Shown: one piece after another, positions 1 through 64,000 of the stretch
Layout of the letters: each line of letters begins with the position of its first letter
How positions within the stretch are numbered: the stretch's first letter is position 1
Source of the DNA: Tubiluchus corallicola
Taxonomy: Eukaryota > Priapulida > Priapulimorpha > Priapulimorphida > Tubiluchidae
DNA: 64,000 bases
Direction: 5' to 3'
Assembly: GCA_030141605.1 (NCBI GenBank)
Contig: JAQGDQ010000288.1
Span: forward strand, 70,621 to 134,620
Program-made: the position numbers and the translations under genes
The notes under the pieces: generated by a model
Database searches by the model: none
The model's input: only the letters and a program-made list of their open reading frames with translations
What the model was told of the DNA's origin: nothing

Positions 1-389
1 AGTATTTTGTCGGTGACACACAGAATTTTAAATTGAATTCGGACCTTTATCGGCAACTAATGTAACTCTCTTAGAATGGGTGGTGTAATATGGCCATATT
101 TTCTAGTTTTCATAATGAGACGGACAGCAGAGTTCTGAATTAGTTTGAGTTAAAATGCAGCGAATCACCTGTTCAATGTTAATCGCCAAAAGTTACATAA
201 TTTTGATGTAACCTGAATATCTGAGTTCCGTAAACAGCAAATAATATTATTATAAGATTAATCAATCGTGTCACCCCAGATAAAGCGACATTTTTGTAAT
301 ATAACGCCAAGATAAGGAATTTGTCGAGCACTATAACCAGACAGTAACTTAAACAGTTTTCTAATGCAATTATTGTAAGTAACCTCCAA

Positions 390-719
390 TTACCGATATG
401 AATATGTAAAAAAAAATGGGCAGAGCAACGCTCCACATACACAAGTACAAACTGTTTTAAACGATTGAACTCGTTTAAATTTTCTGATCAAAATATTAAC
501 TCTAGCAGCTAATAAACATTTTTGAGTTTTCATGTCCTCATTATCAGTACCCGTTTCAGATACAATGTGACCAAGATATTTTTCACTAGAAGTAGGAATC
601 AATTTAGACGAAGAACAGTAAATGCTGCCAAATGTAGGAAGCTGGTACAATAGTGACAAGTTTTTTTTTTTTTTTACAGTTAATAGTAACATCGAATTCT
701 GCTGCGAGAATTCAAACAA
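390..719 (-). mobile_element. Decayed non-LTR retrotransposon (LINE) reverse-transcriptase fragment
   Basis: The minus-strand reading frame contains a stretch reading KYLGHIVSETGTDNEDMKTQ followed by ARVNILIRKFKRV. This is the pattern found after the YxDD region in LINE reverse transcriptases (K-Y-L-G-H-I-I-S, D-D-x-D-I-x-R-Q, A-R-x-N-x-L-I-R-K-F). Only about 60 residues are recognisable; the flanks do not resemble reverse transcriptase, so this is a short dead fragment. Family level is uncertain. Confidence 0.65.
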
Positions 720-1035
720 TACAAAAATATGAATTACGTCACATCAATTAAAAAATCCCAATAATCAAAAGCACGGCTTGTTAGACTGTTGGTGTTGGTT
801 CAGCATAGCGTGATTCGTTACTATATATCACGCTAAAATTAACTAAATGATTTCAGTATAATATTTATAATAATCTCACAACACATTGCATCTCAAGCCA
901 CTTGCTAAATTCTGTCACATCACTGTACATTTAATCCCCTAGTTCAAAGCCATAGCATGACATTCTATAAAAACACAGCACAATAACACACATTACATGA
1001 TGTGACACTACTTCATGACGCATTTATTACGTTAT

Positions 1036-1150
1036 ATTATATTATGTTATGTTATATTATGTCATGTCATGTCATGTCATGTCATGTCATGTCACGTCAC
1101 GCCATGTCATGTCATGTCATGTCATGTCATATCATATCATATTATATATT
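1036..1150. repeat. Pentanucleotide microsatellite (ATGTC)n
   Basis: About 20 imperfect copies of a TCATG/ATGTC pentamer, grading at both ends into TTATG and TCATA variants. Both + strand frames over it are open only because of the repeat. Confidence 0.9.
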
Positions 1151-1279
1151 ACATCATGTCATATGCAATTACAAAAATAATTAGTGGATATATGATTATA
1201 GCTTGATGATATAACATGGCTTTAGTGCCACTGTAGTGACTGTACTGGTTGAAGTGAGAAATTGATGACGATTGGTCAC

Positions 1280-1677
1280 TAGGGGTGAGCATTCTCTGCC
1301 AGGAAGCGAATTCGAATAGAATCGACTTTGGGTCTTTCGAATTCTTATCGAACCGAATTTCAGTATTTCGACTGCGAATCGTATTAGATTTGAGTTTGAA
1401 AGAGTTTCGAACAAGTTTTCGAACCACTAGTAAAAACAGTCCTACAAAGATCCTGCATAATATTCGATACTATTCTGCAGTAAACAACTCATAATTTACC
1501 TAAAAATTGTGCACAGAAGTATGTTAATTATATTATAGCGATGTTTCAAATGTTTTAATGACAAAAACGCATGTGGTTGAAATGCTGAAATTATTCGAAT
1601 CTATGCTTTTAAATTCGTATCGAATTCGGACTAAAAAGCTCGTTCGAATCGAATTCGAACAATCGATGCTCACCCTT
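1280..1677. mobile_element. hAT-type MITE with 8-bp target duplication
   Basis: A 398-bp AT-rich element flanked by identical 8-bp direct repeats TTGGTCAC (1272-1279 and 1678-1685). Its ends are inverted repeats: TAGGGGTGAGCAT at the left and ATGCTCACCCTT at the right, differing by a single-base slip. The interior is rich in self-complementary TTCGAATTCG-type words and has no transposase frame. An 8-bp duplication and (C/T)AGGG-type termini are typical of hAT elements. Confidence 0.75.
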
Positions 1678-1902
1678 TTGGTCACACAGCCTTCTCTTTT
1701 TTGTCGGCCAGGCCAGCTACCTATTTCCAGTCACCTGGACGATCTTTCAAGTATCCGAAAAATCTTACATTGACCATTTCGCCTATAGTTGTCTCTTTTG
1801 GGTCAAAGAGGGCGTTGGAATGATATGTTACGACAGTTCGCACTTACTACAACCTAACTGGATTAGTTACATATACATATGCAGTCTGTTTTTCTTTTGC
1901 AG

Positions 1903-4900
1903 GGTTTGCTACGTAATGATTTTTGCGGGATTTATTCTCATACTCTTTGTTGCTTTGAAGTTGCATGAAACACCAGAAAATTTGATCTCTGGCGGTGGAC
2001 TCCTCTGCTTTGTTATTTTCGGTTTCTTGTTTTCCAGACATCCAACTAAGGTAATTGTCAAACAGTTATAATAACACGTTAAGTATCGGTAAGTATTGTT
2101 ACCAACACAAATTAATTGTTTCCAACAACAGAACATAAGCTAAATACAAATTTAACGTTGATCTCCTTAATACCCATTAGGCTAGCTGTTAACATAAATT
2201 CAACGAAGCTCAAGTTACTGTAGAACATTTTTAGAAACAATATTTATGGTAGCATCAAAAAGTATTATTAAAGGCGTATAGTTTATCAATATAAATGCAA
2301 GAAAGTGAATTTTGAAGAAAAAATAACCTCAAACTAATTTACTCTGGAGTTTACTCTAGGCATGTTTCTACAGACATAAAGTTTCCAATGCATTTGGTGT
2401 TGAAACCGTAGGTAGGGGTTACTGGTCAAAACGTCCTTAAAGCAAAAGAAAACCCTCCACTTACATAAAACTTCAAAAATTCGTCTTGAAATTTTATATC
2501 ACTTACATATTGCCTTTTTGCATGCAGGGCTTGTGTCGTCAGCAACGCTGTACAAACTGTATAAATTTAAACTCTCGCGATGACCGTTAAGCGCAGCCAT
2601 TTTGATGGTAGGTCGTTTGAAACAAGTTTAGATAACATTGTATGAAGTTTTAAAAAATAGTCAGAGCATTCGTAGCACACGTGTTACTAACTAAGTAAAA
2701 TTTTAAGTTACTGTATCTTGTCAACAAGATTAAAAATACGTTTTTGGTTAGTGTGTGGCGCACCCTGGAGGGTAAGCCAGCGACATTTTACCAATTGGCA
2801 CGAACATTTTAAATTATTATTTCTAGTTACATGAGTCTTTCCAGCATGTAATGGAAAGTTTTTGGGACATAATTTAACATTTACTTTTCTTCCCAATACT
2901 GCGTGAGATTCAAGATGAAAGCAAACAAAATTTCTTTTTAATGCGAGTTCGATATATGCATAAAAATGCTGTAAAGTAATATATTTTCAAGACGATTTAT
3001 CTGAAACCTACTTCAGGTGCCATTTTTCTTGTTCTTTTAACTTTGTTGATATTGTAACGAATCCAGGGTCCAATACGGGTCCGTCTCAGCATGTATAGAG
3101 CGGCACTCAAGTGACGAAAATATATCTGTGATATACGTTTTGTCTTGCTTTCATATTTTATATTTTCTTGTAAATATTTTTAATATTTTTAATAAAAGGT
3201 ATATATTAAACCAGTTGCGCTCAATTTTTATGATTTTAAATTCGAAATTCTAAATAAGCATAAATTAATACTAAATAAACAAGGATAAACAAACACTTGA
3301 ATAAGTGATAAAATAAGTTTAATGAATGAAAAACAATCAATATTAGAAAATTCAGAAATGCAATACTTTTAGTTTGGCATTATTCAAGGTGAAACAGTAA
3401 TTCAAACTGAATCTTCAACAATTTCAAAAAATATTAAAAGCGTCCGAGCCCCGCATAACCCCCAAGTCACATCCAGTCATAACTGCCGCATTCTATGTCT
3501 GAACCCATTCCTCTTTTGCCATGGAAACCCTGAATAGTCTGAGAAATCCTGCTAAACGCATTCATGAATGACCTCCAGACTCCCTGCGAAAAATTCAATC
3601 TTCATTTGGGAGCCTATGCAGTACACCGGACCGCGACGCTGCTCTGTTTCATCTTCACACCATGGAACTCAATGGATCAAGTGAAGCTCTCCACCCCCCT
3701 CAGGTAGTAACTCAATAATGAGTTCGTTAGCAGATATTTCGGTTACTTCCATATCTGGTTCCTCTCGTTCGCTCTCATCGTTAGCAGCCTCGGTTGGTAG
3801 AGGTAACACGTGCGCCCACTGACGTGCCTTGTGGATCCTGTTTGTTCTCACCAATTTTGCTATTCGGCTTCTAACCCTCTTAAAAAAGCGGGGTCGTGCA
3901 TTCGAAGTTAGCTTCTCTATCTCCTCGTCCACATTGCAACCGCTGGATAGTGGTACAATATTTGTCCAGGTTACCTCACTGGGATTGAGCATCGGTCGAC
4001 GACTAATGAGATCTATCACCCTTGTCTTCAATCTTTTGAAGACGTCAGTTTCGGCCGTATCAAAGATATCGTCTTTATTTTGTGCGATTCTTATTCCAAC
4101 AACTCTGTTGCTGCTAAACAGCCTCCTGAAATACTCCATAGATCTCCAAAAATCAGGATAAAAAGGAATAATATGCGAGAAAAGAAAAAACTCTGCCGTT
4201 TACCATGAAACTTCAGAAATGTGTACGCGTCAGTAATAAGTATGACGAAAAACGCTGTTATGACGCAAATATTATAACATCACGCAATACAAACTCGTTG
4301 ATTAGTATTATTAATTATATCACTTTAAAATGGTCTAAGTTGTAACGAATCTAGACAGAAAGAGTCCTTTTTACATACAAACTCTTCTAAAAATAATTCG
4401 CATTATGTTTCGGAAGGAGTTTTCAATTCCCCGCGTAATTTAATTACCCTAACCCTAGCCCATATTCCTAACCCTAACCCTAACCCCAACCCCAACCCCA
4501 ACCTTGGGAATTGTAAATTTCAACCAAAGCTTCTAAAAACGGGTTAAACTAAAGTTTAACTTCAACTTAAGTTTTATTGCATTTTTGGTCTTTTTAAATG
4601 CTATGCAAAAGTACAACTGCTATACAATATCCAAAACATTTGGCTCCATCAGTTTGCCCTTGCACTGTTATTAAACGCACAAATCGTCTTGTTTAGGGTT
4701 TGAACTCATGCACAGTAACTCGTACCATCTGTACTGTTTCTGCTGAGAAAACAATGTTTATTCAGATTTATTTTGATGATAATTTAGAGCCAGTAATGCC
4801 AGTAAATGTCTATTAAAAACTACGAAAAGTTTTACTAATGACGGGAAAACGCTAAAGTCATTGTCACTGATAGTTGGCAAGTGAAGTCCTTATCGGACAT

Positions 4901-7900
4901 TGACGGTAATAAAAACTTTGTCGAATGTTTGAAACCTAGACAGATTAAAGGTCTCTTAATCTGCTGTTGACTTTAAACCAGTGAAGACCTTGTTACTGAT
5001 TTGAAACTTTTAAAGATCTTGTCAGTTGTCGCTCAATTGAAGTTGTTCCATAGTCTTATGTATAAACCAAGTAACAATATTCCATTTCAGTAAGCTCTTG
5101 GTTCATTGAATAGATAGAGATACTGGGGCAGTAACTGTGGCACTGCTTGAACGTAATGTCATCACCACCACCCAAAGTGCCTGCCTTCTCCCTGGAGAGT
5201 TCTGGTCCATTGCGGTTAAGCATTACTTATCCTTTAGTCTTCTCGGCTTTCAACCCTACTTAATGTTTGTCTGCTGAGTAAAGGAACTGAATGTTCTTAT
5301 TAAAGCAACATTTTAATAGAAGTTTAATAAAGTTGGTTCTTCCTGCCAAAAATTGTTTTTATATTTCATGCATTTTGTAAATATTCTAATATTTTTTATA
5401 AAGATTACACATTAAAATCACGTGTTGGATATCAAGTAATGGTATTTCAACATGTAATGTGTTTCTAATGTTTGTAATGCTTTATTCTGTTTGCTTTGAA
5501 GGGCTGTACAACAACACTGGCAACGAAACGACAACGACAGCAACAGCAACAGCAACAGCAACAACAACAGTAATAATAATGTTACTATCTTGTTGTACTA
5601 GATCATATGGAGACCAGTCATCTGGGGTCTTTCACTCCAGTTCATATTTGCTCTCCTGATTTTGAGGACCACACCAGGATACGTGGCGTTTCAATGGCTT
5701 GGTGACTTCTTCACCACATTTTTGGCCTTCACGGACGCTGGGTCTGAATTTGTGTTTGGAGCAAATTATGAGGACCACTACTTCGCGTTTAAGGTTAGCT
5801 ATTGCAAAACACTACGTAGGAAGTGCTTGTGTTATTGCTTATTGTTGCACGCGTACATTAGTGGGTGAAGACACGCAATGCCATAATTTATTAAATCAAA
5901 CCTGTCCTAGTTTATGTTTTTTTTATTAAAGATGAGGTTTAATGGAGGAAAAACCATACTATGGTATTGTGATCATTTCATTACTAATGTTATCCATCCA
6001 ACTAATATTTAATAAGTGATGCGCGAAATTCCAAGTAATGTAAAACTCCACTGGTGTCGTCACTACAATATAAATACACCTATAGCTTTATTGTTAGCTT
6101 CTCGCAAACAACAAAATTTCGAACGTTCATAACTGGGAAGGAACCAAGGAGGTTGCGCCATTTATCAGCAGTGGTGCTGCGCCACTTCACTTAGCTAAAT
6201 GACGTACGATTCGTAATTCCTACTATTTTGCTTACCCACGATTCAATGCATAATAAGAAGCAGAAATTGTTCCATAATGACTTCGCAGACCTAAATAACC
6301 TTGTCTCGTAGTGATGAGTATTTTAAGAAAGTCAGTTTCAATTTAGCTGCAGAATAGTATAGATATCTGTTTTTGAGTGAGCATGAGCTTTGTATGATGA
6401 TGATGGTGATGGTGGCGATGATAATGATGATGATGATGACGATGACGACGACGATAATGATGATGATGATGATGACAACAACGACGAACGTGATGTAATG
6501 ATGACAATGATGAAGATGATGATGACGACGACGACGACGACGACGACGACAACGAATCAATGACGATTATGATAATGATAAGGATAACGACGAAAATCTA
6601 ATGATCATAGGACGATGATGATGACGGTGACGACGATAATGATGATGATGATAATGACGATGATGCCGATGACGAAAATGATGATGACAATGACAAGAAC
6701 AATATTGATAATTAGACAATATAGTATAACATTGTACTAATATTGTAAACTTGTTATTTTTAATGGTCTGGCTACCGAATAAACTGATGAATGAATGAAT
6801 GACGACGACAGCGACGGCAATGATGATGATAACAAAACAAACGAATAGATGTCATTTGATTGTTCTTTGTTATTTACAGGTTTTACCAGTGATCATTTTC
6901 TTCAGTTCTGTAGTCGCCATACTCTATTATCTGGGAGTTCTCCAAGCGATAGTTAAGCGCATCGCTTGGCTCATGTCCTTTACCATGCAAACCTCGGCTG
7001 CCGAGTCACTGAATGCTGCAGGAAATATTTTTATTGGACAGGTAGCTGCCTTTTTACGGTTTCTTTTAAATTGCCACATTTGTTTGCCAGCCACACGTGC
7101 ATGGTGATCCGGAAGTGGTGCTGGCATAGCAGTGTGTAATTTTTTGCAGTTTGTTTTTACCTGTCTTTGGGTCAAGATTTCTTTTATTTGAAGATTTTTG
7201 TCTACGCAATACTTGGACGTCATAGACGTTTGATGATGATGACATAGTGGTGATCTGTGGTGTGATTATAAACATTCTCACAAAAAATTCTTAATCTTGC
7301 ATACATACATATAGTATTATAGTAAATTTCACCTAGTATTTCTGTAAATAAAATTTAGGTTGCTATTTGCAGTAACAACACTACAATAACACTTTGATGT
7401 TTATAGACAGAGGCACCATTGATGATCGCCCCGTATTTAAGTCTAATGACAAAATCTGAGCTTCACGCTGTACTAACGGGTGGATTTTCGACTGTCGCTG
7501 GTTCAGTTCTTGGAGCATACATCGGATTTGGTGCAAGTATATTATGACTTCTAAAGTTCTGTTATTTTAGTTTGATGAAACTTTACCTCACTGGCGTTTT
7601 ATATAACAATGATTTGACAAAATAGCAGAGCTCTTTCGTGACATTGCAATTTCTTGGGTTATTCACAAGACTGCTTTTAAATCTTAATAAAACGAATTTA
7701 CCAATTATTCGTAAGCAGGTGGCTTAATGTTCAAGTTCTTTTTCAAGAATGCATTGTTCGTGTTTCGTTTTTCTCCGTACCAACTAGAAACCATGCGGTT
7801 TGTAAGTCTAACGATGCTTTAAGACTAGAGCATTTTCTCTCGCAAGTTTTTGCACAAATTCTCTCTGAGAGTAAACTCGCAAGTTTGAATGACTAGGAAA

Positions 7901-10900
7901 TTTCTGTCGCTAATGACTTGGCAAGCTGTCTCGCAAGTCATTGCGAACTCTCAGAGAGTTTCTGGGAGTTACTTGCACAAGAACTTACGAGAGAGCTTGC
8001 CAAGTCGTTCACACTTGCGAGAGAGCTTGCCAAGTCGTTTACACTTGCGAGAGAGCTTGCCAAGTCGTTCACACTTGCGAGAACGCGCAATAAAATATAC
8101 ATAATTGTTTCAGTGAGACATAATTGTTTTTCTAACAAGCGCTGAAACTGCACATTTTGACAGTGCACTCGGCTACTTTAAAAAGTAATAATGTAATCTT
8201 CAAAAAACATCGCTTTATAAATTATATGGACGAAATAAATTACTCTTGTTGAAATTTAAGAGCGTGTTTTCTGATGTCGCTTGCTGTGGTGAACTGTGAG
8301 TTAACCACAAAAAACTGGCATCCTCGTGACACAAAAAAATGTTGCACACAAACATAATGGAGGGCATCTTAACATGTGGTATTTTCAACCCGAGTAACCA
8401 CTTACCCTGAATGATCATAGGCCTCGTTTGGGGTGATTTTTGTAAATTACCTAGGGTATCCTTTGTCAGTATCCTTTCTCATGTATCCCTCATGAAGAAA
8501 AAGACACAAAAGCTCACCAGGGCTAATTAACCTTTTTCTGTATTTTCAGGTAAGTGCCTCTCATCTTATCAGTGCTTCTGTAATGTCAGCACCTGCAGCC
8601 CTAGCTTTGTCTAAACTCATGTACCCGGAGACAGAAGAATCGCATACAAAAACCATAGACGATGTACAACTGCCTAAAGGGTGAACGTTTGCTTCAAGTT
8701 TTTTTGTGGTCAGGTTATAATTTTTTGATGGATGTACACCCATCATACCTGTTGTGCTAACAGAATTTGATGACATTGCTTTCGTAACAGTAGTAGTTTT
8801 ATTATTAATTCCATTTTTTCGTAAATATATTTGAAATAATTTCCTTTGGCAAACAGCAAATAAATGCTGATCAGGTTGCCTCAGGCTGTAAGACTTGCAG
8901 GAGTACAATTTGGCAGAAAAAACAAATCTTTCACTAAACGTACACAATTTTTCCAAGCATTAATTAAAGTAACTAAAACGGTTAGAATACGATGATGTTT
9001 CGTTCATAGCTTAATAAAGAACTACCAGAAGGAAAAACTGAAATTTTTAATTGTTTGTAAAAGTTATATTATATATTAATATATTACCTTTTACATTAAA
9101 AGGTAATGTCTTCATTTAATATAGGTTTGGTAGTCGTTCTTTCTCTCCACAAGACGGGTAGAGTTACTCTCCACAAACAACATACAAAGTGGCAGTTTAG
9201 TCTAGTTGTAGTCGTTTTAATTTCTGTAGAATTGTTTTCATTTGATACAATCCGATAGAATTATAATCTTATCAGACTATGACAAAAGAACAGCATTAAG
9301 TTAACATAGATGGGCTGTTTCGTCTAGTATATCAAATTATCAGTTTGCTTTAGCCTAGTATATAAGTATATATGCACACATACATTAAAAACTTAAACCA
9401 TGGCACACAATGTTAAAAATCTGTAACAAAAATTCACATAAAATTACATAAAAACGTTATATACAAAGTAAGAGCATTCGTAAACGCAGAAGTTATATTA
9501 TTGTTCCTGATAAAAGTACCTGCGCCCAGTGCAGCACGCAGTTTAACTTATACCGTACGACTATGACTACACCAATTAAATTTCTGAAATTTCGTGAAAA
9601 TATAAATGCCAAATTCGAGCATTGTAATTAGAATAGCATTGACGATTAAGGGGCATATAGCTTTAATTCAATTTTAACAGTTTTTAATTAAGTGTATATT
9701 GCTACCGTAGCCGTCTAACTGACATTATGGTAATGGTTGTCTTTGTTCTTTTGGTGTACTCTTAGCTCACTTTTAATCGTTTACTGCATAATAATTTTGT
9801 TGTGATTGTTCTATAAACAGGAGCCTACAAAAAAGAAAAAGAATTAAACAACTTAAACAACATTAAATATTCTTCATCTTTTGTTTCAGACCAGAACGTA
9901 ACATTGTCGAAGCAGCATCGAATGGAGCGTCCAACTCTGTCAAACTTGTAGCCAACATTGCAGTTAATCTCATCGCTTTCCTGGCTATCCTGGAGGGGAT
10001 CAATGCTTTATTGGGCTGGATAGGCGGGATGGCAGGATATCCGGAGTTATCCTTTGAGGTGAGGTGTTCTTCGCTTTTATTGGTACCGTTATCATCATCA
10101 TGATCGTCTTTGACATGAACACCTTGATTGCTTCTGATTAGGTTACTTTTATTAAAATTGCCATCGTTTTCATTGTTGTCATCGTCGTTGCAGTTGCCAT
10201 CATCGTCATCATCATTGCTATCGTCATCATCACATTTTAGCTGTACTGTGTTACATTTTTTTGCTAATTTTCATATGAATTTGCTAATTTTCTGCGTATG
10301 AAGAGTGAGAAATGTTGACATTTTTAAACTCACCATGTTCGCTATTTTTGTGCGTAGCTGAGGGTAACATCTGCTCAGAAATACCTATTATTTAACTGTG
10401 TAAAGTAATGGTCATTCGCAATTGAAGCTTTACCGCAGTTTAGAAAAAATGCTTAGAAAAATAGGCGTATGACAAATTCCCTCGGAAATCACACACAAAA
10501 CGTACGTTTTCTAGAATTTTAGCATAATCTGTATAAGTTATACAGTGCCGTCTATCTTGCTTTGACCGTTCCGCTATCTTGAACGTTCCGTAAGTTTAGG
10601 TGCAATTAAGCTATGTATGACAGATTTTTGTTCGTAATCCGGCCTTTGCCACTATAGGAAAGATTCAAGAAGTGTTTCTTTTTTGGCCACATAGCTGACC
10701 TCAAGTGGAAGAATAGAGAGACAGCCTAATCAGTGTTTGGAACATGTATTTGTTCCTCATCTACCTTATACCTACTTTTGCATCATCTACTTGTATATAT
10801 CATCTATTTTCTTTAGCTTCTACATGTATTTGCATCTACTATCGAAACATCTACTTTCATCTACTTAAATAAATAAAAAACAAAAAATTATTAATAAGTT

Positions 10901-13900
10901 CCTTTATCTCTTTTATATACATATAAAATTTTGCAAATTATACGAGATTCGAATATGTAATTTATAATTTGTGAAGGATCGGGTTTGCTTTTTAAGGGAA
11001 ATTAAAGTCTTCCTTGCCATTCATACATGCCAAGATTGAGTTCACGTTAATTATATCAGCAGAAGTGAACTGTTGATTGTTATTGCTTAGGTAGCAGCTT
11101 TTTACCTAATACCAGTATCTGTGTAAATTCTTCTGAGGGTAACAAATTCTGGCCCTAACGCTGATAATTTTATTCAAATGTTTAGTGCGAATATTTGTCG
11201 TTAGATGTCACAATTCGCTGCCTAGACTTCGCTTTCTTAGCAACTTGATAACAACGCGGCATAATAAATAACACGCCACAAGATGTTTAATAGAAGCTGC
11301 ACGACGCAACTAACACGCCACAAGACGTTTTATTGAAGTTGATCGCCCATATATACATTTTGGTAAGACTAACTTATTGGGGAGAGTTGGGAGTAGATCC
11401 TTGCTTCTTCAGTCAAGCAAATGTTGCCTCAGCAAGGGCTTATCCTTTCAACGATCAGCCCTTCACTGTTGTAAGTCACAAGGTGCATCGTGCAGCCAGC
11501 TGTGAACTGGAGACCCACAGAATAGGTAATAGAGGGTAAGCTATGATCTACACTGTGATGAACCCAGCTGTAACTGTGCATGCGCCCGTTTGCGAGACGG
11601 GAGCGACAGGTAGATCCGATCTCCGACTCAAACTTTTAATTTTTAAAACATAGGCTGCATTTCAGCCCAGACAATAGCGCCACTCGACGACATTTAGTTC
11701 TGAATGGAAGAAGATAGTGGCGATATGTAGCATTCGATCTCTGATGCCCGGTCATTTCATTTATTAATTTGTAACTATAGGCGTAAATTGTGTATAGTAC
11801 CGGTGGAATTTTCACTGGGCTTTTGCACGGAATAGTTCTCAAGACAAAATTGAAATTCCCGCAGGGCAGTTAGTTGATTGAATTTTAAATGTTTTGCTTA
11901 CTGGTAAAAATAATAGGTAAAAAGTTAATTACCGACCGCTGAGTCCAGGCAATGATGACATCACAAATTAACATAATTTTGAACAGCACAAACATTCTAC
12001 AAAGGTGTTGAACGTGTCTGCGAAAGGAAAATTGATAGTGCTGCTGCATTAACTGTGACTGCGATACACAAAAACTCTGCAAATTTTAAGTTTAAAATTC
12101 GAATTTCAAGTTTACTGTGCTCTCGAACGTGTGCACTACGTCACAACTGAACACAGTGCATATATGCTGGAACCGTTCTAACTAGCAAATGGCGAAATGC
12201 ATGTAACAGCGAAGAACTAGCCGCGCGAACGCCAAATTATCATTCTGTGGTAATAATTCTTTCACATTAGTCATTCTTGAAAAAAACAGCATGTCCCTTT
12301 CAATATTTTACAAAGTAGGTTGTTTTGAACTAAATTTGATGTTATTTATTATATTCTTTTTGTCAGTTCGTGGACATAATCTTAAGCCTTGAAAATACAA
12401 TAATTACTGAAAAAACTAATTATAAAAACTACAGTTTAAGATCGAGTCCGGTTTTCCTTTAACATTTTTCTCTCTCAGGTGATCTGCTCCTACGTCTTCA
12501 TGCCTCTAGCTTTTGTAATGGGAGTTGCCTGGGAAGATTGCGGAGAAGTGGCTGAGCTGATTGGACTGAAAACATTTTTGAACGAATTTATAGCTTACGA
12601 GAAACTTGGAGTATACATCGAAGAAGGAACACTGAAGGTAGGAGTCACGGTTTGATGTAGAAGTGCTCTTACGCTAATAATTCGTAGACGAATAAACCCC
12701 AAAAGAAGTAGGCTGACATTTCCAAGATGTGGCTTTATACCTGAGAAATATCAAAGAAAGACCAACCTGGTTCGTTTCAGCTTTTGTTCTTCCATGAATT
12801 GGCAAAACAATTTAATAGAAAGGACACACATTCAGCATGTTGGGTTTATTTACAAAAAAAACTATCTACAGAACAAAGTTAATTTGTCCTACCTCTGTAT
12901 AGTAGTAGAGTAAAGACGCAGAAAATTACGACGAAACTAGTGGAGTTTGTGACTCTTCATGGATGCCCCGTGGCTTTCCGTAAGCTTACCTAATGTTCAT
13001 GCAAAATTATTACAGAATCTAATTTTTTGTAAAAACTTTTGACGGAAATTGACAGTATGCTGCTCCTCTTCAGTCGATGTACTGGTGGAAGAATGGATAT
13101 TCAAAATGGGAGTCCCCAGTCTGAAATAATCGTGAGTTAAAAGTGAAATAGCAAGTTACACGAGGGATCTATTACACTTATATTATTAAATCCTTCTAAC
13201 ATTTTTCTATTATTAAAGCCCAAAAGGCTTAGCCTTTCCTTAAATTAAGCTTAATAACACAATTAAATTTTTAATGACAGGAATAATAACACTTAAGAAG
13301 AAACCCACTAGTTATAAGCGCGAAACTACCGCGGCAGTTTTACGCGAAGATAAACTGGAGCTTTAGCTTGAAACGTCGTGTTTTTTCATCACTTTCATTA
13401 TGTTTTTTTTAAAATAATTTAAGCTCAGATTCATTATATAGGTCCATGTTTTGTATGGATGTTAAACGAAGGTAAATAAATGAAAATTCCTTCTGCTAAT
13501 CAACAACAACATATTTGCAGTTTAGATAGTCAGAAAACGAAAAACATTCTATCATATTGATAATAATAATTAATAATTTAGTAAAACTTTATTCACGAGG
13601 TATACATCTGACAGCATTTAACAAAACTTTTATGCAACGATAATCAGAACAGTGACATCATTATGCAATGCACTACGCAAACAAAATACCCCGAGAAGTG
13701 GGTACAATTGTCAAACAGACAAACAAACAAACAAACAAACAAACAAACAAACAAACAAACAAAAAAGAACAGAACAAAACAATCAATACTGATATGCACA
13801 TTAATTAAATAAGCCAACTACGTAATACTAATAAATACAAGTGGTTTTCGACGTTCACTAGTCAGATTAAACTCGAAAGTTGCTAATACTATATAGACCA

Positions 13901-14294
13901 CAAGTACTTAGCACGTAGAACGTAGGTGTGATAATAACTATTGTAAATAAACCCGTAAACGGGTTTCATAGTTTAATGATCCTATCAAATTAGGTTTTCA
14001 TTTGATTTGTGTTATAGCCACGATCTGAGGTTATTGCGACGTACGCCATTTGTGGATTTGCAAATTTTGGCTCAATAGGGATCTGTATAGGCGGTTTGGG
14101 AGCGTTGGCACCGAGCAAAAAAAGTGACGTAGCGGAAGTAGCCGTCCGGGCCATGATAGCCGGAACGTGTGCCAGTTTCATGACTGCTTGCATAGCAGGT
14201 AGATGCATTTTGGTCATTTTTCTGCATTGTAATTGTTAAAGTAAAAAGAAAATCACTGCTCTGGCAAGTGTAGTATAGTGGTAGTAGTAGAAGT

Positions 14295-14355
<61 letters not shown>

Positions 14356-14494
14356 TTAGTAGCAACGATTTTGCGCTTTTCTTTATTTTTATGTGTCTTT
14401 TATTCGTTTCTTTTCAGGTTTTTTGTTGACGCCCGATGAGTTAGACATTGGAGGAGGAAATCAAACAGTCAATGACACCATGTTTCTTTTCTAG
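1903..14494 (+). CDS. SLC28A: Concentrative nucleoside transporter, SLC28 family (partial, nine 3' exons)
   Basis: Exons read from splice sites and phase: 1903-2050, 5602-5793, 6880-7041, 7407-7532, 8550-8680, 9890-10058, 12479-12637, 14018-14198, 14418-14494 (stop TAG 14492-14494). They join into 447 residues matching the membrane core of sodium-coupled nucleoside transporters. Marks seen in order are [88 protein letters not shown], the family motif [15 protein letters not shown] and [17 protein letters not shown]. Vertebrate members have 600-700 residues; the missing part is the N-terminal region, whose exon(s) were not found and may lie left of the window. The C-terminal tail is short (ends TMFLF). 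The protein would sit in the plasma membrane and import nucleosides with Na+. The intron after 7532 has a GC donor. Close relation to CNT1, 2 or 3 cannot be settled. Confidence 0.93.
3669..4139 (-). CDS. Unrecognised 156-residue protein with internal duplication, nested antisense in SLC28 intron
   Basis: An ATG-initiated minus-strand ORF in markedly less AT-rich sequence than its surroundings. It is not recognised. Residues 34-65 and 86-115 look like two copies of one unit: F-K-R-[L/V]-[K/R]-[T/S]-R-[V/I]-x2-L followed 22-24 residues after the Phe by W-[T/A]-[N/H]-[I/V]-[V/L]-P-L. The C-terminal 40 residues are acidic ([13 protein letters not shown]) and end in a hydrophobic stretch. There is no signal peptide or membrane segment. 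The ATG context is weak (T at -3) and no polyadenylation signal was found nearby, so it could be an exon of a spliced gene, a retrocopy or a decayed domesticated sequence. The duplicated unit argues against a chance ORF. Confidence 0.45.
   Translation of the reverse strand: MEYFRRLFSSNRVVGIRIAQNKDDIFDTAETDVFKRLKTRVIDLISRRPMLNPSEVTWTNIVPLSSGCNVDEEIEKLTSNARPRFFKRVRSRIAKLVRTNRIHKARQWAHVLPLPTEAANDESEREEPDMEVTEISANELIIELLPEGGGELHLIH
4445..4512. repeat. Interstitial telomere-like repeats
   Basis: Several CCCTAA units (ACCCTAACCCTAACCC) grading into CCCCAA units, within the SLC28 intron. The motif matches the metazoan telomere repeat on the complementary strand. The array is too short and degenerate to be a chromosome end. 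Confidence 0.6.
6393..6695. repeat. GAT/GAC trinucleotide microsatellite
   Basis: About 300 bp of imperfect GATGATGAC triplets in the SLC28 intron between the exons ending 5793 and starting 6880. The apparent His/Arg- or Ser-rich minus-strand frames here are products of the repeat. Confidence 0.9.
7821..8089. repeat. Foldback-type dispersed repeat, family A, copy 1, with 30-bp tandem units
   Basis: Rich in complementary words CTCGCAAGT and ACTTGCGAG. Its right half has three tandem 30-bp units (AGAGCTTGCCAAGTCGTTCA core, about 7985-8085). It begins AGACTAGAG, shared with related segments at 28484-28709 and 58661-58846. No coding capacity; it lies in the SLC28 intron with the GC donor. Confidence 0.5.
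8681..9889 (+). other. SLC28 intron, nothing else recognised
   Basis: A phase-2 intron between exons ending LPKG and starting PERNIV. The minus-strand ORF reading across 8561-8956 overlaps the upstream exon antisense and has no recognisable features. The rest is AT-rich. Confidence 0.7.
10059..12478 (+). other. SLC28 intron with ATC microsatellite and a small tandem duplication
   Basis: A phase-0 intron between PELSFE and VICSYVFMP. It contains ATC/GTC trinucleotide repeats (about 10090-10235) and two diverged copies of a roughly 40-bp unit starting ACACGCCACAAGA (11268-11346). The less AT-rich 11380-11620 looks like a transposon remnant, but no family could be assigned. Confidence 0.6.
12638..14017 (+). 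other. SLC28 intron with (AAAC)n
   Basis: A phase-0 intron between the exons ending EEGTLK and starting PRSEVIATY. It contains a perfect AAAC tetranucleotide run at about 13719-13763. Nothing else was recognised. Confidence 0.65.
14280..14354. repeat. CAG/AGC trinucleotide repeat in last SLC28 intron
   Basis: About 20 uninterrupted AGC units (from about 14294) preceded by GTAGTAGAAG, inside the 219-bp final intron. The poly-leucine ORF on the minus strand comes from this array. Confidence 0.95.
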
Positions 14495-14598
14495 TTTGTC
14501 TTGTGTTGTAAAGTGCATGGTTTCTGTTTAAGGATCTGTATCTATTTTCAAAAGGAATGTAAAATATGGAGTATTTTGCTGGGTTTGATAAGGGCACC

Positions 14599-14643
14599 AA
14601 TAAAACGCAGTGATAGTTGTGCAATTCATTTTCTGCAAATAAA
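14599..14643 (+). promoter_or_regulatory. Probable polyadenylation signals of the SLC28 gene
   Basis: Two AATAAA hexamers, at 14599-14604 and 14638-14643, lie 105-150 bp downstream of the stop codon at 14492-14494. Confidence 0.5.
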
Positions 14644-15019
14644 ATACAATGATAAATGCTACGTCATTTACTGATAATTTACTGATCCTAAAACAAGGAT
14701 ATTGTGCTTGAAATTTTGTTTAAAATAGTTGTGTATTTCAACAACGAGGTTGTTACTGCATTTGAATTTTAACCTAAGAAGCATTCTTTCTTTGTTTTCA
14801 AATATTTCTTTCTTTTTCTCTCATCAGTCTTTCTCAAAATCACGTTTCTAGGAAAACTAGACTAGTGAGACTACCAGTCTTTCATAATGAGCATCAGGTA
14901 AATTAAAAGATAAAATTTTTGTAAATTTTTGTAACAATTTTTACATAATAAAGCTTTTGCAGCACTAGAGTGTTTCAATAAAACACGCTTCATACATTTA
15001 GACTAAACCTTGTATTAGC

Positions 15020-15381
15020 AGGGTCAATAATAAAGGAAAATATTAGCCTTACCTCTAAAAAATTCCAAACAAACGTTTTGGTGTTTTCTTGTAGTATTTG
15101 GTCCAGAGAATAACATATCCAAATTACGTCGAAATTTCAGCACTGCAAATAGCCTTACTTGTCTGTTACTTGTCTTGTCAATTATGACGTCAAAAAAGAT
15201 GGCCGCCATTTGACCATCAGTAGGGTCAATATAATGGAAAAATAGCCTTTCCTCTAAAAAATTGCAAGCAAACGCTTTTGGAGTTTTCTTGTAGTATTTG
15301 GTTCATATCCAAATTAGGCCGAAATTGTAGCGCTGCAAAAGGCCTAATTATGACGTCAACAAAGATGGCTGCCATTTGACC
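15020..15381. repeat. Two diverged tandem copies of a ~160-195 bp unit
   Basis: Copy 1 (15020-15215) and copy 2 (15222-15381) both run from AGGGTCAAT to GCCATTTGACC. They share TCTAAAAAATT, GTTTTCTTGTAGTATTTGGT and AATTATGACGTCAA blocks, with a deletion in copy 2. Non-coding, in the intergenic region downstream of SLC28. Confidence 0.75.
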
Positions 15382-15744
15382 AAAATGAATGGGCATTTAG
15401 TCACCAGAACTCTGAAAAATGTTCATTTTGCCTTAAAAGCACGAAACTTTGCACAATGCTAAAACCTGTCCGGGTGATTAATCTTGGGTATGGGTCAATC
15501 GAAAATTATCTAATATGGCCACAGCATTCAAGATGGCCGACTAAATGGCTGTTGCCAACTTATAAAGCCATATATTTTGAAAGAGATAAGAAAAAGATTA
15601 AAAGATAAGTGCCTTGTCTTTCAGGAATTGTGAACAAAGTCTACTTGTTTTATCAACTAACATGCACGTACTGTAACAACATAGCAAGGTTATGTTTAAA
15701 TGCAGATATGGTTTCTCGAATGAATATTACAGGTACAGTATTAT

Positions 15745-15830
15745 ATTGTTGTGGAGGCGGCCAAGAGGTCCCGGGTTCAAATCTGAATCAGGCAAACCAT
15801 GTTGCAGACAAATGTTGGAGATGAGATAAT
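15745..15830 (+). repeat. Possible tRNA-derived SINE remnant
   Basis: Contains GGGTTCAAATC (about 15772-15782), a good match to the Pol III B box, preceded by GGCGGCCAAGAGGTC. No complete cloverleaf could be drawn, so a working tRNA gene is unlikely. Confidence 0.3.
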
Positions 15831-16611
15831 TGACAAGATATACAAAAATTTAAACAGAAAATTAAGATGAAAACAAGCCAGAACTCATGCTGACCACTGA
15901 ACAGCAAGTGAAATGGTGCTGTGACGTATGTAAATGTGTCCAGGTAAGTATTGTTTGCACCACAGTTATGTCCAGATAAGTTTTAAAATAAAATTAAAAA
16001 ATTGGTTTTAATAAATGTCTACATATAGATAATAATAGATAAGTTTTAATGATAACAATACTTCTAATCTCACATTAAAAAACCGCTGTTTCTAAAATCA
16101 CATTCGACATAATATTTGCATGGTGCAGACAATACTTGCTTGGACACATTTCCATCTGCCACAGCAACATTTCGCTTGCTGGCAACAACATTTAATAAGT
16201 TGTTGACACTCTTTTGGTACTTTAGAACACAAAATCCAGTGTGATTTCCTTTTCAGTTCCAACCAGTATTAAATTGTGATAGTAAAGTTTTAGTAAAACA
16301 GGTATTTATGAGTCCACTTTTTTCTGTCGGGCTTCTTATCTGTGCAATTTTCTAGCAGAAAATTCAAGCAGAATATCAACAGATACTTTCTTTAGCTAGC
16401 AAATTAATTATATAAATTCTATTTCTCTGCATATGTATTAATATCTACACGATATTATGACAGCCCTGTACTATGAGCGGTCTTTTGTCTTGGTGTGATT
16501 TGTAAAAAACAGAAAAATAGGAGACTGATTATTTTAGAATTATTCATTTCTCAAGTCCTCAGCAACTTGTTCAAGCCTGCTAATCAGTTCTATGCTACGA
16601 TTGTCTAGAAA

Positions 16612-16829
16612 ACCCAGGCGGGTAAGGTAATCCTTGTCTTATCTATAGTGGGCGTAAATTAATATTAAAACGATTCCTGCGGGTAATATGATACACTTCC
16701 GCAAATATGCCTCATGTTATACCCAGGCGGGTAAGGTAATCCTTGTCTTATCTATAGTGGGCGTAAATTAATATTAAAACGTTTCCTGCGGGTAATATGA
16801 TACACTTCCGCAAATATGCCTCATGTTAT
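16612..16829. repeat. Fresh tandem duplication, 2 x 109 bp
   Basis: Two head-to-tail copies (16612-16720, 16721-16829) beginning ACCCAGGCGGGTAAGG and ending CCTCATGTTAT. A single difference was seen by eye (ACGATTCCTG against ACGTTTCCTG). Non-coding, upstream of the fucosyltransferase gene. Confidence 0.9.
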
Positions 16830-17786
16830 ACTAGCCTAATAAGTCGAAAAAGTTCAACACATGTTGTGCAACCTTTCCCTGTTTGCGTTGTTGAATAATT
16901 ATTGATCACTTTAACTTTCGGCTACAACGCAAATAATTGTTTTCGTTAGCTCGCATGTTTATACATTTACTATAATGACTTGAACTATAAAAAAATCGTT
17001 ATTTACCGTTCTTTGTGTGCAAATGGAATTTCATGTTGTGTAAATATTGAATTGCTAATAAATAAACAAAGCTAGCCAATTATTTATCGTGCCGTGAAAC
17101 ATTGCTGTAATACAATACTGAGTTAAACAGATCTGAAGTAGCATATGTATTGCATAAGCAGTGTTATCTTTCAGGCTAGCTTGGGTACAGTGAAGCCAGG
17201 TATATTAATTCTAGAGTGACATTATTCATTTTGCATTACCTGTAGAGTTTGTTTGGCATGCTTGGCCGCTCTTGTATTGAGTGGTTAGATAGCCTTAGAA
17301 TCCTGTTTTAGTGATATAGTAGTTGTGAGGTCAGTATGCCACTGTTGTAGAACCAGTATGTCTTTTGTAATTTCTGAAGATTGGCTTGAGATTTGTTATA
17401 CAGATCCTCAAACGTTTGTAAGTTTATTTGTTTGCTTAATAGTTTCTGTTGGTGTTTATTTGATAATAATTCTTTTCATCTCCAGCCATTGCCTAATTAT
17501 TGATTTTTTTGCAACTGTTTAAAGTGCATGCGTATGCGCGTGTTTTTGTGTAGGCGTGCATGTGTGTGCATGTGCGTGCTGATTTGTGAATATGGTAGGA
17601 AGTTTGTTTGTTAGCAAATTTTTGCGTTTGTTTTGTAATGCCATATGTAATGGTTTAATTTTGAATCATCTTCTGCTTCAGTGTGCTTGTTGTTAATTTG
17701 CTAACGCTTGTTTCTCATTTACTCGCACTCGCACATTTACTGTTGCTTTATTTTTGTTGATATTCTTTTTTCTTGTTCTATTGCAG

Positions 17787-17970
17787 TTGCACCTCTTCTT
17801 TTTTACAATGAATGGAAAATGAAAATAAAATCTGTAAAACAAATAGCCAGTTTTCTACAAGCAGTTCAGAATATCTAAAGTGATGACCATTATGGTATAA
17901 CAAGGACAACCTGCATGAAGAGAAATTAGTGTTAGCTAAGTTATTTGTGTCATTGGGAGAAGTACTTGTA
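17787..17970 (+). promoter_or_regulatory. Probable 5' UTR part of the fucosyltransferase exon
   Basis: A strong splice acceptor (pyrimidine-rich tract then TTGCAG, AG at 17785-17786) precedes the coding exon. The coding exon therefore probably carries about 180 nt of 5' UTR, joined to an upstream non-coding exon that was not identified. An alternative is that GTG/TTG-rich sequence from 17929 is translated, which the lack of ATG there makes unlikely. Confidence 0.4.
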
Positions 17971-19146
17971 ATGTTTGAATCGCCGCAACGTGTGTGGACA
18001 ATATTGGCATTTTCATTGATATCGTTGCTATTTGCTTTGTCGTACGTTTCCTTTTGTTGTTATCATCCTTCAAGACTGTCTAATGCGGGCAGTACAATAT
18101 TCATAAAACGGCTGTTTGACAGCAACTTTAAAGAAAGCAGTAGTGGGCAACGAAAACTCATCTTATATTGGAATAAATTTTTTGATCGCAAACACTTTGG
18201 GTTTGGATTAGGTGCAGAGCCGTTTAGACAATGGTGTGCCAAAGGTATAGAACAGAAGCTAGTGGATGATTACACTAACTGTGAAACAACTGAAGACAAA
18301 GCTTTACTGAATCGATCTGATGCTGTTATTGTGCACTTCAGAAATGCCTTTGATGATGTTCCCCAAAACTCAGTACCTGGACAAAAATGGGTGTTTTATC
18401 TTAGGGAATCACCTGTTCACACTCCTGTTGAGTATTTAAGACGTTTAAGAGAAAGATTTCACTGGACCATGACTTACAGACTGGATTCAGATATAGTTGT
18501 CAGGGAAGGGGCGACAGGACAGAGACGTCGCGCATCTTTAAGTCAGATCAATACATTGAGAAGGCAAGGAGAGTTAGTTTTGTACGGTAAAAGTAAACTG
18601 GTACTTTGGTTTGTCAGCAACTGTAAAACGGCCAGTAAACGAGAAGATTACGTCAAAGAACTGCAAAAGTATATCGCCGTTGATATCTATGGTGAGTGTG
18701 GCACATTAAAGTGTGGGAGAATAAACGAAAGTAGTTGTTTACAGATGATGGAAAAGCACTACAAGTTTTATCTAGCTTTTGAAAACTCCATCTGTCGTGA
18801 TTATGTGACGGAGAAACTATACAGGACGCTACAGTACTACATTGTCCCGATTGTAATGGGTGGTTCAAACTACACTCAAATAGCCCCACCCCATTCTATC
18901 ATTGACGTCAATGACTATAAGTCAGCTAAAGATCTTGCTGATTACTTGCTGTATCTCGATAGTCACGATGAATTCTATCTTGAGTATTTTAAATGGAAAG
19001 AGAAATATTTTGTAAAGCGAGTTGTGAATCAACAGTTTTGCGAGTTATGCTACAAGCTAAACACGGAGCTGAACAATGGCTCTCATTTGCACAAAACGAC
19101 TAATTTATATGACTGGTGGGTTACTCAAGGTTCTTGCAAACGCTAG
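17971..19146 (+). CDS. Alpha-1,3-fucosyltransferase (glycosyltransferase family 10), single coding exon
   Basis: 391 residues from the first ATG (MFESPQRVW). It is a type II Golgi enzyme: short cytoplasmic tail, one membrane segment at about residues 9-31 (ILAFSLISLLFALSYVSF), a stem, then the catalytic domain. Diagnostic GT10 marks are LILYWNKFF near the start of the domain, HWTMTYRLDSDI, and the donor-binding block FYLAFENSICRDYVTEKLYR followed by YIVPIVMGGSNY, APPHSIIDV and FKWKEKY. It would transfer fucose from GDP-fucose in alpha-1,3 linkage to GlcNAc of glycoprotein or glycolipid glycans in the Golgi lumen. Length is normal for the family (about 350-450). Sequon N-Y-T lies in the donor block. 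The absence of introns in the coding part is common in this family. The acceptor and exact member cannot be assigned. No clear AATAAA close downstream was found. Confidence 0.92.
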   Translation: MFESPQRVWTILAFSLISLLFALSYVSFCCYHPSRLSNAGSTIFIKRLFDSNFKESSSGQRKLILYWNKFFDRKHFGFGLGAEPFRQWCAKGIEQKLVDDYTNCETTEDKALLNRSDAVIVHFRNAFDDVPQNSVPGQKWVFYLRESPVHTPVEYLRRLRERFHWTMTYRLDSDIVVREGATGQRRRASLSQINTLRRQGELVLYGKSKLVLWFVSNCKTASKREDYVKELQKYIAVDIYGECGTLKCGRINESSCLQMMEKHYKFYLAFENSICRDYVTEKLYRTLQYYIVPIVMGGSNYTQIAPPHSIIDVNDYKSAKDLADYLLYLDSHDEFYLEYFKWKEKYFVKRVVNQQFCELCYKLNTELNNGSHLHKTTNLYDWWVTQGSCKR

Positions 19147-19597
19147 TCACACGCAAAAACAATAGCCTAAATCCAAAACCAGGGTGATTGAATTTAAGGA
19201 CAGGATAGAGATGGACAGAAGTAACGAAAAATGCTTTGACTGATTGGATACTCTATTCCTGTTCAATCGCTGATTCTTCACACTTCTTTTTTTCAATTTA
19301 TTTGACACTCATAATTTGACTTTAACATAAAGTTGGAATTCTGGCGCCATTATTAACCGAGTCTTAAACTTTTAAGATTTGAGGTGCAAACAACCTTGCT
19401 TGTCTACCCTTAAGCTTAATTATAATTATATTGTAGCTCTCTAATCCAGACTATTGTTAAAAAATTCCAAAATAATTTCCCTACCGTGATATAAAGCAAT
19501 ACAAACCTATAAGCCCTAAAATGGAAACAAATGATTTTGAAGTGCATACTAGGTAATTCAAAAATATTAAATTTTACCAGACCTTATCAGGTAATAA

Positions 19598-19740
19598 GAT
19601 AGCTGAGCGGACAAGGCGTGCTCTTAGTGACAGAAAGTTGAGCAACGCCTATCCTAGTCAATAAGTAGATGGGTGACCGCTGGATAGACTACCTCTAAGC
19701 TGTTCCCATTTGCCATACCACCTTCGGCTATTTACTTCCT
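19598..19740 (+). repeat. Pol III-type SINE remnant with tRNA-like and 5S-like parts
   Basis: TAGCTGAGCGG matches the Pol III A-box consensus and is followed by ACAAGGCGTGC. Further on, TTGAGCAACGCC and TAGATGGGTGACCGCTGGA resemble the internal promoter half of 5S rRNA. It is too diverged and rearranged to be a functional 5S or tRNA gene. A SINE head is the best reading. Confidence 0.4.
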
Positions 19741-22700
19741 GGAGGAAAATGCTTGAACGTTTGAACGATAAGTGTTCATAATTATGGTTCTCTTTGATGA
19801 TTTAATTTGTGTTGTCTTTTTTCTGCTGTTTTCGCATTTTATGTAAGAAAGTTCCAACATGAATGTAAAACTCTCTATTGGTTTAGTGGGTTTTCCTGAT
19901 AAATAGGCAAAAATGGATTCCGGGCCGGTTATACTTCCAACTACCTTCATTAAATATGCCTTGTGACTGAGTACGGAAAAATCCAGCTTACAGAATGCCA
20001 ATGGTGGTGCTTGAAATGTTTCAGTTCAAAGAAGATTTTGGTGTGTTGCTTGTGTTTCGGCAAACCAATCTTAACCAAATTCATAACACAGCTAGGCAGA
20101 TCCATTATCTTATAGGCTAGTGTAAGCTGCAGCCTAGTGTCCTCAAGCTTTGGTAATATTTAAAAAAAAATGTTCCCTACGGTTGTGTTGAAATATACGC
20201 TAATTTAGTTTGCAGTACATAGTAAAAGAGTGGTATTACATAAAGGATATCTTTATTGACAAACAAAAGATAGCTATTCTAGTTTATTTAAAGAAATTGC
20301 ACAAGTTTACTTCAAGCTGCGTAAATGTCGCTAAAATATGTCATTAGTAAAATATATTCAAGACCTGTCTTGGGCGAGTTAGGGGTAGTTCCATAATTTA
20401 ATTAGCCTAAGGCCCCCAAAAGGTCTATACAGCCCTGCAGCTAGGCCTACTTAATCATAAGGAAACATCTCTTGAATACTGTTAAGTATGTAAAACTGGA
20501 GTAAAATTGGTCAGTTCTTTGTGTATTACACATTTATTCGCGTATTTTAACGTCTAAGATAAGGTGAACAATGCTAGGCGGTTGTATTGTATAATTATTA
20601 TTATTAAGGCACATTGGTTTGGTTTATTTTATAACAAGGTATCATGATAAGTGAGTATTTAAAATGAGTATTTTACTGATGTATAATTGTTTTATAAAGT
20701 GATATATTATGTTGATATAATTCATGTATATTAAGAAGTATGTTTAAAAGATGTATGTTTGCTATTATAAAACAGTGTAAATGACTGACTGACCGATTAA
20801 CCGACAGATCGACTGCAATAGTTATGGATAGGACTGACTGACTGACTGACTAATTAATTTAACTGCAAATAATGGGTAACTTTCTGGCTTTCTGAATAGA
20901 TGACTAAGTAACTGAATGAGTACAGTCATGAATACAAAATGACTGGCGGACTTATGAACTTTCTGAATAACTCTGAATAGTAAACTGCAAACTTAAAGCG
21001 GATAGAAAACATTTCATGCAAACTTTGCTGCTACGTTTTTATTATCAGTAACGCTGTTTTTCATTCAAAGTTTATCGTTCCTCGCGACATTGTGTTTCAC
21101 CTTGACAAAGCTTTAGCGAAAAAAATGTTAACATGTATAGCGAACAAATATTAAAATGCAGTTGAATAACCACACACAACTGAATGGCTAACGAGCGCGT
21201 AGAAACAGTAATTACAGAGACCAATGTTGTGGTTGCAGAGATTTCAGGCGCCAACGAAATGCAGACATTGAGATCTTGGGCACTGAGAAATGTCAAACAG
21301 TGTAGACTCATACGTGAAACCTTTCAAGTCTACATAAAAAAGTCTACATTAATTGTACTCTCTTTTAGAGGTCCACACAGTTACATACATTTTTAGCAGC
21401 ACAGATTGTTCTCATTCAATGTTTATGAACATCTTTAATTTCTACAAATTTTCACACTCACAATCAAATATCTAGTTTTATCTACAGCCAAATAAAAGGC
21501 TAGGAATCGGGTCTTATGGCGTGCTTAAAATACCAGCTTTAGAGCTTCACTCAAACAGAACAGGAGCCAGAATGTGCCAGATAAATCCCTTTTACGGTCG
21601 CACTACTTTCTTTAAGTCGATCCTAAACTCGTACATTTATCGACCTAACCCCTCCACCTGTCCTGGGATATGGCCCATTGCATAGTCCTCGCAGTTGTGC
21701 AGATCTACAAATACCGAGTAGCGATAGAATTCACCCATCCATTGGTAATTATTACTAACATTTGACGTTATTTAAAGCTAAAAATAGATTTTTAAAATGG
21801 CTGTAAAGTGTAAACCTGAAACACAATTATTGCAATAAAAACTCGACAAAAACTCGAACAATAGTGGTTTTACTTTCCTATTGCTCTGTAGAAAACCAGA
21901 AAGTTATCCATTATTTGCAGTTAAATTAATTAGTTTTGGGTTTCGATTTAATTTGAATTGGAGTGTCTAAACTTGATCATTCCCGTGGACCAACTTTGTC
22001 AACTCAGCAAAATCAATACAATGATTAAAATCTGGCAAAAACTTTCAGCTACGTGATTGCACCTATTATTGTGGCAGATCTCATGTAAGTCTGAAACCCC
22101 AAGTTCCATTTAGAAAAGTTTTTGGAATTTTGGCTGCACACGGGCCATTTTTGTGTTGGTTTTTTCATTTTTTCTTACGTAGTAAATGATAATAGAAGAG
22201 CATGGCTGCCACTCTAAAAAACGATCGACGCCGAATCTCAACATGATTGCAGCCTAGTTTGGTTTTGAAGTGGCCCTGATATAATAACATGCTTAGCAAC
22301 CAACTATTTACACTTGAATTAAGGCTTTCTTAACTAGACAGATACGTTGTAAGATTATCTTTAGTTTATATATCCTTAGCTCTCATGATTTAAACCTGCA
22401 TAAGTGTTTTGTAAATATATGGACAAAATACAATCGGTTTTGTTTTGTCGAAAATTAATATTACTATATGTCATTATAATAGTTTTCAGCTTTTTGCGAA
22501 ACGAATGTACAACATTTTAAAATATAGACATGTTGCACAGATGCTTTTACTAACTGATTCGAAATGCGACGCGGCAGTATCCTAATGCTCCGCATTTTAG
22601 AACGCCATTTACCGTTGCCGTGAATCAGTTTATTTAAGCTAGGAAAAGGGGTAGCTCTATTGAGACATGATAATATAAAAACTTATTACATTAACAACAA

Positions 22701-24314
22701 TTCGAGAACGAAAACGACATCACCGACACCAACTGTAAAAAGAAATAGACCTCTTTTTACAGTTACATCGTAAGCGAGTAACCAAAAAAGTATTATGCCA
22801 TTGTTTTGAAAAATTAATTTTATTGTTGGGCCATATTTCAGAGACTTTAGCCAAGACATATTGGTGCATTTTTCGTTTTAAATACTGCCCCAAAATCGTA
22901 TCTATTTGTGAATCCGGCATCTACTGCGATGAAAATGATAACATCGGTTGCAGAGATGACTGTGGCAGCAACAACCAAGCAATAACATTAACAACAGCGA
23001 CAGCGGCAATGGCAACAACGAGTGCGACTACAACCTTATAAATTCACACATTGAAGAGTCATAAGACTATTATAGAACAGGATCAGGTAGTTTTCAAAAA
23101 AATCGTACAAAACAAATTTCAAAATAACTTTTTTCCAATAGTTTTTTATAAAACTTTTTTTAAAATTTAGGAAAGGTGCGTAAGCAGGCCTGTATATGAT
23201 TAATTACTTTATAAGCGAACTCGTGACAGTAACCTGCATTCACAGATCGATGCGAAAAGACACCAAATTTAATTAAAAGCAATATCAGATAAACGCCGAG
23301 CCCCCTAAGATTACCATGTCATTTTTCATCAATATTAAGTAAGAAAGATATGCTGCTAGGAGTAGTATGACGCAGCCACAGAGCATTTCATAAGAAAGTT
23401 TTATACACTGTGCCGAGAGAAATATAAGTCAACATTGTGCATAGTGTTACGCGTAATAATTATGATACAGTGAGGAGTGAGTTTTTTTCTTTGCAAAACG
23501 TGTAATAGGTATGTTGATATTTTTCTTTATAATTTGATTTAACTTATTGGGTTAACAAGCACTAATAGGTTTGTTATACAATACATTTTACAAAATATTA
23601 ATGAAAATGACAGATTACATAAATCGCAACATCATAATTTGATGTATAATATGCCCAATTGACACATACAACTATTAAATGTTAAAATAACAAACATGAC
23701 AATTTTCAGACGTGTAGGCAATATAATAGTAATTTGCTCAGTTTGCGCTGCTTTTAAAACATTCTCTGACAAAGTTACATAGTAAAACTAACGCTTTCGT
23801 ATCATCATTTCCTAAGATAAATTTAAATTTTTCATCATATGTGCGGAGTGCAAGGTATTGATTTGATTTTAGTCTTTTATGTGTTCTTTAAAAACACTGA
23901 TCATTGTAAAGATACCAGCTGAACTTCTAGTTGTCGGTGGTGAAGCCATTGTTTATTATGCATTATTATTACAATTTTATTATGTATTATTATTACAATT
24001 TTTAAAGCACTTTCTAGCAAAAAGGCCACATTTTTGCTGAAACAACCTTTAACATATTTGATTCTTGTTGTCATAAAGCATTTGTGAAACAATGTTTTCT
24101 TATTTCCTTGGTAGAGTAATAAGTTATTTACTTTAATTTAATTGGTTAACAATCAACAAGTACAAATGCATTACAATTATTATGCAACGCATATTTACAA
24201 ATATTAATGACAATGAGATAGATTACATAAATCACAACATCATAATTTATATATCAGAAACGCTCGCAGAATCATCAACAAGAACACGTTTTGTGAATTT
24301 TGTCAGTAGGAAGT
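19741..24314 (+). other. Intergenic region and presumed 5' region of the LRR gene
   Basis: AT-rich, with no supported gene. The small ORFs at 21072-21396 and 22720-23041 lack any recognisable motif. A segment at about 23530-23650 is repeated in diverged form at about 24130-24255. The promoter and any 5' UTR exon of the LRR gene should lie here; no convincing TATA element was picked out. Confidence 0.5.
20776..20852. repeat. (GACT)n microsatellite
   Basis: Imperfect GACT/GACC tetramers with a clean run GACTGACTGACTGACT near 20834-20849. Confidence 0.75.
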
Positions 24315-27300
24315 ATGGGAAGTCCCGCCCTAATGGTTTGGATCGCCATGTCACTGACGTCAGCAGCTCTGGTTACGTCATACACCTGTCCAAAAGAGAA
24401 TACGTATTGCCACTGTGCCCCGGTTGACCAGGGGTTGTCACTTTATTGCCCAGGAGCTGATTTTGAAATCCTAAACGAGTTTATATCAGAAAGCGATGGT
24501 CCTGTAGTCAGTCTTACAATCAAATATGGAGTCACTCCTCATCTATATAAAGAGGTAAGCAAACATTCTAAATACGTTGAATTGTAAGCGTTTCTTACTG
24601 ATTGGCTAAACAAATTTGTACGTCTAATAAGTAGTCGAAAGAAGCGTATATCTGCGTAATTTTGTATCTATGTAAGCTTGTAATTGCATGTATGGCCCAG
24701 TGCCAATACATATTGTAAGTTGTCCGTAAGTATTAATAACTTAATGTCAACTGAAACAAAACGAACATGTAGAATGTGTAGCTCTGGGTCTAGTGGCTCG
24801 GGCAAATATTAAGTATTATATAGGAAAGAAAAACAGATGTATTTTTCTCAGACATTTGAGAGAAAAACATAAACATTAGGATTAGTGTTCAACCTGCACC
24901 TAGAAAGTCTTAATAAATTGTATACCACATTAACTTCACAAAGTCTCAATAGAATAAGAAACCAAAAACAGAACAAGAAAAAGAAATAAGGAAAGAAAGA
25001 AAGTTAGATAAATGGAACGATAGAAAAATAGAAAGATAGAAAGGAAGAAAAAGAGAAAGAAAAGAAGACAGAAGAAAAAAAAGAGAAGAAAAGAGAAGAG
25101 AAGAGAAGTGAAGTGAAGAGAAAAGAAAAGAAAAGAAAAGAAAAGAAAAGAAGAGAAGAGAAGAGAAGAGAAGAGAAGAGAAGAGAAAAGAAGGGAAGAG
25201 AAGAGAAGAAAGCAAAGGAAAGGAAAAGAAAAGAAAGTAAACAAAAGAAAAAACAAGAAAAGAAAAGAAAGGAAAAGAAAAGAAAAGAAAAGAAAAAAAG
25301 AAAGAAAGAAGGAACGCATGAACGCGAAAAGAAAGACTGGTTAAGAGAGAAAAAAGAAAAAAGGAAAAAAGGAAAAAATAAAAACGAAAAAAAGAAGAAA
25401 AGTAGAAAAAAGACAGGGAGAAATATAGAAAGAAAGAAAAACTAAGGAGAAGGAAGGGAACTAAAAGACATGAAGAGTCGAATTTAAAACTGCGGCTGTG
25501 ACAAGTTACAAGCAACACAGCATTCAGTAGTGAGACGGGTCACTTTCCTACCAAACTGATGCGACGGTTGCTGTGAACCAATTTAATTTTAATTCTTAAC
25601 TTTGCTTACTTTATGTGTTTTAGGCGTTTAGAAACTTGCGTAATCTACGTGAATTACGCATACAGAGCAGTACAGTATACAAGATCGAGAAAAATGCATT
25701 TGATGGAATGCAGTCAAGTCTACGCATTCTTGATTTGTCTGACAACGAATTTACTGAAATCCCTACACGCCCCCTATCAAGTCTATCATCGTTAGAAACT
25801 CTAGATCTTTCGAAAAACTACTTAGAATACATCGGACGGTAATGAAATGTAGTCGTTTATTTTTTATTTTAAATTCTTCTAAACCTGTAACAAATATTTA
25901 TAATGATGAAGTGATTATAAGCGTACACTTTACAATGCGCATGCGTCATGTGCTGGGAAGAGAGCAGGTTTGCCATGTAACTCCAGAATTTTTTTAATGT
26001 ATATAACACGCTATTTTGCTGACTAATATCGAACAAGTTGCGACAAATGGCACCCTAAAGAACCGTCTCCGTCTCTAATAGTCCCATTGGGTTTCAGTAT
26101 TCAAGTCGGGCCATCCGAGAGGAGGGCGGCGGAAAAAAATTTCAAATGGGCGTTTTTGGGTTGCTTTTCTGCAAAAGTTTGAAAAAACTAAGGTCTGAGG
26201 AACTAGACCGCGAGAGACGGGATGCAACATAGCATTGGAAAGAGAGTTCAGCGTTGGATGTAATAGATCCAGTCTGATTTACCCGGCTGAGCTGCGCCTT
26301 TCTGCAGTGGGCATTTTCCGGACATGCCGGCCCGATTTTATCGAAATTATAACTGCACACAGAGTAGAAAAACACCCTGGTAGCCCTTTGCTGGGTCTTG
26401 GAGCGAGATAAATTTCGAATTGTTTGAAATTATTTCGAACAGCATAAACTTGAAAAGAAGGCACATGAATGCAGCTTATTCTGGCATTTTTGAAAGTTCA
26501 AGTTTATTTGTTTTTATACAGCGTAATATCCACGTAAATATGTACTTGAATGCTATACAGAAAAAATACGAAAAAGTAATACTAAAATGACGATTTAAAA
26601 CAGCTAAATAATACACGATTTCGCAAAAGATTTAGTAAAATAAAAAATAAAAATATAGAAAAAACTTATTCCGTTATAAAATAATTTACCAAGGCCTCTA
26701 GGAAAAAAGCAGTTAATACTACTCTTTCGAAATATAAGAATCACAGTGAAATCACACATACATTTCAATCACAGTGTATGCTAAAAAAAATTCGTCTCAA
26801 ACTGTCGCCACTTGCATTAAATCTTACTTTGTTTTAAAGTTTATAATTGAACCGTATGCTCGAGATATTGTAGAAGCTGCATTCAACTTTATTACTGCAG
26901 ACAAATCGAAAATGCAAAACACAAAACATAACTAGGACTAGCTGGAAAAATACAGTTAGCATTCACATACATAAATTTCTTGTATATTATACTTGTGATT
27001 TTATTTTTGAATTAACAGCTTGCGATGTAACTCTTATACACAGATCTATGTTGCTGAGAAGTCGGTCTCGTTCTCGTTCGCGCCATTCTCTGTGTTTGTT
27101 GAGAATTTTTATTTACTAATTTAGCTTGATTATTTTTGTTCTAACAATATTTTGCATAATAGACAGATTGCCTTCTGATTAGATGAAGTTGATTTACTTG
27201 TATTTCCCCTGTGAAGTGCTGACACCTGGTTTTAGTTAATGCTTTGATAAGAAAGGAATTAGTTTACTTAGAAAAAGGAATATTTTGTTCCAAATAAAGT

Positions 27301-29887
27301 GTATCATTTGTGCAAGTTAATTGAGAAGTGAAATAATGAAAAAAAACGTGTTAGTGAGCCTAGATGATAGTGGACAAGGAATGAAGATATATACTAAGCA
27401 GCACTTGATGACTTTGTTTCTTTGTCGCCATAAAAACCATCAGTGTTGTTTATGTAATACAAAGCTCTGCTAAGGTAAACAATGCACACAAAACTTTTGT
27501 TAAAATTTGGATTCTATGACAACTGTAAAATAATGGCGTTCTGATTAGCATATTGACGAAAAATAGTGGTATCTGTTAATAATTAGCTTATTGCCATCGT
27601 CTCGGGAGAAGCAGTAATCAAAAACTATGTAGAATGTTCGAGGTTGTTGTTGACCATCTTTTAAGGTATTAATTACCCAAATTGGCTTTTTTCTTTCATG
27701 CAGTTTCAACATTTGAGCAAAATGTTTGTCTTGTTGGTGTTACTTTTGTTATGGTGTGGGTGGTGTTCTGTGGGGTGTCGTTGTGTCACTGGTGTGAGTA
27801 ACGTGTGCTGTTTTTTTAATATTGGGACGTCACAATAGAACACTATTGCAGAAAAATAGTTCAACTACTTAAAGGAACTAACGGAAGAGCACCATCAGAA
27901 ATATAGAATGTTACACATAGATTTGCAGATACGTGCAAGCAAAACGTACGTGCGTGTATGAGTCACACACCTGTGTGGCAAGCGAGTAACCCAATGCTTT
28001 GCATTTCGGACTAGTTAGTACAATTTACCATAAACGAAGTCAGTGCAACAATGGTAACGGTGACGAATAAATATCTTACTTTAATTCTTTATTTATTTCA
28101 AAGGCGTTTTTACGTTCTTTGTTGTTTTCTTCGCTTTCCCCGTTTTTATGTCAGTTGTATGAAAAAACTTGATATTAAGATTATTTTTGTTTCAGCAACG
28201 CTTTCCTTGGATTGACTTCACTGAAAACATTGCACATTGAGAGAAACAACATTTACAGCGTCTGTCCCGAGGCATTCAGCGGGCTTGAGGCTCTACAAGT
28301 TCTAAATCTAGGACATAATGAATTACAACAATTGTATTACAACGTGTTCACCACCCAGCAGCGGCTTAGTGAAATTAATTTATCAGGTTAATAATATTGT
28401 TTATTTAATTTTTGTAATCATATTCCCCGACCAAGTCTTCCGGCTTTCCCAATTCTATTGCCCAAGTAACTCACAAGTGTTTTCAGATTAGAGAGCAAAA
28501 TTTGCTACGACATTAAGCGTGAGCTGAGATACTCACTTCTCTATTCACTGCGAGAAGTGCCGAAAATAACTCGCCGAGGCGTTCACACAAGACAGTAACT
28601 CGCAGTAAATGTCGGAGAGTTTGCAATAATTTGCCGACAGTAACTCGCAAGGCAGCTCTCACGTTTGTTGTCAGAGAGAAAACTCGCGACAGCAAATTCG
28701 CTAGTCTCGCCGTAAGGCATCGAGTTGGATAAAAATTTATTCATTCATGCTGCGATTAAGGCACCGAAGATAAATGAATCAAACTTGCCACGCGGGAAGT
28801 CCTACTTAGTTAAAACTTGGTGTCACAGGCACAAGTGATAAGAACTTTGGTTCTGAAAATTAGAAAATTAGACTGTTATAATGAGCTATTGTTTGTCCAT
28901 CAAGATATGTGCGGGTGACAGCCATTTCCTTGTTAATTCAACTAAAACTAGATGTAGACCTAGTTTCAAAGTTCAAAATGAAACGTTTCTAGAAGGAATG
29001 TAGTAAGTAATACGTAGCGGTCCACGTTGGCACCCGCGCGTGCCATCTTTATATAAATTGTTTAATGTCGACATTGCAAAATCGGGTTCAGGAACTAAGC
29101 AAAAAAGGCACGCACACAAGAGTAATCCATCGAACTCGAAAAATGAAAAAAAGAATTCCTGAATTTAGCTAAAATAGTACATTTCACGTGGATGTGAGAT
29201 AAATTAGCAATACTAAACAGTAATAAAAATATAAAATCACAAGCTTGTCACAACGCGATCAATGAAGTGATCGTAAAATGTGACAATTTATTATGACCCC
29301 GATAATGTCGGAAATATTTAGGACCATTTAACACGTCAAACGTAGTCTGCACGGTTCTTGACAAATTCGAGAATGACTGTTTTGAAAGACCGTGCGAATG
29401 ACCCATTAGTATTTCAACTCCTGAACATTTGTTTGATTGTCAAAAATAAATAATACTAACCTGAATAGTCAAAGGTTTTGTTTGTTTTTACGTAAACTAA
29501 AGTGATACAACCTCTATTGACAAATCAAGCGAAATCCTAAATCATATTTTACTGCTGAATGATAATTTCCATAACCACAAGCCAATAACAAAAATGATGT
29601 ATACCGTAATGCGCACAATTTCTAGTAAAGAACTACTATACTTCCTTATACATTTTGAGTTAAGAAAGTGTTAATTTTGCTTTGCAGGAAATCCTATAGA
29701 ATGCGGCTGTGATTTGCTGGCGCTAACTGAAACAAAGCTTCCAATTAGAGGACAATGTACATTTCCATCTATCGAGAAAACTGCAGAGATTGCAGCTTTG
29801 TCAGAAAGAGATTTAACCTGTAATTCAGAGGCAGAAAAGAGGGACCCAGCTGGATGCCCTTTCAGAGAAGCCACAACTGAAGGAATG
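24315..29887 (+). CDS. LRR gene, module 1 (signal peptide, LRRNT, LRRs, LRRCT)
   Basis: Exons 24315-24554, 25624-25838, 28196-28386 and 29688-29887. Signal peptide, then a reduced N-terminal cap (CPKENTYCHC). Next come about six to seven LRRs, for example LRILDLSDNEFTEIPTRPL and LKTLHIERNNIYSVCPEAF. The C-terminal cap is aberrant: GNPIECGCD replaces the usual GNPxxCDCNxxW, the Trp is missing, and the linker is short, with none of the later CDIRDKD motif. This is the most diverged and shortest module. Confidence 0.85.
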
Positions 29888-32800
29888 GTGAGCAAGAGTT
29901 ATATTTGGCTGTTAATAAATTGAACGTAACGTAATGTAACAACTTAACTATAAATTTATCTCAGTATATGGTAGCACAAGTAAGTCATGAAAACTACAGG
30001 TTAGCTAATACTATATAAAAAGCAACTTGTAAGCAAAGTCACTCTAAAATTATCAACATTCAAAGAACTACTGAGCCAAATTGAAAAGCATGAATAATAA
30101 CAAAACGCAACTTGGAGGAGATATTCTGATAACAGAAGTTTAATTGAATTTTAAGATTGGATTTAGTATTGAGAATATCTTTGTTGTCATGTTTTTCCAC
30201 GTATTTACTAGAGTAGTTAGTCTGGAATTTTGGTTCAGAAAAACAGCATCCATCATTAGACAGCATGATTTTCTTGTTTTCAACGTGCGACTCACCCAAC
30301 TGAGTGGCCTGTAACAATATAAAGATTTTCTCTTTTTTGAAGATTTATGAATGCCCAACGAGTACATCAGTTTTCTATCCATGTGAATGCGGTGAGACAG
30401 GGATTCCTGGGATAGGTCTAGTCATTACTTGCAATGCCATAGAAGAACCTGACACCATTTTCGAAGCTCTGGAGAATATTGTTGCTCTGCAATTACCCAT
30501 CAGCAAAGTCCACATCAACGGCACTAGATTCAGAACCTTCCCCGGGTAAAATATGTAGTTTTCAGCTAACCGTTAAATGTAACAATGTTAGGGGTTCTAC
30601 GTAAAATGTTCAGATTGTGATGTCAATATAAAGCCATCAGTTTAATGTGTGTAAAGTGATGACGTAACAGAAAAGCACGCAGTCAGATAATTGGCACAAA
30701 TTCAACTTAAAAGGAAAACAAGACGATTTCTCAAACTACCCCTTACTTTATATACAGTCTCTAAAATATATATTTTGTTACCAATAAGAAACAAATTTAC
30801 CAATTTACAAAGATAACATGTTACCTTTGTTACTCATGCTTCTTGTCTAACAACATGCCATGTAGGAAAAACTAGGCACAATTATTCACATTTGTGGCAT
30901 ATATCTACCCCACTGTAACTTTTGCCTCAGTTTTCTTCTTCAAGTAAGTAGCAGTACAAATTTCCAATGGTAGAAATGTTTCGTGCATTTTTTACGAAAA
31001 TCGAAAACTGGAATCAAATTCTGCTAATTGACATTGACAACGAAACACAAAATGTCGGCTGTTTGTGTGCGTTCACAGTTCCAAATTTCAAGTTCGTCAC
31101 TGGGCTGGTGCGTGGTTTCACAAGGTTCCCTGGTGTCATGACTGAGATGCATGGTTTTCTGCCTAAGGCAAAGGATTTCCAAGAAATGAATAATATTCTG
31201 AATTAACTAAATATTGTAAATTAATTAAGACAAAAAACTAGATGTGTTATTACGGTCGTTGGGACGTTTATTTATTTACATTAATTTACCTAATAAGCGT
31301 TTAAATAGTTTGTTGCTTACTAGTGATAAAAATTGCGTTTGCTTATGCAGAAATCGATTCCCACCACTGAATCTAATGGAATTAGCTATCAACCACTGCG
31401 AGATACGTGTACTCGAGGAAGGAGCGTTTGCAAACATTGCAGAAGGCCTACTCGATTTAGATCTGTCGCACAACCAATTAGATAAGGTATGTATGACATC
31501 ATCAAGCTGCTGTCTGCTATCATCAAGACGCATTTATTCATGCAAGTGTACAACTGAATACAGTTTGGAGCCTATAAGCAAACTGAATTTTACTCTTATT
31601 ACTGTGACGGAAATATGTGGTTTTACTGTGATTCTCGTGTTTAAAAATGCAATCTAGTGTATAATGAACTGTTTCCTAACGGATAAACTTGATAAATCAT
31701 TTTATAATAGAATAAGTTTGTTCTATATTTTTATTTTTATTTTACTATTTTTGGGAAATCTTGCATTTTTTTGGTTGTTTTAAATTGTCATTTTAGTATT
31801 AGTTTTATGTATTATTCCGCATAGCTTTCCAGTACATATTTATAAGGATTTTACGCTATACAAAAATAAATAAACTTAAACTTAAACTTAACTTATACTG
31901 TACAACATCAACGTCAATATTGACATTAACATCAAGATCACGAGCGCGCGATGCTATTAGCTGTTGCGTGTGAGGCAACATGATAGCAACAAACTTTGTT
32001 TGTCAAACTGAAAGTTTAACAGTTTCGGTATTTACACGATCAAGCTAGTTTATCAAACTAAAACTGACAAACAAGTTTGATGAAAAAATTAATCTTCTAA
32101 ACGACCCATTACTACAATGAGAGCATTCAGTAGGGTCCTGACCCATGCGCAGACAAGGGGTCAGGGCCTCCATGATCCATCCAGTAACTATGGGGAAAAT
32201 TGGCTTTTGGACCTTGCGACCTTTAGCTTTGACCTTCTGAACCCAAAATCAAAGAGTTGTCAACTTTTGCCGAGACCCATTCCTGTGCCAAAATTGGCGA
32301 TTACAGCTTTATCAATTTTAGCTTTGTTCTATGTATGGATAGACACACAGACACACAGATGTTACTAAACGCCTTTCGCCGACGCTATGAATACTGTCTT
32401 TGTAGCTAATGACTAATGTCATTATTTTTATTCACGTAGATTCCTATTGAACACATCCACAATATGGTAACGATAGAACGCCTGGATCTATCCTGGAATC
32501 ATCTAACTATACTTCAGCCAGATAATTTTGCGTTCAGCGGAGATTCACAGATTAAGCGTCTTCTGTTGCATAGAAACTTGATCTATGACATTGAGCCGTT
32601 CACTTTCGGTTCCCTTGCTAACATGGAGTACCTTTACCTCAATAATAATTTACTGAAAAGGTGAGTTTAATCAATTGAAAATATCAGCTTCAATAAGTTA
32701 CATAAAAATAAATTAACATTTAAAACATTAAAGCATTACATGTTGGGAATGAGCGAGACATAATGTTTGCTGTGAACGACAGGTATTACATAGACTTAGA

Positions 32801-33983
32801 GGATTGTAATGACGAATATACACGGTTATCAATTTTTTAAAAACATTCTAGCTAGAATGCACTTTCGGGGGCAGTTAAAATAAAGCAAATAAGTGTTTGA
32901 AAACAACTAACACAAATTTAGTTATATATGTGTTATAGTATAGACAGTAAAGTACCAGATGGCTTGAATGAGTTGAATGTTTCAGTAGTGTTCTTTTGAT
33001 CTATAGGCAACGTTTGGGTAGAATTGATTTATTCTATAGAATTTCTTTCGTACAGAAAGTACCTTGGTACAGTTCCTGTATTGAAATAGGCGGCGCACAT
33101 AAAAAAGATTAAATACATTATTAAAGACAATACAAACAGACTATAGACATACGTACAAGAAGAGAATTAATTTCGTAGGTAAATAATTTAGATCAATTTA
33201 GTATTTAAAATGGAGATTTTAAGATAAATGTAAAATTAATTGCACTGCCACAGAACTCCTTTGCATATTTGCTTCAAACAAATTTTTAGTCACAGTAATT
33301 GTTTCATATTGATTATTTTGCGCACTGTTCATAAAATTACGAATGACTACAGATTTGTCTAATTTTTTTAGTCATTTTTAGAATAGGTCGTGTGTTTCCC
33401 TTTACGATAATTTTTTTCTATAAGAAATAATTAGTAATGGATGAATGTTATAAAAGTTAAGTACCGAAGACAGCAAGTTTACAACTAATTAATAAATAAT
33501 TATTAATAGTAGTATTAATAATAATAGTTATTAATAAACAGAATTTATAACTAAGCAATCTTTTCAAAAGTTACTTTATATTTTTTTGAAAATTGGCAGT
33601 TAACGGGGATTGTTCACAATCTTGAAAGAGAATGCTAACTTTGAAAAGGCTTGATATTTAATATTATCTATTTTCAGTTTGTTTATGGGAATGTTTAACC
33701 ACATGAACTCAACAAGATACCTCTACCTGTATTCGAACCTGCTGAATAGTATATCTATAAACACCTTTCGTGACATGGAAAACCTGGACTACATGTCACT
33801 TGCAAATAATGAAATGGACGACTATGGGATGCGTCCTGGCGCATTTGAAGGAATGAATATATTAAGAGTGCTCTTCTTAAACCACAACAGGTGAGGGTTT
33901 CGATTAAAAGAAGAAGAAATGGAACAGACAGGGCAGAGAAATAGAGAGAAAGAGAGAGACAGAGAGAGGGGGAGAGAGAGAGA

Positions 33984-34038
<55 letters not shown>

Positions 34039-37000
34039 CGCTACATTATTATGTTGTTATATAGTTATAAAAGCAGAAATTTGTCTACAGTAAGGTTTGA
34101 GTCCACTATTTAATTGCTCTGCTAGACATTGCCCATGTTGCTTGTAATTTACCATGTTTTGATGCACTAACTCGCAAAGACTTATCCTCCACAAGGTCAA
34201 GAAAACTGAATACTAGTAGTGCATAATATTGTTCACGGTGATTTACCAATATAAGTATTTGTTGTGTATTTCCTTCTGTGCTTAATGTCTAAATTTGATG
34301 CGGGCCTCTCACGTGGACGCCGCCAGGTGATCTAGATCCGCGAAGACTGTCGAACATTCACCCTCTACATGACACTGTATGATGGCGCTGTATACGCAGC
34401 AAGAACTCCACAAAGACCAAAAATTCATAAATGGAGGTTTAAACTGCGTCGTGCCTTATTTACTATAATAACAGCCACGCGACCTGCCTGAGCACAAGAA
34501 AAGCAGCACCTGGTGGACGAGACGAGCACAGGACAGAGACGCCTAAATTCGTGAACACTTCTTTTATACTTGTCGGCGCGCATGCGCAAGCGTGTCTGCA
34601 ACAATATCTATGTACAACGGAACAACACGTTAATCAGCGCTACTAACTAGTTTTTGTGTATTCTGTAATAAAAAATTACTTTTACTTACGCCTTATAATT
34701 ACGCTTATCGTTTCAGACTTACCGACATAAATGCTTACGTATTTTCGTACCTGGATGACGTGGAATTTCTTGATGTAAGAACCAACAGGCTTCTAAATGC
34801 ATCCTGGGATGACTTTATAGGATTGGAAAAACTAATATACCTAGATATTTCTTACAATTTCATCTGGGAGGTGACAGCAATGACATTCTCAAATACGCCG
34901 GTATTAGAAGATTTGCTAATGAGTGGAAACATCATCAGTTCTGTAAGTTTAGTTAGTATTATCTTTCTTAAAATAAAAATGACTGCCAGCTCCCACTTAA
35001 CAAAAGACAAGGCTTTTATTCAGATACTATCTGCAACGTTTCGACATGGTTACATGTCATGCTCACACATCAGTCACCTAATTAAAAATTCAGTATAAAA
35101 ATATATACTGTATTTTTATTTAGATGATAGTTGTGTGAGCATGACATGAATTATAATGAAGAAGTGTTGCAGATGGTGTGTGGACAAAAGTCCTGTCTTT
35201 TCTTAAGTGCCTGCTGGCTGTTATTTTTGTTTTAAAAACTCGTTTTTTACAAGGGATGCCTGTTTTCTGCTAGCCGCTTAGATTTATTTGAGGAAAAATC
35301 GTGGTACAAATGTGTCTCTGAATACAAATGTGCATTTTGTGTTATCATTATAATATGACAGCGGATATAACGAAAGCAAACAAGACTGTTATTAAAATGA
35401 AAAAGAAGCTTATGATTAACGGACTTTGTATTTCACATTCAAATATACAGTTTTCTACAGCAAAAAATAATAATTATAAATACCGATAATAGTAAAAAAT
35501 AATTTCGTAATGCTTTATCTTCAGCTAGCAAAGTTGCACCAAAACTAAGACAACTTCACTGCACAACAAAACTCTAATGCTTACAGTAGAACAACAATTT
35601 TGTTTAAAAGCACCAAATATTAGTGAAAAAAAACTAGTGATCGAAAAAGAGCACAAAATAAAAATAAGAATTGAGTGGGTAATAATAATACACCGATAAG
35701 CAATGTTAATAATTTGATTGATTTAGGCCATTATAAGGGTAATGATAATACGTACGTCGTTACATTCTATCTTTAGTCACATAAAAATTATATCATTTTG
35801 TTGCCAATTTAATGGCATATTCTAAAGACGCTTTCAGATTCCACGACCACGAAGCGTATATTGTATATTGTACTAACATCATTACTTTCCTATCATCGTC
35901 GTGATCAGCTACATCGCTATACACTTCGCATAAAGTCGCTTTGTGCACACTTGAAAATTAACAAACACGTATATATATATATAGTTTATTCAAGACAGGC
36001 CTGGACATAAAGACTTTTGTCCATTCTAGACGGACAAACTGATTCTAGCACAGTTGAATTCACTGTGTTCACTGTAAGCTCATTTGTATTCTGCTTCATC
36101 GACAACTACTTCATAGATATCGTAACCACTATGTCTTTCAAGCTCTTCTGGTGATGCGTACCCGAGATTTCTCTCGTAGCCATGTTCGTCCGGTGCGTCA
36201 TAGGGAAAAGACTTTCCGGTCTTATTCACCCCTTCATCAACGATTACTTCATATACACGTGGGCTAGAATCTTCACCATAGCCATAACCAACAGTTGTTC
36301 CATATACAACTGTTTCTGTAGTTCCATAAATCTCTGTAGTTGCTGTGAAAGTGTAGAAATCTGTTCCATATCCATAATCGACAGTAGTTGGATGTCCATA
36401 TTCCATTGCTGGATATTCAACAACAATTTCAGTTTCGTATTCGTGACCATCAAGTGATGTCGTGGTTTCATAGTTGCTTTCAGCATATCCATACTGACCT
36501 GAATCACTGCTTCTATCTTCATCTGCAACAAAATCGTACACGTCCTTTTCACGTAACACATTAATGTCTTTGTCTGCATCGTCAGTGCTTATAACGTCAG
36601 CCAGCTTTACAAGTGAATGCACCTGTTCTTCTGGGATTACACGTACTTCATAATCGGGCTTCTCAACACCTGTGCTCTTATAACCTATTCCAGGTTCTTT
36701 TGCAACAAACTTGTGTACTTCTTCTTCTGGAATTACTTTTATAGCCGTTTGGACACTTGTGCCAGAATCATAATCCTCTTTTACAAGGTCATACAATTGA
36801 TCTTCTGGGATTGTGTGTACTTTATAGCCCGGTTCTTCTACATCTTCGCTCTTGGATATACGCGAGCTGGCAACCTTTTGTTCTTCTACAACAAATTCAT
36901 GTATTTCTTCTTCTGGAATTACTTTAACAGCTGTTTGGACACTTGTGCCAGAGTCATCAGCCTCTTTTACAAGGTCATACAATTGATCTTCTTGGATCGT

Positions 37001-40000
37001 GTGTACTTTGTAGCCAGGTTCTTCTACATCTTCGCTCTTGGATATACGTGAGCTGGCAATTTTTTGTTCTTCTACAACAAAATCGTGTATTTCTCCTGCT
37101 GGAATTACTTTAACAGCTGTTTGGACACTTGTTCCAGAGTCATCAGCCTCTTTTACAAGGTCATACAATTGATCTTCTTGGATTGTGTGTACTTTATAGC
37201 CAGGTTCTTCTACAGCTTCGCTCTTGGATATACGTGGGCTGGCAACCTTTTGTTCTTCTACAACAAATTCATGTATTTCTTCTTCTGGAATTACTTTAAC
37301 AGCTGTTTGGACACTTGTGCCAGAGTCATCAGCCTCTTTTACAAGGTCATACAATTGATCTTCTTGGATCGTGTGTACTTTGTAGCCAGGTTCTTCTACA
37401 TCTTCGCTCTTGGATATACGTGAGCTGGCAATTTTTTGTTCTTCTACAACAAAATCATGTATTTCTCCTGCTGGAATTACTTTAACAGCTGTTTGGAAAC
37501 TTGTACCAGAGTCATCAGCCTCTTTTACAAGGTCATACAATTGATCTTCTTGGATTGTGTGTACTTTATAGCCAGGTTCTTCTACAGCTTCGCTCTTGGA
37601 TATACGTGGGCTGGCAATTTTTTGTTCTTCTACAACAAAGTCATGTATTTCTTCTGCTGGAATTACTTTAACAGCTGTTTGGACACTTGTGCCAGAGTCA
37701 TCAGCCTCTTTTACAAGGTCATACAATTGATCTTCTTGGATCGTGTGTACTTTATAGCCAGGTTCTTCTACATTTTCGCTCTTGGATATACGTGGGCTGG
37801 CAACTTTTTCTTCTTCTACAACAAAGTCATGTATTTCTTCTGCTGGAATTACTTTTATAGCTGTTTGGACACTTGTGCCAGAATTATCAGTCTCTTTTAC
37901 AAGGTCAAACAGTTGGTCTTCAGAAATTGCCTGTATCTTATATCCAGGTTCTTCTACATTTTTTCTGTTAGATTTACTAGTTGGAACTTGGCGTCCTTCC
38001 CCAACAACGTCATATATGTCTTCTTCTGTAATTACTTTTAGGTCTTTTTGGGAGCCAATGTTCACATTGTCAATTGAACTTACAAGATCATATACTTGGT
38101 CTTCTGGGATTATTCGTACCTGATAACTGGGTGTCTCTACATTTCTGTTTTTAGGTTTATTTAAATTAGTTTTAACTTTTTGTCCTTCTCCCACAAGTTC
38201 ATGTATGTCTGTTTCTGAGATTATCTTTACTACCTCACGACTGTCTTTATTTTTATTATTAGCTGATTCTACAAGATCATACAGTTGACCCTCTGGTACT
38301 ACACGTATATTGTAGTCAGGACTTTTTACATTTTCATACTCGCCAGTTGGTGTATGCAATTTTTGTTTCTGCTGTTCTGCAACAAATTCATGCACATTCT
38401 TTACTGGAACAATTCTGACTCTTTGGTTATCAACAGTCTTACTTCTAGCCTGTATAAGGTCATACACTTGCCCTTCTGAAATTGTATGTATTTGATAATC
38501 AGGAATCTTAGCATCTCCGTATTCATGCCCTGTTGAGTCTGTTTCATATCCACTACTAGCCTTATATTTTTGTTCTTGCTCTTCTGCAATAAATTTGTGA
38601 ACATCTTTTACTGGTACTACTCTAACTTTCTGTTGATCTCCAGTCTTAATTCCACTCTCTACAATGTCATACACGAGCCCCTCTGGGATTACACTTATTT
38701 TGTAATTAGGATTCTTGGCGTTTTCACTTTCGTACCTATCGTCAGCATATGATTGTTGTTTCTGCTGTTCTGCAACGAATGCGTGCACATATTTTTCTGG
38801 AATAACTTTGACGTTTTGTTCGTCTGTAATTTTGCTTCCAGCTTCTACAAAATCATAGACATGCTCCTGTGGGATAACATTTATGTCATACCCGGGATGT
38901 TTTGCATTTGCATTTTCATGCAGAGCTGAATCTGTTTCGTAGCCACTGGATTTTTGTTTTTGTTCTTCAACAACAATTTCGTGCACATATTTTTCTGGAA
39001 CAACTCTGACTTTGTGCTCATCAACACTTTTGCTTCCAGACTCTATAAAATCATATACATGCTCTTCTGGAATAGAACTTATTTCATACCCTGGACTTTT
39101 AGCATTTACATTTTTATACCCAGCTGAATCTGTTTGGTAGCCACTGAATTTTTGTTTTTGTTCTTCTACAACAATTTCGTGCACATATTTTTCTGGAACA
39201 ACTCTGACTTTGTGCTCATCAACACTTTTGCTTCCAGACTCTATAAAATCATATACATGCTCTTCTGGAATAGAACTTATTTCATACCCTGGACTTTTAG
39301 CATTTACATTTTTATACCCAGCTGAATCTGTTTCGTAACCACTGAATTTTTGTTTTTGTTCTTCTGCAACAATTTCGTGCACATATTTTTCGGGTAGAAC
39401 TTTGACTTTTTGTTCACCTGCAATTTTGCCTCCAGTCTCTACAAAGTCATACACAGGGCCTTCTGAAATTGAACTTATCTGGTGTCCATCTGCATTTTTG
39501 TTTCTGTTTTTTTCTATGCTTACAAGTTCATACACATCCTTTTCTGGAATGATGAGATCATGCTTGTTATTTCTTACAGTTTTACTTCCATATCTGCCAT
39601 GGCGTGGTTTTGTAGCTGCACTCTTTTTAAGTTTACGTAAAATTCTGTCCACAACAAAATCACCTGTTTTGCTTTTTTGCTTTGAACCTTTAGCCTTTCT
39701 TTTGTTCTGCTTCTTTATTCTATTTCTAGCTTGTTTTGCACGGCTGCTTCTGTTTTTCCTGATGTCAGTATATCTACTGCCGAAGTTCTTGCTTGGATGT
39801 TTGCTCAAATTGCTTTTAAGTACGTTTTCTGTTCTTCTCCGCTTTTTGTTGTTCTGTTGCTTTTTGGTCTGTTCTGTTGAAACTACTTTAACTATTTTAA
39901 AATCGTAGTCATGCGGTTCTTCACTCTTGGTACTTGCAAAACTGCCATATGTGATACCTTGCTTTTTTGCGGTAACATCACTTTTGCTGCCTTTGTTTTG

Positions 40001-41308
40001 TTTTTTACTTTTTGGTGTGGCGTTTTTAGTTCGCTTTCTTCTTTTTGGCCTCGAATTTTTTTGCTTGCGATTTTTTCTATCATTGTTGCTCTTATTAAAG
40101 CTACGAAGAGTTGCTTTTTGGACGAGTCCTCGGTAACTAATATTATTTCTTGTAATCTTATGTTTGAGTAAACCGGGATCGTTTTCTTCAGCTGCTTCGT
40201 GTTTTTCTGCAGCATATACACTATGAGTGCGTCTGTATCGTTGCCGTTTGCGTTTTCCAGCATTGAAATTGCTTTGCACGTATCTACCACTGCGCTTTCT
40301 GCCCACGGGTATTACATTGTCCTGTCTTTCATTGTTCTGTTTTTCATTATTCGCCGCCTCAGATCCAATGCTGGAGATACCGCGTTTATCATTGTTCTGT
40401 TGAAACTCAAGTTTTCTGTTTCTGTACTCATTGGGTTGTCCAGCAGTTCTTGCGTTCTTTGGTTTTCCAGATTCAACTACTGCCACCTGTATAAAACAAT
40501 TGCATAGTTCTAAATTGTACCTCAACTTTAAGGAAACTTTTCATTAATGATAGAATGACATCACAGTTATTAACATTTGAATTCAAACTACCGAAAAAGG
40601 GAAGAAAAAAATGTCGCAACATTTAAAAGGCAAGGTACCTTTAAATTGTGTAACGTGACCAACAGACCACGTACACACAATTATATGAGAAAGATATAGT
40701 GCTTACAACAGTTAGCTTAACAGTGTTAATTGTTAATTAATTGAAGAAGGCGCTAAAAATTTGCCCCGCAGATTTGAATCCAGAACATGCTTTTCACGAC
40801 ACATACTTTACAATTTGAGCTACTGATGGGCAAGGCTGGTCTGGGATCTAAACAGATGTGAGTTCCCTTATTAGCCTCTGCACCTTTCTATAGGGTATTC
40901 AGAACAAACAAAAAAGACACCACGCTAACCGCTGCTGCAAAATTGTAAGTCAACAAGGTTTTGTACCCAGCACTTGCACTTTCATGGCACATGCTTTGCC
41001 GTTTTGGCTACTGACTCAAGATGGCAATTTGAATACACTCAAGACTGGGATTTTGATTTATAAGCCCCTGCACCTTTCTGTAGGGTATCCGGAACACACG
41101 TTAAGACAAACACTTACAGGCTTACAATAATTACTAATGATTAATTAATTAAACAAGGAGGCAGCGAGCAGCAACAACGACAGTGACAGTAACAGTGTCA
41201 ACAATAACAACAACACACACAACAACAACGATGGTAATGGCAACAATAACAACAACAACAGCAACAAAGCAATAAAAGTAACACTGATAACAGTGATGAT
41301 GATGATGG

Positions 41309-41356
<48 letters not shown>

Positions 41357-44300
41357 CAATGATGATGATGATGATATGATGATGATGATGATGATGATAA
41401 CGATGATAACGACGATGATGATGATCACAACAAAGGAGCGAGCAAGAAACAGACAAACAACAACAACAACAACGACAAATAATAAACAACAGACAAACCA
41501 ACAAGCAAGCACACATGCAAACAAACAAACAAACAAACAAACAAAGAAACAAAAAACCATTTACAAACAAATGCAACAATATGATCTTCTATAACTTTTT
41601 CGAATATTGTTACATGAAAGATATTTTCTTAGTATCAAACCTTCTCTGCCTGAAATTTTCCTGGTTGAAATCTTTTACAGTACTAAACTTTCCTAGCACC
41701 AACCTTTCCAACCTGTTCCGTACCATTTTTGCCTTACACCAGATTTACTTCTACCAAAAATGCCTGACAAAACTGTATTTACCAGTACCCAATTTTTTCT
41801 GTACGCAATTTTCCCCAGTACTAAAATTTTCCTGCACCAAAAATTGCTAGTAGCAAATTTACGTGTAACAAACTTATTAGCACCAAACTTACTGCGCACC
41901 GAAGTAACCACCGCTTCTGTTAGCTACCGAAGACCTACAATTATGGTTCATCAGTATCAGAAACTAAAGTTGAACATACTTGTCACTTTTGAGGGTAGAT
42001 GGTTTGAGCCAGATTTTGGTTAATGCAATAGCCGACTGGTCACAAATATGTGTCTCCATGCCCAAGTTAAGCCATGTCTAAGCTGGTTAGTAAGGGGATG
42101 AATGACTGCCTTCAGTGTACTCGCTCTGGGCAGTTTTATTCGCTCCACTGATTGAGGCTCTTCACCTCTTAGAAGGAAGACAAATATAACGTTGATTGAG
42201 ATACATGGGGATATCCTCGACAATAAGCCTGACTCGATGCGACATGAGTTACTGTAGGCCCTGTTGTCGGTTGCTAGTTTCCACCTTGAAACAATCACAG
42301 AAACAATCAATGTGCCGACTTACATATATATATATATATAAAACGTCTGGCATTTGGTAACCAATCTTTAATTATAATTCCATGGTTAAGTGTACTCTTA
42401 CTTTCCCAATAAATTTCCCAGGATGCCAATTTAACGTTTATAAACCTATGATTAACCCTTCACTGGCTGCACGTTTTTTTAAATGTATATAGTATTAGTA
42501 CACTTATTAGTACATAGTATTAATCTTATCAGTACTAATTCTTACTTGTACATAGTAAATAATACCAAACGAACTGGGATATGCAATGTATCTATTACTA
42601 GCAGTACAGCTATAATTACAATTGGTACTATCAAGTAGACTGTGGGCTTACCATACTCCTAAACTACAGGTGCGCAAGCAAATAATAGAAAATATGAACA
42701 TATCATATGCGTATATGATACAGAAACAAAATGATCTCTACAAAAAATCTAAAGAACCCATATTTCACATAACATTCAATACAATTTCTATGACATTAGC
42801 AAAATTGTGGACCAACAGTTTTTATAACCACAGAAAAAACTATATACTGTAAATAGCTATGATTATTCAAACATGGATCATTTCTCAAAATCTGCAAATA
42901 ATAGGTGCTCGTCTAAATTCAAACTGTCATAAAAGAACCTCAGCCACCTGTTGTCAAACCATCGTAACATACTAGGCTAAAATGAATTTAACGTATTAGC
43001 TATTAATAATTATTACTGATTTTACCTGCGGTCTCAAGCCCTCATTATTAAACTGAAGGCCGCTCTCTTACCCAGTAAAATAGTGGGAAACCTACTTTTC
43101 AAATTCTATTATAGGGTGCAGCAATGTGATAAGGAAGTAGATTTGTAATTAGTTAATTAGGTGGCAAATTAAATTTGAAGCAACTTACAAGACAACAGTA
43201 CGATATTAGTCCTATGAACACTTGTCTTCTCATTATTTTTTCAAAATACGCAGCTTTTCATGATATTTTTGCACAGTAAATCATTTTCATCATCAACAGT
43301 ACTAGATTTTCAAACAAATGAGTCAAAACCGTCGGCTGCACAACCATGTCAACTATCAAGGCTTTTGACCTTAAGTTGTCACTCGTGGCCATAATGAGTT
43401 TTTTACTAGCATTATCTTGGCTAATTGGTCTATCGGCCCCATGGCCTACTAAACTAGCTTTGGTTTTAGTCAGCTCTCATAGGTAAAAAAAATTCACGTT
43501 TTGCTGCTTTAAAGTTAAGTGATTTTGCTTTGTTTTGTGACTTTATACTAAATGAACTCCTTTTTTTTCAAAAATGTCGACCATGTATATTTATTGAACC
43601 ACCAATAAATACATTACATTACAAACAAATAAACAAGACAGATTAAATCAAAAGCGAAAGAAACGTTTACTAGAGACAAAATCCGCTTACAAAGGAATAT
43701 TGTGACTCGAGCGTACAAAAGAAATAACAATTAACTCACACAAGTACATAATAATTATCACAACGGTTCACGAGAAATAGTATTAATAACTCTTTACACA
43801 ACTGTATCTAGATTTTATTTAGCAAATAACTGACTCCTTTTCTGAAAAGTTGATTCCAGAGAACTTCAATGATCTTGCATAATTCGATATCTTGGCTTCT
43901 TATTATAAAGACAAATTTATTATCGCCATCTCTCTCAACGTTAGATCATTTTATGACTTCGAATAATTTAGAAAATTATTTTACCAACTACAACGCTCGT
44001 CATAATATCGACAACTTGTCTGACCATTCCCCGTTATTTATTAACGTCAGTTTTAAGCTTTTTACAAATGATGTTAATGTCAGATTGTAGAAACCCCGTG
44101 TTGCTTGGCATAAAGTAACATTTATGTAACTATCGTAGTGTACTCGATGCCTACTTAAATTGCATATCTCAGGGTGATTATAATCTTATAGTCAACTGTA
44201 CTCCCCTCCCACTCGGTGTGAATTTCATTGACAAATATTGTGAGCAGATCATAGGAGCTTGCTTAAAGGCAGGCAAACATCATAGTCCTCAAACTCAGCC

Positions 44301-47300
44301 TGTCCAACCTGAACGCGGCAGTCGTAATGCCGCTGGGTGTAATGATCTCATAGAACCCTTACGTCAACAGGCTTTGTTTTTTCACTCCATTTGGTGCTTA
44401 AACAATAAGCCAAGACATGGCGCTCAAGACATGGTTGACAACCTCAAAACACGAGTCAAATATCACTTACAAATACGTCATGTATCTCGTAATCAAGATG
44501 CTATACGGAATCAAAAAATGACTGAAGCTATGGCTTCAAATGATAGTAGGCAATTTTGGAGGAGGGCGAAGAAATTGCATCATGCAACCAAAACGGTAGC
44601 AAACAGTATCGTTGGCATCTTTAATCCTGCTCATATAGCGAACGATTTTACTAACGAATACTCAAATGTCATCAATCACACAACTGTATGAACGTTTGTC
44701 CCTAAATAGTACCACTGATTCGTTTTTTTTGTAATCAAATCATGAAGTAAATTTGCAATTTCGAAATTGAAGCGGGGCAAATCTGACGGCTCGCTTGGCC
44801 TTGACAGTGATAATATTGTAAATGGCACAGAAACGTTAACTAGACACCTGACACACTTATTTAATTCCATGCTTATACATAGCTATTCCAAAACACTATA
44901 GTACCACACGTGAAGAACCCCAGCGATAGCCTTAATACTAAGTCAAGCTATAGAGGAATAAGACTATCCTCCTAAATTATAAAAATTTTAGACTGGATTA
45001 TCCTCAACAGATGTCACGAAAGCCTTGCAAACTGCGACCTCCAATTTGCATGCAAGAAAAAACTCATTTGATGAATGGATGGATGGATGGATGGATGAAT
45101 GGATGGGTGGAGGGACGGATAGATAAATGTTCGGACGGGCGGGCGGACAGACAGATAGACAGACAGACAGACAGTCATACAGACAGACAAATAGATAAAC
45201 AAATAGAGTAAAACATAGTCACAAAAACATAAACAAACTCGATCGAAACAGCATGTATAAGATAAAACTACAACTACATACTACAAGTTGTGCTACGCAA
45301 AATGAAAGCATGTGAAATCCCGCTTAACCATTAAATTTTAATGATTACTATTAGTAGTATAGCCCTATGTATTATTCATAGGTATGTCGTGGCGCTTTCT
45401 CTGGACTGTCAAGGCTAAGGAAGCTACGACTGAATGACAATAGATTTCAGTATCTGTTAGAGAACTCATTCGAAGGAGCAAGCATTCCACGAGAACTGTT
45501 ATTAAATGGTAAGACTTTTACATAAAAACCGTTGTGGGGTTTGAGTTTGCACATGCATGTCTAAGGAATGTTTTTTACTTTTTAGAAGGTACGCAATAGG
45601 GTGCTCCTACACTAGCCATTTTAGTCAAACTGACTACTGCCTTCTATAGATGCCTCAGTGAATTAAGTGCTGCAAAGAATCATCGCAGACGTAACGATGA
45701 TCCATACAGTTTCGTACTTAAAGGGTTAAATGGTTAATAACAAAGAGATTATTACAACGGATTATTATTATAAGGAGCAAAATTTTTATTATAAAATAGG
45801 AAATTACCAATATGTTACTAAGATCAACGGATACTAAATAAAAAAAGCTAAAAGCCTTAAAAACGGTACACTTTCACAAACATTTAGGTATCTAGTTTCA
45901 GTCAAACATAAAATGGGATCATGACGTACACTATATAATTGAAAAGGCTCAAGCAACAAGATTCTTAATCGATCTTATTAAAAATATACCCCGTGTTAAA
46001 CCACGAGTTGTTCTTGAACATCTTTATAAATCAATGATCAGGCCCATTCTAGAATGCTAGCCCAGTATGATGTAATATTCTTCCTTTTTGCCAAATATGT
46101 TAGAGAAAACTCGATAACGCGCAGTTTATATGTCTAGCAAAACAATGAAGGGTCCATAAACATCTAAATTGTTATAACGACTGTGTGGATTCGAATATCT
46201 ATAAAAGACGGTTATTTCATAAGTTGGTATTGTTTTATGAAATTGTAAATAGTATGCCACCCCCTTATTTACATGATTTGTTGCAAATGGTTAACAGAGA
46301 CTTATCCACATATAATCTTCGAAATCGTAACACCAACTTTGCATTGTTTCATGTACATGGTGAACATTTTTATAAATCTTTTCCTCTGCCACCGTGGTTG
46401 ATTGGAACGCTCTTTCCGTTTTCATACCACAAGTTCCCACTATTGGTCGTTTTGTTAGTTCTTTGAAAAAACACTTCACTTTTATTAATAGACCCAAATA
46501 TTAGTCATACAATTCACCCCCTGACTGTATTCACCACGCACGACTAAGGGCGGGTTTCTCTCAGTTAAACAGCATTTAAACAGCCACGGTTGTAGAGATT
46601 CAGTGCGTAATGTTGTTCTGAAAAATTGTATCTGTGATTTTCAAATTGAAAATATTAAGCATTTTTTTGTTCGATTGCCAGAGGAACTCGAAGAACGACT
46701 AACAAACTTATACCAAACAAACACATTACCCTTTTTGATACAATAACCTTGACCCACAATTAAAAATTTTAGTTTTTCTTTCTGGTAATTTTTTACTAAG
46801 CAGAACGTCATCGTATTTGACCAGCTACAGCAATATATTAGTTCATCTAACCGTTTTAATTATTTTAATACTAGTCACGAAATATTAAGTAATACATAAT
46901 CACTTCTTCAGTTTCTTAAGAATGTCTATTGCAGGAGCTCCCTAAGCTTTAGTGAACAATTCAGTCGATAGTTATCTTATTACAAATACAAGTACTAAGT
47001 CGACTAAAATAGTGCGACACAGAAAAAAGTAATTCCGTTGCTTTGTTGTGACAGGAACCTCTGGTAATCCCTATATAGTTAACTTACTGATGTTTTATGT
47101 TCTCTCTGCCAGGAAATCCTATATCATGTGATTGCAACCATGAGTATTTTTCTGAGACTTCTGTAGATGGCACCTGCTATGATCCAGAGTACCTCAGTGG
47201 CACGGAGATCTCCACAATGCCGCCTACTAGCTTCTCCTGCTACATCGTCTCCTGTGGTGATGGCGTTGAATGCGACATCAGGGACAAAGACGTCTGCCAC

Positions 47301-50300
47301 CCTGATACTATCCTTCCCACTTATCCGCAAACGACGCCCACACCACCTCCAGCCCATGTTTGTCCTCTGGAAGATAGTCTAGCTCCTTGCAGCTGCGTAC
47401 AGGGTCCAATTGGCCTGAATATTACATGCGTTGACCGCCAGTTAGGTGATGTCATAGCAATGTTGAATAGTGTCAAAGGTTTGAAGATTGACCGGCTGGA
47501 GGTCAAAGACACAAATCTGATGCCTTTACCACTTGAACTGTTTCACGGGCACAACATCACAGAGTTGCATTTTGTCGATACCAAACTCAGCTCCTTGGAA
47601 TGGAACGTATTCGAAGGCATTGAACAAACCGTCAAACTTCTAAATTTATCATCAAACAAGATGCTGAATTTTCCAGTGGCAGCTGTGGATCGTCTGCAGG
47701 TTCTGGAGGTTATGGACTTTTCCAGAAATGGTCTAACGGCTATCAACGAAGAAACTTTTCTTGGTTTGTCTATTATCAACAACATCAAGAGAATGCTAAT
47801 CAGTGAAAACCGCATTGTGCAGGTCATGGGAGGTTTCATCAACTTTGTGTTATGCCATGATCTAGATTTGTCAGGTGAGTAGTAAGAGTAGGTAGCATTA
47901 CTTTTTCTTCATTATAATTATTGTTATTCGTTTGTCTTAATAATTTCTTATTTTGGCAAAGCACGGGTTACAGGAATCTGCTATACATTTAAGTAGTTTT
48001 GCAGATAAAACGCAGTGCAACGTTTATTTCAAATTAACTCCTATCTCAAATTTAATTTATGAATAAGTTTGCCTATATTTACTGCCATTTCCTTTCAGGT
48101 AACGTAATCGAGGAAATTGAACCAAATGCATTCGATGGACTGCTGGCTCTGAACAATCTTTGGCTGTATAACAATAAAATCAAATCAATACACGTCAATG
48201 CTTTTCGATCTCTAATCACCTTGGAAATGATTGATCTTAGTGAGAATGACCTTACAGGTAATAGGTCCACTGTAAGTAAACAATATGAGTGTATCTGTCC
48301 CTTGCCTGTTTTGAGAGTAGAGGAAAATCCAGTCAAAACCAGAAACCTCGTCAGATAGTTCCCCTGATGTGAGATTTCTTAACAAACCTGCTGGTGTTTC
48401 TTTTTCAGTATTTTCGTTTTTATGACCTTATACGGGCAAATATATTTATAGTAATTTAAATCAGCGGAAAACGTTCAGCGATTTAAATTTTTCAACCAGA
48501 AGTTATCAAAGGAACAACTGAATTCATTAAATCAGTGGTAGTTAACGCTTGTGAACGCTGTTGACGCTGACCAGACCATCACTCGGTCTAGGTGGTTTGA
48601 GCACCTTTCCCCTGCTACTGCTACTCGAAGAGTTTGAAGGTTGATTCCGTTTTGATAATTTGTTTATCTTATTAACCGTTTGGATTTTTGTTGACATGAA
48701 AATTTAACTACTAAGTCAAAAGCTAGTTCAAGCTCGCTAACCAACAAGAAATATAGTTTGATTTATATATTTTTTCGTTACTCCGTGACCACTTCGGGCA
48801 GAGAAGAAAAACTACTGACTCTAACTACTACAATAATGGTGTGTAGCTTTTCATTAACAACGATGCTTTGCTTCCATTATAGAATTACTGAAAAGTCGAA
48901 TGCAACAGTAAGTTGTAATAAACACAGTTACCAATCCCAGGATCTAAAGTGCCAAGATCTACATAGTTGAACATATTTTGGACTGTAGAAATTTTTCTTG
49001 CCCACAAGAAACAAAGAAACAATTTTTCATTATTTGGCTTCCTTAAAGGTAGTGAAAATAACTTAATGCTTAGCTAAATGTTGACACTTAATATTTTGTA
49101 ACTGATGGTTACATTTATTACAAGTACGTATTTCTAATATAATATAATAATTTTTCTTCATTACCACTATATATGTTTTAGACGATGGTCTGCCATATGG
49201 TGTACTAAATGGATTAATAAATTTGTATGCGATTCACTTGGACAGCAACAAGTTGACTGACATTAACGATCATATCTTTCAGGATTGTAGGTAAGATTAA
49301 TTGGAACACAAAATCTATCTTTGACCGTATAATGCCCTAAGAACACAAAAATTAAACATTCGAGACTTCTCTTCGGGGCATGCTTTACCTCCATCAGTTC
49401 TGATTTTGTTGTAAAATCATCGCTTGCATTAGGTTTGTTGCAGTTTGGTTGTTCACTAACTTTGATAGGTTCCTGCTCTCTTGCAGGCTTTGCAAGTCTA
49501 AACGTTGTTTTTGTTACTAGGCTTGTTATTAAAATCAGAGCGCTGTACATAAAAGTCACTAGATGTTTAAATTACTAATTGAAGAAAATAAATCTAGCAA
49601 GTAAAACGAGTTTGTGCATCACTTTTTGTTGTTAATGATTTTTGTGAATGGAATTTAACACAGGCGATTGTACACGTTAACCGTCTCTCATAACCTCTTA
49701 AACAACGTTATCTTCGATGACTTCGTGGGCCTTGTCAACCTTAGTTATTTAGATCTGGGCTATAACCTGCTACGAGAAATACCTACTGGAGCATTTCGGG
49801 AACTAATAGAACTGGACCATCTCTTCATTAATGACAATGGGTAAGACTTATTATTAAACTCGAGACTATAATGTTTTTTTTTGTATTTTTTAAGTTGACA
49901 ATTGGCCACTTGGTTAACTAATTGGTTGGTTGGCTGATTAATTGGTTGGTTGAGTGGATGGGTGAACTGGTGGCTGATTGGTTAGTTGGTCGGTCGGTTG
50001 GTTAATTGATTGGTTGGTTGGTTAGCTGATTGGTTGGCTGATTGAGTTGGTGGGTGAGCTGGTGGCTGGTTGGTTGGTCGGTTGGTTAGTTGGTTGGTTG
50101 GTTGGTAGGTTGGTTTGATTGACTGGCTAGTAGTTTGGTGAATTTATTGTTTCACTGAGTGGCTGAAAACGTATCAGATGGTAATTAGTTTTCTGATAAA
50201 ATGTAATTTTAGCGGAACAATACCTTTGATTTTGTAGATTGGAAAATCTTTGCTGGGGAGCGTTTGAGAATTTGATTGATCTTGAGCAGCTGTACCTAGC

Positions 50301-53300
50301 CAATAACAATCTCAACTATTTCATGTTGAGCATTTTCAACAACAGCATTATCGCGAGGCAGTGTGACATCAATGGTAAGATTGATTACTTCTGAAATACA
50401 CGATGAAGGCTAGAAAAACAAAACTCGCAGTGATAGCTGAGAATATGAGTTGACTTTATGTTGATATATGTAAGCAAATCTTGTAAACGCGTCGAAGTTT
50501 TTGTAATAGAAGGCACATTAGGAGAATTATGATTATAGTTTTGTGAGAGTTTGCAGACTGTAGTGGAGCAAACTGGATGCCCTATTTCAGAACGCCGATC
50601 AAATGTAATCTTTATACACAAAAATGCTTCTTCCGATTTTTACCTGACAATCGTATCAAAAAAAGAAAGATATATTTTTTGCTTGGCGAATGTCTAGTTA
50701 AGATTTGGCTAACTAACACTTACGTGTGAGCTAGAAACTTCTTTTGGAAAAGAGCATCTATTTTGAAGCAAATTCCGTTCACAAACAATTGACAACAATC
50801 CATTTTTCGATGAGTGTGTGAAATTAACAACGTAGCGTGCGAACTCGCAATTTCTTTCGATTTATTTTTTGTTGTTTTCATTTGCAAGCAGCTCAAACGA
50901 CATGGTTATTTCAATGATAATTCACACGTCTTAAGTACTCTTGACCGAGCATTTTTATTAACCCGTCCGTTCATATAGTATTAAAAGTTCAAAACTAGGA
51001 AATTTATAAAAATGACTGCCAGCACCTACTTAAAAAAAGACATGGCTCTTATTCAGGCACAACATCTCCAACGTTTCGACACAGTTAAGGTCATGTTCAC
51101 GCAACAATCACCTATTTTTAATAGCGTATTTTTGTTTAGATATTTGGTATGTTACACTGTATTTTTTTTATTTATTTTTGATATGACCTTAACTGTGTCG
51201 AAACGTTGCAGATGTTGTATTTGAATAAAAGCCATGCATTTGTTTAAGTGGGCGCTGGCTATGAGGAAGCGCCATTGCACAATATTTTGTAAGATTACAG
51301 AGTGAATGAACCACTAAATAAGTAAACGAACTGATAAACTAACAAACGGGTAAAATTAGTAAATAAATAAGTTAATTTATTAACTCGGTTTATTCTAATA
51401 CTCAGGTAACCCAATTATATGCGACTGCAACATAAAGTGGGTGGCAGAAAATGACGGATTCTTCCTGGACGGGACGTGTGCCCATCCACCACAATTTGCC
51501 ACACTGCATGTTGAATCAATCCCAGCCGAACTGTTCCGATGTGGCGAATGTGACATCGAAGAGTTTCTTCATCGAAGACGCAAGCGGCAAGTTGAAGATT
51601 ATGGGACGTGCGACTTGCGAGAATACGACATATGCCAATTTGACAACATACCGACTGCACCGCCTCCTGTTGTATATGTTTGTCCCCCTCAGGAAGAGAT
51701 CTACCCCCCTTGTATCTGCAGCGCAACGGGATTGCCTTATGTTGGTCTTACAGTCACTTGCATCAATGATGACATAAGTAACATTATGGACACCTTAAGA
51801 GAATTCGACGCAGCAGCCTTTGATATGCTGCATATTAACAATACAGCTTTTGTTGATAGTATTATTCCAAATAATATCTTTGAAGGGATGGAAATTCAGG
51901 AACTTCGAATTACACATAGCAACGTAGAGACCGTTGAAGACCATGCATTTTCTACCTTGGAGGAACATTTAATGAAGATTTCGCTTGCTTTTAACAAGTT
52001 AGAGAAATTTCCAGACCGTGCATTAGAAGTACTAAAAAGTCTAGAGGAACTCGACGTGTCTAATAATCTTATTGCAGATATTGATGATGATGATTTTCTC
52101 AGTTTAAGATTTCCCAGGCTGTCTGTCTTACGCATCAACAACAATGAAATTGCTGAAATTTACCCCCAGGCATTTGACAATCTGGAAAGCATAGAGCATC
52201 TACATCTTCACTTTAATAAATTAACTACCATTGCATCCAATACTTTTAGAAAACTATATAAGCTAAGGAATCTGTATCTGTACAATAATGAAATAAGTTC
52301 GGTTAGCACTAATGCATTTAGCACACTTTCAAGTTTACATTACTTATCAATGAGTAACAACAAGCTCACCGATACAGGTTTAAATGTTGGTTCACTAAAT
52401 GGACTTGACCTGTTAGAATTGCTGTTTTTGGATGGGAACTTATTGACTGATATCAATGCCCACATCTATGCCGATTTACTGGCTCTTGACCAACTTTACG
52501 TGCGTAACAATGCACTTGTCAACGTGTCCTGGGACGACTTTGAAGGACTCGAGGATTTGAAACTGCTGGATATCTCTGGTAACAAAATATGGGAGATTAC
52601 ACCTGGAACGTTTAAGGAGATGCCAATACTGCAGGAGTTGAAGATCAATGATAATATCATAGGTATGGTATTAGTCGTTAATCACTTGTGCTGTTATCCC
52701 ACCTATGAAGGATTTTAAACAGGTTCCAACAATTTTTGAACTTATTTCAGTTGCACGATAACATAACTATCCTGTTCGTCTATGGGTTTTAACTTAACCC
52801 TACCTCGCTGATCATTGGGCCAAGTTTAGACAAATATAAAAGCAGTTTGGCGATCCTGTAATTTCAGTGCCAATGATTTGCACATTTTCAGTTCATTAAC
52901 ATTCTTCTTCTAATCATTTAATGGTTTAAACACGCTTGTATGCTTTGAAGAATCATCTAGGTTAGCTATTGTCTTTATATGACGAAGTGTAATTTCAAAT
53001 ATAACCAGTTTCCATGCTCTAAATCTATCTGATCAGTGAATACTGAAAAACGATAACAAATGTTTCAGTAGTGTGCATTGATTTTCCAAAATTTATTGTT
53101 TTCTTTACAGGTCAAGTTTGCCGAAAAGCGTTTGAAGGATCTACGTCTTTATGGAACTTGGAATTACGAAATAACTTTCTGAATTATTTACTTGAGAACA
53201 CGTTCGATGCAGCAAGTTCAGGCAGACCTAATCGAATCGATGTCAGAGGTAACCGTTCAATAAAAACTGAAACAAACCACACGTAAGAAATTGCATACTC

Positions 53301-56300
53301 TTTTTAAGAACAAACTATAATACCTCATAAAAAGTTCGTAAACCCAAGAACTGTAAGCAGATGTACGTTTATGTACTACAAAGTAAAAGAAGTATGTACT
53401 TCCAACAGCCTATCCTATAAGATATTTATTGCTTTTGAATCTTAATCAACATTGGAATTCCCATAAAACATTTTTTTCTTTATAGGCAATCCAATTTACT
53501 GCGACTGCAATTCAAGATGGCTGCGAGAGCAGAATGCAAGAGGAACATGTGAAGCGCCACCCCAGCACGCTTACAAAGAAATTGCTGATATTTCCTCAAT
53601 TTTGTATATCTGCTCTTGCGACGATGATTCATGTGACATCCGTGACAAAGATATCTGCGACGCCAACACCGTCGTTCCATCATACGAACCACCAACATCC
53701 CCTAGTCCAGATCCACATGTGTGTCCAGAAGCAGAAGACATTACACCATGTAAATGCGAAGTGGCCAGCAGTGGAATAGAGGTCCTTTGTGGCTACATTG
53801 ACACTCAGCAGCTAGACGCCGTTGTAGCTGCTGTGCAGAACCAAACTGTTTCTAGACTTACAGTAATAGACAGTGTTATACCAACACTGAAAAGTGGCAC
53901 CTTTGACGGGGCAACCTTTCGACGTATCACCATCCAGAGAAGTCAACTGTCCACCATAGAACGTGAAGCATTCAAGGATCAACCCCGACTTCGTGAAATA
54001 AATCTGCAGAACAACAAAATCCGCGAATTTCCCAAAGACTGTCTTGTTCATCTGGGCAGTATTGATGAGCTAGATTTATCTTATAATGGGATAACTTCGA
54101 TTGAACAAGATGACTTTAGTGAGTTGCCAGAGAAAAATTTATTGGTTGTGCTATCATTAAATCACAACAATATTGCCTTAATCGAATCAGAGGCCTTTGT
54201 TGACAAGTTCAAGGATCTCAGTGCACTTTATCTGCACAATAATTTCATAGAGGAAATACAAAACTTCACATTTCAAGGTCTAGACAGCCTAAGAATGCTC
54301 TGGTTGTCAAATAATAGGATCTCTCTAGTTCAAAACTACAGTTTTACTGGCTCCGTGAGCCTGGAAGAGCTCTTCTTGGATAACAACAGGCTCACCAACG
54401 ACGGCTTAGAGCAGCAATCCCTAGACCAGTTAAATGAATTGAGATTTTTAAATCTTGATGATAACCAGTTAACAGATATTCCGGATTATATTTTTGAAGA
54501 CAATGAAAAACTAAGCACTCTCTACATCAGGTAGGCCAATGTATGATAATTGAAATGGTAATGAATCAATATATCTAACTGTGGTTTCAATCTTTAGAGT
54601 CACTAATAATTCAAATATTTAAATTTACTGATGGACGATTTCGAAATTTTCTTTGTTTAATCATGAGTAATTCGATTATAATGTTGTTCTTGTAAATTGA
54701 TATCACGATTAATCTTTTGTGACGATTTTTAGTGTTATAGCTATATTTTTCAATGATTGCAGTGATAGCCTATAACTGCTTAACAGCTTTCGTCACTCTT
54801 TGCCATTTTTGCGCTCGCAAACTATTTTTATAGACACGCACCCATTTTCATTAACTACTCTATGACTACCGTATCATCGAGTCAAAGAATTTGAAGCCCC
54901 CATTTCGCAACACTGTGCTTCGTAATTGCGCGAATTGTGTAAGGTAAGAAAAACGAAGGGAAAACACAGTGCAAAGATTCCGTTTACTTCTGCTAAAAAT
55001 GCTTCTTAATCAGTGTGAAACATCATTTACCTACGATTTATCTCGATTTATTGAATTACTCTTCAATGTCGAGTCGATTATACCGATTTATACATGGCTG
55101 TAATCGCGACTAATTCGATTAGTCGCCTATCACTATTTAAACGATTAAAATGGGCAAAACACCAATAAGTGATTATTACGAAGCATCATTTCTTTTTCTT
55201 AATTTCCCAAAGTAAATTAATGTTCATAGCTTTTTTTAAAAGTGCAATTTGATACATAACTTTGAGTTTTCCATAAATGTTGACAAACTTTTGTGGCGAT
55301 GAAATGTAACTTTTTGCGTAATGTAAAAAAAGGATTCATGAAAGGCCTGAAAAACGTGAGTTATTTGAGAGAAAGCACTCATTTACATTGAAGGACATTT
55401 TGCTTATTTCAGGCGTAACGCAATTGACAATATTCGATTTGAGGACTTTTTTGGGCTGCCAGGCTTGCTTGAACTAGACCTCTCCTACAACCACATTCCA
55501 ATGATCAAGAGAGATACATTTTCCGCAATGCCATTTCTGGAAACTCTAACTATTACTCATAATGAGTTGAATGCCACATGCTTACAAGCGTTTGGATTTT
55601 CTTCTTCTATTAGACGCATCTATCTTCAGTACAATGCTCTTCAGTACCTGTTGGAAAACGTGTTCGGTTTTGGGACAATGATTAGACCGGAAATTATTTT
55701 TCTCGACGGTTGGTAACGTTGCCATGTTTTTGTAATAGGATTACCAGCTCAAGTTTACAATTCCCCACACAACAAGCATTCGTGAAGTGGATTAGGTTTA
55801 AGGTTTATGGTATTTAAATTATATGGCAAACTGTAAACTCCTTCCAGAATTATCTAGTTTTATGCTAGTGTAACAGAACTAAAATGCTCTTACAGAATCA
55901 CAAATAAAAATTATTGTTTCATTAGAAAGTGTTAAAAGTATATAAGCCCTCGGTTCACAATGTCACACATTAACAAAGGCGTATTCTTAGACAAATCCAC
56001 CTTGATAACTAATTTAAGTGAAAAATGAGGCATTAAAAACTTCGGGAAACCAGAACTTGAACCCAGAACCTTGCGATTTTAGGTCGCATTCTCTAATTGC
56101 TGGTCTGAGATTTCATCATAGCAAATACAGTCAATTAAAGTGACACATACACACGTCCGCACACGCATACATGAACACTTGTCCATACGTACATTATTAT
56201 GTATAATATTTAGGCTGCTAAACCTAAATACTTGTAACAAGTTCTAACGACAATTTTCCTTTAGTCTTATAACTATATATTACCAATAACGCAACTTATC

Positions 56301-59300
56301 CCTATTTAAAGTCGAATCATTTGGTCTGCTGACAAGTATTGCATTACCTAATTTTGAACAATAGCATGCTGGATCTAAGAATACTGAATTAATGATGGTG
56401 TATGATGATAGTAATAAAATGATGTAATTTCTTCGCTGTGAAACTAGAACATTAACAAAACTACAAAGTCTTCTAAAATATTGGCCTTCTGTCGTCACCT
56501 ATTTTAAAGTTAATTGTTAAATTCATGTGCTTGATTTGTGCTGCCATCTCCAGGTCAGTTTTACAAATAAAATTTGTTTAACATATTAACGTTATTACGC
56601 ACTTTGATTATTTAATGACTTATTTCGCGATATGCTTTTACAGGAAATCCTTTAGCTTGCGACTGCAATCTCAGATGGGTAGTGGATGATGACCTAATAT
56701 TTGCTCAAGGTAACTGTGCTACACCTCCAAGTTTGGAAGGCCAGGCCGTAGAAAGCATAGATCCAGATCGTCTCACGTGTGAAGATTGCGATGTCTTGAC
56801 CCGCACTGGCTGTGATATCCGCAATGACGATTTCTGCAACTGGGACACGATTCCAACTCCGCCGCCTCCTGAAATCTACCAATGTCCACGTCAAGAACTC
56901 ATCAACCCTTGTACCTGCGTTGCTACAGGAGATCCACGCGAGGGACTTTTCATCTCATGTTTAGAAGGAAACGTGGATGAAGTCATCGTAGCCATTTCAC
57001 GCATTCGGGATCCAATTGACACACTCACTATATCCAACGTAAAAATGGAAACCATTCCTCAGAGTGCCTTTGAGGGGGCAAACATCTTAAATCTGTATAT
57101 CACCAACTGTGGTGTAGAAAGTATTTCCACTGATGCTTTTGTTGGACTAGAAGACACTTTGAGCAGCTTAACTTTAAGTTTTAACCAATTGGATAAAATT
57201 CCAGACAGATCTGTAGAAAAGTTGACAGCCTTAACTAATCTAGATTTATCTGGCAATCGGCTGTTTGACGTTGACGATGATGACTTTCTTCCAAATGCTC
57301 TCCCGAACCTTGAATACCTGCGGTTGCACAGAAACAACATATCAGAAATATCTATATGTGCTTTTGAGAACTTGCCTAGTCTCAAATATCTTATGCTGCA
57401 GGAGAACCAATTGTCAGATTTAAAAACTGGAACGTTCTGTAAACTGCAATACCTTGAGTACTTATGGATATATGACAATGCTATTGAAACCATACCTGAA
57501 GGCGTGTTTTTTAATTTAGCTAAACTTGAGTATTTATCGCTAAGCAACAATTTACTTAACGAGGCTGGTTTAGCCACTGGAGTTTTTGCAGGATTGGTGG
57601 AACTCGATCATCTCTATTTGGATAATAACTTTTTGTATGACATTCTTGCTCGTGTCTTTGAGGGGCTCGACGATCTCAAGTCTCTTTCTATTAGACAAAA
57701 TAAGATCATGAACATTTCCTATGATGATTACATTGGCATACCTTTGCTGAGAAAGCTGGACCTCTCACAAAATTTGTTGACTGAAATTCCTAGTGAGGCA
57801 TTTGTGGAAACTCCTTCTCTAGAAGAAATAAGAATAAATGATAATGACATTGAATCTGTATGCAAAGATGCATTTAAAGGCCTTACGAACTTACAGACCC
57901 TTCAGCTGGCAGACAATTCTTTATTGTACTTGATGGAAAATTCGTTTAGCGGAAACAAGACACCTGGTGTCATGGACTTGTCAGGTAAGCAAAATTTCTC
58001 AACCAGTTATTCGAATAGTAACTTGTTAATAATATAAGTAACATAAATTTTATATATTATTGTATAATTGATGTTACTACAAGAATTATTGCTAGCAATT
58101 ACTTTAAAACCAAGGTATGGTTAATACTAGCAATCTAGATGACTTGTCTGTCAAATTTTTTTCTAAGAATATAACACTTAACTCGTGAACCCATAATCTC
58201 ATGTCAGTTATGTGGCTACTGGTCTAGCCCAGTGTTTATGAGTTATTCAATTACTCGAAAGACAGCGTCTGTGACATTAGGGGTGTAAGAAATGTCAAGT
58301 TGACCGATTTTATGGATATTCAGCTGAGTTCGTGATCAAATGACAACGACAACGGTTACTGCAACTCTAACAAAAGCTACGCTTAATGTGAATAGGTGGA
58401 CGAACAATATTTCTTTAGCAGAACAACGGGTTGATCTAAAAGGATTTACAAGTCTTTATACGTCTACTCTTCCGTTGTTGTTCATACAGTCAGATCAACC
58501 AAAAATCTGCATAATAACTTGGTTAAACGTTATGGCTGCTAGAGAACAATGACCACTGTTGCGGATGCATCTGTACAAAGTAAACCGGTATCCATACGCT
58601 GCTTGTGCATTTTGAATTTACAAATTTTCATTGTTCACTTTGCTCAGAAAATAATGGCGGGTTCGGACTAGAGAGTTTTCCCTCGAGAGTTTTCTCTGGG
58701 AATAAACTCGCAAGTGTGAACGGCTTTACGCGTTCTCTCAACTAGTTATTGCAAATTCTCTGTATGTTGCTGAGAGTTCACTCGCAAGTTTCTATTCATT
58801 GCAAGAACTCTCGAGAGAGAGAACTCACAAGCTTTGTAGTCTGAACGCACTATAAAGATAGCAACAGAACTCAATAGGAACTCAATAGAACTCAATTTGC
58901 TGAAATTTGAGCCGTTGTCCTACCTATCTGTTTTTTTGTATTGAATGTGTTAGATGCTTGCTTCTATATTGATCCTCTCAGTAAGCTTGTGTTCGTTAGT
59001 GTTGAGCGATTACTAACTTTAGACGAAATAGCAGTGTATATAGATATTATTTGTAGAGCCTTGCAATACTACATCAACTATGAACTATGAATTTTTATTT
59101 CACACATCAAAAAATACAATATCAAACATCAATAAATTTAAAATAAAATAATTTGAGTAGCGCGAGGTGAGTGTACGACCATACGGTCATTAACACACTC
59201 ACCTTACTTAATGAAAAAATAATTATAATTATGCATGCTTCTGTAGATAACTTAATAATGTGAATAAGGATGAAGTAAATAACGTAATAATAGCAATGGT

Positions 59301-62300
59301 AAGAGCAATAAACCTGAAAATTGAGAAAAGAAAACATAATATGTAATTACGACTTCGAGTGAGCCTTAAAGAGTGAAAAATTTTAAATAGTTACGAATTT
59401 GAATTATCTGATTATCTGTCAATGCACCACTTACTTGCTTGTATATACAATTATAAACATATACACATATATATGTACCCATATTTAAGTGGAGGAGAAA
59501 AGATTAAATTATATATTATACTTGTAGTAATAACTATAATTGTATATAACATTGAAATGTAACTGATGGTAGTAATGTAGCCATCATAACCATTAAAGAT
59601 AGGCTATGGGGGGGGGGGACAAATTATAAGAATATAAGTGATTCATTAGCAAAATTAATGCTACAACAATACATTCAAATTTTTTTGTATCATGAGGAAA
59701 ATAATGTTGATTATATGTGGGCGAAGAGAGGTTATATTATAAGTCGTTATAACCAAATTATTTTAATAAATATGGCTATTAGGAACAGTCGTATAAGTAT
59801 AAGTCGTAAAGGTACTTTTTAGTAGAAGAAAAACACTAGTGCAAAAAGACACACGAGCACAAAAAGAAAAAACCTCTGGTCTTCTTTGCCAATGAATACT
59901 TACTAATTAAAAATATCTTATATTGCTTGGTAGCTATTTTTAAAGAAGGAGAGGAAATGATTGTCTTGGGCTTATAATGGATCACTACACTGAAGAAACA
60001 CTGCACTTTGTTAAGATGAGGTTCGCTGTTGTTTGCGATTTTGTCAAATTTTGAATTTCAGTGCAGTGTATTATTCTTTTACACTGCTGCGCTAATGTAA
60101 TCATTAATGCCTAATTATTTTGTTATTTTTACTAGGAAATCCAATCTTATGTGACTGCAACACGCAATGGCTGGCTAACCACACGAACCTAAAGGGACAC
60201 TGTGCTGGTCCTCCACACCTGGAAGGCAATGAAATTCAGGGCATGCCGTGGATTATTCTTGTATGCTTAAATCCAGATGACGACATCCGTGATCTTGATT
60301 ACTGCCATCCAGACACTCAGCGTCCTACTGGTCTTCCCACTGCGAGACCAACTCCGTCTGATCCAACATTTGCATGCCCGCCGAAGGAAGACATCTACAA
60401 TTGCACGTGCTTTTCAGAATTATTTGGTGTTGCACTGTACTGCATTGACCTGGGACTGAACATAACCCAACTTTCTGAAATTTTGCAGATTTTTCTGAGC
60501 AGTTCGACTCCAATTGTTACGCTCTCTGTCACAGGATCATACCTACCAAGCATTCCAAATAACCTCTTTATGGGTACTAATATTCAAGTATTGTATCTCA
60601 CTCAATCGTACATTTCTAACATTGCCATAGGCGCATTCAATGGACTCGAAGAAAGCTTAGTAATTCTGGTGCTAAACTACAACAAGTTGCAAGACATACC
60701 GACTCAAGCAACCAACCGTCTGGAATCCCTGCAAGTCTTAGAACTCTACAAAAACGGCATAGCGAGAGTTGGCGAAAATGCGATTAATATTGCCACTTTG
60801 CAAAATCTTCATCTTAGTGGTAACCTTATTAGCGAAATTGAGATTGATGCTTTTGCTGGTGTGCAGAGACTGTCAGCACTGTATTTGCAAGACAACAGGT
60901 TATCTACATTGAGGACTGGTTCCTTTGATGGTCTAACCAACCTTTGGCGGCTTCAACTACAACAAAACAATATGAAGGTAATAGAGATTGACGCATTTCG
61001 GGGACTTGGTCGGCTCGAGGTCCTTGACCTCACGTCCAACCTTCTTGATGACGAAGGTTTTGCTGTAGGCTCATTGGACGGACTTACAGAAGTCAGCTTT
61101 GTGTATCTGGATAACAATCTTTTGAATGACATTCCTGGCGAAGTTTTTCGCGATTTCGTAGATATCGTCTCCTTGTCCATAAAGAACAACAGAATTAGTA
61201 GATTAGATTGGGATGATTTTGTTGGAATGGGGCACTTGAGCTTTCTGGACCTTTCTCAAAACGTGATCACCACTGTACCTGGTGAAGTGTTCAAAGAATT
61301 AAAAGGTTTGGAGTATGTATATCTTCGTGACAACAAGATCCAGTCTGTCTGTAAAAATGCTTGGTTTGGCATGGACAGTCTTGCTGTTATCGACCTAACC
61401 AATAATTCTCTTACAACACTTTTGGAGAACACATTCGCCGAGAGTGACCAGATAGAACAGAATTCTCGCAGACTTCCATTTAGAATTAATTTGGAGATCA
61501 ATCCCCTAGATTGTGATTGTAATTTGAAATGGGCTAGAACCCCTGCTTACGTTGAGGAGATGGCCGTGACTGGGACCTGCAGTAGCCCAGCACATTATGC
61601 TGGTTATTACCTTCAAGATATGAATCCAAACTTGCTCATTTGTGACTGCGTGACACGCGGATGCGATGTAAGCCATCTGGACTACTGTGTTGGTCCTCCC
61701 ACTTGTCCACCATTTACTTTAATCTTACCATGTACCTGTACCGAGTACGCCTTTGGAAAGCCAATTGTTACTTGCCAAAATGTTGGATCGGAATTAATCT
61801 ACATGGCACTATCAAGAATAACCACCCCAATCTATGAACTTGTCATTGACAACTGTGATCTGCCGTCACTTGCAAAGTTTGCCATTTTTGAGCTCAATCA
61901 TTTGCGCATCGCAAACGGCAATCTTGAAACAATTCATGATGATGCATTTGAAGGACTGGAGGAAACACTGGAGACAATCATTCTTGCACAAAACAAGTAA
62001 ATACCATACTTTTTCCTATTAGGAAATGTTAACAAAGAACCAATGTTCTAGAAGCGTAAAACATGATTATACTGTTAGAAGCTTAGAGTTAATTTGTACC
62101 ACTAAAGTTTCCAATCTAGGTGTCTTACTAACTTGTTTCTGGAACTTTTAAAACGAGCTTTAAAATGGATTTGAGGGTTAAACGGAATAAACAGGAATTT
62201 TAAAAAATTAGAATTGGTGATGGACTACGGTTAGCATAAAGTAAACGGTTGTTGAAAAGGAGTTATTACATACGAAATCCAATTTAGCTTTTTTTATCTC

Positions 62301-64000
62301 AAGTGAATCAGTTTTTTCTTCTATGAAAACGTCAGAGGTAATACTAGACAAAAGAGAAGAAAGAAAATGCTGAAAAGAAAAGTTTGCTAGACAAAATTCG
62401 CTTCTTTATTACTTAGGTATTACTTTATTATATTCTCTAATAGGTCCAGTTCTAAGCAATCTGTTTTGTCTTCAATTGGTTTGCTAGCGTTATTTTGTGA
62501 TGATTCTGATTTCGTTGAAGCGGACTTTATATTTGACTGTTGTGCAAATTTATTTTGGGTCATTTGCCCAAACTTTGTGCAATCTTAATTTTTTAGATTG
62601 ACGTACGTTCCACGAGCAGCCATAAATAAATTGGAAAAGCTGGAAGTCTTGGACGTCAGCTACAACTTGATTGCAGTGTATGGAAGAACTTCATCTCAAT
62701 GGTCTGAACGAGCATATCAGTCTTTGACAAAACTTGACATGTCTCACAATCATCTCACCACACTTCCTTCTTCTGCCTTTGCTTCCATGGGTAATCTGCA
62801 AGAAATTCTTCTAGACTGGAATTTTTTGCAAAATATCAACGCCGGAATCTTTCTCGGGCTTGCGGATTTGAGGATCCTATCCGCCAAACACAATGCCATT
62901 CAGAGCGTCTCTCCTTTTGCTTTTACTGGTCTGGTCAGTTTAGAATCCTTGGACTTGTCGAATAACTACATTGGTACTGACGGGCTATACGACACGTCTT
63001 TTGCCTCATTGACTAGCTTGATAGAACTTCGTCTAGACTCAAATGCGCTCGACACATATCCAGTTACTTCAATTCAGATTCTTCCAAACCTGAGGAAATT
63101 GTCGATGTCTCATAACAGCATCTGGCAGATTCCCAGTAACAGCTTCAGTGCTTTGGGAAACGTGGAGTACTTGAATTTTTCTTCCAATGTGGTGTCTTAT
63201 ATATGCGAAAATGCTTTTGAGGGCGTGACAAATGCTATAGACATAAACTTTGATGATAACAATGTTAAATACGTGTTAGAAAACACGCTGATTGACAAAA
63301 CTGGAGTGGAAGATATCTGGCTTAATGGTAAGTGAAAAAGAAATCCGGTAGCATAAATGTGTTTATCACTTGTTTGCGTCTAGTCTAGTGTGGTTTGCTC
63401 ATGTCAAAACTGTAGATTATTACTTCCTGTGGCCACTGGTGCAAGATGCTCGAGACTAATTATCATTCGACGATGCCTGTTCCAGTACAGTTTACTCGCG
63501 ATTTGGCCCATTTTTTACAATTTGCAGGGTTGGTTGAGCCCTTGAACTAATGTCTTATGTCTATTGTCTAATGTCTATGCCCCTATCCCAGGTGCCCCTA
63601 TACCGTTTTGGTAAGCTTTCTACGTTTGCCAGTTAACATGAATTAAAAAAGGATGCGTAAGAAAACTCGATGCCAAAATGTAGTGATGAAGTGAAATGAA
63701 AAATTGGCGTGCTGGTTCCCTCAGAATCCGCGCTGCTCGCGGATTAACAATTTGTTGAACTACAACAACAAAAATAACTTGCAAATCCAAGTTAAGTTTT
63801 ATTGTTACCCTAAAAGTCTTGGACAGTTCATTGCCACAAATACGTTGATTACTATATTTTTATAGGAAACAGTATACCATGCGACTGCAATCACCTTTAT
63901 TTGAAGGAAAATAGGGCAATAACCGTGTGGGCCTATTGCGCCCCACCCTCACCAGCCCAGGGATATCCATTTGATTTTGTTCCCATAGACCAGTTTCAGT
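24315..64000 (+). CDS. Giant modular leucine-rich repeat protein (3'-partial, 23 exons in window)
   Basis: Exons: 24315-24554, 25624-25838, 28196-28386, 29688-29887, 30343-30545, 31351-31486, 32440-32660, 33678-33890, 34717-34942, 45382-45508, 47113-47874, 48099-48257, 49182-49290, 49664-49840, 50238-50374, 51406-52662, 53111-53248, 53486-54530, 55413-55708, 56644-57984, 60136-61996, 62597-63327, 63866-64000+. All phases join without a stop, giving about 3,373 residues. The start ATG (24315) has A at -3 and G at +4 and opens a signal peptide (MVWIAMSLTSAALVTS). The rest is eight modules of LRRNT (C-P-x-E...P-C-x-C), several 24-residue LRRs (L-x2-L-x-L-x2-N-x-L/I) and LRRCT (G-N-P-x-x-C-D-C-N), joined by short linkers resembling CDIRDKDxC-x-x-DT-x-x-PT-P. 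It is expected to be extracellular, with a role in adhesion, matrix or recognition. No membrane segment or anchor is seen before the window ends. It resembles slit- and chaoptin-type architectures in kind only. Confidence 0.9.
24944..25470. repeat. ~500-bp polypurine (GAAAA/GAAGA) tract
   Basis: Almost pure A/G on the + strand across LRR intron 1, with blocks of AAAAG and AGAAG pentamers. Lys/Glu/Arg-rich + frames and Phe/Ser/Leu-rich minus frames here are compositional artefacts. Confidence 0.95.
25839..28195 (+). other. LRR gene intron 2
   Basis: A phase-2 intron between ...LEYIG(R) and NAFLGL. The stretch 26035-26450 is clearly richer in G+C (AGAGGAGGGCGGCGG, CATGCCGGCCCG) and may be an inserted element, but no protein or terminal repeat could be recognised. 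The rest is AT-rich. Confidence 0.55.
28484..28709. repeat. Foldback-type dispersed repeat, family A, copy 2
   Basis: Begins CAGATTAGAGAGCAAAATTT and ends with its approximate inverse complement (AGCAAATTCGCTAGTCTCG). The interior repeats AACTCGC and TCGCAG words also seen in copies at 7821-8089 and 58661-58846. Located in the intron before the module 1 LRRCT exon. Confidence 0.45.
30343..47260 (+). CDS. LRR gene, module 2, interrupted by a 10.4-kb intron
   Basis: Exons 30343-30545, 31351-31486, 32440-32660, 33678-33890, 34717-34942, 45382-45508 and the start of 47113-47874. The N-terminal cap is CPTSTSVFYPCECGETG. LRRs include ERLDLSWNHLTIL, MEYLYLNNNLL, TRYLYLYSNLL and EKLIYLDISYNFIWEV. 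The exon at 45382 (VCRGAFSGLSRLRKLRL) aligns with equivalent exons of modules 4 (VCRKAF) and 6 (VCKDAF), so the jump over 34943-45381 joins one module. The C-terminal cap is GNPISCDCNHEYF. With seven exons this is the most intron-broken module. Confidence 0.85.
32110..32400 (+). repeat. Possible transposon 3'-tail remnant
   Basis: Includes GACCTTGCGACCTTTAGC, CTGAACCCAAAATCAAAG and TGCCAAAATTGGCGATTA, ending in a short ACACACAGACACACAGA tract. This order of blocks is typical of 3' tails of invertebrate LINE/SINE elements, but no coding part is present and the assignment is by style only. Confidence 0.35.
33935..34038. repeat. (GA)n microsatellite
   Basis: About 100 bp of AGAGAG starting 45 bp downstream of the LRR exon that ends at 33890. 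Confidence 0.95.
34300..34660. other. GC-richer insert of unknown origin in LRR intron
   Basis: Composition differs sharply from its AT-rich surroundings (ACGTGGACGCCGCCAGG, GTCGGCGCGCATGCGCAAG). No ORF and no clear terminal repeats or target duplication were found. A solo LTR or another TE fragment is possible. Confidence 0.3.
34985..35218. mobile_element. Long-TIR foldback element, family B, copy 1
   Basis: A 234-bp element whose left arm (GCCAGCTCCCACTTAACAAA...) and right arm are inverted complements over about 80 bp: ...TTCTTAAGTGCCTGCTGGC at the end, and inner arms ATGTCATGCTCACAC and GTGTGAGCATGACAT. It is related to 51018-51259. It has no coding capacity and lies 42 bp past an LRR exon donor. 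Confidence 0.7.
35995..36000 (-). promoter_or_regulatory. Polyadenylation signal of the nested antisense gene
   Basis: TTTATT on the + strand reads AATAAA on the minus strand, 80 bp downstream of the stop codon (36080-36082) of the repeat protein. Confidence 0.55.
36080..40486 (-). CDS. Cysteine-free tandem-repeat protein (3' exon, 1,468 residues), nested antisense in the LRR gene
   Basis: Not recognised. On the minus strand a splice acceptor (TTGTTTTATACAG) ends at 40487 and the exon opens in phase 0 as VAVVESGKPK; the stop is at 36080-36082. The open frame has no Met except near its end, so an upstream start exon must exist; none was found. Residues about 1-280 are very basic (Lys/Arg/Asn-rich, e.g. 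RPKRRKRTKNATPKSKK) and could be nuclear-localising or polyanion-binding. Then follow about 16 two-part repeats of 60-75 residues: I-x-E-[DEG]-x-[VL]-Y-D-[LF]-[VI], a spacer, then [KR]-[VI]-[VI]-P-x-x-x-[IV]-H-[DE]-[FI]-V. The last about 130 residues are Tyr/Gly-rich (GYGTDFYTFT, VYGTTVGYGYG, YEVIVDE). No cysteine was seen in the whole exon. Whether it is secreted or intracellular is open, because the N-terminus is missing. A structural or matrix protein or a scaffold would fit; this is inference. Confidence 0.85.
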   Translation of the reverse strand: MAVVESGKPKNARTAGQPNEYRNRKLEFQQNNDKRGISSIGSEAANNEKQNNERQDNVIPVGRKRSGRYVQSNFNAGKRKRQRYRRTHSVYAAEKHEAAEENDPGLLKHKITRNNISYRGLVQKATLRSFNKSNNDRKNRKQKNSRPKRRKRTKNATPKSKKQNKGSKSDVTAKKQGITYGSFASTKSEEPHDYDFKIVKVVSTEQTKKQQNNKKRRRTENVLKSNLSKHPSKNFGSRYTDIRKNRSSRAKQARNRIKKQNKRKAKGSKQKSKTGDFVVDRILRKLKKSAATKPRHGRYGSKTVRNNKHDLIIPEKDVYELVSIEKNRNKNADGHQISSISEGPVYDFVETGGKIAGEQKVKVLPEKYVHEIVAEEQKQKFSGYETDSAGYKNVNAKSPGYEISSIPEEHVYDFIESGSKSVDEHKVRVVPEKYVHEIVVEEQKQKFSGYQTDSAGYKNVNAKSPGYEISSIPEEHVYDFIESGSKSVDEHKVRVVPEKYVHEIVVEEQKQKSSGYETDSALHENANAKHPGYDINVIPQEHVYDFVEAGSKITDEQNVKVIPEKYVHAFVAEQQKQQSYADDRYESENAKNPNYKISVIPEGLVYDIVESGIKTGDQQKVRVVPVKDVHKFIAEEQEQKYKASSGYETDSTGHEYGDAKIPDYQIHTISEGQVYDLIQARSKTVDNQRVRIVPVKNVHEFVAEQQKQKLHTPTGEYENVKSPDYNIRVVPEGQLYDLVESANNKNKDSREVVKIISETDIHELVGEGQKVKTNLNKPKNRNVETPSYQVRIIPEDQVYDLVSSIDNVNIGSQKDLKVITEEDIYDVVGEGRQVPTSKSNRKNVEEPGYKIQAISEDQLFDLVKETDNSGTSVQTAIKVIPAEEIHDFVVEEEKVASPRISKSENVEEPGYKVHTIQEDQLYDLVKEADDSGTSVQTAVKVIPAEEIHDFVVEEQKIASPRISKSEAVEEPGYKVHTIQEDQLYDLVKEADDSGTSFQTAVKVIPAGEIHDFVVEEQKIASSRISKSEDVEEPGYKVHTIQEDQLYDLVKEADDSGTSVQTAVKVIPEEEIHEFVVEEQKVASPRISKSEAVEEPGYKVHTIQEDQLYDLVKEADDSGTSVQTAVKVIPAGEIHDFVVEEQKIASSRISKSEDVEEPGYKVHTIQEDQLYDLVKEADDSGTSVQTAVKVIPEEEIHEFVVEEQKVASSRISKSEDVEEPGYKVHTIPEDQLYDLVKEDYDSGTSVQTAIKVIPEEEVHKFVAKEPGIGYKSTGVEKPDYEVRVIPEEQVHSLVKLADVISTDDADKDINVLREKDVYDFVADEDRSSDSGQYGYAESNYETTTSLDGHEYETEIVVEYPAMEYGHPTTVDYGYGTDFYTFTATTEIYGTTETVVYGTTVGYGYGEDSSPRVYEVIVDEGVNKTGKSFPYDAPDEHGYERNLGYASPEELERHSGYDIYEVVVDEAEYK
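36720..37960 (-). repeat. 186-bp tandem repeat array within the antisense gene
   Basis: Seven near-identical 62-codon units (I-x-EDQLYDLVKE...P-x-EEIHDFVVEE...PRISKSE). Units recur every 186 bp, seen from CTCTTGGATATACG landmarks near 37037, 37223, 37409 and 37595. Alternating AGEIHDF/EEEIHEF and SSRISKSED/SPRISKSEA variants indicate a higher-order 372-bp duplication. Confidence 0.9.
40764..41110 (-). repeat. Two tandem tRNA-like SINE copies
   Basis: Read on the minus strand, copy 1 (about 40764-40915) has an A-box-like AGTAGCTCAAATTG and a B-box-like GGATTCAAATC (complement of 40771-40781). Copy 2 (about 40925-41110) is more decayed. Both share the flanking block GCACCTTTCT(A/G)TAGGGTAT. 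They lie upstream of the antisense gene's visible exon. Confidence 0.5.
41160..41570. repeat. Compound microsatellite (CAA/GAT/AAAC)
   Basis: ACAACAA-type triplets, then about 110 bp of GATGAT, then ACAAC and AAAC tetramers. Apparent Ile/His- or Ser-rich minus frames here are repeat artefacts. Confidence 0.9.
41620..41910. repeat. Degenerate ~18-bp minisatellite
   Basis: Recurring words of the type AGCACCAAACTTNCCT (CTAGCACCAACCTTTCC, CCAGTACTAAAATTTTCC, TTAGCACCAAACTTACT) at about 18-bp spacing. Confidence 0.5.
41911..43868. other. LRR intron 9 interior, nothing firmly assigned
   Basis: AT-rich sequence with a short TA run (about 42324-42341). Two ORFs (42020-42310 minus, 42622-42852 plus) have no recognisable motif. 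A 46-codon hydrophobic + strand ORF at 43346-43486 is discussed under the findings. Confidence 0.5.
43869..45065 (+). mobile_element. Decayed LINE: endonuclease end, linker and start of reverse transcriptase
   Basis: Read across frameshifts on the + strand: DNLSDHSPLFINVSF (end of an apurinic-type endonuclease), ALFFHSIWCLNNKPRHGAQ, QIRHVSRNQDAIRNQKM and QFWRRAKKL (inter-domain region). Then KLKRGKSDGSLGLDSDNIVNG, HLTHLFNSMLIH, ILDWIILNRC and LANCDLQFACK (reverse-transcriptase fingers). It stops where the GGATGGAT array begins. Several stops and frameshifts make it inactive. Confidence 0.75.
45074..45205. repeat. Compound GGAT / ACAG microsatellite
   Basis: (TGGA)n to about 45125, then CGGACGGGCGGGCGGAC, then (GACA)n to about 45205. 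It truncates the LINE remnant immediately upstream. Confidence 0.9.
45850..46862 (+). mobile_element. Decayed LINE: reverse-transcriptase thumb and C-terminal region
   Basis: Across frameshifts: KWDHDVHYIIEKAQATRFL, VVLEHLYKSMIRPILE, YEIVNSMPPPYLHDLL, LSTYNLRNRN, VDWNALSVFIPQVPTIGRF, VSSLKKHF, RLRAGFSQLNS, DFQIENIKHFFVRLP and VIVFDQLQQYISSSNRFN. These are the usual ordered landmarks of the 3' half of many invertebrate LINEs. The family differs from the KYLGHI-type fragment at 390-719. It lies in the intron right after the LRR exon 45382-45508. Confidence 0.75.
47361..51550 (+). CDS. LRR gene, module 3
   Basis: Within exons 47113-47874, 48099-48257, 49182-49290, 49664-49840, 50238-50374 and 51406 onward. 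The N-cap is CPLEDSLAPCSC. LRRs include NNLWLYNNKIKSIHVNAF, YAIHLDSNKLTDINDHIF and SYLDLGYNLLREIPTGAF. In place of the conserved SWDDFxGLE block there is NVIFDDFVGLVNL. The C-cap is GNPIICDCNIKWVAEN. The last LRR before the cap has an unusual tail (IIARQCDIN) with an extra Cys. Internal introns fall in phases 1, 1, 2, 2. Confidence 0.85.
49900..50132. repeat. (TTGG)n microsatellite
   Basis: Imperfect TTGGTTGG/CTGATTGG tetramers filling most of an LRR intron. Confidence 0.9.
51018..51259. mobile_element. Long-TIR foldback element, family B, copy 2
   Basis: A 242-bp element. The left arm (GCCAGCACCTACTTAA ... CAACGTTTCGACACAGTTAA) and right arm (TTAACTGTGTCGAAACGTTG ... AAGTGGGCGCTGGC) are inverted complements over about 77 bp with few mismatches. 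It belongs to the same family as 34985-35218, and both copies are preceded by AAAATGACT. No coding capacity. Confidence 0.8.
51681..53640 (+). CDS. LRR gene, module 4
   Basis: Exons 51406-52662 (N-cap and most LRRs in one exon), 53111-53248 and the start of 53486-54530. The N-cap is CPPQEEIYPPCIC. LRRs are regular, e.g. EELDVSNNLIADIDDDDF, RNLYLYNNEISSVSTNAF and LKLLDISGNKIWEITPGTF, with the recurrent VSWDDFEGLEDL. The C-cap is GNPIYCDCNSRWLREQNARG. The first exon also carries the module 3 C-cap and linker, including the basic RRRKR site at 51573-51587. Confidence 0.88.
53722..56800 (+). CDS. LRR gene, module 5
   Basis: Exons 53486-54530, 55413-55708 and the start of 56644-57984. The N-cap is CPEAEDITPCKC. 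LRRs include DELDLSYNGITSIEQDDF, SALYLHNNFIEEIQNFTF and LELDLSYNHIPMIKRDTF. Several N-glycosylation sequons are present (NQTV, NFTF, NYSF). The C-cap is GNPLACDCNLRWVVDDD. The donor after 55708 is GTTGGT, weaker than its neighbours, but it is the only one that keeps the frame into GNP. Confidence 0.88.
56045..56121 (-). repeat. tRNA-like SINE or tRNA pseudogene
   Basis: On the minus strand GGGTTCAAGTTC (complement of 56053-56064) matches the Pol III B box. It is preceded by GCGACCTAAAATCGC, which folds as an anticodon-like stem-loop, and an A-box-like region near AGACCAGCAATTAGAG. The D arm and acceptor stem are poor, so a working tRNA is unlikely. Confidence 0.4.
56883..60285 (+). CDS. LRR gene, module 6
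   Basis: Exon 56644-57984 carries the previous C-cap, the linker and the entire LRR set. The N-cap is CPRQELINPCTC. LRRs include TNLDLSGNRLFDVDDDDF, EYLRLHRNNISEISICAF, EYLWIYDNAIETIPEGVF and RKLDLSQNLLTEIPSEAF. It closes with the C-cap GNPILCDCNTQWLANHTN in exon 60136. This is the cleanest module, with about ten LRRs in one exon. Confidence 0.9.
57985..60135 (+). other. LRR intron before the module 6 C-cap
   Basis: A phase-1 intron holding family A copy 3, a possible decayed tRNA-like piece (about 58188-58250, minus) and an 11-G run at 59608-59618. The rest is AT-rich with nothing recognised. Confidence 0.6.
58661..58846. repeat. Foldback-type dispersed repeat, family A, copy 3
   Basis: A 186-bp segment bounded by GTTCGGACTA and TAGTCTGAAC (10-bp inverted repeats, one mismatch). 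The interior is rich in CTCGAGAG, CTCGCAAGT and CTCTCGAGAG palindromes. It is the clearest copy for terminal repeats and lies in the intron between LRR modules 6 and 7. Confidence 0.55.
60375..61660 (+). CDS. LRR gene, module 7 (with fused C-cap)
   Basis: Within the single exon 60136-61996. The N-cap is CPPKEDIYNCTC. LRRs include QVLELYKNGIARVGENAI, SALYLQDNRLSTLRTGSF, EVLDLTSNLLDDEGF and SFLDLSQNVITTVPGEVF. The block LDWDDFVGMGHL matches the recurrent SWDDFxGLE. The C-cap reads INPLDCDCNLKWARTP and, unlike at other junctions, is not preceded by a phase-1 intron. The linker after it is shortened (CDVSHLDYCVGPPTCP). Confidence 0.9.
61704..64000 (+). CDS. LRR gene, module 8 (cut by window end)
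   Basis: Exons end of 60136-61996, 62597-63327 and 63866 onward. The N-cap is CPPFTLILPCTC. LRRs include EVLDVSYNLIAVYG, TKLDMSHNHLTTLPSSAF, ESLDLSNNYIGTDG and EYLNFSSNVVSYICENAF. One LRR carries a small insertion (GRTSSQWSERAYQS). The C-cap is GNSIPCDCNHLYLKEN. The reading frame is open to base 64000, so the protein continues. Confidence 0.88.
61997..62596 (+). other. LRR intron within module 8
   Basis: A phase-2 intron of 600 bp between ...ILAQN(K) and LTYVPRAAINKL. AT-rich; nothing else recognised. Confidence 0.75.

Follow-up and report, generated by a model that had tools for sequence, protein, structure and literature searches.

A nested gene of the priapulid Tubiluchus corallicola and its paralogue may encode secreted, charge-block repeat proteins

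Velvet worm slime contains ES_P1 and ES_P2, described as very large, largely disordered proteins with repeats of about 30 (ES_P1) or 20 (ES_P2) residues, IP/IIP motifs in ES_P1, most of their cysteines close to the protein ends, where they serve disulfide complexes, N-termini rich in Gly and Ser, and paired basic residues within the repeats (PMC9218773). In the quagga mussel, Dreissena bugensis, Dbfp5 is described as a secreted protein with repeats, whose N-terminal block is basic and whose C-terminal block is acidic, each being predicted to be disordered; the new freshwater mussel byssal proteins span 4.3-21.6 kDa and DOPA is reported for some of them (Dbfp2) (PMC6474901). Repetitive low-complexity proteins of the molluscan mantle are presented as secreted, often lineage-restricted and disorder-prone, with modular repeats that may expand by slippage (PMC4897951).

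We analysed a window of 64,000 nucleotides from the priapulid Tubiluchus corallicola, in which a minus-strand repeat-protein ORF is nested in an intron of an LRR gene on the opposite strand (Table 1). At the boundaries of the host intron, the joined flanking exons complete the LRR pattern seen in other modules: the upstream exon ends in GNIISS before gtaagt, and the downstream exon starts with VCRGAFSGLSRL after ag. We rejected a mobile element around the nested gene, as within 34900-45400 (seed 12) the sole inverted repeat of at least 20 bases, a 45-nt hairpin at 35053-35148, falls outside the gene.

Table 1. Features of the nested gene and of its host intron (window positions).
Feature	Position	Strand	Description
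Host LRR-gene intron	34943..45381	+	encloses both exons of the nested gene
Next host LRR exon	45382..45508	+	GT donor at 45509
Exon 1	43189..43233	-	MRRQVFIGLISYCCL, phase 0, donor GTAAGT; initial part of predicted signal peptide
Intron 1	40487..43188	-	2,702 bp, phase 0, GT...AG
Exon 2	36080..40486	-	1,468 codons + TGA; all of the protein after the exon 1 part
End of signal peptide (predicted) and basic head	39554..40486	-	311 aa, net +64, pI 11.2
Repeat region	36512..39553	-	33 half-units, 1,014 aa, net -93, one dibasic pair
Acidic Tyr/Gly/Thr-rich tail	36083..36511	-	143 aa, Y 14%, G 11%, net -24
AATAAA polyadenylation-like signal	35985..35990	-	starts 90 bases past the stop, at 35990

A sequence-only reading of this DNA had described the open exon, its basic head, the 33 half-units and the Tyr/Gly-rich tail, all of which we recovered on recomputation. 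The minus-strand frame carries no stop between 40540 and the TGA at 36082-36080, the codons of exon 2 being counted from the AG at 40488-40487. Shuffling the bases of exon 2 200 times gave, over three frames, open runs of at most 146 codons, and we rejected a chance ORF. The period-3 signal is 31.6 in the early repeats, 14.5 in the tail and 8.5 in the head; six stretches treated as non-coding gave 0.8-2.1. A codon-preference test trained on seven plus-strand LRR and fucosyltransferase ORFs did not favour the true frame of exon 2 (-0.013 bits per codon vs +0.056 in another frame; GC3 0.27 against 0.39-0.48). The plus strand within exon 2 also holds ORFs (205 aa and others), which we infer to be an antisense shadow of the minus-strand gene. 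The nested ORF looks like a real gene. Exon 2 encodes no Cys, no Trp and a single Met (residue 1361 of exon 2). The protein had been called cysteine-free, with Met only near its C-terminus; both hold for exon 2, but exon 1 contributes two cysteines, Cys 13 and 14, both within the predicted signal peptide, and the near-absence of Met is not common to the paralogue.

This one paralogue lies on a different contig within the 343.5-Mb genome and backs the claim of a nested antisense gene. It matches exon 2 in five pieces at 38-58% identity, and the two genes have a common layout of exon 1, phase-0 intron, head, repeats and tail. Its head, repeats and tail have net charges of +53, -70 and -19, its repeats comprise 21 half-units, and an AATAAA/ATTAAA-type polyadenylation signal lies 64 bases past its stop. 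Similarity to the window protein resumes directly after the acceptor, at VAVV, which supports the proposed splice junction at 40486.

As exon 2 has no Met ahead of its only one, an upstream ATG is required. Scans for signal peptides plus the paralogue match picked up an exon 1 of 15 codons. The paralogue's exon 1, which was located through similarity to the window's, is MGSHVIISLMLCCCL followed by GTAAGC; it is equally long and in phase 0, and the match between the two scores 33, reached by 0 of 1,000 simulations. On the paralogue's contig (C2316) the predicted junction joins 81140 to 80407. The looser scan, run on 23.5 kb upstream, on the plus strand of that stretch and on both strands of 1-36000, gave 8 candidates upstream against 5, 5 and 12 on these control strands, so that alone it reveals no excess. 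The criteria of the strict scan were framed after the candidate exon had been seen. It gave one match each in 4.9 kb of the host intron and on the minus strand of 45382-64000, none on the plus strand of 40487-64000 or on either strand of 1-36000, and a rate of 18 per 2,000 kb in simulated DNA. A similar scan upstream of the paralogue, which required a charged N-end, returned four other candidates but not the paralogue's exon 1. Intron 1 contains a repeat element in two copies and a TGA/TCA microsatellite. Judged from sequence, the joined N-terminus of both genes looks like a signal peptide that a phase-0 intron interrupts, and the equally long exon of the paralogue favours the idea of an upstream start exon that adds one. 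If this exon were misassigned, the product could be an intracellular or nuclear scaffold, with a head that binds nucleic acid or tubulin and repeats that act as multivalent docking motifs. The exon 1-exon 2 join is itself predicted, and the size and charge of the head, with 27 dibasic pairs (counted with overlaps), would suit such a role. We find it unlikely, given the need for an upstream ATG, the in-phase joining of the best-matching exon upstream of the paralogue at the conserved acceptor, and the hydrophobic N-terminus of both genes.

Selection had been proposed as a check with orthologues; we ran it with the paralogue. Over 301 codons of the head dN/dS is about 0.24, with dS near saturation (pS 0.70), and in the tail it is about 0.40, so this comparison indicates that head and tail are under purifying selection. 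Constraint between the paralogue's own repeats is weak or absent (pS 0.057 and pN 0.060 for five units; 0.040 and 0.019 for the four closest). Tandem expansions are separate in each gene, with units of 66 and 62 aa in the window gene and 76 aa in the paralogue, while the tail motif PDEHGYE[RK]NLGY[AS]SPEELE is common to both. Querying the genome with the tail gave six further matches (E 0.38-0.84); we rejected these as third family members, the longest ORF being an R2-like retrotransposon in all three of the loci that were read. The sequence comparisons support a family of two genes, each with a hidden, predicted first exon of 15 codons.

The half-units occupy exon 2 residues 312-1325, and their spacing separates 17 'B' from 16 'A' halves, with 23-27 residues from A to B and 28-45 from B to A. 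Tandem Repeats Finder resolves the repeat DNA into a 186-bp array (7.2 copies, 91%) and a 198-bp array (3.7 copies, 87%). Copies were selected by a pattern fixing residue classes at positions -1 to +3, so that the D/E at +1 (29/33 in the window gene, 19/21 in the paralogue) is of a class set by the search; the P at -5 (22/33 and 18/21) and the I/V/L at -6 (33/33 and 20/21) stand at positions not fully set by it. The key position has 17 Y, 15 H and 1 F in the window gene, and 18 Y, 2 H and 1 F in the paralogue. The alternation of Tyr and His halves noted earlier is therefore real in the window gene and not family-defining, and we rejected a His-based pH switch as a family-wide mechanism. We rejected head and tail as decayed repeats, their top motif scores not exceeding those of shuffles (p 0.43 and 0.38).

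The head is rich in Lys, Arg and Asn (K 16.7%, R 11.9%, N 10.3%, S 9.0%, G 5.5%) and has three R-x-[KR]-R sites, furin-like, at exon 2 residues 83, 146 and 149. These sites, the predicted secretion and the many near-identical units could point to a precursor of numerous bioactive peptides (hormones, toxins or antimicrobials) released by cleavage. We regard this as very unlikely, because the repeats lack the usual cutting sites: the dibasic pairs are concentrated in the head in both genes (in the paralogue, 30 against 6 in 797 repeat residues), the repeats have a single such pair where neuropeptide-type precursors have dibasic sites between their repeated peptides, and cleavage would take off no more than the head. 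Signalling or immunity may also be considered as the role of a secreted product. Repeats and tail are strongly acidic (pI 4.69 and 4.05), as expected if the protein were a mineral-associated matrix component whose acidic repeats bind calcium in shell, tube or cuticle. Classic acidic matrix proteins have long Asp/Glu runs, and by eye there are none here. PF00379 (arthropod cuticle) and PF14830 (molluscan haemocyanin) have no match in the genome, an absence that is unproven since neither matched in any of 14 control genomes. Shell matrices are said to often hold repetitive low-complexity secreted proteins, and acidic repeats are linked there to calcium binding (PMC4897951); on balance we hold this mineral role to be improbable.

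Earlier, the repeats had been thought to suggest a regular solenoid, a beta-arcade or a fibrous protein. AlphaFold2 gave a pLDDT of 30.3 and a pTM of 0.15 for 3.5 units, and a pLDDT of 59.1 for a single unit, with short helices at the motifs (5/7 motifs in one model, the B motif in the other) and no strand of 3 or more residues. These results lend no support to the first two folds. As the alignments were shallow (13 and 15 rows, all of them repeats from a single gene), a fold may still be present and low confidence is weak proof of disorder. We infer that the protein is largely disordered; a fibrous or structural nature is our best guess. The helical moment of the half-unit motif is 0.39, vs 0.26 (sd 0.02) in shuffles. 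Together with the predicted helices, it could indicate a folded alpha-solenoid or toroid in which half-units of about 31 residues stack as helix-bearing modules, and phmmer matches residues 998-1268 of the window protein (P0001, numbered as exon 2 plus 18) to the designed dTor_9x31L (4yxz; E 1.9e-8), by its name a protein of nine 31-residue repeats. Yet searches of the PDB gave no chain, either with a 15-unit profile (E up to 5) or with the paralogue (E up to 1), so the match looks like composition times repetition, and the half-unit spacing varies. With no profile-level similarity and no confident solenoid from the shallow alignment, we rejected membership of the designed toroids and consider a folded helical repeat distinctly unlikely.

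Searches of family libraries agree with the earlier reading, which could place the repeat in no family known to it by name. P0001 has 6 Pfam-A and 3 NCBIfam matches, none over the curated cut-off (best PF23470, E 6.5e-5, 23.1 bits vs 26), and the paralogue protein (P0002) has 5 in Pfam, again none over it. Single units reach at best E 0.0078; head and tail alone have no match. We do not take these matches, or that to dTor, as homology. Pattern matches in viral and prokaryote contigs (76 and 122) included no confirmed relative, and literature searches with peptide strings returned no match.

We put the chances as about even that the gene product is a secreted, mostly disordered charge-block structural protein that condenses into extracellular material. 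The signal peptide would come from exon 1 and the opening codons of exon 2, as anatomy and paralogy suggest, and its removal would leave a product of about 165 kDa. This product would start with a head of strong positive charge, continue with two-part anionic repeats over about 1,000 residues and end in the anionic tail. Each half-unit may be one short sticky module in a mostly disordered chain: first [VI]-x-[VTI]-[IV] in extended form, then in most cases a Pro-Glu turn, then xx[VIL][YH][DE][LF]V as a short amphipathic helix. Once secreted, the protein would condense through numerous weak contacts of its modules, the attraction of cationic heads to anionic bodies and possibly tyrosine cross-links, and so form an adhesive, a fibre or the matrix of a cuticle, shell or tube; tyrosine alone is no demonstration of cross-linking. 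This reading draws on the conserved length, phase and donor of exon 1, the same charge layout in the paralogue, the motif in 33 + 21 copies with a helical moment above shuffles, the low AlphaFold2 confidence, the separate tandem expansions and the selection on head and tail, as well as on the analogy with the opposite-charge blocks described for Dbfp5 and with repetitive secreted shell proteins. The codon-preference result, the weak or absent constraint between the paralogue's own repeats, the near-saturated dS of the head, the shallow AlphaFold2 alignments and a make-up that Gly and Pro do not dominate count against it. A bolder and doubtful version is that the half-unit [VI]-x-[VTI]-[IV]-P-E-x-x-[VIL]-[YH]-[DE]-[LF]-V is an undescribed self-association module building a new disulfide-free charge-block secreted animal material, in which linker length and residue choice would tune material properties and the alternating Tyr/His halves of the window gene could give sensitivity to pH or metals.

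Among the known systems, Dbfp5 is alike in its secretion (predicted here), opposite-charge blocks and repeats, as compared by description and not by sequence; the byssal proteins as described differ by their small size, other repeat motifs and DOPA in some. ES_P1 and ES_P2, as described, resemble the window protein in great size, predicted disorder, repeat length and IP-type motifs. They differ in that the predicted mature protein lacks Cys, has a Lys/Arg/Asn-rich head and only one basic pair in its repeats; with no terminal Cys (both cysteines belong to the predicted signal peptide) and no Gly/Ser-rich N-terminus, we rejected membership of the velvet worm slime proteins. The PEVK region of titin is built of charged repeats, about 28-31 residues long, in which E, V, K and P abound. 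Repeat length and charge are comparable, but P+E+V+K make up about 70% there and 39.3% of our repeat region, and secretion is predicted here, so membership was rejected. Many glues and silks have a Gly/Pro-dominated make-up, from which the window protein differs (Gly 5.6% and Pro 4.1% overall). The molluscan mantle proteins are a loose class rather than one family and usually Gly/Ala-rich, and the half-unit motif was not found in the descriptions of them that we consulted (PMC4897951). In our judgement, a 4.4-kb exon without an early Met makes such a gene easily annotated as partial or missed. The window protein fits this loose class in its predicted signal peptide and tandem repeats. As a probably lineage-restricted, predicted secreted repeat protein it is of a kind already known, which makes the surprise moderate; if the extracellular-material reading is true, it adds to the systems above a large charge-segregated protein free of disulfides, whose simple repeat code lends itself to synthesis and testing.

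The 4.4-kb open exon claimed on the minus strand, repeat-built and lacking Cys, is present in the sequence. Its frame has no stop from 40540 down to a TGA at 36080, and an acceptor AG at 40488-40487 leaves 1,468 codons in exon 2 (E 11.3%, V 10.8%, K 10.1%, Y 5.3%), with neither Cys nor Trp and a sole Met at residue 1361, counted from the first codon after the acceptor. In 200 base shuffles of the exon, open runs reached 146 codons at most. Six stretches taken as non-coding had period-3 signals of 0.8-2.1; those of the head, tail and early repeats were 8.5, 14.5 and 31.6, respectively. Among repeat copies, dN/dS was 0.44 for 18 Y/F-bearing cores and 0.41 for 15 H-bearing cores (0.47 and 0.27 for early copies only), and 0.26 for five late units. 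In the true frame, uncorrected pN/pS for these three sets was 0.56, 0.52 and 0.27; shifting the frame either way gave 0.63-2.67. Two observations count weakly against translation: the true frame was not the one favoured by a codon-preference model built from seven plus-strand ORFs, and those ORFs have a higher GC3 (0.39-0.48) than this frame (0.27).

Features of the nested gene, its surroundings and related loci (window positions unless a locus is named)
Feature	Position (strand)	Description
Tandem repeat	16612-16831	109-bp unit, two copies, 99% identical
Glycosyltransferase family 10 (fucosyltransferase) open frame	17887-19146 (+)	Pfam E 2.2e-61
Large LRR gene	24000-64000 (+)	repeats of an LRR cassette with cysteine caps; modules near 47.1, 51.4, 53.5, 56.6, 60.1 and 62.6 kb; apparently continues past the window end
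Inverted repeat	35053-35148	45 nt, 87% complementary, 6-nt loop; outside the nested gene's 3' end
Nested gene, exon 2	36080-40486 (-)	
Head	exon 2	311 residues, net charge +64
Repeats	exon 2, residues 312-1325	33 half-units, net charge -93
Tail	exon 2	143 residues, net charge -24, Tyr 14%, Gly 11%
Repeat element, two copies	40873-40898, 41063-41088 (-)	nested-gene intron, ~190 bp apart, possibly SINE-like; a 26-base pattern drawn up from the two copies has no further match (0 expected)
Candidate exon 1	43233-43189 (-)	
ORF fragment	44119-44691 (+)	host intron of the nested gene; non-LTR retrotransposon remnant by eye
ORF fragment	46149-46466 (+)	next host intron; non-LTR retrotransposon remnant by eye
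ORF upstream of paralogue	L009 (paralogue locus) 9098-9406 (+)	opposite strand to the paralogue; no Pfam match at E 0.1; one stretch that we take to resemble BRSK/SAD-type kinase N-termini
Loci reached by the tail query	L011, L012, L015	R2-like non-LTR retrotransposon ORFs, each with a reverse transcriptase; L011 and L015 also have a zinc finger (all by eye)

LRR exons are spread along the plus strand from ~25.7 kb almost to the window end. One of them, ending ...GNIISS, stops at 34942 with a GTAAGT donor, and the next (45382-45508) starts VCRGAFSGLSRL and is preceded by AG. Joined, they complete the full LRR pattern of the other modules. Hence, the host intron spans 34943-45381, which encloses the whole minus-strand gene. 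Such nesting is not rare, since intronic genes are put at ~6% of Drosophila genes in the passage cited (PMC3786989).

Within exon 2, the head has 27 dibasic pairs (overlaps counted), the repeats have one and the tail has none. The repeats alternate A and B half-units of the form [VI]-x-[VTI]-[IV]-P-E-x-x-[VIL]-[YH]-[DE]-[LF]-V, with steps of 23-27 residues after A and 28-45 after B. Copies were chosen with a pattern that itself sets the residue classes at -1 to +3 and, by hand count, the key position ([YH]) holds Y in 14 of the 16 A halves (F and H once each) and H in 14 of the 17 B halves (Y in three). Units 10-14 share 94-98% of their DNA, and alternate units are the most alike (10-12, 11-13 and 12-14, 97-98%), which suggests a duplication spanning two units. 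A second array comprises units 1-3 (82-92% alike in DNA), and units 1-6 are just 51-58% alike to units 9-15.

We searched the whole genome (343,548,820 bases, 2,344 contigs) for relatives. The nested gene gave six matches, one being the window itself and five lying on contig C2316 (38-58% identity), i.e. one further gene. This paralogue, used as a query, again reached just these two places (E up to 1), while the tail reached both genes and six weak matches (E 0.38-0.84), three of which were read and are retrotransposon ORFs, not family members. These searches score best candidates only, and the count of two genes holds at that depth; more distant members may exist. The main exon of the paralogue codes for 1,271 residues, with one Cys at the start of the head and charges of +53 (head), -70 (21 half-units) and -19 (tail); a polyadenylation-like signal lies 64 bases beyond its stop. 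In both genes, main-exon similarity starts at VAVV, directly after the acceptor. Identity between the pair is 7/15 residues in exon 1, 129/301 aligned codons in the head (dN 0.48, dS 2.03, near saturation), 62/115 in the tail (dN 0.36, dS 0.91) and 284/733 in the repeats, where alignment is uncertain (dN 0.54, dS 1.14). The most conserved tail stretch is PDEHGYE[RK]NLGY[AS]SPEELE. Conserved between the two genes are the charge layout, the predicted signal-peptide exon, the tail and the motif of the half-units. Repeat copies inside the paralogue show little or no sign of constraint (among five units, pS 0.057 and pN 0.060; among the four closest, 0.040 and 0.019). The Tyr/His alternation and near-absence of Met noted in the sequence-only reading hold for the nested gene but are not shared traits: the paralogue's 21 key positions are 18 Y, 2 H and 1 F, and Met occurs inside its repeats.

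Exon 1 is supported more strongly by the paralogue than by our scan of the upstream minus strand for phase-0 ATG...GT exons extending the hydrophobic start of exon 2. The scan returned 8 candidates in 23.5 kb, against 5, 5 and 12 in control stretches, i.e. no excess; our candidate is the nearest to exon 2. Under stricter rules, drawn up after it had been seen, it is the only one within the host intron, with one more farther upstream, none in three control strands and 18 per 2,000 kb of simulated DNA. In the 14.9 kb upstream of the paralogue's acceptor, the top match to MRRQVFIGLISYCCL is MGSHVIISLMLCCCL (score 33, runner-up 23), with ATG at its start and GTAAGC directly after. Among equal-length ATG exons followed by GT, 0 of 1,000 simulations scored at least 33 (mean 1.6, largest 32), and the maximum across the rest of the window was 21. 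Judged by general rules, both joined N-termini, MRRQVFIGLISYCCL-VAVVESGKPK in the nested gene and MGSHVIISLMLCCCL-VAVVKCGVPN in the paralogue, read as predicted signal peptides.

Every statement on novelty here holds for the collections searched, namely Pfam, NCBIfam, viral contigs and prokaryote genomes. Neither protein matched Pfam or NCBIfam over the cut-off, nor did the head or tail alone match either; single repeat units reached at best E 0.0078 in Pfam. Pattern matches in viral contigs (76) and prokaryote genomes (122) yielded no confirmed relative, and twelve peptide strings taken from both genes were all absent from the literature searched. Arthropod cuticle and molluscan haemocyanin domains had no genome match, which carries little weight as control genomes had none either. 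The nested-gene protein matched dTor_9x31L, a designed protein, in a phmmer search (E 1.9e-8); that match was lost in a profile search, and the paralogue gave none like it.

The regular solenoid or beta-arcade proposed earlier finds no support in AlphaFold2 models, built from shallow alignments (13 and 15 rows). A 3.5-unit model (13 rows; mean pLDDT 30.3, pTM 0.15) has helices of 12-14 residues at 5/7 motifs and no strands of at least three residues; a one-unit model (15 rows; 59.1) has a single long helix, over the B motif. At helical spacing, the half-unit motif shows amphipathicity (0.39 versus 0.26, sd 0.02), which is not seen at strand spacing (0.13 versus 0.25). We take the repeats to be probably disordered and dotted with short stickers prone to form helices; with alignments this shallow, they may still fold.

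Most likely, the product is secreted and has a structural role in an extracellular material. Secretion is proposed because exon 1, which opens the predicted signal peptide, is conserved in the paralogue. In this reading, the cationic head would be attracted to the anionic body, and the motifs would make many weak contacts. The material role is suggested by architecture, by analogy with byssus and mantle proteins: the cited passages describe opposite-charge block proteins in freshwater mussel byssus (PMC6474901), analogous in charge layout, and repetitive secreted proteins in mollusc mantle (PMC4897951). Velvet worm slime proteins, as portrayed in the cited section (PMC9218773), are alike in size, disorder and ~30-residue repeats, but differ in cysteine and head composition.
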